Source of the DNA: Oscillospiraceae bacterium
Lineage (GTDB): Bacteria; Bacillota; Clostridia; Oscillospirales; Oscillospiraceae
NCBI GenBank assembly: GCA_902790375.1
Contig: CADARY010000017.1
Span: 1-46,221, forward strand
Length of the DNA: 46,221 nt
Reading direction: 5' to 3'
Shown piece by piece: positions 1 through 46,221 of the stretch. A program made the translations under genes and the position numbers. Positions within the stretch are counted from its first letter, which is position 1; each line of letters starts with the position of its first letter. The notes beneath the pieces were generated by a model, which saw only the letters and a program-made list of their open reading frames with translations, was not told the origin of the DNA and did not search any database.

Positions 1-95
1 CGAATGGTGGTGTCGGCAAGCATCTTGCCGTCCTCGTCCAGAATGACCGCCTTGGTGTAGGTGGAACCAACGTCACAACCGCCGAAATATTTCAT
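1..95 (-). CDS. 2-hydroxyacyl-CoA dehydratase activator (HgdC/BcrD-type ATPase), 5' end only
   Basis: Only the first 31 codons are present; the gene runs off the window edge. The visible N-terminus reads MKYFGGCDVGSTYTKAVILD, which is the phosphate-1 loop of the ASKHA/BadF-BcrA ATPase family (G-x-D-x-G-S-T-x-T-K). In this family a homodimer carrying one [4Fe-4S] cluster uses ATP to push a low-potential electron into the dehydratase. The ATG at 95 has an AGGAGG-like site (TCCTCC on the plus strand at 103-108) at 7 nt spacing. It lies 34 bp downstream of the larger dehydratase subunit on the same strand, so it is most likely its dedicated activator. A full-length gene of about 260 residues is expected, but some family members are far longer and the fragment cannot tell which. 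Confidence 0.85.
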   Translation of the reverse strand, partial: MKYFGGCDVGSTYTKAVILDEDGKMLADTTI

Positions 96-129
96 TTATA
101 TATCCTCCGTAATTCTTTAGCCGTTAAAT

Positions 130-1926
130 TTACATACATACCTCGTCCTCGAACTCGACGAGGGACGGGTCGACCGGCTCGGCCTTCATGACCGTGCGCA
201 TGTATTCGTTGACCTTGTCGCGCATGGTGCGGCGGGAGACGGTGCGCGGGTCCATCAGATCGTGCTCGATCCAGATGAGGTCATAGCCGCGGGCGCGGCC
301 CTGCTCATCCAGAATGCCCTGGACGGTCGCCATGTTCTTGCAGGCCACGTTCTGGTACATGATGACGAGCTTGGCGTTCCAGGCCTCGCACTGGGCCCAG
401 CATTCATCGACCACATTCTGGTAGCCGCCGTTGGTGTGGCGGCGCATGACCATGCGCTCATAGAGGCGGGCGAGGTCGCGCAGGGCCTCCTCCTTGTCCT
501 CGGTCTCAAGGTGCTTGGTGAAGTTCAAGGACTCCATCTCCACCAGCACGTCGATGCCCCAGCAGTTGGCAAGCCAGTTGGAGAAGTTTGCGTAGTAGTG
601 GGCCGGGCAGGACCAGACGATGGCGCGGTACTTCATCTTGCGCTCTGGCCAGGCGGTCTCGCCTCGCTCATAGGCCTGGATGAGCATGCGGTCGACCTTC
701 TGCATGGAGGGGAGAACGCGCGGGTCGATGCCGCCGTCCATCTCGTAGTTCCACTTGCGGAAGAGCTCGTAGCTCGGGCCGATGAGCTGCGGGCGGGAGG
801 ACTTGTTGATCTCCCACTTGTTCAGCTCCAGGTCGGTCTCCTGGTTGAAGCGCTTCATGCACTCAAAGTAGTGATCCCAGGACCACTTGGCGCCGGTGCG
901 CTCCTCGATCCACTTGATGCAGGCCTTGATATCCTCCGCGCCCATCTGCACAGTCGCCTCATCCAGATAGCGGACGGGGAAGCAGAGGTGGAAGACGGGG
1001 ATGTTGGGGAAGCGGCGGGAGAAGTAGGAGGAGGCCATGGTGGACCCGTCGCAGGGCATGGAGCTGGAAATGAAGCCGGAGCCCATGTCGGGCAGGGCGT
1101 TGATGACGAGCGCGCCGCACTCGGAGGAGGGCACAGGGCAGGTGTCGGCGGGCAGACCGTAGGACTCCACCGCGTCGATGTAGGGGATGCAGACGAGCTG
1201 GTCGATCTCGGACACGAGGAACATGGGCAGAAGCTGGTGCGGGATGCCGCAGAGGTCGGGGAAGCCGGCCATGATCTGGCCCATGGTCATCTCATCAAAG
1301 GTGACCATCATGCGGTTGAGGTCGTCGCTGTTGCCATTCTTGCGGTCAGCCTTGTTCAGCAGCACCAGGTTCTCCGCCACATAGCGGAAGATCTGATAGG
1401 TGAGCTCATGGCTCATGCGCAGGTTCGAGCCGCGCAGGCCGAGAATATTTTTATCCATGAAGCCGTGGCAGCAGAAGTAGGAGATCATCCAGCGGTACCA
1501 CAGCGCGCCGTTGAGGGCGGGGATGAGATCCTTGGAAAAGGTGCCGAGCAGCATCAGCCACAGCCGGCCCCACTCATAGAAGTCGTAGGCGGTATCCTTC
1601 ACGCCGCGCCACTCGCGGCGGACGGTGGCCATGGCGCCCTTGCGGTAGAGGCGGCCGAGGCTCCTCTCGCCGTTGACGACGCGGTCCCACTTCTCGTCCT
1701 TGTCGAGGGCCATGAAGTCGGCGTATTCGCCCTTGACGCGCTCCCAGTCGGCCTTGCAGTCGTTCACGCGGTCCTCGCCGAACTTCTTCCAGTCGGTGCT
1801 TTTGAGAAGCTTCCAGGCGATGCCGAGGAACTCGGCGGCGTTCTCGCCCTGCTTCTTCCAGTCCATATTGTCTTTGGCTTTCCAGAATTTTTTGGGGGGA
1901 TAAACGCTGCTTTCCTTATTAGCCAT
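130..1926 (-). CDS. 2-hydroxyacyl-CoA dehydratase-family subunit (HgdA/BcrB-like), 598 aa with N-terminal extension
   Basis: Member of the 2-hydroxyglutaryl-CoA dehydratase D-component / benzoyl-CoA reductase family, whose two related subunits bind FeS clusters and perform radical dehydration or reduction of acyl-CoA. Supporting stretches are the SMPCDGST segment near residue 300 (cluster-cysteine region), IPVFHLCFP, and the C-terminal VIWSCPAHYY and DLIWIEHDLMDPRTVSRRTMRDKV regions. Family subunits are usually about 380-480 residues; this one has roughly 130-150 extra N-terminal residues rich in Trp, Lys and Asp (for example KFWKAKDNMDWKK). Its ATG overlaps the stop of the upstream subunit by 8 nt, indicating translational coupling. 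The substrate cannot be read from sequence: hydroxyacyl-CoA dehydration, or a benzoyl-CoA reductase-like reaction, are both possible. Confidence 0.8.
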   Translation of the reverse strand: MANKESSVYPPKKFWKAKDNMDWKKQGENAAEFLGIAWKLLKSTDWKKFGEDRVNDCKADWERVKGEYADFMALDKDEKWDRVVNGERSLGRLYRKGAMATVRREWRGVKDTAYDFYEWGRLWLMLLGTFSKDLIPALNGALWYRWMISYFCCHGFMDKNILGLRGSNLRMSHELTYQIFRYVAENLVLLNKADRKNGNSDDLNRMMVTFDEMTMGQIMAGFPDLCGIPHQLLPMFLVSEIDQLVCIPYIDAVESYGLPADTCPVPSSECGALVINALPDMGSGFISSSMPCDGSTMASSYFSRRFPNIPVFHLCFPVRYLDEATVQMGAEDIKACIKWIEERTGAKWSWDHYFECMKRFNQETDLELNKWEINKSSRPQLIGPSYELFRKWNYEMDGGIDPRVLPSMQKVDRMLIQAYERGETAWPERKMKYRAIVWSCPAHYYANFSNWLANCWGIDVLVEMESLNFTKHLETEDKEEALRDLARLYERMVMRRHTNGGYQNVVDECWAQCEAWNAKLVIMYQNVACKNMATVQGILDEQGRARGYDLIWIEHDLMDPRTVSRRTMRDKVNEYMRTVMKAEPVDPSLVEFEDEVCM

Positions 1927-3118
1927 TCTTTTGTGCCTCCTTGTGGATACGTTTGATCTCCAGCGATTCGACGAAGGCCTGCACGCGGGTGCGCAGCTGA
2001 CCGGAGTTGCCGTTGTTGTACAGCCTGTCGATGGACAGGACGGGCCAGCCGTATTCGTCGTGCATGATGTGGGAGACGAGCGCGCGCTCGAAGCCCCAGT
2101 AATCGCAGTACTTCATCTGCTCGTAAATAATGCCCTCGGCCCGGTACTCCTTGGCGAGGCGGTCCGCCGTCTCGCGGCGCTGCAGCACCTTCTCGTCGGC
2201 GATATAGCGGGCGCATTCGGAATGCTCCATGACGTGCAGGCAGATCTGGGGAAGAGGGGGCTCGTCGTCATTGAGCTCGATGATCTCGCGGCCGGGGGTG
2301 GAGCCGAAGCAGTAGCGGTCGGACACGACCAGAGCGCCGCAGCCCTCAATGAGCTGGGTGAGCTTGGGATCGTCGATCTCGGAGCCGACGATCGCCACTC
2401 TTGCGCGGAAGGGAGATTTCGCGTCCGGCTCGCGGAGCCTGAGCTCGTCGAGCGTCTCGCGCAGGTAGGGGAGGATGAGCTTCTTGGGACAGGTGTAGGA
2501 GACGAGGTTCAGGACATGGAACTCATAGCCCGTGATGACGGGGTTTTCCGCCTTGCGCATCTGGCCGATCTCGGAAAGAATGGCGCAGACCTCGTTATGC
2601 TCCTTCACGGCCGCGCGGATGGCGTCGTCGGAGGTGTCCACGCCGAATTTTTCCGTGAGCGGATTCAGGACATGCAGGCGCATCTGCTTGATATAGGATT
2701 CGAGCGTGTAGGCGGTGATCTTGAAGGGAATGTCACAGTGGGTGACAAAGAAGTTGGGCTTGTCATTGACATGGAGGATTTCAAAATGCTCCATGGCGCG
2801 GTTCATCATCGAGCAGGCGTCCACGCCGATCATGGCGTCCAGGAACTGATAGCCGCCCTCGATGCCGCGCTCCACGAGCGCGCGGGCGTACTCGCAGGTG
2901 TAGTTGGACATGTAATAGGTGGCAATGTCGATGGAGCCGGTGTTGGGGGCGCGCAGACGCACGGAGAAGCAGTTGCCGATGTTGAGCAGGGCCTCGGGCA
3001 CGTGGTAGCAGGTATAGCCGAGGGCGAGGCCGCCCTCCGCCTGGGCCTGCCGGACCAGCTCGTTATCGGCGTTCTCAAGCAGTTTTTCAAAGAAAATCAG
3101 ATGCTTAAGATCTTTCAA
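1919..3118 (-). CDS. 2-hydroxyacyl-CoA dehydratase-family subunit (HgdB-like), 399 aa
   Basis: Second subunit of the dehydratase-like enzyme, of normal family length. The three cysteine regions expected for FeS ligation are visible: TCYHVPEAL (C37), VDACSMMNR (C102) and MKYCDYWG (about C338). The segment SDRYCFGSTPGR and the C-terminal SIDRLYNNGNSGQLRTRVQAFVESL match the end of HgdB-family proteins, which carry a conserved charged helix after the last cluster cysteine. It sits between the CooC-like ATPase (32 bp upstream) and the 598-residue subunit (8-nt overlap), so the order is chaperone ATPase, small subunit, large subunit, activator. It probably forms a heterodimer with the downstream gene product. 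The physiological acyl-CoA is unknown. Confidence 0.83.
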   Translation of the reverse strand: MKDLKHLIFFEKLLENADNELVRQAQAEGGLALGYTCYHVPEALLNIGNCFSVRLRAPNTGSIDIATYYMSNYTCEYARALVERGIEGGYQFLDAMIGVDACSMMNRAMEHFEILHVNDKPNFFVTHCDIPFKITAYTLESYIKQMRLHVLNPLTEKFGVDTSDDAIRAAVKEHNEVCAILSEIGQMRKAENPVITGYEFHVLNLVSYTCPKKLILPYLRETLDELRLREPDAKSPFRARVAIVGSEIDDPKLTQLIEGCGALVVSDRYCFGSTPGREIIELNDDEPPLPQICLHVMEHSECARYIADEKVLQRRETADRLAKEYRAEGIIYEQMKYCDYWGFERALVSHIMHDEYGWPVLSIDRLYNNGNSGQLRTRVQAFVESLEIKRIHKEAQKNG

Positions 3119-3150
3119 ATGTTACACCTCTTTTTCCTTAATTTACAAAA

Positions 3151-3915
3151 TTACAGAATCTCTATGTTGCGCAGTGCTTCCTTCACGCCCTTGAGCATGG
3201 CGGAATCCGCGCTCAGCTCCATCACGCTTTTGCCCATGATGTCGTTTGCGGCAAATGCGCTGTCGGCAGGGATCCAGGCGAGAACGTCAACGCCGGGGGT
3301 CTTGAACTCATTGACAAGCTCGGGATTCGTGACCCGGTTGACAATGACGCCGATCCTGTCATAGGCGATCAGCTCATCGGCGACCTGCTTGATGGTTGCG
3401 ATGACCTGCGCGCCCTTCTTGCTCTGATCTGTGACCAGAATGAGGTGGGTGACCTTCTCCATCACGCGGCGCTGGATCTGCTCGATCCCGGCCTCGCCGT
3501 CGATGACCACGTAATCGAAGCTGTTGGCAAGGATGCTGATGACTTCCTTAAGGTAGGAATTGACCTTGCAGTAACAGCCGGAGCTCTCCGGTCGGCCGAT
3601 CGCGAGGAAAGCAAAGCCCGGCATCTCGACCAGCGCGTCAAAGATGCGGAAGCGCGCCTCGCTCAAAAGCTCCAGTGCCTCTTTGGTTTCACCGTTTTCC
3701 ACGCTGTCGACAATGCTCATGCGAATATCGTCCAGCGTCAGCTTTACGTCCACACCAAGAGCAACGGACAGCCCGACGGCGGGGTCTGCGTCGATGGCCA
3801 GAATCTTCTTGTCGGGATACTGCTCCGTCAGAAGGCGCACGATCGATGCGCATACGGAGGTCTTTCCGACGCCGCCCTTGCCGGCAACCGTAAGAATCTT
3901 GGCTTTTTGTTCCAT
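3151..3915 (-). CDS. CooC-like MinD/ParA-family ATPase (metal-cofactor maturation type), 254 aa
   Basis: A deviant Walker A GKGGVGKTS (residues 12-20), IDADPAVG (41-48) and a later DYVVIDGEAGIEQ segment place this in the SIMIBI MinD/CooC group. The C-x-C pair GCYCKVN (C114, C116) is the CooC hallmark: in characterised CooC proteins two such motifs hold a metal ion at the dimer interface during nickel insertion into CO dehydrogenase. No CO dehydrogenase is present here, and the neighbours are dehydratase subunits, so a role in maturing or energising the FeS dehydratase is inferred. The open frame extends upstream to 4008, but ATG 3915 is preferred because a GGGGGAA site lies just upstream (plus-strand 3921-3927) and the Walker A then falls at the usual position. 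Confidence 0.82.
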   Translation of the reverse strand: MEQKAKILTVAGKGGVGKTSVCASIVRLLTEQYPDKKILAIDADPAVGLSVALGVDVKLTLDDIRMSIVDSVENGETKEALELLSEARFRIFDALVEMPGFAFLAIGRPESSGCYCKVNSYLKEVISILANSFDYVVIDGEAGIEQIQRRVMEKVTHLILVTDQSKKGAQVIATIKQVADELIAYDRIGVIVNRVTNPELVNEFKTPGVDVLAWIPADSAFAANDIMGKSVMELSADSAMLKGVKEALRNIEIL

Positions 3916-3970
3916 AAGCGTTCCCCCTGTCTGAGAAAAGTGTACAGTATGCGAATATACTATCGTGATT

Positions 3971-3999
3971 ATTCTAACACACGGCCTTGCATTATGCAA
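3971..3999 (-). promoter_or_regulatory. Promoter of the dehydratase operon with a palindrome over the -35
   Basis: Read on the minus strand: -35 TTGCAT (3994-3999), 17-nt spacer, extended -10 TG-T-TAGAAT (3971-3976). The perfect inverted repeat CTTGCATTATGCAAG (3986-4000) covers the -35 and could be an operator. It lies 56-84 nt upstream of the CooC-like start. Confidence 0.6.
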
Positions 4000-4083
4000 G
4001 ATAAACACTTATAAAATGAATAGGCCCGTTCTTTTTGGGCAAGTCGTTCTGCTCCTTGCGGCTTTTGCCCGAAAAACGACATG

Positions 4084-4118
4084 AAAAAGCAGAGGCCGAT
4101 CCGGTGATCGGCCCCTGC
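4084..4118 (-). terminator. Rho-independent terminator of the LRR gene, built from a dispersed repeat
   Basis: On the minus strand a 13-bp stem with one G-U pair (4106-4118 with 4089-4101), loop ACCG, is followed directly by TTTTT (4084-4088). It lies 29 nt after the stop of the LRR protein gene. The stem core GGCCGATC/GATCGGCC and the flanking CCCCTGCGG belong to the repeat family also found near 14.3 and 46.2 kb. Confidence 0.65.
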
Positions 4119-4120
4119 GG
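4094..4120. repeat. Dispersed palindromic repeat, copy 1 (half element)
   Basis: GGCCGATC-CGGT-GATCGGCC followed by CCCTGCGG. The outer CCCCTGCGG is the reverse complement of CCGCAGGGG and matches the right edge of the 14.3-kb copy. Confidence 0.5.
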
Positions 4121-4146
4121 ATTTTGCAGTCTGCTCGGTTCTGAAT

Positions 4147-6591
4147 TCAGTTATAGATATTGGTGCCCTCGTCGCACTCAAAGTAGACATTTGCGTTGTA
4201 GGTATACCTGACACAGTAGCTGCCGCCGTGCACGACCCGGGAGCGGGTGCCGTAATTCAGGGCTTGCAGAAGATAGGGGGTATAGCGGACGCTGATCGAG
4301 GTGAGATAGTTGCCGTAGCACTCCAGGATCCGCAGATTCGACAGTCTGCTGATGTCGAGCGTGGTGAGCCTGTTGTTGAAGCAGCGCAGGATCTCAAGCC
4401 TCGTGAAGTATTCGATGCCCCGGAGCGAGGTGATGCCCATGCCGCCCATGTACATGTTCGTCACCGCGTTTGCCTCGTATGTGCTGAGATAACCGTCGCG
4501 GTTGGAATCATAGTACTGGCTGACGCCTGCGCGGAAGACAGGATCGGGGAAGTAGGCCTCCGTGATGGGAACGCTGCCGCTGGGAGGAGGCGTGGGCGTG
4601 GGCGTAGTGCCCGTGATCAGGGTGGTCGCCTGATTGAGCACGAGATAGGGATAGGCGTCGCCCTTGTAATAGCTGAGGACGCCGTCCTGCAGGGCAGGCG
4701 TCAAAGAGCTGTACACGTTCAGAAGCTGCGGGCAGTGCCGGATGTCGAGCTGGCTGAGATTGTTGTAGGCACAGTTGAGACGGGCAAGTCTGCTGTTGCT
4801 GCCGAGCGTCAGGGTCGTGAGCCTGTTTCGGTAGCACTGCAGGAACTCAAGCGAGGTGCAGGCGCTGACGTCAAGCTCGGTGAGGAGGTTATCGTTGCAG
4901 TACAGGCTTACAAGCGAGGTGAAGTATTCGATACCCCGGAGCGAGGTGATGGACATGTTGTTCAGGTTCATGCCGGTCACGGCGCTGATCTCGCTTGTGC
5001 TGAGATAGCCGTCGTGGTTCGTGTCGCAGTCCTGGGACACTCTGCTGCGGAAGATATTATCGGGGAAGTTGACCGTGTTGATGGGGATGCCGCTGGGGGG
5101 AGGCGTGGGCGTGCTGCCTGTGATCAGGCTGGTCGCCTGGTCGAATATGAGATAGGGAGCATCGTCACTCACATAGTAGAAGCAGATGCCGTTTTTGATG
5201 ACCGGGCTTATCTCACCGTAGACCTTCAGCAGCGGCGCGCACAGCCGGATGTCAAGCTCGGTGAGCCTGTTGCCCGCGCAGTTGAGGCGGTCAAGCCTGC
5301 TGTTGGCGCTGAGAGTGAGAGAGGTGAGCTGGTTTGTGTAGCACTGCAGGCGCTCAAGCTGGGTGCAGGCGCTGATGTCCAGCGTGCTGAGGCGGTTTTC
5401 CGCGACGTTCAGATCCGTGAGGGCGGTGCTGCGGCTCACGTCCAGGCTCGTCAGATTGTTGCCGTGGCAGTCGAGGGTCCCCAGCAGCGTGTTGCTGCGG
5501 ACATCGAGACTCACCAATGCGTTTTTGCCGCAGTAGAGCTTCTGAAGAAGGGTGTTGCTGCGGATATCCAGGCCTGTCAGGCTGTTGCCGAGCACCTCCA
5601 CGCTCTGCAGCCTGGTGTTGGCGCTCAGGTCGAGGGAAGTGAAGAGGTTATAGGCGGCGAAGAAATTGGCAAGCTCGGTGTTCTTGCTGAGGTCCAGCGT
5701 TTTCAGCTGGTTATAATGGGCATACAGCGTCACGAGCGCCGTGTTCCGGGTGAGATCCAGGGAGCTCAGAGAGTTGCTGCTGACGGAAAGCCAGGTGAGC
5801 TTTGTGTTCTGACTGACATTCAGGCTTGTCAGGCTGTTCCCGGCGCAGTACAGAAGCTCCAGCTTTGTGTTCCGGCTCACATCCAGGGAGGTGAGCTTGT
5901 CATAGGCGCAGTAGAGATTGGTGAGGTTCGGGAAGTGTTCGATGCCCTTGAGCGTCTGGAGGTTTACCGGGACGGCCTCGGTGCCGGAGCAGTCGATCTG
6001 GGTCACGGCGTTTCTCTCGGCGTCACTGAGCCAGCCGTTCTTGTCCTTGTCGAGGTTGGAGGAGACATAGCCGCGGAAGAAGTTGGAGGGGAAGAAGGCA
6101 GCCGTGACGGGGATCCAGCGCTCCCCGGAGGAGAGGATCACCGTGGAAGTGCGCAGGGCGTCGTTGCGCGCGCCGATGCTGATGGCGCTCCACTGTGCGC
6201 CTGTGCCGAAGAAGTAGACCTCGGTCAGGTTGCTGCAGCCGTCAAAGGCGCCTTCGCCGATCACAGTCACGCCGGCCGGAATCGTCACGCTCTTCATGCC
6301 GACAACGCCAGCAAAGGCCTCCTCTTCGATGCGCGTCATGCTCTTCGGAATGATAAAGGAGTCCCCGGGCACCTCGAAGCGCAGCGTCTCTTCGGCGGAG
6401 AGCTCCGGCTCCTCAGGCGCGGGAAAGCTTGCCATCAGGGTTTCTGGCTTGGGCTCGGGAAAGGCGATCGCATCCTCGATCACCGTGCCGTCCGGGAAGG
6501 CAAAGCCCTCGGCAAAGGCGGCGGGAAACAGGCCGGCACACAGCGCCGCACACAGCAGCAGCGCCAGCGTCTTGCGTAATACAGTGTTCAT
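4147..6591 (-). CDS. Exported leucine-rich-repeat protein with three Ca-loop-like/LRR modules, 814 aa
   Basis: A signal peptide (residues 1-27, hydrophobic core LALLLCAALCAGLF, cleavage after AFA) is followed by a short BspA-like LRR (about 76-130: IPKSMTRIEEEAFAG, SVTIPAGVTVIGEGAF). Three modules follow (about 165-500, 500-675, 675-814). Each starts with FPxxxFRxxV plus a Ca-loop-like segment (DKDKNGWLSDAE, DTNHDGYLSTSE, DSNRDGYLSTYE), then LRRs of the form LTSLDVSxNTxLxxLxCxxN. The modules shrink toward the C-terminus, and the first and second each end in a near-identical QATSLITGSTPTPPPSG-type linker. No LPxTG or SLH anchor is visible, so it may be secreted or loosely surface-bound. An upstream in-frame start (6708) is rejected: ATG 6591 has a GGAGGT site and begins the signal peptide. 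Partner and ligand are unknown. Confidence 0.85.
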   Translation of the reverse strand: MNTVLRKTLALLLCAALCAGLFPAAFAEGFAFPDGTVIEDAIAFPEPKPETLMASFPAPEEPELSAEETLRFEVPGDSFIIPKSMTRIEEEAFAGVVGMKSVTIPAGVTVIGEGAFDGCSNLTEVYFFGTGAQWSAISIGARNDALRTSTVILSSGERWIPVTAAFFPSNFFRGYVSSNLDKDKNGWLSDAERNAVTQIDCSGTEAVPVNLQTLKGIEHFPNLTNLYCAYDKLTSLDVSRNTKLELLYCAGNSLTSLNVSQNTKLTWLSVSSNSLSSLDLTRNTALVTLYAHYNQLKTLDLSKNTELANFFAAYNLFTSLDLSANTRLQSVEVLGNSLTGLDIRSNTLLQKLYCGKNALVSLDVRSNTLLGTLDCHGNNLTSLDVSRSTALTDLNVAENRLSTLDISACTQLERLQCYTNQLTSLTLSANSRLDRLNCAGNRLTELDIRLCAPLLKVYGEISPVIKNGICFYYVSDDAPYLIFDQATSLITGSTPTPPPSGIPINTVNFPDNIFRSRVSQDCDTNHDGYLSTSEISAVTGMNLNNMSITSLRGIEYFTSLVSLYCNDNLLTELDVSACTSLEFLQCYRNRLTTLTLGSNSRLARLNCAYNNLSQLDIRHCPQLLNVYSSLTPALQDGVLSYYKGDAYPYLVLNQATTLITGTTPTPTPPPSGSVPITEAYFPDPVFRAGVSQYYDSNRDGYLSTYEANAVTNMYMGGMGITSLRGIEYFTRLEILRCFNNRLTTLDISRLSNLRILECYGNYLTSISVRYTPYLLQALNYGTRSRVVHGGSYCVRYTYNANVYFECDEGTNIYN

Positions 6592-6643
6592 CAAGATACC
6601 TCCTGTAAACAGAGCATAATGAAAAACGTATGTTGTTATGTAA

Positions 6644-6672
6644 ATTATAGCACAACCCGCGCCCGGATTCAA
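6644..6672 (-). promoter_or_regulatory. Promoter of the LRR gene
   Basis: Minus strand: -35 TTGAAT (6667-6672), 17-nt spacer, extended -10 TGC-TATAAT (6644-6649). It lies 53-81 nt upstream of the ATG at 6591. Confidence 0.75.
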
Positions 6673-6745
6673 GAGGGCATGTGGCCGCGGCGTGATTTCT
6701 CTCTGCACAGGCGATGCATGCCCGTGGGGATTTGCCCGATCGGCA

Positions 6746-6775
6746 TTGACAGCGGGCGGCGTCAGACGCTATACT
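6746..6775 (+). promoter_or_regulatory. Promoter of the ABC-F gene
   Basis: Consensus TTGACA (6746-6751), 18-nt spacer, TATACT (6770-6775), with an AGGAGA ribosome site at 6797-6802 before ATG 6808. Confidence 0.75.
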
Positions 6776-6807
6776 GTAGACACTATCATCATTTACAGGA
6801 GACCGCT

Positions 6808-8415
6808 ATGCTGACTGTCAACGATCTTTCCATCCAGTTCGGGCCGACCGTGCTCTTCTCCCGCGTGGATCTCCAGTTCACGCCCGGCAACTGCTACGGC
6901 ATCATCGGCGCAAACGGCGCGGGCAAGTCCACCTTCATCAAGATCCTCTCCGGCGAGCTCGAGCCCACGAGCGGCTCGGTGACCCTTGACCCCAAGCAGC
7001 GCATGTCCGTGCTCAAGCAGAACCAGAGCCTCTATGACGACTATACGGTGCTCGACACCGTCATCATGGGCAATCCCCGCCTCTACGCCTGCGGCAGGGA
7101 GAAGGACGCGCTGTACGAAAAGCCGGACTTCAATGACGAGGACGGCATCCGGGCCTCGGAGCTGGAGGAGGAGTTTGCCGAGCTCGGCGGCTGGGAGGCC
7201 GAGAGCGACGCGGGCCGCATTCTCCAGGGTCTCGGCGTGGAGGTGGGGCTCCATCAGGAGCTGATGCGGGACATGGACCCCCGCCTCAAGGTCAAGGTGC
7301 TGCTGGCCCAGGCCCTCTTCGGCCACCCGGACGTGATCCTGCTGGACGAGCCGACCAACAACCTCGACCTTGCCAGCGTCGTGTGGCTGGAGGACTTTCT
7401 GATGGATTACGAGGGGACCGTGCTCGTCGTGAGCCATGACCGCTACTTCCTCAACAACGTCTGCACCCACATCGTGGACATCGACTACGGCAAGATCAAG
7501 ATGTACGTGGGCAACTACGACTTCTGGTACGAGTCCAGCCAGCTCATCCAGAAGCTCATCAAGGACCAGAACAAGAAGGCCGAGCAGAAGATCCAGGAGC
7601 TGCAGACCTTCATCGCCCGCTTCTCGGCGAATAAGTCCAAGTCCCGCCAGGCCACCTCGCGCCGCAAGCTCCTGGACAAGATCACCGTGGAGGAGCTGCC
7701 CGCCTCCAACCGCCGTTATCCCTGGGTGGGCTTCAAGGCAAACCGCGAGCCGGGCAAGGACCGCCTCTTCGTCACCGAGGTCTCCAAGACCGTGGACGGG
7801 GTGAAGCTTCTCAACAACGTGAGCTTCATTGTCGGCAAGGAGGACAAGATCGCCCTCGTCGGGAAAAACGAGCTTGCCGTCACGATGCTCTACAAGATCC
7901 TCATGGGCGAGGAGGAGCCGGATTCCGGCACGGTCAAGTGGGGCGCCAGCATTGAGCCGAGCTGGTTCCCCAAGGATCACAACAGCTATTTTGAAAACTG
8001 CGACTATGACCTCATCGACTGGATGCGCCAGTTTTCCGAGGACAAGCGCGAGAGCTATCTGCGCACCTTCCTCGGGCGCATGCTCTTCTCCGGGGACGAT
8101 GTGTACAAGCAGGTGAAGGTGCTCTCCGGCGGGGAGAAGGTGCGGTGCATGCTCAGCCGCATGATGCTGTCGGGGGCGAATTTCCTGCTGCTTGACCAGC
8201 CGACGAACCACCTGGACCTTGAGAGCATCGCCGCGCTGAATAACGGCCTGGAGGCTTTTAAGTACAACATCATCTTCTCCTGCCATGACCACCAGCTCAC
8301 CCAGACCGTGGCCAACCGCATCATCGAAATCACCGACGACGGGATCATCGACCGCCGCTGCAGCTACGACGAGTACATGCACATCAGCGAGCTGGAGCAG
8401 AACGTGAGGGGATAA
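6808..8415 (+). CDS. ABC-F family ATPase with two cassettes, second Walker A degenerate, 535 aa
   Basis: Two ABC domains in one chain without membrane segments, the ABC-F layout; family members act on ribosomes as translation factors or antibiotic-protection proteins. Cassette 1 has GANGAGKS (34-41) and LLDEPTNNLDL; cassette 2 has LSGGEKVRCMLSRMML and LLDQPTNHLDLESI. The inter-domain linker is a Lys/Gln/Arg-rich helical segment (QNKKAEQKIQEL to KSKSRQATSRRK) as in this family. Two departures are visible: cassette 1 has DMDPRLKVKVLLAQALFG where LSGG is expected, and cassette 2 has VGKNELAVTML, which lacks the GK(S/T) of Walker A. It is closest in feel to the YkpA/YbiT group, which I cannot confirm. 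ATG 6808 is chosen over in-frame 6619 because the promoter and ribosome site lie between them. Confidence 0.85.
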   Translation: MLTVNDLSIQFGPTVLFSRVDLQFTPGNCYGIIGANGAGKSTFIKILSGELEPTSGSVTLDPKQRMSVLKQNQSLYDDYTVLDTVIMGNPRLYACGREKDALYEKPDFNDEDGIRASELEEEFAELGGWEAESDAGRILQGLGVEVGLHQELMRDMDPRLKVKVLLAQALFGHPDVILLDEPTNNLDLASVVWLEDFLMDYEGTVLVVSHDRYFLNNVCTHIVDIDYGKIKMYVGNYDFWYESSQLIQKLIKDQNKKAEQKIQELQTFIARFSANKSKSRQATSRRKLLDKITVEELPASNRRYPWVGFKANREPGKDRLFVTEVSKTVDGVKLLNNVSFIVGKEDKIALVGKNELAVTMLYKILMGEEEPDSGTVKWGASIEPSWFPKDHNSYFENCDYDLIDWMRQFSEDKRESYLRTFLGRMLFSGDDVYKQVKVLSGGEKVRCMLSRMMLSGANFLLLDQPTNHLDLESIAALNNGLEAFKYNIIFSCHDHQLTQTVANRIIEITDDGIIDRRCSYDEYMHISELEQNVRG

Positions 8416-8441
8416 AAAAGCGCCGCCCCGGTGGGGCGGCG
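8414..8441 (-). terminator. Terminator of the lipoprotein gene
   Basis: On the minus strand a 9-bp stem CGCCGCCCC/GGGGCGGCG (8433-8441 with 8421-8429) with a 3-nt loop is followed by C and T6 (8414-8419). The T-tract overlaps the stop codon of the convergent ABC-F gene. The plus-strand side has no U-run, so it mainly serves the minus-strand gene. Confidence 0.75.
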
Positions 8442-8463
8442 TTCATGATGACGAGAGCGCAGA

Positions 8464-9141
8464 TCACGCGCCGAGCTTGAAGGACTCGACGGCAAGCTGC
8501 AGGATGGAGTTGACGGTGGTGAGATCCTCGCCCTCGAGAGAGCGGGCGTTGTAGACCACAATGCTGTCGTCCGCGGCCTTCTCGGCAAAGTAGGTGCAGA
8601 CGATATTGTTGCCGCCGTCCTGGAAGACATAGTAGAAGCCGATCAGATCCCGGCCCTCAATGGGGGAGGGAAGCTGGCTGGGAGCGCTGATGATGGCGTC
8701 GCCCAGCTCCTCAACCACGGACTGGGAGAGGCTCAGCAGATAGGAGGTGGCGTCCGTCACGTTCTGCTGGCCCATGATCTCCTTTTCCATGATGGAGACG
8801 GTCACATAGGGGATGCCCTCTTCGGTGCCGGCGTTGATGATGATCGCGCCGCTCGGCAGCTCGTTTGCGACATACTTGCTGTCGTAATCAATGCTGAAGT
8901 TCTTGGTCGAGCTCTTGATGGTGTGCACGCCGGAGTCCGGCTCAACCCCGGCGGGGGTGGGCTCGGCAGAAGGCGCGGGCGTCGGCTCCGCCGTGGGGGC
9001 GGGGGTAGCGGGCGCCTCGGTCGGTGCGGCGGGCGCTTCGGTCGGCGCGGGGGTGGGGGCGGCCTCCTGCTTCTTGCCGCAGGCGGACAGGGCGAACAGC
9101 ATGACTATAACAAGGGCCATCGCAATGATCCTGTTTTTCAT
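8464..9141 (-). CDS. Lipoprotein with Pro/Thr/Ala-rich linker, 225 aa
   Basis: The N-terminus MKNRIIAMALVIVMLFALSAC-GKK has a clear type II lipobox (LSAC), so it is probably a membrane-anchored lipoprotein. Residues about 25-70 are a low-complexity APTPAPTEAPA-type spacer that would hold the domain away from the membrane. The remaining ~150 residues (from FSIDYDSKYVANELPSGAI) resemble the PsbP/DcrB-like small alpha-beta fold only in general pattern; no catalytic motif is visible and I do not name a function. It is transcribed alone, with its own promoter and terminator. ATG 9141 is preferred over 9165 because of the GAGGAAG site and the normal lipoprotein signal length. Confidence 0.8.
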   Translation of the reverse strand: MKNRIIAMALVIVMLFALSACGKKQEAAPTPAPTEAPAAPTEAPATPAPTAEPTPAPSAEPTPAGVEPDSGVHTIKSSTKNFSIDYDSKYVANELPSGAIIINAGTEEGIPYVTVSIMEKEIMGQQNVTDATSYLLSLSQSVVEELGDAIISAPSQLPSPIEGRDLIGFYYVFQDGGNNIVCTYFAEKAADDSIVVYNARSLEGEDLTTVNSILQLAVESFKLGA

Positions 9142-9196
9142 AAGTGCTTCCTCTTTCAAATTCAAGTATTATACACAGAGACTGTATACACAGCTT

Positions 9197-9225
9197 AGTG
9201 TAACCCATGAAATGGGATTTGTCAA
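9197..9225 (-). promoter_or_regulatory. Promoter of the lipoprotein gene, with inverted repeat in the spacer
   Basis: Minus strand: TTGACA (9220-9225), 17-nt spacer, TACACT (9197-9202). The spacer holds the inverted repeat CCCAT-GAA-ATGGG (plus strand 9204-9216), a possible repressor site. Confidence 0.7.
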
Positions 9226-9354
9226 AAGAATTTCGCAAAAACCTGCAAGAATCTGAAACGGTTTTACGCAGGCGCAGCGGGAACATTTCCCGGGCGGCTT
9301 CGTCTAAGCCGGTGAACACAATATGATCCCGGACCTGAAAGGAGACCAGATGCC

Positions 9355-10983
9355 ATGATCATCAGGGAAAAACGTATTGTCCTGCCCGCAATCCTTGCTT
9401 TGCTGCTGCTCCTGGCGGCAGCGGCGATCCCGCTGCCCGCCTCGGCGGAGGCAGAGCCCGCCGCTGTCGAAGCCGCCACGGTGGACGAGCTTTTAAAGGC
9501 CATCGCGCCGAATACTGTCATCACCCTCACCGGGCGCAGCTACAACCTCACCGAGGCCCGGGGCTACGGCGTGTACGGCAGCAAATACTACGGCTGGAAC
9601 GAGATTTATGACGACGGCTGGGAGCTGGAGATCGACGATGTGGACAATCTCACCATCCGCGCGGAAAAGCCCGGCGTCGAGATCGTGACCGTGCCCCGCT
9701 ATGCTTGCGTCATGAAATTCGATAATTGCAGGGCGCTTACGCTGGAGGGCTTCACCTGCGGCCACACCGACGGCGCGGGCTTCTGCACAGGCGCGGTCAT
9801 CAACCTGACCGGCTGCCGCGATGTCAGCGTCACGGGCTGCGACCTCTACGGCTGCGGCACCTACGGCCTGGAGATCGACCGCAGCCGCGGCGTGCACGCC
9901 CTGAACACCACGATCCGCGATTGCAGCTACGGCGCCCTCTGGGCAAACGCCGGGGCGGACATTTTGCTGGATAACTGCACCGTCTACGGCATCGAGGGCT
10001 ACAGCGGCATCTTCTCCTACTCCGGCTGCCGGGACTGCGCGGTCATCAACACCCTCGTGCGAAGCTGCGCCAGCAGCTCCCTGATGGAGGCAAACGCCTC
10101 GCGCAGCATCACCCTCGCAGGCTGCGAGGTCAGCGGCAATACCTTCAACGGCATGTTCTTATGCTCGGTCAATCCGGTCACGGTGGACGGCTGCGCCTTT
10201 AAGAACAATACCTGCGCCTATGGCTGGTACGACGAGCAGTGGCGCACGAGCGAGCGCGTTGTGGACCCGGACGGCAAAGCATACGAGGACGCGGCGCTTG
10301 AGGCCCTCACCCTCACGAAGGACGTGAAGTGGAGCGCCCCGGCGGAGGCGGCCCCCGTCGAGGCCCCGGCGCCCTCCGAGGACGGCATGATCCATGTGCG
10401 CACGGTGGACGAGCTGCTGGCCTCCATCGGCCCGGACACCTCCGTTTATCTGGAAAACGGCGTCTATAATCTGAGCGAGGCCGCGGGCTACGGCACCGAC
10501 GCCGGGGAATACTACGACTGGATGCCCTGCTATGACGGGCCGGGCCTTGTGATCCGGAATGTGCAGAACCTGAAAATCGTCGGCGCAAGCCCCATCATGG
10601 CGAGCATCGTGGCAGAGCCCCGCTATGCAGACGTGCTCAGCTTTGAAAACTGCGGCGGCATCCGCCTCGAGGGCTTCACCGCCGGACACAGCGCCGGCGT
10701 GAGCGAGTGCGCGGGCGGGGTGCTGAACTTCATGGGCACCGACGGCGTCACGATCGAAAACTGCTCCCTCTATGGCTGCGGGGTGCTGGGCGTCTCGGCG
10801 GCCAACTGCAGCAATATGGACATCCGCTTCACCGAGATCCACCACTGCAGCTACGGCGCCTTCAGCTTTGACGGCTGCCGCAGCGTGAATATCGAGCGCT
10901 GCAACATCCACGATATCCCGGGCAATTTCTACCAGATCTATGACTGCCGCAAGGTCACCGTGGACGGCAAAGAGATGGCGTGA
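9355..10983 (+). CDS. Exported right-handed beta-helix protein with internal duplication, 542 aa
   Basis: The signal peptide is residues 1-31 (poly-Leu core, cleavage near ASA-EA). Two homologous halves follow. Half 1 begins at about residue 41 with ATVDELLKAIAPNTVITLTG and half 2 at about 346 with VRTVDELLASIGPDTSVYL; both continue with YNL(T/S)EA(R/A)GYG, PRYAxVxxFxNC and LEGFTxGH, then ladders of xNCxxxxVxGCxLYGCGxxG rungs typical of a parallel beta-helix (NosD/CASH-like). An Ala/Pro-rich linker (about 322-340) joins them. Carbohydrate binding or cleavage is common for this fold, but no catalytic residues could be assigned. No anchor motif is seen. The start follows an AAAGGAG site; an earlier ATG at 9350 is blocked by an immediate stop. 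It converges with the pseudouridine synthase, leaving only 9 bp between stops. Confidence 0.82.
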   Translation: MIIREKRIVLPAILALLLLLAAAAIPLPASAEAEPAAVEAATVDELLKAIAPNTVITLTGRSYNLTEARGYGVYGSKYYGWNEIYDDGWELEIDDVDNLTIRAEKPGVEIVTVPRYACVMKFDNCRALTLEGFTCGHTDGAGFCTGAVINLTGCRDVSVTGCDLYGCGTYGLEIDRSRGVHALNTTIRDCSYGALWANAGADILLDNCTVYGIEGYSGIFSYSGCRDCAVINTLVRSCASSSLMEANASRSITLAGCEVSGNTFNGMFLCSVNPVTVDGCAFKNNTCAYGWYDEQWRTSERVVDPDGKAYEDAALEALTLTKDVKWSAPAEAAPVEAPAPSEDGMIHVRTVDELLASIGPDTSVYLENGVYNLSEAAGYGTDAGEYYDWMPCYDGPGLVIRNVQNLKIVGASPIMASIVAEPRYADVLSFENCGGIRLEGFTAGHSAGVSECAGGVLNFMGTDGVTIENCSLYGCGVLGVSAANCSNMDIRFTEIHHCSYGAFSFDGCRSVNIERCNIHDIPGNFYQIYDCRKVTVDGKEMA

Positions 10984-10992
10984 GGAGTTGCC

Positions 10993-11970
10993 TTATTCAA
11001 ACTGAAGCTCCGTGACGCCGAAGTATTTTTCCGCAAAGTCCACCTGCCGCACGCGAAACTCCTGGCCGCGCAGGTATTCGAGCAGGCCGGCGTCGGTGGG
11101 AAAGTCGAAGCGCAGGCGGTAGGAACAGAGGGCCTGGCCCTTCTCCTCAAAGCCCTTGTTGAAGCGCTCGCTGCCGTACTTGCCGTCGCCCAGAAGCGGC
11201 CAGCCCGCGTGGGCCATCTGGGCGCGGATCTGGTGGGTGCGCCCGGTGAGAAGCCGGCACTCCACCAGCGACAGGGGCCCCTTTGTCATTAAGGTGCGGT
11301 ACTCCGTCACGGCGGTTTTGGCGCCCGGCTCGGGCCTGTCCTTGATGAAAACCTGGTTTTTCTTCGCGTCCTTGAACAGAAAGTTTTCGAGCCTCCCGGC
11401 GGCGGGCCGGGGCTTTCCCTGCACGGCGCAGAGATAGTACTTCTCGATCTCCCGGTCGCGGATCTTGTCGTTGAGGATGCGAAGCGCCTCCGCGTTCTTC
11501 GCGGCGATGACGATGCCGCCCGTGTTGCGATCGATGCGGTTGCAGAGGGCCGGGGCGAAGCTGTTTTCCTCCTTCGGCCGCCACTCGCCCTTCTGGGCCA
11601 TGTAGGCCTGGACGTTGGCGATCAGGGTGTTGTAGTCCCAGACACCGGCGCTGTGGCAGAGGACGCCGGGCTTCTTGTCCAGCAGGAGAAGGTTTTCGTC
11701 CTCATAGACGATGCTCAGGCGCGGGGTACCCACCTTGAGCCAGGAGTTTTCCTCCCGCGGCTTTTCAAAAAACTCATCGTTGATGTAAAGCTGAAGCACG
11801 TCTCCCTTGCTGAGCCGCGTGTCGCGCCTGGCGCCCTTGCCGTTGAGCTTGACGCGCTTTAAGCGGATGTATTTTTGCAGCAGGGACTCCGGCAGCAGGG
11901 GCACCGCCTTGCCCACAAATCGGTCCAAGCGCTGCCCGGCATCGTTGTCCCGAATGGTAAACTCCTTCAT
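10993..11970 (-). CDS. RluA-family RNA pseudouridine synthase (RluC/RluD-like), 325 aa
   Basis: An N-terminal S4-like RNA-binding segment (residues about 1-60, GQRLDRFV to RLSKGDVLQLY) is followed by the RluA catalytic domain. The catalytic aspartate is D147 in NRIDRNTGG (family motif HRLDxxTSG). LLTGRTHQIRAQMAHAGWPLLGD is the conserved TGRTHQIR region, and EYLRGQEFRV lies near the end. The family converts specific uridines in rRNA or tRNA to pseudouridine; which site is modified cannot be told from sequence. It is transcribed divergently from the DUF177-rpmF operon, from a promoter that shares its -35 region with that operon. The length is normal for the family. Confidence 0.9.
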   Translation of the reverse strand: MKEFTIRDNDAGQRLDRFVGKAVPLLPESLLQKYIRLKRVKLNGKGARRDTRLSKGDVLQLYINDEFFEKPREENSWLKVGTPRLSIVYEDENLLLLDKKPGVLCHSAGVWDYNTLIANVQAYMAQKGEWRPKEENSFAPALCNRIDRNTGGIVIAAKNAEALRILNDKIRDREIEKYYLCAVQGKPRPAAGRLENFLFKDAKKNQVFIKDRPEPGAKTAVTEYRTLMTKGPLSLVECRLLTGRTHQIRAQMAHAGWPLLGDGKYGSERFNKGFEEKGQALCSYRLRFDFPTDAGLLEYLRGQEFRVRQVDFAEKYFGVTELQFE

Positions 11971-12009
11971 TTGTACAAAAAAGTCCCTTCCGAATCAGAA
12001 TTTTTTTGC

Positions 12010-12038
12010 ATTATACTATAAGAAATTTGTGTTGACAA
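12010..12038 (-). promoter_or_regulatory. Promoter of the pseudouridine synthase gene
   Basis: Minus strand: -35 TTGTCA (12033-12038), 17-nt spacer, -10 TATAAT (12010-12015). The -35 overlaps that of the divergent DUF177-rpmF promoter. Confidence 0.75.
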
Positions 12039-12060
12039 GTCTTCTCAAGTAATCTATAAT
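12032..12060 (+). promoter_or_regulatory. Promoter of the DUF177-rpmF operon
   Basis: Perfect consensus TTGACA (12032-12037), 17-nt spacer, TATAAT (12055-12060), 30 bp before the ATG at 12090. This is one of the strongest promoters in the window, as expected for a ribosomal protein gene. Confidence 0.88.
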
Positions 12061-12089
12061 ACTTAAGCGACTGTGACGAGGTGCTGATT

Positions 12090-12581
12090 ATGCGTCTGAA
12101 TCTGAGTTCGATCATCGAAGTGCCGGGCGGCTCCGTTCCCTTTTCCTGTGAGCTGGAGACTGACGGTCTTGATTTTCCCTCCGTCCGGGCTTACCCGACA
12201 AAGCCCCGCGCCGAAGGGCGCGTCTATAACGAGGCCGGCATCCTCCGTCTGGAGGGGACGCTGACGGCGGAGATGATCTGCGTCTGCGACCGCTGCGGGG
12301 AGGAGTTCGAAAGCCTCAAGGAGATGGAGCTCGACGCCACGATCGTGGAGGATAATCCGGAGGACGATCCCTCGCTCTTCGTGCTGGAGGGCAACGAGAT
12401 CGACCTGGACATGATCCTCTCCACCTGCTTCATCCTGGACATGGAGACCAAGTTCCTCTGCAAGGAGGACTGCAAGGGCCTGTGTCCCACATGCGGCAAA
12501 AACCTGAACCTCGGCCCCTGCGGGTGCCGAAAATCCCTTGATCCAAGATTTGCTGTGCTTGAGCAGCTTTTGGATAAATAA
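12090..12581 (+). CDS. YceD/DUF177 family protein, 163 aa
   Basis: Placed in the DUF177 (YceD) family by its location directly upstream of rpmF and by its C-terminal signature: LCKEDCKGLCPTCGKNLN then PCGC, with CVCDRCGEEF in the middle. The cysteine pairs suggest a small zinc site. Proteins of this family are linked to 23S rRNA / 50S ribosome biogenesis and are nearly always paired with L32. The start is taken as ATG 12090 with the GAGGTG site at 12078-12083; the alternative GTG at 12081 would overlap that ribosome site. It is co-transcribed with rpmF 53 bp downstream. Confidence 0.88.
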   Translation: MRLNLSSIIEVPGGSVPFSCELETDGLDFPSVRAYPTKPRAEGRVYNEAGILRLEGTLTAEMICVCDRCGEEFESLKEMELDATIVEDNPEDDPSLFVLEGNEIDLDMILSTCFILDMETKFLCKEDCKGLCPTCGKNLNLGPCGCRKSLDPRFAVLEQLLDK

Positions 12582-12634
12582 GAGTATTTGAATTATGAAG
12601 CTGCTCAGAACAGCTGTCAACAGGAGGTGTCAAC

Positions 12635-12823
12635 ATGGCAGTCCCAAAAGGAAAAGTATCGAGACAGAGACGTGACAAGAGGCGTTCTTCCGTTTGGAAG
12701 CTCACCGCTCCCAATGTCGTCAAGTGCCCCAACTGCGGTGCTTTCTGCATGCCCCATCGTGTCTGCAAGGCTTGCGGTCAGTACAAGGGCCGGACAGTCA
12801 TCGCTGTTGAAGAGAGCAAGTAA
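12635..12823 (+). CDS. rpmF: 50S ribosomal protein L32
   Basis: A 62-residue protein beginning MAVPKGKVSRQRRDKRRS, the canonical L32 N-terminus. It has a four-cysteine zinc ribbon, CPNC (residues about 31-34) and CKAC (about 44-47), so this is the zinc-binding (C+) form rather than the cysteine-less form that replaces it under zinc limitation in some bacteria. An AGGAGG site lies upstream at about 12621-12626. It forms a two-gene operon with the DUF177 gene and ends with GRTVIAVEESK. Confidence 0.97.
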   Translation: MAVPKGKVSRQRRDKRRSSVWKLTAPNVVKCPNCGAFCMPHRVCKACGQYKGRTVIAVEESK

Positions 12824-12849
12824 AGCTGCTCCTTTTGCATTTACTGCCG

Positions 12850-12872
12850 GGCTTGCCCCCCTTGGGGGAGCC
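12850..12872. repeat. G/C-rich hairpin between rpmF and the DUF512 gene
   Basis: GGCTTGCCCCC-CTT-GGGGGAGCC forms a stem with one bulge. It is not followed by a T-run. It may be a dispersed intergenic palindrome; a related core (CTTCCCCTTGAGGGAAAG) occurs inside cbiA at 23471-23488. Confidence 0.4.
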
Positions 12873-12901
12873 GGGAGAGAACGCGCTGGGAGGATACCGT
12901 C

Positions 12902-14272
12902 ATGCAGGACAACTATATAAAGTCTGTCGACCCGACGAGTCCTCTGCACGGGACGGCGCAGATCGGGGACACCATCGTGTCCATCAACGGAAACGAAATC
13001 CTCGACGTGCTGGACTACAAGTTCTTCGCCTACGACCGGGAGCTGGACGTGTGCCTGCAAAGACCGGACGGGGAGCGCTATACGGCGCATGTCAGAAAGG
13101 GCGAGGGCGGGGATCTGGGCCTTGACTTCGGCAGCTACCTTATGGATGCGCCGCGCTCGTGCTCAAACGCCTGCGTCTTCTGCTTCATCGACCAGCTGCC
13201 GCGCGGGATGCGGAAAACCATGTATTTCAAGGACGACGACGCGAGACTCAGCTTCCTGCTGGGAAATTACATCACGCTCACGAATCTCTCCGAGCGCGAG
13301 GTGGAGCGCATCATCGCCCTGCGCGTCAGTCCCATCAACGTGTCGGTCCACACCATGAATCCGGAGCTGCGGCGCAAAATGCTGCGCAATCCCCGGGCCG
13401 GGGAGAGCATTGACATCATGCGCCGCTTTGCCAAAGCGGGCATCGTCATGAACTGCCAGATCGTCTGCTGCCCCGGCCTCAACGACGGGGAGGAGCTTCT
13501 GCGCTCCCTGCGGGAGCTGGAGGAGCTGTGGCCCGCGGTGCACAGCGTGTCCATCGTGCCGGTGGGCCTGACAAAGCACCGGCAGCATCTCACCCCCCTC
13601 GCGCCCTTTACGAAGGAGCACGCGGGAGAGACCCTCGATCTGGTGGAGGGCTTCGCGGAGGAATGCCGCCGCAGGCACGGCAGCCGCATCTTCTTCTGCG
13701 GGGACGAGCTCTATATCCTCGCGGGGCGGGAGCTGCCGCCGGATGAATACTATGAGGAATACACCCAGCTTGAAAACGGTGTAGGCACCCTCCGCCTTTT
13801 GGAGACGGAGTTCAAAAGCGCCGTGAAGCTTGCCGACGCGCCGGACGGGATTGATTTTGCCATCGCCGCCGGGGTCTCCGCCGCGCCGTATATCGAAAAG
13901 CTCCTGCTGCACGCGCGCGCGGCCTTTCCGGATCTGAAAGGCCATGTGTACGCGATTGAGAACGATTTCTTCGGCCGCAGCATCAACGTCACGGGCCTCA
14001 TCACGGGCGGGGATCTGATACGCCAGCTCCGGGGAAAGGAGCTGGGGGAGCGGCTTCTCATCTCGCAGAACATGCTGCGCCGGGCGGAGCTTGACTTCCT
14101 GGACGATGTGAAGCTGGAGGAGGCGTCCGCCGCCCTGGGTGTGCCGGTCTACCCGGTGGAGTCCGACGGCTTTGCCCTGTGCGACGCGATGTTCGGCCTT
14201 CTGCCCGAAGTGCATCTCCCCGTGCGGGAAGAGAGCACGGAGATATATTATAAGTATAATACCAATCCGTAG
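12902..14272 (+). CDS. DUF512 family radical-SAM-like protein with PDZ-like N-terminus, 456 aa
   Basis: Residues 1-75 form a PDZ-like segment (IKSVDPTSPLHGTAQIGDTIVSING). A radical-SAM-type cysteine triad C87-x3-C91-x2-C94 (CSNACVFC) is followed by FIDQLPRGMRKTMYFKDDD. The C-terminal part (from about residue 285) carries the DUF512 pattern with FFGRSINVTGLITGGDL. The combination is widespread in Firmicutes next to der; its reaction is unknown. A GGGAGGA site (12888-12894) precedes ATG 12902. The final proline codon and TAG stop (CCG TAG) lie inside a dispersed palindromic repeat that starts at 14267, so the native C-terminus may have been altered by repeat insertion. Confidence 0.88.
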   Translation: MQDNYIKSVDPTSPLHGTAQIGDTIVSINGNEILDVLDYKFFAYDRELDVCLQRPDGERYTAHVRKGEGGDLGLDFGSYLMDAPRSCSNACVFCFIDQLPRGMRKTMYFKDDDARLSFLLGNYITLTNLSEREVERIIALRVSPINVSVHTMNPELRRKMLRNPRAGESIDIMRRFAKAGIVMNCQIVCCPGLNDGEELLRSLRELEELWPAVHSVSIVPVGLTKHRQHLTPLAPFTKEHAGETLDLVEGFAEECRRRHGSRIFFCGDELYILAGRELPPDEYYEEYTQLENGVGTLRLLETEFKSAVKLADAPDGIDFAIAAGVSAAPYIEKLLLHARAAFPDLKGHVYAIENDFFGRSINVTGLITGGDLIRQLRGKELGERLLISQNMLRRAELDFLDDVKLEEASAALGVPVYPVESDGFALCDAMFGLLPEVHLPVREESTEIYYKYNTNP

Positions 14273-14346
14273 GGGCCGATGCCCTCATCGGCCCGCGATT
14301 TGCGATCCGGTATGTTCCGGGTCGATCAGGGGATCGACCCCTGCGG
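14267..14346. repeat. Dispersed palindromic repeat, copy 2 (complete element, about 80 bp)
   Basis: Bounded by CCGTAGGGG at the left and CCCCTGCGG at the right (approximate inverted repeats). It contains two internal palindromes: GGGCCGATG-CCCT-CATCGGCCC and GGGTCGATC-AGGG-GATCGACCC. It begins within the last codons of the DUF512 gene and ends 30 bp before der. Confidence 0.65.
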
Positions 14347-14376
14347 TTGGACTTTGAGTTTAGGAGGTAATGAAAT

Positions 14377-15702
14377 ATGTCAAGACCTCTTGTCGCCATC
14401 GTGGGACGCCCGAACGTGGGCAAGTCCATGCTCTTTAACCGCCTGGTGGGCCAGCGCCTGAGCATCGTGGAGGATACCCCCGGCGTCACCCGCGACAGAT
14501 TATACGCCCCCTGCGAGTGGGCGGGCCGCACCTTTGATATGGTGGACACCGGCGGCATCGAGCCGTCCACCGACAGCGAGATCCTGCTCTTTATGCGCGA
14601 GCAGGCGCAGATCGCCATCGACACGGCCACCGTCATCATCCTCGTCACCGATATCCGCACCGGCGTCACCGCCGCGGACAAGGACGTGGCGAATATGCTC
14701 AAGCGCTCGCACAAGCCCGTGGTGCTGGCTGTGAACAAGGCCGACTCCACCGGCGCGGAGGATCCGGCCCTGTATGAGTTTTATGAGCTCGGCCTCGGCG
14801 ACCCCATCGCCGTCTCCGCCGTGCACGGCCATGGCACCGGGGACCTGCTGGACGAATGCCTCAGGTATTTTCCCGAGGCGGAGGAGAACGAGGCCGAGGA
14901 CGACTTTATCAAGGTCGCCGTCATCGGAAAGCCGAACGTCGGCAAGTCCTCGCTCATCAACCACATCCTGGGCGAAAAGCGCCTGATCGTCAGCGACATG
15001 GCGGGCACCACGCGCGACGCGGTGGACACCCTCTTCGAAAACGACAAGGGCCGCTATATGTTCATTGACACCGCCGGTATCCGCCGCAAGTCCAAGGTGG
15101 AGGAGCGGGTGGAGAAGTTCTCCGTCATGCGCGCGCAGCTTGCCATCGAGCGGGCGGACGTGTGCCTGATCCTGATCGACGCCCGCGACGGCGTGACCGA
15201 CCAGGACACCAAGATCGCCGGTCTTGCGCACGAGGCGGGCAAGGCCAGCATCGTGATCGTCAACAAGTGGGATCTTGTGGAGAAGGAGACCGGCACCCTG
15301 GAGAAGATGCGCAAGGACATCATGCGCGATCTGAGCTTCATGAGCTATGCGCCCGTCCTCTTTATCTCGGCCCTCACCGGCCAGCGCACCGACAGGATCT
15401 TTGAGCTTATCAATTTCGTCAACGACCAGACGAATATGCGCATCTCCACCGGCATGCTCAACAACGTCCTGGCCGACGCCCAGGCCCGTGTGCAGCCGCC
15501 CACGGACAAGGGCCGCCGCCTCAAGATCTACTACATGACCCAGACGGGCATCAAGCCGCCCTGCTTCGTCATCTTCTGCAACAGCAGGGAGCTGTTCCAT
15601 TTCTCCTATCAGCGCTATCTGGAAAACCAGATCCGCGCCGTCTTCGGCCTGGAGGGGACTCCCATCCGTATCGTGATCCGCCAGAAAGGAGACAAGGAAT
15701 GA
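14377..15702 (+). CDS. der: Ribosome biogenesis GTPase Der (EngA)
   Basis: Tandem GTPase domains followed by a KH-like C-terminus, diagnostic for Der, which assists 50S subunit maturation. Domain 1: GRPNVGKS (near residue 10), DTPGVTRDR, DTGGIE, NKAD. Domain 2: GKPNVGKSS (about 187), DMAGTTRDAVDT, DTAGIRRKSKV, NKWDLVEK. The C-terminal KH-like part contains RLKIYYMTQTGIKPPCFVIFCN. At 441 residues it has the standard length. An AGGAGGT site precedes ATG 14377. The last four bases (ATGA) overlap the start of the PlsY-like gene, so the two are translationally coupled, as der-plsY pairs often are in Firmicutes. Confidence 0.96.
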   Translation: MSRPLVAIVGRPNVGKSMLFNRLVGQRLSIVEDTPGVTRDRLYAPCEWAGRTFDMVDTGGIEPSTDSEILLFMREQAQIAIDTATVIILVTDIRTGVTAADKDVANMLKRSHKPVVLAVNKADSTGAEDPALYEFYELGLGDPIAVSAVHGHGTGDLLDECLRYFPEAEENEAEDDFIKVAVIGKPNVGKSSLINHILGEKRLIVSDMAGTTRDAVDTLFENDKGRYMFIDTAGIRRKSKVEERVEKFSVMRAQLAIERADVCLILIDARDGVTDQDTKIAGLAHEAGKASIVIVNKWDLVEKETGTLEKMRKDIMRDLSFMSYAPVLFISALTGQRTDRIFELINFVNDQTNMRISTGMLNNVLADAQARVQPPTDKGRRLKIYYMTQTGIKPPCFVIFCNSRELFHFSYQRYLENQIRAVFGLEGTPIRIVIRQKGDKE

Positions 15703-16340
15703 GCATCTACTGGCTCCTGCTGGGGATCACGGCCATCCTTGCGTACTTTTTCGGCAGCATGGACACCATGGTGCTGGCCTCGAACTTCGTCTTTCACCAC
15801 AATCTGCTGCGCCTGGGGGACCATACCCGCTGGATCTCAAACTTCCGGCGGCTCTTCGGCATAGAGGGCTTTTTCAAGCTCCTGACCGTGGAGCTTGTGA
15901 AGGACGCGATCCCGATCCTCGCGGGCTCCCTGCTGCTCGGTATCCGCGGCCACGCGGACGTGGGCCGGGCCTTTGCGGGCTTCGTGCTGGTGCTCGGGCG
16001 GCTCTGGCCCGCGCTCTATGGCTTTCGCGGCAGCCACGCCAGCATCGCCATGATCGTCGCGGCCCTGTGCGCGGGCACCTCCGTCGGCATTGCGGCGGCG
16101 GTCGCCACGGCGGCGGTCATCGGCCTGAGCCGCTATCTCTCCCTTGGCACGATCGTCGGGGCGGTGGTATATATGATGGTAGCGGTGCTCGCGGTGGACG
16201 ATGCGCTGCTGCTGCGCCTGGCGCTCATGACGGCGGGCCTGGTGCTCTTCAAGCACATCCCGGCGATGATCCGCCTTGTGCTCCGCACCGAACCGAGGCT
16301 GAGCCTCAAGGAAGACATTACCTACAAGCTGGATGAATAA
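15699..16340 (+). CDS. PlsY-like integral membrane protein with eroded catalytic motifs, 213 aa
   Basis: By position (immediately after der), length and several hydrophobic segments this is the PlsY acyl-phosphate:glycerol-3-phosphate acyltransferase family. The expected motifs are badly altered: GSIPxGxL becomes [10 protein letters not shown] (residues 19-28), the N-P-G-A-T-N motif is replaced by [11 protein letters not shown], and the G-H-x-P...GGKG motif reads [17 protein letters not shown] short basic/acidic tail follows ([12 protein letters not shown]). The family is clear by context, but acyltransferase activity is doubtful; it may be a paralogue with another role while a canonical plsY lies elsewhere. 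It overlaps der by 4 nt. Confidence 0.65.
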
Positions 16341-16384
16341 AACACGTTGTACATTCTATCAAAACACTGTTAGGGGACATTTCA

Positions 16385-16939
16385 ATGGGTTTTGCTGAAC
16401 TGCTGCTGATCGCCGTGGGGCTGAGCATGGACGCCTTCGCGGTCTCCGTCTGCAAGGGTCTGAGCCTGAAAAAGCTGGAGGCGCGGCACGCGGTGCTTGT
16501 GGGCCTGTATTTCGGCGGCTTTCAGGCGCTGATGCCGGTGATCGGCTGGGCGCTGGGCTACCGCTTCATGCGCGTCATCGAGAGCGTGGATCACTGGATC
16601 GCTTTCGGCCTGCTGACCGTGATCGGCCTGAGCATGATCCGCGAGGCACGGCAGAAGGAAGAGCTCAACGACGATCTGAGCTTCAAAGCCATGCTGCCCC
16701 TCGCCGTCGCCACAAGCATCGACGCGCTGGCCGTGGGCGTCACCTTCGCGTTTCTGCAGGTGCGCATCCTGCCGGCAGCGTCGCTCATCGGCGTGACGAC
16801 CTTCCTGCTTTCGGCCCTCGGGGTCTATATCGGCCACCTCTTCGGGCTCAAATACAAGGCCAAGGCCGAGATCACCGGCGGCGTGATCCTGATCCTCATC
16901 GGCGTCAAGATCCTGCTGGAGCACCTGGGCGTGCTGTAG
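16385..16939 (+). CDS. mntP: Manganese efflux pump MntP
   Basis: A 184-residue protein with about six membrane helices in two inverted halves. Each half holds the MntP aspartate motif: [14 protein letters not shown] (D16) and [14 protein letters not shown] (near D113). [16 protein letters not shown] is the conserved loop after helix 2. The family exports Mn2+ to prevent toxicity. It starts at ATG 16385 with a weak GGGGA site, 44 bp after the PlsY-like gene, and is followed by a strong terminator. I see no yybP-ykoY manganese riboswitch in the short space upstream. Confidence 0.93.
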
Positions 16940-16964
16940 GCGCGCAGGAAGCCGTGAAATAAAG

Positions 16965-17017
16965 AGGCTGTGAAGTCCGGGCAAGTTCTCTCCTGCCCTT
17001 TCTTCACAGCCTTTTTT
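16965..17017 (+). terminator. Rho-independent terminator after mntP
   Basis: Stem AGGCTGTGAAG (16965-16975) with CTTCACAGCCT (17002-17012), loop 26 nt, then a T-run (17012-17017). The T-run overlaps the stop codon of the convergent glycosyltransferase gene. Confidence 0.85.
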
Positions 17018-18470
17018 ACATAAATCTGTCCAGAAACCTTGTCATCTCATCAAACTTATTCATGAGCGCGGCGGTGTGAAGCTCCTCCTCCGAACCGGCG
17101 CTGTCGCGGCTCCGGGAGTCCTGCTGAGCTGTCAGGCGCTTCTGTCCTTCCGGCATCAGCTGATCGTACAGCTTGCGATAGCTGTCCGTCAGCGCCTGCA
17201 TGGTGGCCTTCTGAAACTCGCGGCTGCGGTTGTAGCCGTCCATGCTTTTGGCAATGCTGTGGATCAGATCGTCGGTGAGGCTCGTGTGCTTTGCGTACCT
17301 GCCGGCGCGGTAGTTCTCGATCACAATCTCGTAGCGGAGGCAGGCGTTGGCGACGGCCTCCTCCCAGGAGATATAGAGATCCCGCAGCGCGGCCTCGCCG
17401 ACAGACCTGACGAGATCCGGCTTTGCGCAGAGCGTCCGGAGCATCTCGGCCATGCTCGGGGCATTCTCCTCAATGAGAAAGCCGTTCACGCCGTCCTCCG
17501 CATCCTCCGCCGCGCAGCTTCCGCGGATCAGCACGCTCGGCAGCGCACAGGCCGCGGCCTCGCGCACCACCAGGCCGTTGGTGTCGAAGGTGGAGGGGAA
17601 GAGGAACAGGTCCGCCCGGCAATACCAGGCGCGGATGCAGTTGCGGTCATGGATCGGCTCGACAAAGAACACGCGCTCTGTCAGGCCCAGCTCTTCGGTA
17701 TAGGCGACGATTTCCTTCCGGTCCCCGCCGCCGCCCACAAACACCATGCGGAAGTCCGCGCCGGCGTCCGAGAGAAGCTTCAGGGCATCGAGGATGATGC
17801 GGATGCCCTTGTACCACATCATGCGCCCGACAAAGAGGAAAACAGGCACGCCTGCGGGCAGGTCATACGCTCCGGTCACCTCCCGGATCAGCGCCTGATC
17901 GACCCGGCCCCGGGGAAAGTCCACGCCGTTCGGCATGACGATATAATCCCCCCTGTAGCCGATGGAGCGGAGGTTTTCCCCCGCGCCGCGGCTGACGGTC
18001 CAGACCTCGTCGCAGGCGCTGATGTTCTCCGCGAGCAGGCGCTTGGCCTCCTCCTGCAGGAGCTTGCTGGAGATGGCATTGGCGATGTCGATGTCAAACT
18101 TGGTGTGGTAGGTCATCACGATGGGCACATTGATCCTGTCGCGCAGGGAGCGGGCCAGCATCGTGGAGGTGATGGGGCAGTGGCTGTGAATGAGGTCGAA
18201 GCCCTCCGCGACCAGCTTCTTCTGCACCTCCGGCGAGAAGGGGAAGCCCGCGTGGTAGCCCACCAGATTGGTCAGGTCCACGCTGGGATAGCGCAGCACA
18301 GGGAACTTGAAAATCGAATCGTCGGCTCTGGAATTGGCCGGGGTGACGACCACGGCCTTGCCGTGATTGGCGGTGATGATGTTGGCATAGTTTGTAACGG
18401 CGTTTGCCACCCCGTCGATCTCCGGCGGAAAGGAGTCGTTGATGAGGCAGATGTTGAATTCTTTTGACAT
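17016..18470 (-). CDS. GT4-family glycosyltransferase, 484 aa
   Basis: GT-B fold retaining glycosyltransferase. N-terminal acceptor half: INDSFPPEIDGVANAVTNYA, IHSHCPIT, MTYHTKFDID. C-terminal nucleotide-sugar half: VFLFVGRMMWYKG (about residue 235), MVFVGGGGDR, and the donor-binding loop FPSTFDTNGLVVREAAACALPSVL, which replaces the first E of the usual EX7E motif with D. A tail of about 80 polar residues (from HSIAKSMDGYNRS) is probably helical. Close relatives make mono- or diglucosyl-diacylglycerol membrane lipids, but the acceptor here is uncertain. It lies 22 bp downstream of fbp and is likely co-transcribed from the fbp promoter. Confidence 0.85.
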   Translation of the reverse strand: MSKEFNICLINDSFPPEIDGVANAVTNYANIITANHGKAVVVTPANSRADDSIFKFPVLRYPSVDLTNLVGYHAGFPFSPEVQKKLVAEGFDLIHSHCPITSTMLARSLRDRINVPIVMTYHTKFDIDIANAISSKLLQEEAKRLLAENISACDEVWTVSRGAGENLRSIGYRGDYIVMPNGVDFPRGRVDQALIREVTGAYDLPAGVPVFLFVGRMMWYKGIRIILDALKLLSDAGADFRMVFVGGGGDRKEIVAYTEELGLTERVFFVEPIHDRNCIRAWYCRADLFLFPSTFDTNGLVVREAAACALPSVLIRGSCAAEDAEDGVNGFLIEENAPSMAEMLRTLCAKPDLVRSVGEAALRDLYISWEEAVANACLRYEIVIENYRAGRYAKHTSLTDDLIHSIAKSMDGYNRSREFQKATMQALTDSYRKLYDQLMPEGQKRLTAQQDSRSRDSAGSEEELHTAALMNKFDEMTRFLDRFM

Positions 18471-18492
18471 GCTCTATTCCTCTTGGACGGGA

Positions 18493-20478
18493 TCAGGTGT
18501 CGCTGGCCTTGTCCTGCTTGACCTTGCCCGTGCGGTAGGCCTCCAGCAGGAGCTTGAGATCCTCGATCTGCGCGGCGATCTCGCGCCCGTCGTCGGTGTC
18601 GGCGATGGTGACACGCTTGAGATAGGTCTTGACCGGGATGATGCGCGAGGCCATGTCCCGGTTGTTGTGGATCATATCCTCGGCGGAGGCGAAGGGCTCA
18701 TGCTCCGACAGGTACATCTGGTGGGAGTTGGAGACCAGGGAATAGCCGGCGATGCCCGTCACGGACTGGTAGGCCTTGGACATGCCGCCGTCGATGATCA
18801 AAAGCTTTTCGGGCACCTTGATGGGGCTTTCCCCCTTGCGGATCTTGACGGGGATGTGGCCGTTGACGATGACGGCGTCCGGATCGGTGATGCCGAACTC
18901 CTCCAGCACCCGCTCGCAGCCCTCCGCGTTGTAGGCCAGCGTGAAATAGGGGTCGGAGGTCTCCTTGTGGGTCTTCTTGTCGGCGATAAAATAGCGCTCA
19001 AAGGTGGCCATCTTGTCTTTGCCGAACAGGGGCGACTTGCTGCCGCACCAGAGATACCACATGAAGTCCGCGCCGCGCTGCCGCAGGGCCTTGTCCTTGG
19101 AGTAGCGCCCCTGGCGCACCAGCTCCTCGCAGCGGTCAAAGAGGCTCCGGCCCCGGCATTTGACGCCGTAGATCTCAAGCTCCGTAAAGCTGCCGTCCGC
19201 TTCCATGGGGATGCAGCCGTGGAACATGAGCACACCGTTGAAGTAGCGGTACATGGCGCCCTTTTTATACAGGAAATCGACATGGTGCTGGAGCTTGTCG
19301 CAGTTGAGAAAGCTCAGCTGCAAGCCCTCCAGCACCTTCTGCTCCTCGGGCGTGAGGGCGTAGGGGTCCTTCGGGTCGATGGTCGGAAAGCGCGTGTCTA
19401 AGAGGGGGAACACTTCCCCGTCCAGCGTCACGCTTCCGTGCTCAAGGTCAAGCCTCTCCAGCAGGAGCCTGTCCTCCATCCGGTATTCGGGATGGGCTTT
19501 GGCTGTCTGCCCCTCAATTTTAAACTGGATGACGGCCATGGCCTTGTGCATCTTGGCGATGACCTCGTCATTCTGGGGGTCGGCGGCGTCCTGGGGTCCC
19601 TTCTTCGGCATGAAGAGGGTGCAGGGATCGTCGGCATAGGTCTCCAGCGCGAACAGGGACAGCGGGCGCATGTTGATGCCGTAGCCGCCCTCCATAAAAT
19701 CGTAGTTGTTGTAGCGCAGGCAGATGCGCACGGCATTGGTGATGCAGCAGAGATTGCCAGCCGCCGCGCCCATCCAGAGAATGTCGTGGTTGCCCCACTG
19801 AATGTCGATGTGCCGCTGCTTTTCCAGCTCGTCCATGACGAGATGGGGGCTGTCGCCGCGGTCATAGATATCGCCCACAACATGGAGCCTGTCGATGACG
19901 GAGTCCTGCACCAGGCGGCACATGGCGGTGATGAAGCTGTCGGCGGCCTCGGTCTCAATGATGCTGTGGAGGATCTGCTCGAAATACTCCTCCTTGTTGA
20001 AGTCCTTGCTGCCGGTGGTCATGAGCTCGCTGATGATGTACTCGTACTCCTTCGGCAGCATACGGCGCACCTTGGAGCGGGTGTATTTGGAGGTGGTGAT
20101 CTTGCAGATGGCGATGAGCTGCTTGAGCGTGATGGTGTACCACTCGGCATTCAGAAGTCCGCGGTGGCGCATATGGCTGAGCTTGCGCTCCGGGTAATAG
20201 ATGAGCGTTGCCAGCGCGTCCCGGTCGGCGGCGGAGACATAGTCGCCCAGCGCCTGGTCGATCTTGCGGCGCACCGAGCCGGAGGCATTCCGCAGGATGT
20301 GGCGCAGACCCTGGTACTCGCCGTGGATGTCGCTGATATAATGCTCGGTGCCCTTCGGCAGGTTCAGCACCGCCCGGAGGTTGATGATTTCGGTGGTGAC
20401 CGCCTGGGTATTCGGATAGCTGCGGGAGAGCGTCCTGAGATAGCGCAGCGTCTTTTCGTCAAATGTCATGTCTGTCAT
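18493..20478 (-). CDS. fbp: Fructose-1,6-bisphosphatase class III (Firmicutes type)
   Basis: A 661-residue protein, the usual length of the Bacillus/Clostridium Fbp family, which hydrolyses fructose-1,6-bisphosphate in gluconeogenesis. Calcineurin-like metallophosphatase motifs are present: YISDIHGEYQG (near 48), VGDIYDRGDSPH (about 200), WGNHDILWMGAAAG (about 229) and VNGHIPVK near the C-terminus. Start ATG 20478 has an AAGGAA site; a second ATG three codons on (20469) is possible. A TTGCAG-17-TATACT promoter lies 51-79 bp upstream and diverges from the cobalamin riboswitch promoter. Confidence 0.95.
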   Translation of the reverse strand: MTDMTFDEKTLRYLRTLSRSYPNTQAVTTEIINLRAVLNLPKGTEHYISDIHGEYQGLRHILRNASGSVRRKIDQALGDYVSAADRDALATLIYYPERKLSHMRHRGLLNAEWYTITLKQLIAICKITTSKYTRSKVRRMLPKEYEYIISELMTTGSKDFNKEEYFEQILHSIIETEAADSFITAMCRLVQDSVIDRLHVVGDIYDRGDSPHLVMDELEKQRHIDIQWGNHDILWMGAAAGNLCCITNAVRICLRYNNYDFMEGGYGINMRPLSLFALETYADDPCTLFMPKKGPQDAADPQNDEVIAKMHKAMAVIQFKIEGQTAKAHPEYRMEDRLLLERLDLEHGSVTLDGEVFPLLDTRFPTIDPKDPYALTPEEQKVLEGLQLSFLNCDKLQHHVDFLYKKGAMYRYFNGVLMFHGCIPMEADGSFTELEIYGVKCRGRSLFDRCEELVRQGRYSKDKALRQRGADFMWYLWCGSKSPLFGKDKMATFERYFIADKKTHKETSDPYFTLAYNAEGCERVLEEFGITDPDAVIVNGHIPVKIRKGESPIKVPEKLLIIDGGMSKAYQSVTGIAGYSLVSNSHQMYLSEHEPFASAEDMIHNNRDMASRIIPVKTYLKRVTIADTDDGREIAAQIEDLKLLLEAYRTGKVKQDKASDT

Positions 20479-20528
20479 GGCCTGTTCCTTTATATCCTTT
20501 CCTTTGTTCGGCGGATTGGGTTTGCTTC

Positions 20529-20557
20529 AGTATAGCGTAGTTTCGCCTGTCCTGCAA
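20529..20557 (-). promoter_or_regulatory. Promoter of the fbp-glycosyltransferase operon
   Basis: Minus strand: -35 TTGCAG (20552-20557), 17-nt spacer, -10 TATACT (20529-20534). Confidence 0.7.
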
Positions 20558-20575
20558 GATTTGTTTGGAAAAAGC

Positions 20576-20604
20576 GTGACAGGGGAGCGCACTTGTTGTA
20601 TAAT
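20576..20604 (+). promoter_or_regulatory. Promoter of the cobalamin operon
   Basis: GTGACA (20576-20581), 17-nt spacer, TATAAT (20599-20604). It lies directly upstream of the riboswitch; no comparable promoter was seen inside the following 19 kb. Confidence 0.75.
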
Positions 20605-20607
20605 ACG

Positions 20608-20785
20608 GACACAATCGAAATCGTTTCTCTCCGCCCGCTTTTCAAAGCGGAACATGGAATCGGGTGCAAAGCCCGGCGAGTCGGTCACTGTGAAGCCCTG
20701 CCAGGACAGGGATCAGTCAGATACATGGGGGAGGGGCGCTGCTTCTGCCGGAACCGGAAGCATGCTGAACCGGACGCGAAATCGC
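20608..20785 (+). ncRNA. Cobalamin riboswitch
   Basis: Conserved elements appear in the right order: GGAATC-GGGTGCAAAGCCC (from about 20656), then GGTCACTGTGAAGCC (20682-20696), then a B12-box-like CAGTCAGATACATGGG (20714-20729). A 5' hairpin CCGCTT/AAGCGG (20635-20650) precedes the core. The element sits in the 240-bp leader between the promoter and cbiF and is followed by an intrinsic terminator. This fits transcriptional shut-off of the operon when adenosyl- or other cobalamin is abundant. The exact ends and P1 pairing are estimated by eye. Confidence 0.88.
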
Positions 20786-20796
20786 GCCCGCTTTTC

Positions 20797-20825
20797 GGCG
20801 TGCCTTTTTGGGGCACGTCATTTTT
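20797..20825 (+). terminator. Riboswitch expression-platform terminator
   Basis: Stem GGCGTGCC (20797-20804) with GGCACGTC (20812-20819, one G-T pair), 7-nt loop, followed by A and TTTTT (20821-20825). It ends 20 nt before cbiF. Confidence 0.75.
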
Positions 20826-20844
20826 GCTTTCTGGGGGGATCTTC

Positions 20845-21606
20845 ATGGTACATTTCGTCGGCGCCGGACCCGGCGCGCCGGATCTCATCACCCTGCGCGG
20901 CGCGGCGCTGCTGGAGCGGGCCGACCAGGTCATCTATGCCGGCAGCCTCGTAAACCCCGCGCTGCTTACCCGCTGCAGGGCGGACTGCCGCATCCTGAAC
21001 AGCGCCGAAATGACGCTTGAGCAGGTGCTCGCCGCTGTGGAAGAGGCCGAGGCGCAGGGCCGCACGACCGTCCGCCTGCACACCGGGGACCCCAGCCTCT
21101 ACGGGGCGGTCCGGGAACAGATGGCGGCGCTGGATGAGCGCGGGATCGACTATGACGTGACGCCGGGCGTCTCGAGCTTCTGCGCGGCGGCGGCAGGCCT
21201 CCGTGCGGAATACACGCTCCCTGGCCTGAGCCAGAGCCTGATCATCACCCGCATGGCCGGGCGCACCCCGGTCCCCGGGCGGGAGAGCGTCGAGGCCCTG
21301 GCACAGCACGGGGCCTCCATGGTTCTCTTCCTTTCCGCGGGAATGCTGGAGCAGCTGCAGGCCGCGCTCCTCAGAGGCGCATATACGGCGGATACCCCGG
21401 CGGCCATCGTATACAAGGCGAGCTGGCCGGAGGAGAGGTGCCTGCGCTGCACCCTCTCCACCCTCGCCGAGACCGCGCGGGCAGCGCAGATCACGAAGAC
21501 AGCGCTGGTGCTGGTGGGAGACTTTCTTGGGGCAGATTTTACCCGCAGCCGCCTGTATGCCCCGGACTTCACCACCGGCTTCAGAAAGGGGGCGGACGGG
21601 ATATGA
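20845..21606 (+). CDS. cbiF: Cobalt-precorrin-4 C11-methyltransferase
   Basis: SAM-dependent uroporphyrin-III-type methyltransferase fold: VGAGPGAPDLITLRG (residues 5-19), YAGSLVNPALL, LHTGDPSLYGAVREQM, YDVTPGVSSFCAAAA. YAGSLV(N/S)P is typical of the CbiF/CobM branch, which methylates C11 during anaerobic corrin synthesis. At 253 residues it has normal length. ATG 20845 is preferred over the longer open frame because the frame upstream lies in the riboswitch and terminator and a GGGGGG-A site sits at 20833-20839. It is the first gene of the cobalamin operon and overlaps cbiET by ATGA. Confidence 0.93.
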   Translation: MVHFVGAGPGAPDLITLRGAALLERADQVIYAGSLVNPALLTRCRADCRILNSAEMTLEQVLAAVEEAEAQGRTTVRLHTGDPSLYGAVREQMAALDERGIDYDVTPGVSSFCAAAAGLRAEYTLPGLSQSLIITRMAGRTPVPGRESVEALAQHGASMVLFLSAGMLEQLQAALLRGAYTADTPAAIVYKASWPEERCLRCTLSTLAETARAAQITKTALVLVGDFLGADFTRSRLYAPDFTTGFRKGADGI

Positions 21607-22778
21607 GCGTCACGCTCATCGGCTGCGGCTGCGGCGCGCTCACGGAGGACGCCCGCGCGGCCATAGACCGGGCAGAGCTTCTGATCGGATCGAAGCGTCT
21701 CCTGGTGGCATACGGCGGGGACAGGCCGCAAATCGAGGCCGTAACGGCGGACGCCGTTATGGCGGCCATACGCGAGACGGACACGGAAGAGATCGCCGTC
21801 CTTTTCAGCGGGGACACGGGCTTTTATTCCGGCGCGCGCCTGCTGCTGCCAAAGCTTGCGGACAGGGATGTGCGCCTGATCCCCGGGATCTCCAGCATGC
21901 AGCTTTTCGCCGCAAGACTGGGGAGACCCTGGCAGGATTGGCGGCTCTGCAGCGCCCACGGGACGGACTGTGACGTGCGCGCGGCGGTTTGCGGAGGAAA
22001 GCCCGCCTTCTTTCTCACCGGCGGGAAACAGGGCCCGGCGGAGATCTGCCGGGAGCTGACCGACGCGGGCCTCGGCTTTCTCCCTGTCAGCGTCGGCGAG
22101 GATCTCGGCACAGCGCTGGAGCGCATCAGCCGGGGGAGCGCCGCAGAGCTTTCGGAACGGAGCTTCTCGCCGCTCAGCGTCCTGCTGGCGGAGCCTGCGC
22201 CGCGCCCGCCGCGCCGCGCGCCGGGCCTGCCGGACACGGCCTTTTTGCGCGCGGAGAAGATCCCCATGACCAAGCAGGCCGTCCGCGCTGCGATCCTCTC
22301 GCGGCTCGCCGTCGGGCCGGAGGATTGCTGCTGGGACATCGGCGCCGGCACGGGCAGCGTGTCCGTGGAGCTTGCGCTTTTCTGCCGCGCGGTCTGGGGG
22401 ATCGAGCGGGAGGACGCCGCCCTCGCCCTCGCGGAAGAAAACCGGAAAAAGCACGGCGCCTGGAACCTGCGCCTTGTGCGGGGCGCAGCGCCGGAGGCGC
22501 TTGCGGCGCTGCCGAAGCCGGACGCGGTCTTTGTCGGCGGCAGCGGCGGCAGGCTGCGGGAGATCCTGTGCGCGGTCCATGCGGCAAACCCCGCGGCGCG
22601 CTTCTGCGTCGCGGCGATCACGCTGGAGAGCCTGCACAATGCCTGCGCTGCCCTGCGGGAGCTCGGCTGTGAGACGGAGCTGACGCAGCTTTCCGTCACG
22701 CACGGGCAAGCGGCGGGCGGCCACACGCTGCTGCTGGCGCAAAACCCCGTCTTTCTCATCAGCGGGCGGACGCCATGA
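21603..22778 (+). CDS. cbiET: Bifunctional cobalt-precorrin-7 C5-methyltransferase / precorrin-6B C15-methyltransferase (decarboxylating)
   Basis: Natural fusion of CbiE (residues about 1-205) and CbiT (about 215-391), equivalent to CobL. The CbiE part begins VTLIGCGCGALTEDARAAI and contains FSGDTGFYSGA and LIPGISSMQLFAARLG. The CbiT part has MTKQAVRAAILSRL followed by the SAM-binding motif WDIGAGTGSVSVELA (about 243-257) and VFVGGSGGRLREIL. Together these methylate C5 and C15 and remove the C12 acetate carboxyl. It overlaps both neighbours by 4 nt (ATGA), so translation is coupled. Confidence 0.94.
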   Translation: MSVTLIGCGCGALTEDARAAIDRAELLIGSKRLLVAYGGDRPQIEAVTADAVMAAIRETDTEEIAVLFSGDTGFYSGARLLLPKLADRDVRLIPGISSMQLFAARLGRPWQDWRLCSAHGTDCDVRAAVCGGKPAFFLTGGKQGPAEICRELTDAGLGFLPVSVGEDLGTALERISRGSAAELSERSFSPLSVLLAEPAPRPPRRAPGLPDTAFLRAEKIPMTKQAVRAAILSRLAVGPEDCCWDIGAGTGSVSVELALFCRAVWGIEREDAALALAEENRKKHGAWNLRLVRGAAPEALAALPKPDAVFVGGSGGRLREILCAVHAANPAARFCVAAITLESLHNACAALRELGCETELTQLSVTHGQAAGGHTLLLAQNPVFLISGRTP

Positions 22779-24121
22779 AAACACTGATGATCTCCGCCAT
22801 GGCGAGCGGCGCGGGCAAGACCGTGACAAGCATCGCCATCCTCGCGGCGCTGAAAAAGCGGGGCGTCAGGCTGCAGGCCTTTAAGTGCGGCCCGGACTAT
22901 ATCGACCCCATGTTCCATACGCGGGCGCTGGGCATCCCCAGCCGCAACCTCGATCTGTTCCTGCAGGGAGAGGCGGGCGTACTGAAGACCCTCTCCCGCG
23001 CGGAAGCGGAGCTTGCCGTCATCGAGGGGGCCATGGGCTACTACGACGGGCTGAACAATACGGATACGGCCAGCGCCTATGCCCTGGCGCGCCTGACGGG
23101 GACGCCCGTCGTGCTGGCCGTCTCGCCGAAGGGCAGCTCCCTCACCCTCGCCGCGCAGCTCCGGGGCCTGCTGGGCTTTCGCCCGGAGAGCGCCATTGCA
23201 GCCCTGATCCTTGCCGGCTGCCCGGAAAAACGGGCCGCGTCCCTTGCCCCGGTCCTCACCCGGGAGACGGGGCTGCCGGTGCTGGGCTTTCTGCCGCCGA
23301 TGGCGGAAGCCCGCTTTGAAAGCCGCCACCTCGGCCTTCTGACCGCGCAGGAGATCCGGGACCTCGAAGCGCGCCTGGATACCCTTGCGGAGGCGACGGA
23401 GCGGTATATTGACCTTGACCGGCTGACGGCGCTTGCCGAATGCCCCAGTCTGCCGGGCTGTGCAAAGCGGCTTCCCCTTGAGGGAAAGGCAGGCTGCCGC
23501 ATTGCCGCGGCGCGGGATGAGGCCTTCTGCTTCCTCTATGCCGACAATCTGGACGCCCTGCGCCGGGCGGGGGCGGAGCTCTGCTTTTTCAGCCCCCTGC
23601 ACGAGCCGGAGCTTCCAAAGGCCGACGGGCTCTATCTCCCCGGCGGCTATCCGGAGGTGTATGCCCGGGCTCTCTCGGAAAACGTGTCCATGCGGCGGAG
23701 CATTGCGGAGGCGGTCAGGGCGGGGCTTCCCACCGTGGCCGAGTGCGGCGGCTTTCTCTATCTCGGGCAGAGCCTTGAGGATGAGGAGGGCTTTGCCCAT
23801 CCCATGTGCGGCGCGCTGCCTGGCCGGGGCGTGAAAACCGAGCGCCTGCAGCGCTTCGGCTATCTGACGCTCTGCGCCCCGGCGGATTCCCTGCTCTTCC
23901 GGGCGGGGGAAAAAATCCCGGCCCATGCGTTTCATTACTGGGACTCGACGGAAAACGGAAAAGACCTGCGCGCGGAGAAGGCCGACGGCAGAACCTGGCG
24001 CTGCGGCTATACGGGCCCGGGGCTCTATGCGGGCTTCCCGCACCTGCATTTCGGCGGGGAGACGCCTCTTGCCGAACGCTTTGTAAAGGCGTGTGAAAAA
24101 TGGAAAAGCTCTGCGACATAA
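22775..24121 (+). CDS. cbiA: Cobyrinate a,c-diamide synthase
   Basis: Amidates the a and c side chains of cobyrinate using glutamine and ATP. N-terminal P-loop MASGAGKTV (residues 9-17) with AFKCGPDYIDPMFH is the CbiA signature; the C-terminal class I glutaminase half has LYLPGGYPEVYA and the nucleophile cysteine in VAECGGFLYLG (near 324). It is 448 residues, normal for the family. The linker before the glutaminase half (CAKRLPLEGKAGCR, about 229-242) is encoded by a G/C-rich palindrome resembling an intergenic repeat. It overlaps cbiET by 4 nt and cobT by 22 nt. Confidence 0.94.
   Translation: MKTLMISAMASGAGKTVTSIAILAALKKRGVRLQAFKCGPDYIDPMFHTRALGIPSRNLDLFLQGEAGVLKTLSRAEAELAVIEGAMGYYDGLNNTDTASAYALARLTGTPVVLAVSPKGSSLTLAAQLRGLLGFRPESAIAALILAGCPEKRAASLAPVLTRETGLPVLGFLPPMAEARFESRHLGLLTAQEIRDLEARLDTLAEATERYIDLDRLTALAECPSLPGCAKRLPLEGKAGCRIAAARDEAFCFLYADNLDALRRAGAELCFFSPLHEPELPKADGLYLPGGYPEVYARALSENVSMRRSIAEAVRAGLPTVAECGGFLYLGQSLEDEEGFAHPMCGALPGRGVKTERLQRFGYLTLCAPADSLLFRAGEKIPAHAFHYWDSTENGKDLRAEKADGRTWRCGYTGPGLYAGFPHLHFGGETPLAERFVKACEKWKSSAT
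23468..23500. repeat. Palindrome inside cbiA, possible in-frame repeat insertion
   Basis: GCGGC-TTCCC-CTTGA-GGGAA, followed after nine bases by GCCGC: nested inverted repeats within the inter-domain linker of cbiA. It resembles the hairpin at 12850-12872. Confidence 0.3.
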
Positions 24122-25167
24122 TCGAACACATCACGCCGCCCGACGAGCGGGCGCGGCAGGCGGCGCAGCGGCAGTGGGACAGCCTTGCCAAGCCCCTCGG
24201 GAGCCTCGGCGTCTTGGAGGAGACCGTCACAAGGCTTGCCGCCCTGCAGGGCCGCGCAGATGTGCGCGTCGACGATCGCCGCCTGCTGGTCTTCTGCGCG
24301 GATAACGGGGTGGTCGCCCGGGGCGTGACCCAGTGCGACAGCGGCGTGACCGCGAAGGTCGCCGCCGCCCTCGCGGAAGGCCGCAGCAGCGTCAGCCCCC
24401 TGGCAAAGCTTGCCGACTGCCGCGTGATCCCGGTGGACATGGGTATGCTGGACTTTCCCGGCCATCCGGGCGTCCTGAACCGGCGTATACGCAACAGCAC
24501 CGGGGACATCAGCCGCGGCCCCGCCATGACCCGGGCGGAGTGCCTTGCCGCCATGCGGGCGGGCGCGGCGCTTGCAATCGAAAACGCGCGCGACGGCGCG
24601 GATCTCCTTCTCATCGGCGAGATGGGCATCGGCAACACCAGTACTGCGGCGGCGGTGGTCGCCGCGCTCCTGGGCCTCGAAGCCTCTGTCGTGACGGGCC
24701 GCGGCGCGGGGCTTTCGGATGCGGGTCTCCGGCGCAAGCGCGCGGCCGTCGAACAGGCTCTCGCCGTGAACCGCCCGGACCCCCGCGACCCGGTGGATGT
24801 CCTTGCAAGGGTCGGCGGGCTTGACCTTGCCGCAATGTGCGGGGCATACCTCGGCGCGGCGGCCTGCGGTGCCCCGGCGGTGATCGACGGCTTCATCAGC
24901 GCCGCGGCGGCACTCTGCGCCCTGCGCCTCTGCGCGGCAGCCCGGAAAGCCCTGCTTGCAAGCCATGTCTCGGCGGAGCCCGCGGGACGACGCCTGATGG
25001 AGGCCCTCGGCCTGCAGGCGCCGATCCACGGCGGCCTGCGCCTCGGGGAGGGCAGCGGCGCGGTCATGCTGCTGCCGCTGCTGGACATGGCGCTCAGTCT
25101 CTACCGCAGCGGCCAGAGCTTTGACAGCCTCGGCATCGAAGCCTACACGCCGCAGAACGGAGGATAA
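24100..25167 (+). CDS. cobT: Nicotinate-nucleotide-dimethylbenzimidazole phosphoribosyltransferase
   Basis: Transfers phosphoribose from nicotinate mononucleotide to the lower-ligand base to make alpha-ribazole phosphate. Family motifs are seen: KPLGSLGVLEE, FCADNGVVARGVTQ, GEMGIGNTSTAAAV, and GLRLGEGSGAVMLLPLLDMALS with the catalytic glutamate near residue 316. It is 355 residues, typical length. It overlaps cbiA by 22 nt. No bluB or anaerobic bza genes are seen in the window, so which lower ligand the cell makes or imports cannot be told here. Confidence 0.95.
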   Translation: MEKLCDIIEHITPPDERARQAAQRQWDSLAKPLGSLGVLEETVTRLAALQGRADVRVDDRRLLVFCADNGVVARGVTQCDSGVTAKVAAALAEGRSSVSPLAKLADCRVIPVDMGMLDFPGHPGVLNRRIRNSTGDISRGPAMTRAECLAAMRAGAALAIENARDGADLLLIGEMGIGNTSTAAAVVAALLGLEASVVTGRGAGLSDAGLRRKRAAVEQALAVNRPDPRDPVDVLARVGGLDLAAMCGAYLGAAACGAPAVIDGFISAAAALCALRLCAAARKALLASHVSAEPAGRRLMEALGLQAPIHGGLRLGEGSGAVMLLPLLDMALSLYRSGQSFDSLGIEAYTPQNGG

Positions 25168-25168
25168 G

Positions 25169-25681
25169 ATGCTGACGTTGGTGATCGGCGGCGCGGGCAG
25201 CGGCAAGAGCGCCTTTGCCGAAGCGCATGTCTGCCGCCTGCCGGGGAAGAAAATCTATCTTGCGACGATGCTGCACCGCGGCGAAGAGGCGCAGGCGCGC
25301 ATCCAAAAGCACCGCCTCCAGCGCGCAGGCCGTGGCTTTGAGACTCTCGAGCGCGGCCTGGATCTGGAGCATGCCAGCCTCCCGCCCGGGGCCGATATTC
25401 TGCTGGAGGACCTGTCGAACCTGCTGGCAAACGAACTGTTTGAACCGGACGGCGGCGGGATCGAGGCTGTCCGCCGGGGCCTTCGGCGCCTGCTGGAGTC
25501 CTGCGGGAGCCTGACCGTCGTGACGAACGAGGTCTTTTCCGGCGGTAAGGAATACGATGAGGGGAGCCTCCGTTATCTGCGCGATCTCGCCGAATTGAAC
25601 CGGGAGCTTGCCGCCCGCGCCGATCTCGTGACCGAGATCGTCTGCGGCCTGCCGAATGTCTTGAAGGGGGAGCTGCCATGA
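25169..25681 (+). CDS. cobU: Adenosylcobinamide kinase / adenosylcobinamide-phosphate guanylyltransferase
   Basis: P-loop VIGGAGSGKSAFAE (Walker A at 7-14), IYLATMLH, the RIQKHRLQR segment holding the histidine expected to be guanylylated, DILLEDLSNLLANELF and VTNEVFSGGKEYDE. The C-terminal LAELNRELAARADLVTEIVCGLP follows the CobU family end. It phosphorylates adenosylcobinamide and activates it with GTP before attachment of the lower nucleotide. It is 170 residues. The start is ATG 25169 just after AGGA; the open frame runs further upstream only into cobT. It overlaps cobS by ATGA. Confidence 0.9.
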   Translation: MLTLVIGGAGSGKSAFAEAHVCRLPGKKIYLATMLHRGEEAQARIQKHRLQRAGRGFETLERGLDLEHASLPPGADILLEDLSNLLANELFEPDGGGIEAVRRGLRRLLESCGSLTVVTNEVFSGGKEYDEGSLRYLRDLAELNRELAARADLVTEIVCGLPNVLKGELP

Positions 25682-26439
25682 TTGTGCTGGAAACCGTCGC
25701 CGTGGCCTTCTCCATGTTCTCGGCGATCCCCATGCCGCAATTTGCCTGGAATGAACGCAACATGAAATACAGCCTCTGCGCCTTCCCGCTCATCGGCGCG
25801 GTGATCGCCCTTGCTCTGTGGGGCTGGGAGCTCGTCTGCGCGCGCCTTGCTCTGCCCGCAGTCCTGCGCGGGGCGGGGCTCTGCCTGCTGCCGGTGCTGA
25901 TTACCGGCGGCATCCACCTGGATGGCTATGCCGACACCTGCGACGCGCTTGCCTCCCACTCCGGGCCGGATAAACGGCAGGAAATCTTGAAGGATCCCCA
26001 CCTCGGCGCATTTGCGGCAATCCGCCTGTGCGTGTATTTTATCGCGAGCTTCGCCCTGTGGACGGCCCTGCCCGTACAGCGCTTTCCGGTGCTGCTGGGG
26101 CTCTTTTGCCTGCCCCGGGCCCTGTCGGGGCTTGCGCTCACGCTCTTTCCCCTGCGCCGAGGCTGTGGCCTTGCCCGCAGCTTTGCCGAGGCTGCGGATC
26201 GAAAGCGTGTGCGCAATGTGCTGCTCATGCTTGCGCTTCTGCTCGTGTGCCTGCTGCTCTGGCAGCGGGCGGGAGAGACGGCGCTTGCCGCGGCGCTGGT
26301 GTTCCTCCGCTATCGGCGCCTGTGCGTGCGGGACTTCGGCGGCCTCTCGGGCGATCTTGCCGGGTGGTTTTTACAGACGGCGGAGTTCTGGATGCTTTTC
26401 GCGCTTGTCGCAAGAAGCTATGGGGAGGCGGCCTTATGA
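25678..26439 (+). CDS. cobS: Adenosylcobinamide-GDP ribazoletransferase (cobalamin synthase)
   Basis: Polytopic membrane protein that joins adenosylcobinamide-GDP and alpha-ribazole(-phosphate). N-terminal VAVAFSMFSAIPMPQFAWNERNMKYSLCAFPLIGAVIAL and the conserved acidic motif ITGGIHLDGYADTCDALASH (about 79-98), followed by KRQEILKDPHLGAFAAIRL, are the family signature (metal-binding aspartates in GxxxDGxxDxxD). It is 253 residues with about six hydrophobic helices. It overlaps cobU and the short cobU-like gene by 4 nt each. Confidence 0.94.
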   Translation: MIVLETVAVAFSMFSAIPMPQFAWNERNMKYSLCAFPLIGAVIALALWGWELVCARLALPAVLRGAGLCLLPVLITGGIHLDGYADTCDALASHSGPDKRQEILKDPHLGAFAAIRLCVYFIASFALWTALPVQRFPVLLGLFCLPRALSGLALTLFPLRRGCGLARSFAEAADRKRVRNVLLMLALLLVCLLLWQRAGETALAAALVFLRYRRLCVRDFGGLSGDLAGWFLQTAEFWMLFALVARSYGEAAL

Positions 26440-26768
26440 TTTTTGTCACCGGCCCGCTCTTTGCGGGGAAAAGAGAATACATCCGCAAGACCCTCGGCCT
26501 GAGCGAGGAAGCGCTTGCCGCCCGCGCCGTCTGGGATGTGCAGGAGCTTGCCTGCGGCGCGGAGCTCACCGCTCTGGCACAGGCGCTTGCGCAGAAGGAG
26601 ATCGTCATCGCTACCGAGATCGGCGGCGGCCTCATTCCCATCGACCCGGTGGAGCGCGAAAAGCGCGAGGCCGCGGGCCGTCTTGCCTGCCTGCTGGCGG
26701 AGCGCGCCGACACGGTGATCCGCGTCTCCTGCGGCCTGGGGCAGATCCTGAAGGGGGAACTGCCGTGA
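26436..26768 (+). CDS. Short CobU-like protein (incomplete kinase/guanylyltransferase paralogue), 110 aa
   Basis: It starts MIFVTGPLFAGKREYIRK, a P-loop-like turn without the final S/T. It then jumps to a segment matching the CobU C-terminus: IVIATEIGGGLIPIDPVEREKREAAGRLACLLAERADTVIRVSCGLGQILKG, comparable to NEVG..P..P..R..RD..GR..Q..A..AD.V..V..GLP. Compared with the 170-residue CobU three genes upstream, the central region with the guanylylated histidine is missing. The reading frame is intact and overlaps cobS by ATGA and cobC by GTGA, so it is maintained as a gene rather than debris. It could be a regulatory or partner subunit; its function is unknown. Confidence is high that it is a gene, moderate on relationship. 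Confidence 0.75.
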   Translation: MIFVTGPLFAGKREYIRKTLGLSEEALAARAVWDVQELACGAELTALAQALAQKEIVIATEIGGGLIPIDPVEREKREAAGRLACLLAERADTVIRVSCGLGQILKGELP

Positions 26769-27328
26769 CGCTCTGTCTCATTCGCCACGGCCTCACCCGC
26801 CTCGGCGAGGAAAAACGCTATCAGGGCGCGCTGGACGAGGGGCTTTCCGACCATGGCCGCGCGGGATTAAAGCGGGCGGAGCCCACCCCTGAGCATGTCT
26901 ATGTCTCGCCGATGCTGCGCGCCCGGGAGACGGCGGCGATCCTGTTCCCGGCGTCTCGGCAGATCGTGATTCCGGATCTCCGGGAGATGGATTTCGGCGC
27001 GTTTGAAGGGCGCGGCTGGTGGGAAATGGAGCATGACGCCGCTTACCGCGCCTGGGTGGACGGCGGGTGCGCAGGCCGCTGCCCCGGCGGCGAGGACCGG
27101 GCCGAATACACGGCCCGGGTCTGCGCCGCGCTGGAAGCGCTCCTGCAAAAGGGCGAGGACCCGCTTGTGATCGTCGCCCACGGCGGTACGCAGATGGCGG
27201 CCCTTGAGCGCTGGGGCGAGCCACGGCGGGAATACTGGCAGGGCCAGCGCCCCTGCGGCTGCGGCTGGGCGCTTGACTGGGACGGGCAGCGCCTTCATGT
27301 CCTGCGGGAGGTGGATTTTCGCAGATGA
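26765..27328 (+). CDS. cobC: Alpha-ribazole phosphatase-like histidine phosphatase
   Basis: Phosphoglycerate-mutase-fold phosphatase: catalytic LIRHGLT (H8), SPMLRARETAAILF, EMDFGAFEGRGWWE and the second histidine in VIVAHGGTQM. In cobalamin operons this type removes phosphate from alpha-ribazole phosphate or adenosylcobalamin phosphate. The GTG start (26765) overlaps the TGA of the short cobU-like gene. It is 187 residues and overlaps cbiB by ATGA. Assignment to CobC rests on context; sequence alone would only say histidine phosphatase. Confidence 0.85.
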   Translation: MTLCLIRHGLTRLGEEKRYQGALDEGLSDHGRAGLKRAEPTPEHVYVSPMLRARETAAILFPASRQIVIPDLREMDFGAFEGRGWWEMEHDAAYRAWVDGGCAGRCPGGEDRAEYTARVCAALEALLQKGEDPLVIVAHGGTQMAALERWGEPRREYWQGQRPCGCGWALDWDGQRLHVLREVDFRR

Positions 27329-28293
27329 GGCTCCTGCTTGCCGCCCTCTGCGGCTTTGTGCTGGATTTGCTGCTGGGCGATCCCGCCTGGCTTACGCCTG
27401 CGCATCCGGTGGTGCTGATGGGCAAAGCCGTCACGGCCCTGGAAAAGCGCCTGCGCGCCCTGTTCCCCAAGACGCCGCAGGGCGAGTACCGCGCGGGCCT
27501 TGCGCTGGCGCTTCTGATGAGCGTCGGGACATTTCTGCTCTGCAAGCTTACCTTGCGCGCGCTGGACGCAATTTCCCCGGCGCTCGCCTTCGCGCTGGAG
27601 GCGATCTGGTGCTGGCAGGCTCTTGCCGTCAAGGATCTGCGCGTCGAGGCCATGCGCGTGCAGCACGCCCTCGAGACCGAGGGGCTGGACGCTGCCCGCA
27701 GGGCTGTTTCCCGGATCGTGGGCCGTGACACCGATGAGCTCAGCGCCGAGGGAGTCGCGCGCGCGGCGGTGGAGACCGTGGCGGAGAATTTTTCCGACGG
27801 GGTGATCGCCCCGCTTTTCTGGATGCTGGTGGGCGGCGCGCCGCTTGCCCTGTGCTATAAGGCCGTCAACACCATGGACAGCATGCTCGGCTACAAAAAC
27901 GCGCGCTATCTCCACTTCGGCCGGGCCCCGGCGAAGCTGGACGATGCGGCAAATTTCCTCCCCGCGCGCCTTGCCGCCCTGCTGCTGATCGCGGCGGCAT
28001 GGCTTATGGGGGAGGATGCGGCTTCGGCCTTGCGCATCTGGCGGCGAGACCGGAGAAAGCACGCAAGCCCCAACTCCGCCCAGTGCGAGGCGGCCATGGC
28101 GGGGGCGCTTGGCCTGCGCCTGGGCGGCCCGGCGCGCTATTTCGGCGTGCGGCATGAAAAGCCCTGGCTCGGGGACAAACGCCGGGAGATCGTCCCCGGG
28201 GATATCCGCCGCGCCTGCCGCCTGGAATACGCCGGGGCGGCGCTGGGCCTTGCGGCGCTGGGGGCGCTGCGTATGCTGCTGTACGCAGTATAA
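27325..28293 (+). CDS. cbiB: Adenosylcobinamide-phosphate synthase
   Basis: Membrane protein that couples (R)-1-aminopropan-2-ol phosphate (from CobD) to adenosylcobyric acid. Family marks: LDLLLGDPAWLTPAHPVVLMGK, VSRIVGRDTDELSAEGVARAAVETVAENFSDGVIAPLFW, AVNTMDSMLGYKNARYLHFGR and SPNSAQCEAAMAGALGLRLGG. It is 322 residues, normal length. It overlaps cobC by 4 nt and is followed after 12 bp by cobD, whose product it uses. Confidence 0.95.
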   Translation: MRLLLAALCGFVLDLLLGDPAWLTPAHPVVLMGKAVTALEKRLRALFPKTPQGEYRAGLALALLMSVGTFLLCKLTLRALDAISPALAFALEAIWCWQALAVKDLRVEAMRVQHALETEGLDAARRAVSRIVGRDTDELSAEGVARAAVETVAENFSDGVIAPLFWMLVGGAPLALCYKAVNTMDSMLGYKNARYLHFGRAPAKLDDAANFLPARLAALLLIAAAWLMGEDAASALRIWRRDRRKHASPNSAQCEAAMAGALGLRLGGPARYFGVRHEKPWLGDKRREIVPGDIRRACRLEYAGAALGLAALGALRMLLYAV

Positions 28294-28305
28294 GGAAGGA
28301 GAAAC

Positions 28306-29358
28306 ATGGAACTGATCCACGGCGGCGATTGGGCCGGGTTTGAAATGGAATACGGCACAAGGCCCCTGGACTTCTCGGCCAGTATCAGCCCCCTGGGTCT
28401 GCCGGAGGGGGCGCGCAGGGCGGCAAGGGACGCGCTGGCGGATGCGGAGCGCTACCCCGATCCCCTGTGCCGCGCCCTGCGGCAGGCGCTGGCGGCCTAT
28501 CACGATGTACCCGCGGACAGCATTGTCTGCGGCAGCGGGGCGGCGGATCTGATCTGGCGGCTCTGCCGCGCGCTGCGGCCCAAAAAGGCGGCGCTGTTCG
28601 TCCCCGGCTTTGCGGAGTATGAGCGCGCCCTTGCCTTTGAGGACTGCGAGATCGCGCGTCTGCCCCTGCCCGGGGATTTTCGCCTCACGGCGGATGCCGC
28701 CGCCCTTGTCCCGCCGGATACGGAGCTGCTGTTTCTCTGCAATCCCAATAACCCGACGGGCCTGCTCGCGGAGCAGAGCGCCCTGCAGGCGCTGCTGGAG
28801 CTCTGCCGGACACGGGGCATGACGCTCGCTGTCGATGAATGCTTTCTCGATTTCTGCGCAGACCCCGCAGAGCACAGCCTGGTCGGCGCGCTTGCCGGGA
28901 CGCCGGGGCTTGTGATCCTCAAGGCCTTTACCAAGACCTGTGCCATGGCGGGCCTGCGCCTGGGCTATGCCCTGTGCGGCAGGGCGGCGCTCGCGGAAAG
29001 GCTCCAGAGCTGCGGCCAGCCCTGGCCGGTATCCGCGCCTGCCCAGGCCGCAGGCGTGGCAGCCCTGCGGGATGAGGAGTACGTTAAGCGGCTGCGCGCC
29101 CTGATCACCGCCGAACGCCGCCGCCTGATCCCGGCGCTCGAGGCCCTTGGCCTGCGGGTAATCCCGGGGGAGGCAAACTTCCTGCTCTTTTACGCGGGGG
29201 ACCCGACCCTTGCCGACGCGCTGCGGGCGCGGGGCATCCTCATCCGGGACTGCCGGAGCTTTGACGGCCTCACGGCCGGCTGGTATCGCATCGCTGTCCG
29301 GACGGGGGAGGAGAACGACCGGCTCCTGACGGCGCTGGGGGAGGCGCTCCATGGCTAA
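28306..29358 (+). CDS. cobD: L-threonine-O-3-phosphate decarboxylase (class I/II PLP enzyme)
   Basis: HisC-like fold-type I PLP protein of 350 residues. LDFSASISPLGLPEG and YPDPLCRALRQALA are typical of CobD, as are the pocket motifs CGSGAADLIWRL, LCNPNNPTG and VDECFLDF. The PLP lysine is K210 in AFTKTCAMAGLRLGY, and WPVSAPAQAAG follows. It makes aminopropanol phosphate for CbiB. Histidinol-phosphate aminotransferases look similar; placement between cbiB and cbiP decides for CobD. An AAGGAGA site precedes the ATG and it overlaps cbiP by 8 nt. Confidence 0.9.
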   Translation: MELIHGGDWAGFEMEYGTRPLDFSASISPLGLPEGARRAARDALADAERYPDPLCRALRQALAAYHDVPADSIVCGSGAADLIWRLCRALRPKKAALFVPGFAEYERALAFEDCEIARLPLPGDFRLTADAAALVPPDTELLFLCNPNNPTGLLAEQSALQALLELCRTRGMTLAVDECFLDFCADPAEHSLVGALAGTPGLVILKAFTKTCAMAGLRLGYALCGRAALAERLQSCGQPWPVSAPAQAAGVAALRDEEYVKRLRALITAERRRLIPALEALGLRVIPGEANFLLFYAGDPTLADALRARGILIRDCRSFDGLTAGWYRIAVRTGEENDRLLTALGEALHG

Positions 29359-30844
29359 ACGAATCATGATCCAGGGCACCATGTCCGGCGCGGGCAAGAG
29401 CCTGCTGGTTACAGCCCTCTGCCGGATCTTCGCGCAGGACGGGTATCGCGTCGCGCCCTTCAAAAGCCAGAACATGGCCCTCAACAGCTTCGTCACGCCC
29501 GACGGGCTGGAGCTCGGCCGCGCCCAGGCGGTGCAGGCGGAGGCGGCGGGCGTGGAGTGCGACGTGCGCATGAACCCGATCCTCTTAAAGCCCTCCAGCG
29601 ACACGGGCAGCCAGCTCATCGTCAACGGCGAGGTGCGCGGGCACTATGACGCGCGGGCGTATTTCCGCATGAAGCGCAGCCTGATCCCGGACATTCTGAA
29701 CGCATACCGGAGCCTCGAGGCTGAAAACGACATCCTCGTCATAGAGGGGGCCGGTTCCCCGGCGGAGATCAACCTGCGCGAGGACGACATTGTCAACATG
29801 GGCCTTGCCGCTCTGGTGGACGCGCCGGTCCTGCTCGCGGGCGACATTGACAGAGGCGGCGTCTTCGCCCAGCTCTACGGTACGGTCGCCCTGCTGCGAG
29901 AGGAGGAGCGGCGGCGCGTGGAGGGGATCGTCATCAACAAATTCCGCGGGGATGTGGAGCTGCTGCGCCCGGGCCTGAGGCAGCTTGAGGCGCTGACGCA
30001 GGTGCCGGTCCTCGGCGTGGTGCCTTATGTCCGGGCGGACATCGACGATGAGGACAGCCTTGCCCCGCGCCTCGGACAGAGGCGGACGGCGCGCGCGATC
30101 CGGATCGCAGTCATCCGTCTTCCGCATATCTCCAACTTTACGGACTTTGCTCCGCTGGAAGAACACCCTGACATGGGGATATATTATGTAAACCAAACCG
30201 GCGAACTCGGAGAGCCGGACATGATCATCCTGCCGGGCACGAAAAACACCATGGCCGATCTCGTGTGGCTGCGGGAGAGCGGCCTTGCCGAAGCTGTTGC
30301 GGACGCGGCCGGACGCGGCACCCCGGTCCTCGGCGTCTGCGGCGGCTACCAGATGCTGGGCCGCACGCTCCGGGACCCGGCGGGCATCGAAGCGGGCGGA
30401 GAACTGCCCGGCCTCGGCCTTCTGCCGGCGGACACGGTGTTCACCGCCGAAAAGATACGCACACGGCGCAGGGCCGTCTGCACGGCGGGGCTCCTTGCCG
30501 GGGCGGAGCTCACCGGCTATGAGATCCACATGGGCCGGACCGACGCGGGAGATGCCCCGGCGTTCTGCCGCTTTCCTGACGGCGGGACGGACGGCGCGGT
30601 CTGCGGCGCGGTCTGCGGGACCTACCTGCACGGCCTCTTTGACAGCGGCGCGGCGGTGGAGAGGCTCGCGGCCAGGCTGGCGGAGCGGAAGGGGATCACG
30701 ATCCCCCGCGTGCATATCGAGACGCGCGCCGCCTCAAGAGACCGGCAGTACGATCTGCTGGCCGACGCGGTGCGAAAGGCGCTGGACATGCAGCGCATCT
30801 ACGAGATCATGGAGGAATACGCCGATGAAGACCCGGCCCGCTGA
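29351..30844 (+). CDS. cbiP: Cobyric acid synthase
   Basis: Glutamine- and ATP-dependent amidation of the b, d, e and g side chains of the corrin. N-terminal GTMSGAGKS (residues about 9-17) with APFKSQNMALNSFVTPDGLELGRAQAVQAEAAG is the CbiP/CobQ signature. SPAEINLREDDIVNMGLA and ADIDRGGVFAQLYGT lie mid-protein. The glutaminase nucleophile is C330 in GVCGGYQMLG, with the histidine in GTYLHGLF. It is 497 residues, standard. It overlaps cobD by 8 nt and cbiC by 20 nt. Confidence 0.96.
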   Translation: MAKRIMIQGTMSGAGKSLLVTALCRIFAQDGYRVAPFKSQNMALNSFVTPDGLELGRAQAVQAEAAGVECDVRMNPILLKPSSDTGSQLIVNGEVRGHYDARAYFRMKRSLIPDILNAYRSLEAENDILVIEGAGSPAEINLREDDIVNMGLAALVDAPVLLAGDIDRGGVFAQLYGTVALLREEERRRVEGIVINKFRGDVELLRPGLRQLEALTQVPVLGVVPYVRADIDDEDSLAPRLGQRRTARAIRIAVIRLPHISNFTDFAPLEEHPDMGIYYVNQTGELGEPDMIILPGTKNTMADLVWLRESGLAEAVADAAGRGTPVLGVCGGYQMLGRTLRDPAGIEAGGELPGLGLLPADTVFTAEKIRTRRRAVCTAGLLAGAELTGYEIHMGRTDAGDAPAFCRFPDGGTDGAVCGAVCGTYLHGLFDSGAAVERLAARLAERKGITIPRVHIETRAASRDRQYDLLADAVRKALDMQRIYEIMEEYADEDPAR

Positions 30845-31487
30845 AATCGAAAACGGGAGCATGGCGATCATCACGGAAGAGCTGCGCACAAGAGGCGTCG
30901 CGCTCCCGCCGGAGGACGCCGCCGTGATCCTCCGCTGCATCCACGCGAGCGCGGATTTTGACTACGCCGAGACGCTGCGCTTTACCCCCGGCGCTGTGGA
31001 GGCCGGAGTCAAGGCCCTGCGGAGGGGGACGGAGATCGTGACCGATACCAACATGGCCCTCGCCGGGCTCAGCCGCCCGGGCCTCAAAAAGCTCGGGGGC
31101 GCCGCGTACTGCTTCATGGCGGACGAGCGCGTTGCGGAAGCTGCCAGGGAACGGGGGACCACCCGGGCCGTCGCCGCCGTGGATTGGGCGGCGGCGCGGC
31201 ACCCGCATGCCATCCTCGCTGTCGGCAACGCCCCCACGGCCCTTTTGCGCATCGCGGAGAAGATCGAAGAGGGCCTGCGCCCGGCGCTTGTGATCGGGGT
31301 GCCGGTTGGCTTCGTGAACGTCGCGGAGAGCAAGGAGCGGGTGCTGGAGAGCTGCGAGAAGCACGGCGTGCCCGCCATCGTCGCCCTCGGACGCAAGGGG
31401 GGCAGCAGCATTGCCGCCGCCGTCTGCAACGCCCTGCTCTACACCGCGGCGGACATGCTGGACCCAAAGAAAAGGGGCTGGAGCTGA
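30825..31487 (+). CDS. cbiC: Cobalt-precorrin-8 methylmutase
   Basis: Moves the C11 methyl group to C12 to give cobyrinate. CIHASADFDYAETLRF holds the catalytic histidine (H40) expected in CbiC/CobH. Further family segments are VTDTNMALAGL, AILAVGNAPTALLRI, PALVIGVPVGFVNVAESKE and GRKGGSSIAAAVCNALL. It is 220 residues. ATG 30825 lies inside the end of cbiP (20-nt overlap). A Cys-rich small gene follows after 2 bp. Confidence 0.95.
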   Translation: MKTRPAEIENGSMAIITEELRTRGVALPPEDAAVILRCIHASADFDYAETLRFTPGAVEAGVKALRRGTEIVTDTNMALAGLSRPGLKKLGGAAYCFMADERVAEAARERGTTRAVAAVDWAAARHPHAILAVGNAPTALLRIAEKIEEGLRPALVIGVPVGFVNVAESKERVLESCEKHGVPAIVALGRKGGSSIAAAVCNALLYTAADMLDPKKRGWS

Positions 31488-31489
31488 AG

Positions 31490-31768
31490 ATGGAAAAGCA
31501 TTATCAATTCTTTCAAAACCGGTACTGCGAGTTTTTCCCGTGCCACAGCGGCGTTGCGGAGGCGGACTTCAACTGCCTCTTCTGCTACTGCCCCCTCTAT
31601 ACCCTGGGGGAGGCCTGCGGCGGGAACTATACCTATACCGAGAAGGGCGTGAAGAGCTGTGAAGGCTGCGCTTTTCCCCATCAGCGGGAGAACTACGCCG
31701 CTTTGCTCAGGCGCTTCCCGGAGCTCTGCGCCCTGGCTGCGCGGCGGGAGGGCAGGAATGGGCTTTGA
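31490..31768 (+). CDS. Cysteine-rich small-domain protein, 92 aa
   Basis: A compact protein with ten cysteines arranged YCEFFPCHSG, FNCLFCYCPLY, EACGGNYTYTEKGVKSCEGCAFPHQRENY and LCAL. This matches the small Cys-rich domain that recurs in cobalamin loci of anaerobes (PF04071-like, by memory of the pattern). The cysteine and histidine spacing suggests binding of zinc, cobalt or an FeS centre, and no enzymatic motif is present. It sits between cbiC (2 bp) and cbiD (11-nt overlap), so co-expression and probably a pathway role (metal delivery or protein scaffold) are inferred. I know of no demonstrated function. Confidence 0.85.
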   Translation: MEKHYQFFQNRYCEFFPCHSGVAEADFNCLFCYCPLYTLGEACGGNYTYTEKGVKSCEGCAFPHQRENYAALLRRFPELCALAARREGRNGL

Positions 31769-32891
31769 ACACTATATCCGCAGCGGGACAAGACGCCTGC
31801 GCTGCGGCTATACCACCGGCACCTGCGCGGCCCTCGCTGCGGCCGGAGCGGCGGAGCTGCTGCTCACGGGCAGGGCGCCCGCCGTTGTGAGCCTCATGAC
31901 GCCCAAGGGCTTTCCGGTGGAGCTGGAGCCAGACTACTGCCGCATGGAGGGCTCGGAGGCCTGCTGCGCCATCCGCAAGGACGCCGGGGACGACCCGGAT
32001 GTGACCGACGGCGTGCTGATCTGTGCCGCGGTCCGGAAGGCGGAGCACGGCATTGAGCTTGACGGTGGGGAGGGCGTCGGCCGTGTGACGAAGCCGGGCC
32101 TTGACCAGCCGGTGGGCGCCGCGGCCATCAACAGTGTGCCCCGGCAGATGATCCGGGCGGCTGCAGAGCGGGTATGCAGAGCCTGCACCTACACCGGCGG
32201 GCTTAAGATCCTGATCTCCGTTCCCGGCGGGGAGGAGATCGCAAAGCGGACCTTCAACCCCCGGCTCGGCATCGCGGGCGGCCTTTCGATCCTCGGCAGC
32301 TCCGGCATCGTCGAGCCTATGAGCGAGCGCGCCATCGTGGAGACCACCGCGCTGGAGATCCGCCAGGCGGCGGCAGGCGGCGGCAAGCGCCTCATCCTCC
32401 TGCCCGGCAACTACGGCATGGACTATCTCACAACGGCCCTGCCGGAGCTGGAGCCGATCCCCCGGGCCAAATGCTCCAACTATATCGGCGAGGCCATCGA
32501 CGCTGCCCGGGTCGAGGGCTTTGCGGAGCTGCTGCTGATCGGCCACATCGGCAAGCTTGTGAAGCTTGCGGGCGGGATCATGAACACCCACTCCAAAACC
32601 GCCGACTGCCGGCGGGAGCTCTTCGTCTGTCACGCGGCTCTCTGCGGCGCGGACACGGCGACCTGCCGCGCCCTGATGGCGGAGGTCAGCAGCGAGGGCT
32701 GCCTTGCCGTGCTGGATCGCGCAGGCCTCCGGGAGAGCGTGACGGAAAGCCTGCTCTGTGCCGTTCAGGAGGCGCTGACACGGCGGGCGGGCGACATGCG
32801 CATCGGGGCTCTGCTGTTTTCCGGCGATAAGGACCTGACCGGCCTCACCGCCGGGGCAAAGGAGCTGATGGATAAATGGAGAAAAGGATGA
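31758..32891 (+). CDS. cbiD: Cobalt-precorrin-5B C1-methyltransferase
   Basis: CbiD methylates C1 of the corrin ring in the anaerobic pathway. The N-terminal LRCGYTTGTCAALAAAGAAELLLTG is the family hallmark (YTTGTCA). Also seen are DDPDVTDG, GVGRVTKPGLDQPVGAAAINSVPR, TFNPRLGIAGGLSILGSSGIVEPMSE and LIGHIGKLVKLAGGIMNTHSKTAD. It is 377 residues. ATG 31758 follows GCAGGA and overlaps the Cys-rich gene by 11 nt and cbiG by 16 nt. It confirms the oxygen-independent route. Confidence 0.96.
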   Translation: MGFEHYIRSGTRRLRCGYTTGTCAALAAAGAAELLLTGRAPAVVSLMTPKGFPVELEPDYCRMEGSEACCAIRKDAGDDPDVTDGVLICAAVRKAEHGIELDGGEGVGRVTKPGLDQPVGAAAINSVPRQMIRAAAERVCRACTYTGGLKILISVPGGEEIAKRTFNPRLGIAGGLSILGSSGIVEPMSERAIVETTALEIRQAAAGGGKRLILLPGNYGMDYLTTALPELEPIPRAKCSNYIGEAIDAARVEGFAELLLIGHIGKLVKLAGGIMNTHSKTADCRRELFVCHAALCGADTATCRALMAEVSSEGCLAVLDRAGLRESVTESLLCAVQEALTRRAGDMRIGALLFSGDKDLTGLTAGAKELMDKWRKG

Positions 32892-33877
32892 GAGAGGGCA
32901 TCGCCCTGACCGCCTTTACGGAACGGGGGCGGGAGCTTGCCTCCGAGCTCGCCGCGGCCCTCGGCGGGACGCTGCGGGAAAATACGCAGCCCCTCGCAGA
33001 TTGGACAGAGGAGCGCTTTGCAGCCTGTGAGGCGCTGGTTTTCATCGGGGCCGCGGGCATTGCGGTGCGCTCGATCGCCCCGCACCTCCAAAGCAAGGCG
33101 GCCGACCCCGCTGTGATCTGTATGGACGAGGCGGGGCGCTGGATCGTCCCGATCCTCTCCGGCCATCTCGGCGGGGGCAACGCCCTCGCAGGGCGCCTTG
33201 CCGCCCTCACCGGAGGCGAGGCTGTGATCACCACCGCCACGGACGTAAACGGCCGCTTCGCCGTGGATCTCTGGGCCAAACGGCAGAACATGGCGGTCCT
33301 GCAGCCGGAGCGGATCAAAATCGTCTCCGCTAAAATCCTGCGGGGAGAGACCATCACCGTCGACTGCCCGCGGCCCATCGCCGGAGCCGCGCCGGACTTG
33401 GTGCGCCCCGGCCGGGACGCGGATGTCGTCGTTTCCTATCGGGTGCCTGCGGGCGGCGCTTTGCAGCTTGTCCCGCGCGTTCTGACACTCGGGGTCGGGT
33501 GCAGGCGGGGAACAGGAGCGGATACTCTGGAGGCTGCCTTCCGGCAATTCTGCGCCGAGCGCGGCATCGCGCCGGAGGCCATCGAGCGCGCCGCCACCAT
33601 CGACCTCAAGCAGGACGAGGAGGGGCTTCTGCGCTTCTGCGCGTCCCACGGCTGGCCGCTGCGCTTTTACAGTGCCGAAGAGCTGCAAAGCGCGCCGGGA
33701 GCATACAGCGCCTCGGATTTTGTAAAGAGCGTGACAGGCGTCGACAATGTCTGCGAGCGCGCGGCGGGCATCGAAGCAGGCGAGAGCCTGATCGAAAAAA
33801 AATACGCCCGCGGCGGGGTGACCTTCGCCCTGGCCGAGAGGCGCAAAGACTATGATTGGAGCTGGCAGGATGGCTGA
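32876..33877 (+). CDS. cbiG: Cobalt-precorrin-5A hydrolase
   Basis: CbiG opens the delta-lactone and releases acetaldehyde during ring contraction. The N-terminal domain contains LVFIGAAGIAVRSIAPHLQSKAADPAVICMDEAGR and ILSGHLGGGNALA. The C-terminal domain contains LGVGCRRGTGADTLEAA, IERAATIDLKQDEEGL and the DNVCERAA segment (family: N-V-C-E-x-A/S-A). It is 333 residues. The first ATG (32876) is used; an in-frame ATG four codons later (32888) is possible. It overlaps cbiD by 16 nt and cbiH by 8 nt. Confidence 0.94.
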   Translation: MEKRMREGIALTAFTERGRELASELAAALGGTLRENTQPLADWTEERFAACEALVFIGAAGIAVRSIAPHLQSKAADPAVICMDEAGRWIVPILSGHLGGGNALAGRLAALTGGEAVITTATDVNGRFAVDLWAKRQNMAVLQPERIKIVSAKILRGETITVDCPRPIAGAAPDLVRPGRDADVVVSYRVPAGGALQLVPRVLTLGVGCRRGTGADTLEAAFRQFCAERGIAPEAIERAATIDLKQDEEGLLRFCASHGWPLRFYSAEELQSAPGAYSASDFVKSVTGVDNVCERAAGIEAGESLIEKKYARGGVTFALAERRKDYDWSWQDG

Positions 33878-34598
33878 ACTGTACGTTGTGGGCATCGGTC
33901 CCGGCAATGCTGAAAACCTGACCGGGGCGGCGCGGGCAGCGCTCGAAAAGGCGTCGCTTCTGTGCGGCTATACCGTGTACGCGGATCTCCTGCGCCCGAT
34001 GTACCCGGAAAAGGAATACTACACCACCGGCATGACCGGAGAGATCGAACGCTGCCGCCGCTGTCTGGAGCGGGCCGCGGCGGGGGAGACGGTCGCCCTC
34101 GTCTGCAGCGGGGATGCGGGCGTCTATGGCATGGCGGGCCCGGTGCTCGCGCTCAAGCCGGAATATCCCGGCGTGTCGGTGACGGTGATCCCCGGCGTCA
34201 CGGCGGCGCTCTCGGGCGGGGCTCTGCTCGGCGCGCCGCTGGGGCACGATTTCTGCGTGATCTCGCTCTCCGACCGCCTGACCGACTGGGCGCTCATCGA
34301 AAAACGCCTGCGTCTGGCAGCGCAGGGGGACTTTGCCATCTGCCTGTATAACCCCGCCTCCCGACACCGGCAGGACTATCTGCAGAGGGCCTGCGACATC
34401 CTGCTTACGGAGAAGGGCGGCGACACCGTCTGCGGTCTTGTCCGGCAGGTCGGGCGCGAGGGGGAGAGCTGGCAGATCCTGGATCTCAAAACCCTGCGGG
34501 ACACCCGGGCCGACATGTTCACGACGGTGTTCATCGGCTCGTCTCAGACCCTTGAGATCGGCGGGCGCATGGTGACGCCCCGGGGGTATCGCGTATGA
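33870..34598 (+). CDS. cbiH: Precorrin-3B / cobalt-factor III C17-methyltransferase
   Basis: Uroporphyrin-type methyltransferase fold that methylates C17 and triggers ring contraction. Motifs: YVVGIGPGNAENLTGAARAAL, LLCGYTVYADLL, VALVCSGDAGVYGMAGP, VTVIPGVTAALSGGALLGAPLGHDFCVISLSD and ICLYNPASRHRQDYL. It is 242 residues. ATG 33870 is preferred over the in-frame ATG at 33852 because GGAG (33857-33860) is well placed for it. It overlaps cbiG by 8 nt and cbiJ by 4 nt. Confidence 0.94.
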   Translation: MAELYVVGIGPGNAENLTGAARAALEKASLLCGYTVYADLLRPMYPEKEYYTTGMTGEIERCRRCLERAAAGETVALVCSGDAGVYGMAGPVLALKPEYPGVSVTVIPGVTAALSGGALLGAPLGHDFCVISLSDRLTDWALIEKRLRLAAQGDFAICLYNPASRHRQDYLQRACDILLTEKGGDTVCGLVRQVGREGESWQILDLKTLRDTRADMFTTVFIGSSQTLEIGGRMVTPRGYRV

Positions 34599-35341
34599 GG
34601 ATCGTAGTTTTCGGCGGCACCACCGAGGGGCGGGAGCTTTCAAAGCTGCTGCATGATGCCGGCGCGGACGTCACGGTCTGCGTCGCCACGCAGTACGGCG
34701 AGGAGGAGCAGGGGCAGGTCCCCGGCGTCGTGACGCATGTGGGCCCCCTCACGGCGGAGGAAAAGCAGCGGCTCCTGCGGGACGCCGCCCTCTGTGTGGA
34801 CGCCACGCACCCCTACGCAGACCGCGTGACGGCATCGGTGCGGGCGGCCTGCGCGGCGGCGGGGGTGGAATACCTGCGCCTGCTGCGCAAAGCCTCTGAG
34901 ATCCCGGACGCCGTCACGCTCGAGAGCGCGGCAGCGGCGGCAGCCTGGCTCAGGGAGCGGGAAGGCCGCGTCCTGCTCACCACCGGGGCAAAGGAGCTCG
35001 CGGCCTACGCGGTCCTCGATCCGGCGCGGCTTGTGCCCCGCGTCCTGCCGAGCCATGAGAGCCTTGCCGCCTGTGAGGCCCTGGGGATTCCCCACCGCAA
35101 CATCATCGCCATGCAGGGGCCCTTTACAAAGGAGCTCAACGCCGCCGTCATCCGCCAGTACGGCGTCCGCTATGTCGTCACAAAGGACGGCGGCGGGCCC
35201 GGCGGCTTCCCCGAAAAGGCGGCAGCCGCGAAGGAGACCGGCGCGCAGCTCATCGTCCTGCGCCGCCCGGCGGACAGCGGCGTTTCGTTTGACGAGGCTT
35301 TAAGACTGTGCATAACGCGACTGAGCGATGCAAATAGATGA
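34595..35341 (+). CDS. cbiJ: Cobalt-precorrin-6A reductase
   Basis: NAD(P)H-dependent reductase of the corrin macrocycle. N-terminal IVVFGGTTEGRELSKLLHDAGADVTVCVAT is the dinucleotide-binding region. CVDATHPYADRVTASVRAACAAAGVEYLRLLR is the family's DATHPYA motif, with LLTTGAKELAAY and MQGPFTKELNAAVIRQYGVRYVVTKDGG following. It is 248 residues. It overlaps cbiH by 4 nt. It is the last cytoplasmic cobalamin biosynthesis gene of the operon; the exported cbiK follows after 21 bp. Confidence 0.93.
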   Translation: MRIVVFGGTTEGRELSKLLHDAGADVTVCVATQYGEEEQGQVPGVVTHVGPLTAEEKQRLLRDAALCVDATHPYADRVTASVRAACAAAGVEYLRLLRKASEIPDAVTLESAAAAAAWLREREGRVLLTTGAKELAAYAVLDPARLVPRVLPSHESLAACEALGIPHRNIIAMQGPFTKELNAAVIRQYGVRYVVTKDGGGPGGFPEKAAAAKETGAQLIVLRRPADSGVSFDEALRLCITRLSDANR

Positions 35342-35362
35342 AATGTGAAAAGGAGAAACAAC

Positions 35363-36325
35363 ATGAGAACCATCCGGAAAATTCTGGCCTGTATCCTGAG
35401 CCTGGCCCTTGCGCTGAGCGTCTGCGGCCCCATGACCGCCTTTGCCGAAGAGAAGGAAGAGGAGAACTTCGAAACCGGCGACGCCTCCCTGGACGATCCC
35501 CGCAACGCTGACAAGATCGGGGAGAGGGAGCTGCTGGTCGTGTCCTTCGGCACCAGCTACAACGACAGCCGCCGCCTGACCATCGGCGCGATCGAGAGCG
35601 ACCTGGAGGCCGCCTTCCCCGACTGGAGCGTGCGCCGCGCCTTCACAAGCCAGATCATCATCGACCATGTGAAGAAGCGTGACGGCGAGGTCATCGACAA
35701 CGTGCACGACGCCCTGGAGCGCGCGGTCAACAACGGCGTCAAGACCCTCGTCGTGCAGCCGACGCACCTGATGCACGGGTTTGAGTACAACGACCTGAAA
35801 AACGAGCTTGCCGAATATGCCGACGCCTTTGACCGTGTCGTCCTGGCCGAGCCCCTGCTGAACACCGACCGCGACTTCGACATGGTAGCCGAGGCCGTGG
35901 CCGCCGCAACGGCAGCGTATGACAACGGGGATACCGCGATCTGCTTCATGGGCCACGGCACCGAGGCGGAGTCCAACGCGGTCTATGCCAAAATGCAGAC
36001 CGTCCTTAAAGAGGCGGGCTGCGAGCACTATTACATCGGCACGGTCGAGGCCGAGCCCACGGTCGGGGATGTGCTCGGGATGGTGCAGGCCGGCGCTTAC
36101 AAGCGCGTCGTGCTGCGTCCCCTGATGATCGTGGCGGGTGACCATGCCAACAACGACATGGCGGGCGACGAGGCCGACTCCTGGAAGAGCGTTTTTGCCG
36201 CTGCGGGCTATGAGGTCGAATGCGTGGTCGAGGGCCTGGGTCAGCTGCCCGCCGTCCGGCAGCTCATCGTGGAGCACACACGCGAGGCCATGGCCGCAAA
36301 CGACGTGGAGGAGAGCGCAAAATGA
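35363..36325 (+). CDS. cbiK: Exported CbiK-type sirohydrochlorin cobaltochelatase-like protein, 320 aa
   Basis: A clear signal peptide (MRTIRKILACILSLALALSVCGPMTAFA, cleavage about 28) and an acidic spacer precede a full CbiK-type chelatase domain (from about residue 54: RELLVVSFGTSYNDSRRLTIGAIE). Candidate metal ligands match those known for Salmonella CbiK: H198 in CFMGHGTEAE, a glutamate in GTVEAEP (229/231) and H261 in AGDHANNDM. The domain is complete, so catalysis is plausible, but outside the membrane, unlike the cytosolic chelatase needed for corrin synthesis. It lies between cbiJ and an exported beta-domain protein plus ABC importer. This suggests a role in binding or metallating/demetallating an external tetrapyrrole. 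ATG 35363 has an AAAGGAG site. It overlaps the next gene by ATGA. Confidence 0.88.
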   Translation: MRTIRKILACILSLALALSVCGPMTAFAEEKEEENFETGDASLDDPRNADKIGERELLVVSFGTSYNDSRRLTIGAIESDLEAAFPDWSVRRAFTSQIIIDHVKKRDGEVIDNVHDALERAVNNGVKTLVVQPTHLMHGFEYNDLKNELAEYADAFDRVVLAEPLLNTDRDFDMVAEAVAAATAAYDNGDTAICFMGHGTEAESNAVYAKMQTVLKEAGCEHYYIGTVEAEPTVGDVLGMVQAGAYKRVVLRPLMIVAGDHANNDMAGDEADSWKSVFAAAGYEVECVVEGLGQLPAVRQLIVEHTREAMAANDVEESAK

Positions 36326-37179
36326 AAAAGAGCCTTGCTCTGCTCCTTGCGCTGTTCGCGCTTTCGAGCATGGGCGCTGCCGCCTCCGCCGGCACCTCCG
36401 ACGTGGCGGACGCCGCGCAGATGACCACGGTGGAGCAGGTCGGGGACGAGGACATGATCCCCGTCTATCCCGAAAGCCTTCGTGACGGAGAATACCCCGT
36501 GACGGTGGAAAGCAGCTCCTCCATGTTCCGTATTGAAAGCGCCGTGCTCACGGTGAAGGATGGGACAATGTCCGCCGTCCTCACCATGAGCGGCAAGAGC
36601 TATCTCTATGTCTATCCCGGCGCCGCCGAAGAGGCGGCCGGCGCGGCGGAGGACGCCTTTGTCCCCTTCGTGGAAAACGCCGAGGGGGCGCACACCTTCA
36701 CCATCCCGGTAAAGGCCCTGGACACCCCCGTATCCTGCGCGGCCTACAGCAAAAACAAGGAGCTCTGGTATGCGCGCAGCCTCCTCTTCCGGGCGGACTC
36801 CCTGCCTGTGAGCGCCTTCCGGGAGGGCTTTTTCACCACGGCTTCGAGCCTCAAGCTGGCCGACGGGCGTTATCTGGTTGAGGTGAAGCTCGCGGGCGGC
36901 AGCGGGAAAGCCCGCGTCCAGAGCCCGACAGAGCTGAGCGTAAAGGACGGAAGATGCACCGCCCGCATCGGCTGGAGCAGTAAAAACTATGACTACATGA
37001 AGGTGGAGGGGGAAAAGTTTCTGCCCATCCCGAATGAGGAGTACGCCGCCTTTGAGATCCCGGTGCTCTTTTTCGACCGGCCCATGGCGGTGATCGCCGA
37101 TACCGTCGCCATGAGCGAGCCGCACGAGATCCGCTACACCCTCCGCTTTGACTCCGATAGTCTGGAGGCGGCCCCGTGA
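36322..37179 (+). CDS. Exported two-domain beta-rich protein (NEAT/haem-binding-like), 285 aa
   Basis: The signal peptide is residues 1-23. Two related domains follow. Domain 1 (about 52-175) reads DGEYPVTVESSSSMFRIE, MSAVLTMSGKSYLYVYPGAAEEA, FTIPVKALDTPVSC and KNKELWYARSLLF. Domain 2 (about 180-283) reads DGRYLVEVKLAGGSGKARV, CTARIGWSSKNYDYMKVEGEKF, FEIPVLFFDRPM and IRYTLRF. The Tyr-rich SYLYVY/NYDYMKV strands and Ig-like pattern recall NEAT or Shp-type haem-binding domains; this is pattern similarity only. It overlaps the exported chelatase and the binding-protein gene by 4 nt each, so all three are tied in expression. A haem/corrinoid relay at the cell surface is inferred. Confidence 0.75.
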   Translation: MKKSLALLLALFALSSMGAAASAGTSDVADAAQMTTVEQVGDEDMIPVYPESLRDGEYPVTVESSSSMFRIESAVLTVKDGTMSAVLTMSGKSYLYVYPGAAEEAAGAAEDAFVPFVENAEGAHTFTIPVKALDTPVSCAAYSKNKELWYARSLLFRADSLPVSAFREGFFTTASSLKLADGRYLVEVKLAGGSGKARVQSPTELSVKDGRCTARIGWSSKNYDYMKVEGEKFLPIPNEEYAAFEIPVLFFDRPMAVIADTVAMSEPHEIRYTLRFDSDSLEAAP

Positions 37180-38276
37180 GGCGGGCGCTCTGCGTCTGCC
37201 TTGTGCTGCTGGCACTGCTGCTCTGTCCCGGCACGGCCTTTGCCGGGACGGCGGAGCCTCTCGGCAGCATGGACTTACAGTACGCCGAACACTTTTCCGT
37301 GGACTATTACAGCGGCGGCGCCGCGCGGCTTCGGATCGGGGCGGACCAGGTTTATCTGCTCCTGCCCGCCGGGTGTGAAGTCCCCGCGGGATTGGAGGCC
37401 CTGCCGCGCATCCCCGTCCCGGCGGAAAAGCTCTACCTTGCAAGCTCCTCCGCCCCCGATCTCTTCCTGCGGATGGGGGCGCTGGATGCGGTGCGCTACA
37501 GCTCCACCGCCCCGGAAAACTGGCGCATCCCGGAGCTGCGGACAGCCATGGAGGAAGAGCGGATCCGATACGTCGGCAAATACAGCGCGCCGGATTACGA
37601 GCTGCTGCTCAGCGAGGGCTGCGGCCTTGCCATCGAGAACACCATGATCCTCCACAGCCCCGCCGTCCGGGAGAAGCTGGAGGAGCTGGGCATCCCCGTG
37701 CTGATCGAATATTCAAGCTACGAGTCCCACCCCCTCGGCCGGGTGGAGTGGATACGGCTCTACGGGCTTCTGACCGGGCGGCAGGCGGAGGCGGACGCCT
37801 TTTTTGACCGCCAGCGGGAGCTTTTCCGGACGGTCGAGAACGCGGCGCCCTCCGGCAAAAGCGTCGCCTTCTTCCATCTTACCCCCGGCGGCGGTGTCGT
37901 GGTGCGCCGGGCGGCGGACTATGTCACACGCATGATCGAGCTTGCCGGCGGCAAAACTGCCTTCACCGATCTCCCGGGGGAGGACAGCGCCCTGTCTACG
38001 GTGACGATCCAGCTGGAATCCTTCTATGCCCAGGCGCGGGATGCGGACGTGCTGATCTACAACAGCACCACCGCCGGGGACGTAGAGGATCTGGACGCCT
38101 TTCTCGCTCTCAGCCCGGTGCTGAGGGATTTTAAGGCGGTGAAGGAAAACCATGTCTGGTGCACGGAGATGAGCATGTTCCAGCGCTCCTCCGCGGCGGC
38201 GGACATGATCGCGGACATCCGCGCCGTACTCGACGGGGCGGACAGAGATTTGACGTATTTACACAGGATACAATGA
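37176..38276 (+). CDS. ABC transporter substrate-binding protein (BtuF/FecB family), 366 aa
   Basis: A GTG start at 37176 overlaps the previous TGA. The signal sequence is MRRALCVCLVLLALLLCPGTAFA; the usual lipobox is not convincing, so attachment is uncertain. The mature part follows the helical-backbone (type III) binding-protein pattern: ASSSAPDLFLRMGALDAV, GKYSAPDYELLLSEGCGLAIENTM, a long linking helix region (LGRVEWIRLYGLLTGRQAEADAFFDRQREL), MIELAGGKTAF and VLIYNSTTAGDVEDLDAFL, then VWCTEMSMFQRS. This family binds cobalamin, haem or ferric siderophores. B12-riboswitch control and the neighbouring exported chelatase favour a corrinoid or other tetrapyrrole. Confidence 0.85.
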   Translation: MRRALCVCLVLLALLLCPGTAFAGTAEPLGSMDLQYAEHFSVDYYSGGAARLRIGADQVYLLLPAGCEVPAGLEALPRIPVPAEKLYLASSSAPDLFLRMGALDAVRYSSTAPENWRIPELRTAMEEERIRYVGKYSAPDYELLLSEGCGLAIENTMILHSPAVREKLEELGIPVLIEYSSYESHPLGRVEWIRLYGLLTGRQAEADAFFDRQRELFRTVENAAPSGKSVAFFHLTPGGGVVVRRAADYVTRMIELAGGKTAFTDLPGEDSALSTVTIQLESFYAQARDADVLIYNSTTAGDVEDLDAFLALSPVLRDFKAVKENHVWCTEMSMFQRSSAAADMIADIRAVLDGADRDLTYLHRIQ

Positions 38277-38277
38277 T

Positions 38278-39300
38278 ATGAGCATGAGCAGGACAAAACG
38301 CAGTCTTCTCTGTTTTCTGCTCCTGGCTGTGCTGGCACTGGGCTTGGGCCTTACCAATCTCGCGGTGGGCAGCACGCGCATCGGAGCAGGGGCGCTCCTT
38401 CGCGCGCTTTTTTCCGGGGACAGGACAGAGAGCGCCGCGCGCATTGTGTGGGGCATCCGCCTGCCGCGCCTGCTCGCGGCGGCGCTGCTGGGCGGGGCGC
38501 TGTCGGTGGCGGGCTTTCTGCTGCAGACCTTCTTTTCCAATCCCATCGCAGGGCCCTTTGTGCTGGGCGTCTCCTCGGGCGCAAAGCTCACCGTGGCCCT
38601 CACGATGATCGCCTGCCTCGAACGCGGCGTGAGCCTGAGCGCCTGGGGCATGATCGGCGCGGCCTTTCCGGGAGCGCTTCTCGCCATAGGCTGTCTCCTG
38701 CTCGCGGCGGGCCGGACCCGCGGCATGGCGCGCCTGATCGTCTGCGGGGTGATGATCGGCTATATCTGCTCGTCGATCACGGACTTTGTGGTGACCTTTG
38801 CCGACGACAGCCATATCGTAAACCTGCACTACTGGACCATGGGCAGCTTCTCGGGCGTGGACTGGGCAGAGCTTGGCACGGCGGCCCTGATCGCCGCGGC
38901 GGGGCTTGTCTGCTGTGTTTTCCTGGCTAAGCCCATGGCGGCCTGGCAGCTCGGGGAGGACTATGCCGCCAGCATGGGGGTGAATATCCGCCGCTTCCGC
39001 CTTGCCCTCATCGGACTGTCAAGCCTCCTGGCCGCCTGCGTCACGGCCTTTGCCGGGCCCATCTCCTTTGTGGGCATTGCGGTGCCGCAGCTCATGAAGG
39101 GGCTCTTTCAGACCGCAAGGCCGGGCGTGCTGATTCCCGCCTGCTTTCTCGGCGGAGCGGGCTTTTGTCTGGGCTGCGATCTGCTTGCCCGCACCCTCTT
39201 TGCGCCGACGGAGCTTGCCATCGGCTCGGTGACGGCGCTCTTCGGCGCGCCGGTCGTGATCTGGATTTTGCTCCGGCGCGGAAAGGGGGGCGGCGTATGA
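38278..39300 (+). CDS. ABC transporter permease (BtuC/FecCD family), 340 aa
   Basis: Highly hydrophobic with about ten helices and the FecCD signature: IRLPRLLAAALLGGALSVAGFLLQTFFSNPIAGPFVLGVSSGAKL, LIVCGVMIGYICSSITDF, YWTMGSFSGVDWAEL, and GPISFVGIAVPQLMKGLF near the C-terminus. It is the membrane channel of the importer formed with the preceding binding protein and the following ATPase. It starts 1 bp after the binding-protein stop and overlaps the ATPase by 4 nt. Substrate as for the binding protein: corrinoid, haem or chelated metal. Confidence 0.92.
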   Translation: MSMSRTKRSLLCFLLLAVLALGLGLTNLAVGSTRIGAGALLRALFSGDRTESAARIVWGIRLPRLLAAALLGGALSVAGFLLQTFFSNPIAGPFVLGVSSGAKLTVALTMIACLERGVSLSAWGMIGAAFPGALLAIGCLLLAAGRTRGMARLIVCGVMIGYICSSITDFVVTFADDSHIVNLHYWTMGSFSGVDWAELGTAALIAAAGLVCCVFLAKPMAAWQLGEDYAASMGVNIRRFRLALIGLSSLLAACVTAFAGPISFVGIAVPQLMKGLFQTARPGVLIPACFLGGAGFCLGCDLLARTLFAPTELAIGSVTALFGAPVVIWILLRRGKGGGV

Positions 39301-40085
39301 ACGAGACGATCCTGTATACGCAAAAGCTCTCCGTCGGCTATGGGGAAAAAACCGTGGTCTCGGACATTGACCTCAGTGCCGCGGCAGGGCAGCTCCTCTG
39401 CCTCATCGGCCCGAACGGGGCGGGCAAGTCCACGCTCCTCAAGACCCTGATCCGCGCCCTGCCCCCGGTGCGCGGGGAGATCATGCTTGCGGGCAGAGCG
39501 CTCCGGGACTATCGGGAGCGGGAGCTTGCCCGGCTCTGCGCCGCGGTCCTGACCGGAAAGCCCGAGCCGGAGCTCATGCGCTGCGGGGAGGTGGTTGCTG
39601 CCGGGCGCTACCCCTATACGGGCCGCCTCGGCCTGCTCACGGAGAAAGACCGCCGCGTCGTGCGCGAGATGATGGAGAAGGTCGGCATCGCCGCCCTTGC
39701 CGAGCGGGATTTCACCCGCGTCAGCGACGGACAGCGCCAGCGGGTCCTGCTGGCCCGCGCCCTCTGCCAGCAGCCGCGCCTTCTCGTTCTGGATGAGCCC
39801 ACCTCCTTTCTGGACATACGCCACAAGCTGGAGTTTCTCCGGCTTCTGCGCGCGCTCTCAAAGGAGCGGCAGATCGCCGTGGTCATGAGCATGCACGAGC
39901 TGGAGCTTGCCGAGCGCTTTGCCGATACTCTCCTCTGCATCAAGGACGGGCGCGTGGATCGCAGCGGCGCTCCGGCGGAGATTTTCAGCGGCGGGTATAT
40001 CGACAGCCTTTACGGCATGGAGACCGGCAGCTACGAGAGCCTTTTCGGAACGTATCGAAAAAGGAAAAATGCAGGCGTGACTTGA
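39297..40085 (+). CDS. ABC transporter ATP-binding protein (BtuD/FepC family), 262 aa
   Basis: Complete ABC ATPase. Walker A is GPNGAGKST (about 39-47) and the Q-loop region TGKPEPELMRCGEVVAAGRYPYTGRLG is typical of the FecE/BtuD branch. The signature reads VSDGQRQRVLLARAL (SDGQ rather than SGGQ), Walker B is LLVLDEPTSFLD, and the H-loop is MSMHELELAERFAD. It energises the upstream permease. It is the last gene of the B12-controlled operon; the promoter of the next gene begins within its stop codon. Confidence 0.93.
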   Translation: MNETILYTQKLSVGYGEKTVVSDIDLSAAAGQLLCLIGPNGAGKSTLLKTLIRALPPVRGEIMLAGRALRDYRERELARLCAAVLTGKPEPELMRCGEVVAAGRYPYTGRLGLLTEKDRRVVREMMEKVGIAALAERDFTRVSDGQRQRVLLARALCQQPRLLVLDEPTSFLDIRHKLEFLRLLRALSKERQIAVVMSMHELELAERFADTLLCIKDGRVDRSGAPAEIFSGGYIDSLYGMETGSYESLFGTYRKRKNAGVT

Positions 40086-40110
40086 CTTTTGCACGGGGAA
40101 CGGCTACACT
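40082..40110 (+). promoter_or_regulatory. Promoter of the FeS flavin oxidoreductase gene
   Basis: TTGACT (40082-40087), 17-nt spacer, TACACT (40105-40110). The -35 overlaps the stop codon of the ABC ATPase gene, so the next gene can be expressed apart from the cobalamin operon. Confidence 0.75.
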
Positions 40111-40153
40111 GCTGTTATCGTAGTGATATTTATATTTTCAGGAGGGAATCCCC

Positions 40154-42766
40154 GTGGCAGTTAGAGAGAATCTGATCAAGCTTTGCGAAAAAATCAACGG
40201 CGGTCATTACAAAATCACGCCCGACTGTGCCGAATACAAGGTCTTCGAGCAGTGGATCACGGACGAGCAGATCACCGTCATGCTGGCGCTGACCGATATG
40301 AAGCCGGCCTTTGTCCCCATCATCGCGCACAAGGCGGGACTCAGCGTCAAGCGCACCCGTGAGGTCCTGCATGAGATCTTTGACATCGGCCTTGTGGTGC
40401 AGGTCCTGGTGCCCGTGGTGGGTCTGGAGCTCTATCTGCTGCCGCCCTACACCCCCGGCATCTTTGAGTTCCTGCTTATCAACGAGAAGTTCTGCCTCGC
40501 CCATCCCGAGATCGCCTGTGCCTTCCATCAGCACGCCACCACCAGCCAGATCGAGCATGCGCCCAACACGCCCATGGGCGCGGGCATCATGCGCGTCATC
40601 CCCGTCGAAAGCGCCATCCCGGCCGACGCCCAGCAGATCGACAACGAGCGCGTCAGCAAGTACCTGGAGGAAAACGAAGGGCACCTGAGCATCACGCCCT
40701 GCCAGTGCCGCCGTGTGCGCAAGCTCATGGGCGAGGGCAGCGGCGATCTGGACGAGGGCCTGTGCATCTTCATGGGCCATGTGGGCGACATGTTCAACCG
40801 CTCCGGCAAGGGCAAGCCCTGCACCGTGGAGGAGGCCAAGGCCCTCGTCCAAAAGTGCGACGAGCGCGGCTGCGTCCACCAGATCACCACCCTGCACCAG
40901 GGGGAGACCTTTGCCATCTGCAACTGCATGCCCGAGAGCTGCCTGGCCCTCGGCGTGAGCCAGTATTACAACACCCCCGAAACCTCCCGCAGCAACTACG
41001 TGGCCGAGATCGACGAAGCCAAGTGCGTCGCCTGCGGCCAGTGCACCGACCGCTGCGCCAACAATGCCATCCAGATGGGCCAGAAGCTCTGCGCCAGGAC
41101 CCCCATTGTTCACGAGCCGCATGAGCTGCCCGACGACATCGAGTGGACGCCGGAGCACTGGAATCCCGAACACCGAACCAACCGCGAGTATGTGGCGCCC
41201 GAGGGGATCGCGCCCTGCAAAACCGCATGTCCGGCCCACATCGCCGTGCAGGGCTATCTGAAGCTCGCTGCCCAGGGCAGGTATCTGGAGGCGCTGGAGC
41301 TCATCAAGAAGGAAAACCCCCTGCCCGCCGTCTGCGGCCGCGTCTGCAACCGCAAGTGTGAGGATGTGTGCACCCGCGGCGACATTGACCGCGCCGTCGC
41401 CATCGACGAGGTCAAGAAGTTCATTGCCGACCGGGAGCTTGAGCGCGACACCCGCTTTGTCCCGAAAAAGCTCTATGACTTCTCGGACAAGAAGATCGCT
41501 GTCATCGGCGCCGGCCCCGCCGGGCTGAGCTGCGCCTATTTCCTCGCCGCCGACAACTACAGGGTCACCGTTTTCGATAAGAACGAACAGCCCGGCGGCA
41601 TGCTGCGCTACGGCATTCCGAGCTTCCGCCTGGAAAAAACCGTTCTGGACGCCGAGATCGACGTTCTCAAGGAGCTGGGCGTCATCTTCCGCTGCGGCGT
41701 GGAGGTCGGCAGGGACATCACCGTCCAGCAGCTGCGCGACCAGGGCTACAGCGCCATCTATCTCGCTGTCGGCGCGCAGAAGTCCGCGCCCCTCGGCATC
41801 CCGGGCGAAGATCTCAAGGGCGTCTGGGGCGGTATTGACTTTTTGCGTGAGGTCAATTCCGGCGCGCGCCCGGCTGTCGGCAAGAAGGTCGTCGTCATCG
41901 GCGGCGGCAACGTGGCCATGGATGTTGCCCGCACGGCCGTCCGTCTCGGCGCGCAGGTGACGGTGGCCTACCGCCGCAGGGAGAGCGATATGCCCGCCGA
42001 TCCCGCCGAGGTCCAGGAGGCAAAGGAAGAGGGCGTGAAGTTCCTCTTCGAGCATAAGCCCGTGGAGATCGAGGGCAGGAACGACAAGGTCGTCGCCCTT
42101 CACTGCGAGGGGGACAAGGTCGTCCGCTGCGACGCCGTCCTTGCCGCCGTCGGCCAGCGCATCGACCTTGCGGGTCTGGATCTCGGCGAGGTCCGGTGCG
42201 ACGAGAAGGGCCGCGTCCTTGCCGATGAGGTCACCTACCAGACCTCCCAGCCGGATATCTTCGTCGGCGGCGACGCCCATACCGGGCCCAAGTTCGCCAT
42301 CGACGCCATTGCCCAGGGCAAGCAGGCGGCCATCTCCATCCACCGCTATGTCCAGCCGGGCCAGAGCCTGACCATCGGCCGCGACCGCCTCACCTACCGC
42401 GCCTTCGACAAGGACAACGTGGACTTCGACACCGTCAAGCGCGGCTATGACGCGACGGCGCGCCAGATCCCCGGCAAGGACGAGGCTAAGGCCTCCAGCT
42501 TCCGGGATGACCGCAGGACCTTCACCGAGGAGCAGATGAAAAAGGAGACAGCCCGCTGCCTCGGCTGCGGCGCCTCCTTCGTCGATCCCAACAAGTGCCT
42601 CGGCTGCGGTGTGTGCACGACCCGCTGCAAGTTCGACGCCATCCACCTGCGCAAGCGCACCTATGTGGAGAGCGTTGATTACTTCGACCGCCCGCAGGCG
42701 CTGCCCGCCTTCATCGAGGGCCGCCGCAGACGCATCGAAATCCGCAAAATGAACGAAGCGAAATAA
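40154..42766 (+). CDS. Multi-FeS FAD/NAD(P)H oxidoreductase (GltD/NfnB-like fusion), 870 aa
   Basis: The GTG start has a GGAGGG site. Domain order: an N-terminal winged-helix-like region (about 1-120); a Cys region with CQC (183, 185) and CNC...C (256, 258, 263); a single [4Fe-4S] ferredoxin motif C291-x2-C-x2-C-x3-C301; a GltD-type FeS domain with C354, C358, C393, C397, C401, C405; FAD motif IGAGPAGLSC (from 450); NAD(P) motif IGGGNVAMDVA (581-591); and a C-terminal CLGCG...CLGCGVCTTRCKFDAI cluster (801-824). The core resembles glutamate-synthase small subunits and NADPH-dependent sulfide dehydrogenase/NfnB subunits. It likely moves electrons between NAD(P)H and ferredoxin-like carriers; the partner is unknown. 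It is monocistronic, with its own promoter and terminator. Confidence 0.85.
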   Translation: MAVRENLIKLCEKINGGHYKITPDCAEYKVFEQWITDEQITVMLALTDMKPAFVPIIAHKAGLSVKRTREVLHEIFDIGLVVQVLVPVVGLELYLLPPYTPGIFEFLLINEKFCLAHPEIACAFHQHATTSQIEHAPNTPMGAGIMRVIPVESAIPADAQQIDNERVSKYLEENEGHLSITPCQCRRVRKLMGEGSGDLDEGLCIFMGHVGDMFNRSGKGKPCTVEEAKALVQKCDERGCVHQITTLHQGETFAICNCMPESCLALGVSQYYNTPETSRSNYVAEIDEAKCVACGQCTDRCANNAIQMGQKLCARTPIVHEPHELPDDIEWTPEHWNPEHRTNREYVAPEGIAPCKTACPAHIAVQGYLKLAAQGRYLEALELIKKENPLPAVCGRVCNRKCEDVCTRGDIDRAVAIDEVKKFIADRELERDTRFVPKKLYDFSDKKIAVIGAGPAGLSCAYFLAADNYRVTVFDKNEQPGGMLRYGIPSFRLEKTVLDAEIDVLKELGVIFRCGVEVGRDITVQQLRDQGYSAIYLAVGAQKSAPLGIPGEDLKGVWGGIDFLREVNSGARPAVGKKVVVIGGGNVAMDVARTAVRLGAQVTVAYRRRESDMPADPAEVQEAKEEGVKFLFEHKPVEIEGRNDKVVALHCEGDKVVRCDAVLAAVGQRIDLAGLDLGEVRCDEKGRVLADEVTYQTSQPDIFVGGDAHTGPKFAIDAIAQGKQAAISIHRYVQPGQSLTIGRDRLTYRAFDKDNVDFDTVKRGYDATARQIPGKDEAKASSFRDDRRTFTEEQMKKETARCLGCGASFVDPNKCLGCGVCTTRCKFDAIHLRKRTYVESVDYFDRPQALPAFIEGRRRRIEIRKMNEAK

Positions 42767-42776
42767 AGGCAACACC

Positions 42777-42876
42777 GCACAATCCGCCTTCGGCATCTCC
42801 TGGAAAATTTGTGCTCTGATTTCGTCACTTTTTCTTGAGGTACACAAAGTACATCTGCGAAAAAAACGAAAAATCA
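42777..42876. other. Unexplained intergenic segment with nested imperfect inverted repeats
   Basis: GCACAA (42777-42782) is mirrored by TTGTGC (42809-42814). A second imperfect palindrome spans about 42815-42876: CTGATTTCG against CGAAAAATCAG outside, TTTTTC against GAAAAA in the middle, GTAC-ACAAA-GTAC at the tip. It could be a degraded mobile repeat or a structured 3' end; no ORF is credible. Confidence 0.35.
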
Positions 42877-42909
42877 GACCTCCTGCCCGGCCGGGCAGGA
42901 GGTCTTTTT
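42877..42909 (+). terminator. Strong bidirectional terminator
   Basis: Perfect 12-bp stem GACCTCCTGCCC (42877-42888) with GGGCAGGAGGTC (42893-42904), loop GGCC, then TTTTT (42905-42909). On the minus strand the stem is followed by TGATTTTTCG. It separates the convergent oxidoreductase and EAL genes. Confidence 0.92.
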
Positions 42910-42910
42910 C

Positions 42911-42940
42911 AGGATCACAGGATCACAGGATCACAGGATC
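42911..42940. repeat. 8-bp tandem repeat (AGGATCAC, 3.75 copies)
   Basis: Three exact AGGATCAC units and a partial fourth. The TGA stop of the EAL-domain gene (42931-42933, minus strand) falls in the first unit read on that strand. Confidence 0.85.
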
Positions 42941-45081
42941 GCCAGCACGACCAGCACAATGGCCGATGCGCCGGTGACGGGGTTTACCGCAATGCGCCGG
43001 GCGAAGGAGCGGGAGATGCGCCCGTCGTCGTTGCGCTCGCGCACGGGGACCCAATCCTCCGACTTCTGCACCTTCCCGGCCATGCGGACGAGGGCTGGCG
43101 ACTTGAGAAGGATTTCTCCGTCCGTACACTCGATCTCCGCGTCGTCCACGATCTGCCGCAGGTATTCCCCGTAGGAGCGGTTGCAGCGCAGAAGGCGCAG
43201 GAGCTCTCCGTCCTTCTCCAGCACCGCCATGGGTACCGTGTCCGAGAAGGAGTCCATCGCGAGGCTGCCGCTGCTGATCACGGAGGGATCGCTCAGATTC
43301 GTGGTGCCGATGGTGGTATAGTACTCCGCCTGGGCCGGGTCCTCCTGCCGGATGCCGCGCCCGCTCTCATAGCAGGCCAGGATGGTCTCCAGCGCGGCGG
43401 GCTTCCCGAAGAGATAGCCCTGCGCCTTGTCACAGCCGATGAGGTTGAGAAACTCCGCCTGCGCCTGGGTCTCCACCCCCTCCACAAGGGTGTCGAGCCC
43501 GATGGACAGAGCCATCTTCATCAGCTCCACCAGAATCTTCCGGCTTTTCTCCGAATCCGCAAAGCGGCGCATGAAGTGCATGTCGAATTTGATAAGGTCG
43601 AAGTCGATGTTCTGCAGCACGTCCAGCGAGGAATAGCCGCTGCCGAAATCGTCCATCCATACATGGAAGCCCAGCCGGTGGAAGCGCTCGATCTGGGTTT
43701 TCATGTAGGTCGGCTCCCGGCCGATCATGCTCTCGGTGATCTCAATGTTGATCCTGCTGCGGCTGATGCCGGCGCTGTCCACCCGGCGGCGGATCTCCTC
43801 CACCATGTCGCAGGCGTCAAAATCCGCCCGGGAGAGGTTGATGGAAACGGGCACCGCCACCAGTCCCGCCGCCTCCTTCTGCCGCATATGAAGCAGCACC
43901 TGCTCCAGGACATAGAGATCCAGCTTGTAAATCAGCATGCTCTTTTCCAGAATGGGGATGAAGGTGTCGGGCATGAGCATGCCGCGTATCGGATCGAGCC
44001 AGCGGGCCAGCGCCTCCTCGTTGCACAGATGCCCCGTAGAGGTGCGCACGACCGGCTGATAGAAAACTCGGATCCAGCCCTCCTCCAGCGCGCGGTCCAG
44101 GTTTTCCGCCACGTACTGGGCTTCGGCCGCATCGGCGAGCATCTTTTCGTCAAAGCGATGGATCTTGGGCAGCATGGTGCCGCGGCTGACGTTGCAGGCA
44201 AGCTTTGCCCGGTCACAGGCGGTGCCGGAGTCGACGAGCGGCGCCTGCTCCTCCACATAGATCCCCACCCGCAGCGTGCGGGATTTGCCGCCGTTGAGGC
44301 GGGCGCATTCGGCAAAGAGGGCGTTGAGCCTTTTTTCCACGCCTTCCCCCTCGGTATAGACGACAAAGCCGTCCTGCCCCACGTGCCCGCAGTTGTCCGC
44401 GCCGAAATACTGCGCCAGGAGCTTTGCGACGCCGCACAGCAGCTTATCCCCCGCGGCATAGCCGTAGCGGTGGTTATAGTGCCGCATGCCGTTTACATCC
44501 AGAAAGAGCGTGGCCGGCTTCCCGCCCGCCTCCAGGATCCTGCGGCGCCCGATTTCGGACAGCTCGAAGAAATAGCCCATGTTGGGCAGACCCGTCAGAT
44601 AGTTATAGGACGCGCCGCGGATCGCGCTCTGCTCATGCAGGAGCTTGCTGAACAGGGAGCCGAGGCTCCGCTCGATACTGCCGCCCTGATCGGTGTAGCG
44701 CCCCTCGTCCGTGTACCAGATGTAGGCCAGGCGCACGCCCTCCTCCGGCCAGACATGCTGCCCGCGGGAGTGAATGATGCGGTAATAGCCCTTCCCCGGC
44801 AGATGCGTCCGGTAGACCACATCGTAGTCCGCCTCCTCCCGCGCAAAGCGCAGTCCCGCCTCGGCCACGCGGGCAATATCATCCGGGTGGGTGTCGCGGT
44901 AGGTGTCATACTCCATGACCCTGTACGCCTCCGCACGGTCATCAAAGCCGAACAGCTCACAGAAGCCGGCGCTCAGCACCACCGGTGTGATCCGGTTGTT
45001 GAGAAACTGAAATACCGCAAAGGGCAGGCAGGACTCCTCCATGCTCTTCAAAATCTGCTTGTCGAACTGGTGCTTTTTCAC
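42931..45081 (-). CDS. PAS - degenerate GGDEF - EAL protein (c-di-GMP phosphodiesterase-like), 716 aa
   Basis: Residues about 15-130 are a PAS-like sensor (THPDDIARV). A diguanylate-cyclase-like domain (about 155-320) has GQDGF (235-239) in place of GGDEF and is probably inactive as a cyclase but could bind GTP. An EAL domain (about 335-585) retains catalytic motifs: NEEALARW (EAL 356-358), NIEITES, DDFGSGYSSLD (from 477) and LVEGVET (532-537). The C-terminal ~125 residues look like a further PAS-type region (VPMAVLEKDGELLRLLRCNRSYGEYL). No transmembrane helix is obvious except a weak hydrophobic tail (ASAIVLVVLAIL). It probably hydrolyses cyclic di-GMP. GTG start with an AAGGAAG site, 78 bp downstream of the PfkB-like kinase on the same strand. 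Confidence 0.88.
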   Translation of the reverse strand: MKKHQFDKQILKSMEESCLPFAVFQFLNNRITPVVLSAGFCELFGFDDRAEAYRVMEYDTYRDTHPDDIARVAEAGLRFAREEADYDVVYRTHLPGKGYYRIIHSRGQHVWPEEGVRLAYIWYTDEGRYTDQGGSIERSLGSLFSKLLHEQSAIRGASYNYLTGLPNMGYFFELSEIGRRRILEAGGKPATLFLDVNGMRHYNHRYGYAAGDKLLCGVAKLLAQYFGADNCGHVGQDGFVVYTEGEGVEKRLNALFAECARLNGGKSRTLRVGIYVEEQAPLVDSGTACDRAKLACNVSRGTMLPKIHRFDEKMLADAAEAQYVAENLDRALEEGWIRVFYQPVVRTSTGHLCNEEALARWLDPIRGMLMPDTFIPILEKSMLIYKLDLYVLEQVLLHMRQKEAAGLVAVPVSINLSRADFDACDMVEEIRRRVDSAGISRSRINIEITESMIGREPTYMKTQIERFHRLGFHVWMDDFGSGYSSLDVLQNIDFDLIKFDMHFMRRFADSEKSRKILVELMKMALSIGLDTLVEGVETQAQAEFLNLIGCDKAQGYLFGKPAALETILACYESGRGIRQEDPAQAEYYTTIGTTNLSDPSVISSGSLAMDSFSDTVPMAVLEKDGELLRLLRCNRSYGEYLRQIVDDAEIECTDGEILLKSPALVRMAGKVQKSEDWVPVRERNDDGRISRSFARRIAVNPVTGASAIVLVVLAIL

Positions 45082-45159
45082 AAGGGTCTTCCTTTCTGTG
45101 CCGATGACAAGAATGTCCTTTTGCTGTTGATCGCCGAGCCTGCGGACAAAACAGGAGCG

Positions 45160-46095
45160 TCAATCCTCCTCCACATCAATGTCCAGGCCCAGCTCCCGCG
45201 GACGAAAGCGGGGGCAGACGTTTTCCGATACCTTGATGACAGACGCGGCAAGGCGCGTGCCGATTTCCACGGCCTGCCGCATGCTCTTGTGATAGCTCAG
45301 GCCGATGGCGACCCCGGCACAGAAGGCGTCCCCGGCGCCGGTGGTGTCGCGCACCTTCACATGCTCGGCCGGGTAGTACCCCACCTCGCCGCTGATATTG
45401 GCGTAGACGGAGCCGCGGCTGCCCATGGTGACGACGATGGACGGGATGTTGGCGCTCCTGAGCCGCTCGGGCAGATCCGCACACAGCTCTTCAGGCGTTG
45501 CCTTGGAATAGTCCGTCACGAAGAGGATGCCGGCCTCGGCCTGGTTGCAGACGAAGCAGTCCATGCGCTGCAGGAAATCCCGCCGCTCGGAGGCGATGCC
45601 CATGTTGGCCACCACGCCGTAGACAGGCTTGCCGTGCTTCTCCGCCAGATCCAGCACACGCTTGACAATGTCCTTGCCGATATCCGCCTCAATGACCACA
45701 CTGTCGGCGTCGCGGAAGATCTCGTCCCCTTTTTCATCGAGAATGCCGCAGATGGGCCAGAGATCCGGCCGCCGGGAGATGGAGCCGGCGAGGTCGCCGG
45801 AGGCGTCGAACACCGCCAGCCACATACCCATGCCGTTTGGGGCGACGCGGATATAGTCGGTGTTGACCTTGTGCTTTCTGAGCTTGCGGATGACCTCCTC
45901 GCCCTGGGCGCTCCCGTCCACCAGACTCACGAAGGTGGGGCGCAGCTCCACATTGGCGATATCCTCCGCCACATTGCGGCCCACGCCGCCGTGGACAAAC
46001 TCAATGGACCCGGCGTTGCGCCCGGTCGGCAGATACAGGTCGTCCGGAAAGCCCTTGACATCCACGAAGACGGCACCCACGACTACGATCGCCAT
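45160..46095 (-). CDS. PfkB/ribokinase-family sugar or nucleoside kinase, 311 aa
   Basis: N-terminal MAIVVVGAVFVDVKGFP and the substrate-side GGVGRNVAEDIANV (family GGxxxN motif), then MGMWLAVFDASGDL. VVTMGSRGSVYA precedes the ATP-site signature VRDTTGAGDAFCAGVAIGL with catalytic D256. This is a ribokinase-fold kinase; pseudouridine, ribose, fructose or adenosine kinases share these marks and the substrate cannot be chosen from sequence. ATG 46095 is used because GGGAGGAG lies just upstream (plus-strand 46101-46108). The open frame up to 46182 has no ribosome site and runs into a repeat. It is probably co-transcribed with the EAL gene. Confidence 0.87.
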   Translation of the reverse strand: MAIVVVGAVFVDVKGFPDDLYLPTGRNAGSIEFVHGGVGRNVAEDIANVELRPTFVSLVDGSAQGEEVIRKLRKHKVNTDYIRVAPNGMGMWLAVFDASGDLAGSISRRPDLWPICGILDEKGDEIFRDADSVVIEADIGKDIVKRVLDLAEKHGKPVYGVVANMGIASERRDFLQRMDCFVCNQAEAGILFVTDYSKATPEELCADLPERLRSANIPSIVVTMGSRGSVYANISGEVGYYPAEHVKVRDTTGAGDAFCAGVAIGLSYHKSMRQAVEIGTRLAASVIKVSENVCPRFRPRELGLDIDVEED

Positions 46096-46165
46096 AGCAT
46101 CTCCTCCCGCATACGAAAATTTTTTTAATAGGTATCGGCATTTATCAGCAAAGTTCCCTGTATGA

Positions 46166-46221
46166 CCGTAGGGGCGATTCACGAATCGCCCGGCGGCAAA
46201 GGCCGCATCCGACGAATGCGC
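46166..46221. repeat. Dispersed palindromic repeat, copy 3 (runs off the window)
   Basis: CCGTAGGGGCGATTC-AC-GAATCGCCC: the left edge is identical to the 14.3-kb copy (CCGTAGGGGC), with a different inner palindrome. It continues with CGGCGGCAAAGGCCGCATCC to the window end. Confidence 0.6.

What the first reader, a model, noticed from the sequence alone, without database searches (positions are those of the whole stretch)
35363..40085. Exported CbiK chelatase, haem-binding-like protein and ABC importer form a surface tetrapyrrole module inside a B12-riboswitch operon
The CbiK domain is complete, with both putative metal histidines and the glutamate, but follows a clear signal peptide, so it cannot serve cytosolic cobalt insertion. 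It is translationally coupled to a two-domain exported beta protein with Tyr-rich NEAT/Shp-like strands and to a BtuFCD/FecBCD-type importer. One reading: the cell captures external tetrapyrroles (corrinoid, haem, sirohydrochlorin or cobalt porphyrin), changes the metal outside, and imports the product when cobalamin is scarce. Signal peptides, motifs and overlaps are seen; the joint function is inference. Periplasmic CbiK forms are known in sulfate reducers, but linkage to such a beta-domain protein in a monoderm is, as far as I know, not described.
Basis: partly seen in the sequence, partly recalled or inferred. Interest (0 to 1): 0.72.

Follow-up and report, generated by a model that had tools for sequence, protein, structure and literature searches.

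The report
Surface chelatase importing vitamin B12 precursors
Gut bacteria that lack the genes for the first steps of vitamin B12 synthesis carry, under a B12-sensing RNA switch, an exported metal-inserting enzyme joined to ligand-carrier domains and an importer, which suggests that they fetch a half-built B12 ring from neighbours and load its cobalt outside the cell.

Summary
Window 35363-40085 encodes an exported CbiK with its catalytic residues, an exported protein with two NEAT-fold domains, and a FecBCD-type importer, closing a B12 operon with a weak but recognisable cobalamin riboswitch (20615-20746). New here: in the window's genome (88.6% complete) no other CbiK/CbiX/CobN and no HemB, HemC, SUMT or CbiL was found, though CbiH onward is present; most CbiK-bearing genomes of the genus look alike. 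Across Clostridia, genomes with exported CbiK lack HemB more often (17 of 29) than those with cytosolic CbiK (5 of 44); the NEAT protein lies nearby in 22 of 29 loci and a cobalamin riboswitch in 20 of 29. CbiK-NEAT and NEAT-SBP fusions suggest the order CbiK, NEAT-N, NEAT-C, SBP. Best reading: a B12-repressed surface system of precursor salvagers that captures an isobacteriochlorin (sirohydrochlorin; factor III where CbiL is missing), probably inserts cobalt outside and imports the product. Substrate and chemistry are untested; 12 of 29 exported-CbiK genomes keep HemB; the association is not significant on phylogenetic pairs (4 pairs). Nearest kin, P. gingivalis Iht and Desulfovibrio periplasmic CbiK, are read as haem or iron systems.

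The parts
20576..20604 (+). promoter-like site GTGACA-17-TATAAT before the operon
   Evidence: consensus scan, 11 of 12 matches
20615..20746 (+). cobalamin riboswitch aptamer, divergent
   Evidence: RF00174 24.6 bits, E 3.5e-4 in a 701-base search, below the gathering score 31.5
20797..20819 (+). terminator-like hairpin with T tail, likely expression platform of the riboswitch
20845..35341 (+). corrin-ring and late B12 genes: cbiF, cbiET, cbiA, cobT, cobU, cobS, cobU-like, cobC, cbiB, cobD, cbiP, cbiC, Cys-rich ORF, cbiD, cbiG, cbiH, cbiJ; no cbiL and no cytosolic chelatase seen
   Evidence: NCBIfam/Pfam for CbiF, CbiE/T, CbiA, CbiC, CbiD, CbiG, CbiH, CbiB, CbiP, CbiJ; the remaining names by my recognition of the translations
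35363..35446 (+). signal peptide of the exported CbiK
   Evidence: sequence; hydrophobic core and charge test
35363..36325 (+). exported class II chelatase (CbiK domain)
   Evidence: PF06180 1.6e-76; catalytic residues
36322..37179 (+). exported tandem NEAT-fold protein (285 aa)
   Evidence: AlphaFold models and PDB fold matches
37176..38276 (+). substrate-binding protein of the importer (BtuF/FecB type)
   Evidence: PF01497 1.1e-26
38278..39300 (+). FecCD/BtuC-type permease
   Evidence: PF01032 2e-78
39297..40085 (+). importer ATPase
   Evidence: PF00005 2.5e-28

Best explanation
This is a cobalamin-riboswitch-controlled cell-surface uptake system for a late tetrapyrrole precursor of B12. Shown: an exported CbiK with its catalytic residues is linked to tandem NEAT-fold domains and a FecBCD importer; in the genome CbiH onward is present, but no HemB, HemC, SUMT or CbiL and no other known cobalt chelatase was found. 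Inferred: the cell takes a metal-free isobacteriochlorin released by other microbes (sirohydrochlorin in relatives that keep CbiL; its C20-methylated form, factor III, in the window's genus); the exported CbiK inserts cobalt outside the membrane; the product passes NEAT-N, NEAT-C, SBP, permease; CbiH and the later enzymes finish B12. AdoCbl sensed by the riboswitch shuts the system.
For: Own genome (88.6% complete): the only CbiK found is the exported one, no CobN (13), no separate CbiX (14), no HemB (20), no HemC (23), no SUMT over cut-off; the only CbiL-model matches are weak ones at CbiF, CbiE and CbiH (21). Same genus: HemB in 1 of 12 CbiK-bearing genomes, CbiL over cut-off in 1 of 12 plus one copy split over two contigs. 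Class survey: 392 genomes, 138 with a CbiK-model match; HemB absent in 17 of 29 exported-CbiK genomes against 5 of 44 cytosolic (39, 42; Fisher p 2.5e-5, not corrected for kinship); CbiD present in 29 of 29 exported. NEAT protein in 22 of 29 exported loci against 1 of 69 cytosolic. Cobalamin riboswitch in 20 of 29 exported survey loci against 0 of 10 cytosolic tested, and in 6 of 7 named loci tested; same strand as CbiK in 26 of 26 measured. Fusions CbiK-NEAT (11 frames) and NEAT-SBP (15 frames); CbiK with NEAT-N beside NEAT-C-SBP in 5 loci.
Against: 12 of 29 exported-CbiK genomes keep HemB (39). G061 and G066 carry the module and lack HemB but have HemC and SUMT (20, 22, 23, 39), so their gap is earlier, at porphobilinogen; G016 has SUMT. 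G250 and G067 lack HemB yet carry an exported and a cytosolic CbiK, and G366 a second CbiK of cytosolic length, so there exported CbiK need not insert the cobalt. L027 has no CbiK between cbiJ and the NEAT gene. G382 has HemB but no CbiL match. Five of 44 cytosolic-CbiK genomes also lack HemB (39). On the CbiK tree only 4 independent pairs exist and the sign test is not significant. Many genomes are MAGs; HemA, HemL, HemD not searched. No ligand or activity evidence.
Confidence: 0.55

Rival explanations
1. Same salvage system, but the exported CbiK strips an unwanted metal (Fe, Zn, Ni) from scavenged isobacteriochlorins or only binds them; the ring is imported metal-free or already with cobalt, and cobalt is handled inside.
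For: Some HemB-minus genomes have both exported and cytosolic-type CbiK (G250, G067; G366 by frame length); L027 lacks the CbiK gene but keeps NEAT plus importer (the rest of its genome was not searched for CbiK).
Against: No cytosolic CbiK, CbiX or CobN found in the window's genome; catalytic residues are invariant.
Confidence: 0.2
2. Haem or iron acquisition: exported CbiK removes iron from haem, as proposed for P. gingivalis IhtB, and NEAT plus ABC import haem or its iron.
For: NEAT folds are haem carriers in solved structures; a solved exported relative is called a heme-binding protein (FetB), and IhtB is thought to remove iron from haem (PMC10913741 passages).
Against: Cobalamin riboswitches precede the module; it sits in B12 operons in many loci; the haem-ligand Tyr position is K146 (K in 28 of 32) and H268 (H 26, Y 4 of 32).
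Confidence: 0.12
3. Ordinary corrinoid uptake: the ABC system is a BtuFCD importing cobamides or cobinamide, and CbiK/NEAT only help to bind corrinoids at the surface.
For: BtuC and corrinoid ATPase models are among the best NCBIfam matches, below their cut-offs; B12-riboswitch control is typical of corrinoid transporters (general knowledge).
Against: A corrinoid importer does not explain keeping CbiH to CbiJ while losing what precedes CbiH, nor a chelatase with catalytic residues outside.
Confidence: 0.1

Closest known systems
Porphyromonas gingivalis Iht system (IhtA-E; that IhtB is the FetB of PDB 9b86 is recalled)
   Same: Exported CbiK homologue with SBP, permease and ATPase (PMC10913741 passages); the organism is also reported to lack the steps to precorrin-2 (Shelton et al., PMC6461909 passages).
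   Different: Diderm with a TonB receptor, no NEAT partner named; described as a haem/iron system. A B12-precursor role is not proposed in the passages seen.
Desulfovibrio vulgaris periplasmic CbiK (recalled as PDB 2xvx-2xvz; one search names it only 'chelatase, putative')
   Same: Signal-bearing CbiK (recalled); a B12-element regulates cbiK-cbiL and btuCDF in Desulfovibrio (PMC545781 passages; which cbiK is not stated there).
   Different: Diderm; its haem-associated role is recalled, the primary papers were not read; no NEAT partner known to me.
Tetrapyrrole precursor salvagers (Shelton et al. 2018)
   Same: B12 pathway without early tetrapyrrole genes, mostly Firmicutes; a precorrin-2 class is reported (PMC8123684 passage).
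   Different: No uptake machinery proposed in the passages and section seen; ALA use is the only phenotype tested there; the window's genus also lacks CbiL, a later entry point.
NEAT haemophores (IsdX1, IsdX2, IsdH/IsdB) and Shp
   Same: Fold of both domains.
   Different: Below the Pfam NEAT cut-off, no Tyr at the haem-ligand position in the window protein, B12-linked rather than iron-linked context.

Membership tests
Class II chelatase CbiK | PF06180 over cut-off | tested here: met
   257.5 bits against 26.2
Class II chelatase CbiK | two catalytic His and a Glu | tested here: met
NCBIfam NF047852 sirohydrochlorin cobaltochelatase (equivalog) | curated cut-off 400 bits | tested here: not met
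   229.5 bits: not filed as this equivalog
Class II chelatase CbiK | cobalt insertion activity | not testable with these tools
   needs enzyme assay
NEAT domain PF05031 | Pfam gathering score 32.8 | tested here: not met
   18.9 bits: called NEAT-fold, not filed as a Pfam NEAT
NEAT domain | NEAT beta fold | tested here: met
Haem-binding NEAT | Tyr ligand of the YxxxY motif (motif recalled) | tested here: not met
   K146 and H268 there in the window protein; N-domain position from the IsdX2 alignment, C-domain position by analogy; the second Tyr (Y150, Y272) is 32 of 32
Cobalamin riboswitch RF00174 | gathering score 31.5 (window copy) | tested here: not met
   24.6 bits, E 3.5e-4; relatives at 41-119 bits upstream of exported CbiK
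ABC importer of the BtuFCD/FecBCD type | SBP, FecCD permease, ATPase domains | tested here: met
BtuC equivalog PRK03784 | curated cut-off 334 bits | tested here: not met
   209.2 bits
Tetrapyrrole precursor salvager (Shelton) | early tetrapyrrole genes missing | tested here: met
   no HemB, HemC, SUMT in an 88.6% complete genome; HemA, HemL, HemD not searched
Tetrapyrrole precursor salvager (Shelton) | complete corrin ring pathway | tested here: not met
   no CbiL found in the window's genome; the genus would be a later class
P. gingivalis Iht-like system | exported CbiK plus ABC importer genes | tested here: met
P. gingivalis Iht-like system | TonB-dependent receptor beside it | tested here: not met
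   none among the module's five genes or the two flanking genes scanned

The most novel reading that the evidence does not exclude
In a set of gut and rumen Clostridia vitamin B12 synthesis starts outside the cell: these bacteria have discarded the pathway up to sirohydrochlorin or even factor III, scavenge that ring from neighbours, insert cobalt with an exported chelatase and pass the cobalt isobacteriochlorin through a NEAT relay to a dedicated importer. Porphyromonas Iht would be the diderm counterpart.
Probability: 0.45. Interest if true: 0.88.

Novelty: new variant of a known kind. Interest (0 to 1): 0.74.

Why it matters
Precursor salvagers were inferred from genomes, and ALA use is what was tested in the passages read; no uptake route was named there. 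This module would supply one, would put the first committed cobalt step outside the membrane, would make corrin-pathway intermediates a traded public good in gut and rumen, and would question the haem reading of exported CbiK proteins such as IhtB. It is testable in a cultured isolate, Agathobaculum butyriciproducens, which carries module and riboswitch, CbiL and CbiD, and shows no HemB, HemC or SUMT over cut-off; its genome was not searched for a cytosolic chelatase.

Tried and rejected
Riboswitch first looked absent; a focused search found it, so 'no riboswitch' was dropped.

Dual targeting of CbiK from an internal start: in the stretch read, the one in-frame ATG after the start lies inside the signal peptide with no obvious ribosome site; several relatives lack a Met there. 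Unlikely, not excluded.

CbiL hidden under another name: the window's three methylases are CbiF, CbiE and CbiH by NCBIfam. A non-orthologous C20-methylase cannot be excluded.

Association by kinship: Fisher test 2.5e-5, but the phylogenetic pair test has 4 pairs (on average b goes the same way in 2.3, the other way in 0.2, no difference in 1.5) and is not significant (quick tree, several long branches flagged). Two of two exported f53 genomes lack HemB, ten of ten cytosolic ones have it; in f43 exported ones split 5 without and 7 with.

Rows dropped or moved: L120 was scored exported by the script and moved to cytosolic by hand, because its hydrophobic stretch lies upstream of the apparent start; L175 stayed undecided; L003 is cut by the contig end and was counted as exported only; L032 was misread by the script and its lipoprotein-type signal was read. 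Only 44 cytosolic genomes were tested for HemB (most same-genus copies dropped). 100 CbiK places were fetched; second copies and some low scorers were not. 'Exported' was judged by a hydrophobicity-and-charge rule, not SignalP. The ATPase does not discriminate (20 of 29 exported, 21 of 71 cytosolic loci). Nine of 29 exported survey loci showed no riboswitch; in eight of them CbiK follows importer genes (L081, L088, L098, L116, L117, L121, L124, L127) and only about 1.2 kb upstream was held; the ninth is L167. The ten cytosolic controls had the same limit.

Literature: no paper describing an exported CbiK-NEAT-ABC system or extracellular cobalt insertion in B12 salvage appeared in the listings of searches (open-licence library only).
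Full report
What is there. Window 35363-40085 (+) encodes, in overlapping or near-touching genes, an exported CbiK, a 285-aa exported protein, a substrate-binding protein, a FecCD permease and an ATPase. They close a B12 operon that starts at cbiF (20845) behind a promoter-like site, a divergent cobalamin riboswitch (20615-20746, 24.6 bits, cut-off 31.5, E 3.5e-4) and a terminator-like hairpin. NCBIfam places CbiF, CbiE/T, CbiA, CbiD, CbiH, CbiB and CbiP over the cut-off of at least one model each and CbiJ likewise; CbiC and CbiG match clearly but under the cut-offs of the listed models. No CbiL and no cytosolic chelatase was seen in the window.

The exported chelatase. PF06180 matches at 1.6e-76 after a Sec-type signal. 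Sequence relatives with structures are a sirohydrochlorin cobaltochelatase (1qgo, 157.8 bits; Salmonella CbiK, organism recalled), a 'heme-binding protein FetB' (9b86, 146.8; P. gingivalis, recalled) and a putative chelatase (2xvx, 125.0; Desulfovibrio, recalled). Two His and a Glu are invariant in 56 exported and 73 cytosolic homologues aligned.

What the genome lacks. In the window's genome (88.6% complete) the exported protein is the only CbiK found; no CobN; the only CbiX match is the same gene; no HemB, no HemC, no SUMT over cut-off, and CbiL-model matches only at CbiF, CbiE and CbiH. HemB was found in 3 of 20 genomes tested (G028, G064 with the module; G046 with cytosolic CbiK), HemC in 6 of 29, SUMT over cut-off in 7 of 29. 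In the window's genus 12 of 37 genomes have CbiK; of these, 1 of 12 has HemB and 1 of 12 has CbiL over cut-off, one more in two pieces. The retained steps begin at CbiH, so the missing input would be cobalt-factor III (pathway order: PMC7242693 passages). Relatives such as Agathobaculum (G060) show no HemB, HemC or SUMT over cut-off but keep CbiL, so their input would be (cobalt-)sirohydrochlorin. Others differ: G061 and G066 lack HemB but have HemC and SUMT, a gap at porphobilinogen that this reading does not explain.

Conservation of the linkage. The scan for the 285-aa protein gave 18 loci, from Ruminococcaceae/Oscillospiraceae MAGs, Agathobaculum, Lachnospiraceae and others; 17 of 18 have a CbiK gene near it, L027 does not. 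Sixteen of the 17 were scored exported by the script and the seventeenth, L032, shows a lipoprotein-type signal. In L029, L031, L032 and L034 no corrin-ring gene cluster was seen in the held flank (L031 has one weak CbiF-like match), so the linkage is not a by-product of the B12 operon.

Class survey. Of 392 Clostridia genomes 138 have a CbiK-model match (129 over the cut-off). One hundred places were fetched and classified (recount): script 30 exported, 69 cytosolic, 1 undecided; after one hand correction 29, 70, 1. NEAT protein in 22 of 29 exported loci against 1 of 69 cytosolic; permease 20 of 29 against 3 of 71; SBP 16 of 29 against 1 of 71; ATPase 20 of 29 against 21 of 71, so the ATPase does not discriminate. 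HemB absent in 17 of 29 exported against 5 of 44 cytosolic genomes (Fisher p 2.5e-5), over seven families; CbiD present in 29 of 29. CbiL gave no match at 1e-20 in 7 of 29 exported genomes: G134, G207, G155, G174, G432, G244 and G382; G382 has HemB, the other six do not. On the CbiK tree the exported state needs at least 5 changes, 4 forced by starred branches; the independent-pair test is not significant.

Regulation. Cobalamin riboswitches at gathering lie upstream of exported CbiK in 6 of 7 named loci, 17 of 20 further loci and 4 of 10 more, against 0 of 10 cytosolic loci. Among survey loci this is 20 of 29. In 26 of 26 loci measured the strand agrees and the distance to the start chosen by the script is under 500 bases (in L152 that start overlaps the aptamer and is probably wrong).

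Order of transfer. Eleven exported CbiK frames carry a fused NEAT domain and fifteen SBP frames do. In L148, L150, L152, L153 and L157 CbiK bears the N-domain (in L157 before CbiK, in the others after it) and the SBP bears the C-domain. This suggests CbiK, NEAT-N, NEAT-C, SBP, permease.

Mechanism and rivals. The simplest joint reading is salvage of an isobacteriochlorin with cobalt insertion outside. The uptake of a corrin-pathway precursor is, in my judgement, about 0.7 likely; extracellular cobalt insertion about 0.5. Against it: HemB is kept in 12 of 29 exported genomes, some of which also have a cytosolic CbiK (G330, G156, G163, G392, and G300 by the hand-corrected L120); HemB-minus G250 and G067 have both CbiK forms, G366 a second copy of cytosolic length; L027 does without the CbiK gene there. 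Dechelation, haem uptake and plain corrinoid uptake are the rivals.

Known kin. P. gingivalis Iht has TonB receptor, CbiK-like lipoprotein, SBP, permease and ATPase, is thought to strip iron from haem, and IhtB is said not to be regulated by PgFur (PMC10913741 passages). Shelton et al. note that P. gingivalis lacks the steps to precorrin-2 (PMC6461909 passages; section 13 read). PMC545781 reports a B12-element before cbiK-cbiL and btuCDF in Desulfovibrio (passages). Passages of PMC12654859, PMC7689651, PMC13227078 and PMC8123684 were also seen; other papers only as listings. Lobo 2008 and Roper 2000 were seen only as references. No description of the present system was found in the searches named under Tried and rejected.

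Noticed in passing
window 35447-35530 and L020-L034: A conserved linker (about YETGDASLDDPRNxDxIGE) joins signal peptide and CbiK domain in the window's clade; the Lachnospiraceae-type proteins have a different conserved stretch (LIDAIYVQ...) there.
   Followed up: no
L081 5050-6822 (G457): A single exported frame with two CbiK domains in tandem (Pfam two stretches), beside ABC ATPase and permease, in a genome with HemB.
   Followed up: partly
L037 154-10372: Exported CbiK, NEAT, SBP, permease, ATPase and then a cytosolic CbiK in one cluster, a second NEAT-type gene nearby, and two cobalamin riboswitches facing apart.
   Followed up: partly
L036 10679-13048: Two substrate-binding protein genes in tandem in the module; no cobalamin riboswitch at gathering in this locus.
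   Followed up: no
window 26418-26768: A short CobU-like gene between cobS and cobC, in addition to cobU, seen at 66-92% identity in seven relatives' loci.
   Followed up: no
window 40154-42766: Large FeS/FAD oxidoreductase (GltD-like) directly after the module, found there also in L026 (97%) but not in the other loci compared.
   Followed up: no
G382 C41:24846-25640 and G336 C1:319097-319909: A second, divergent CbiD-like gene in two exported-CbiK genomes.
   Followed up: no
L155 5700-5868: Clostridiales-1 RNA (RF01699, 140.4 bits) beside the module's importer genes.
   Followed up: no
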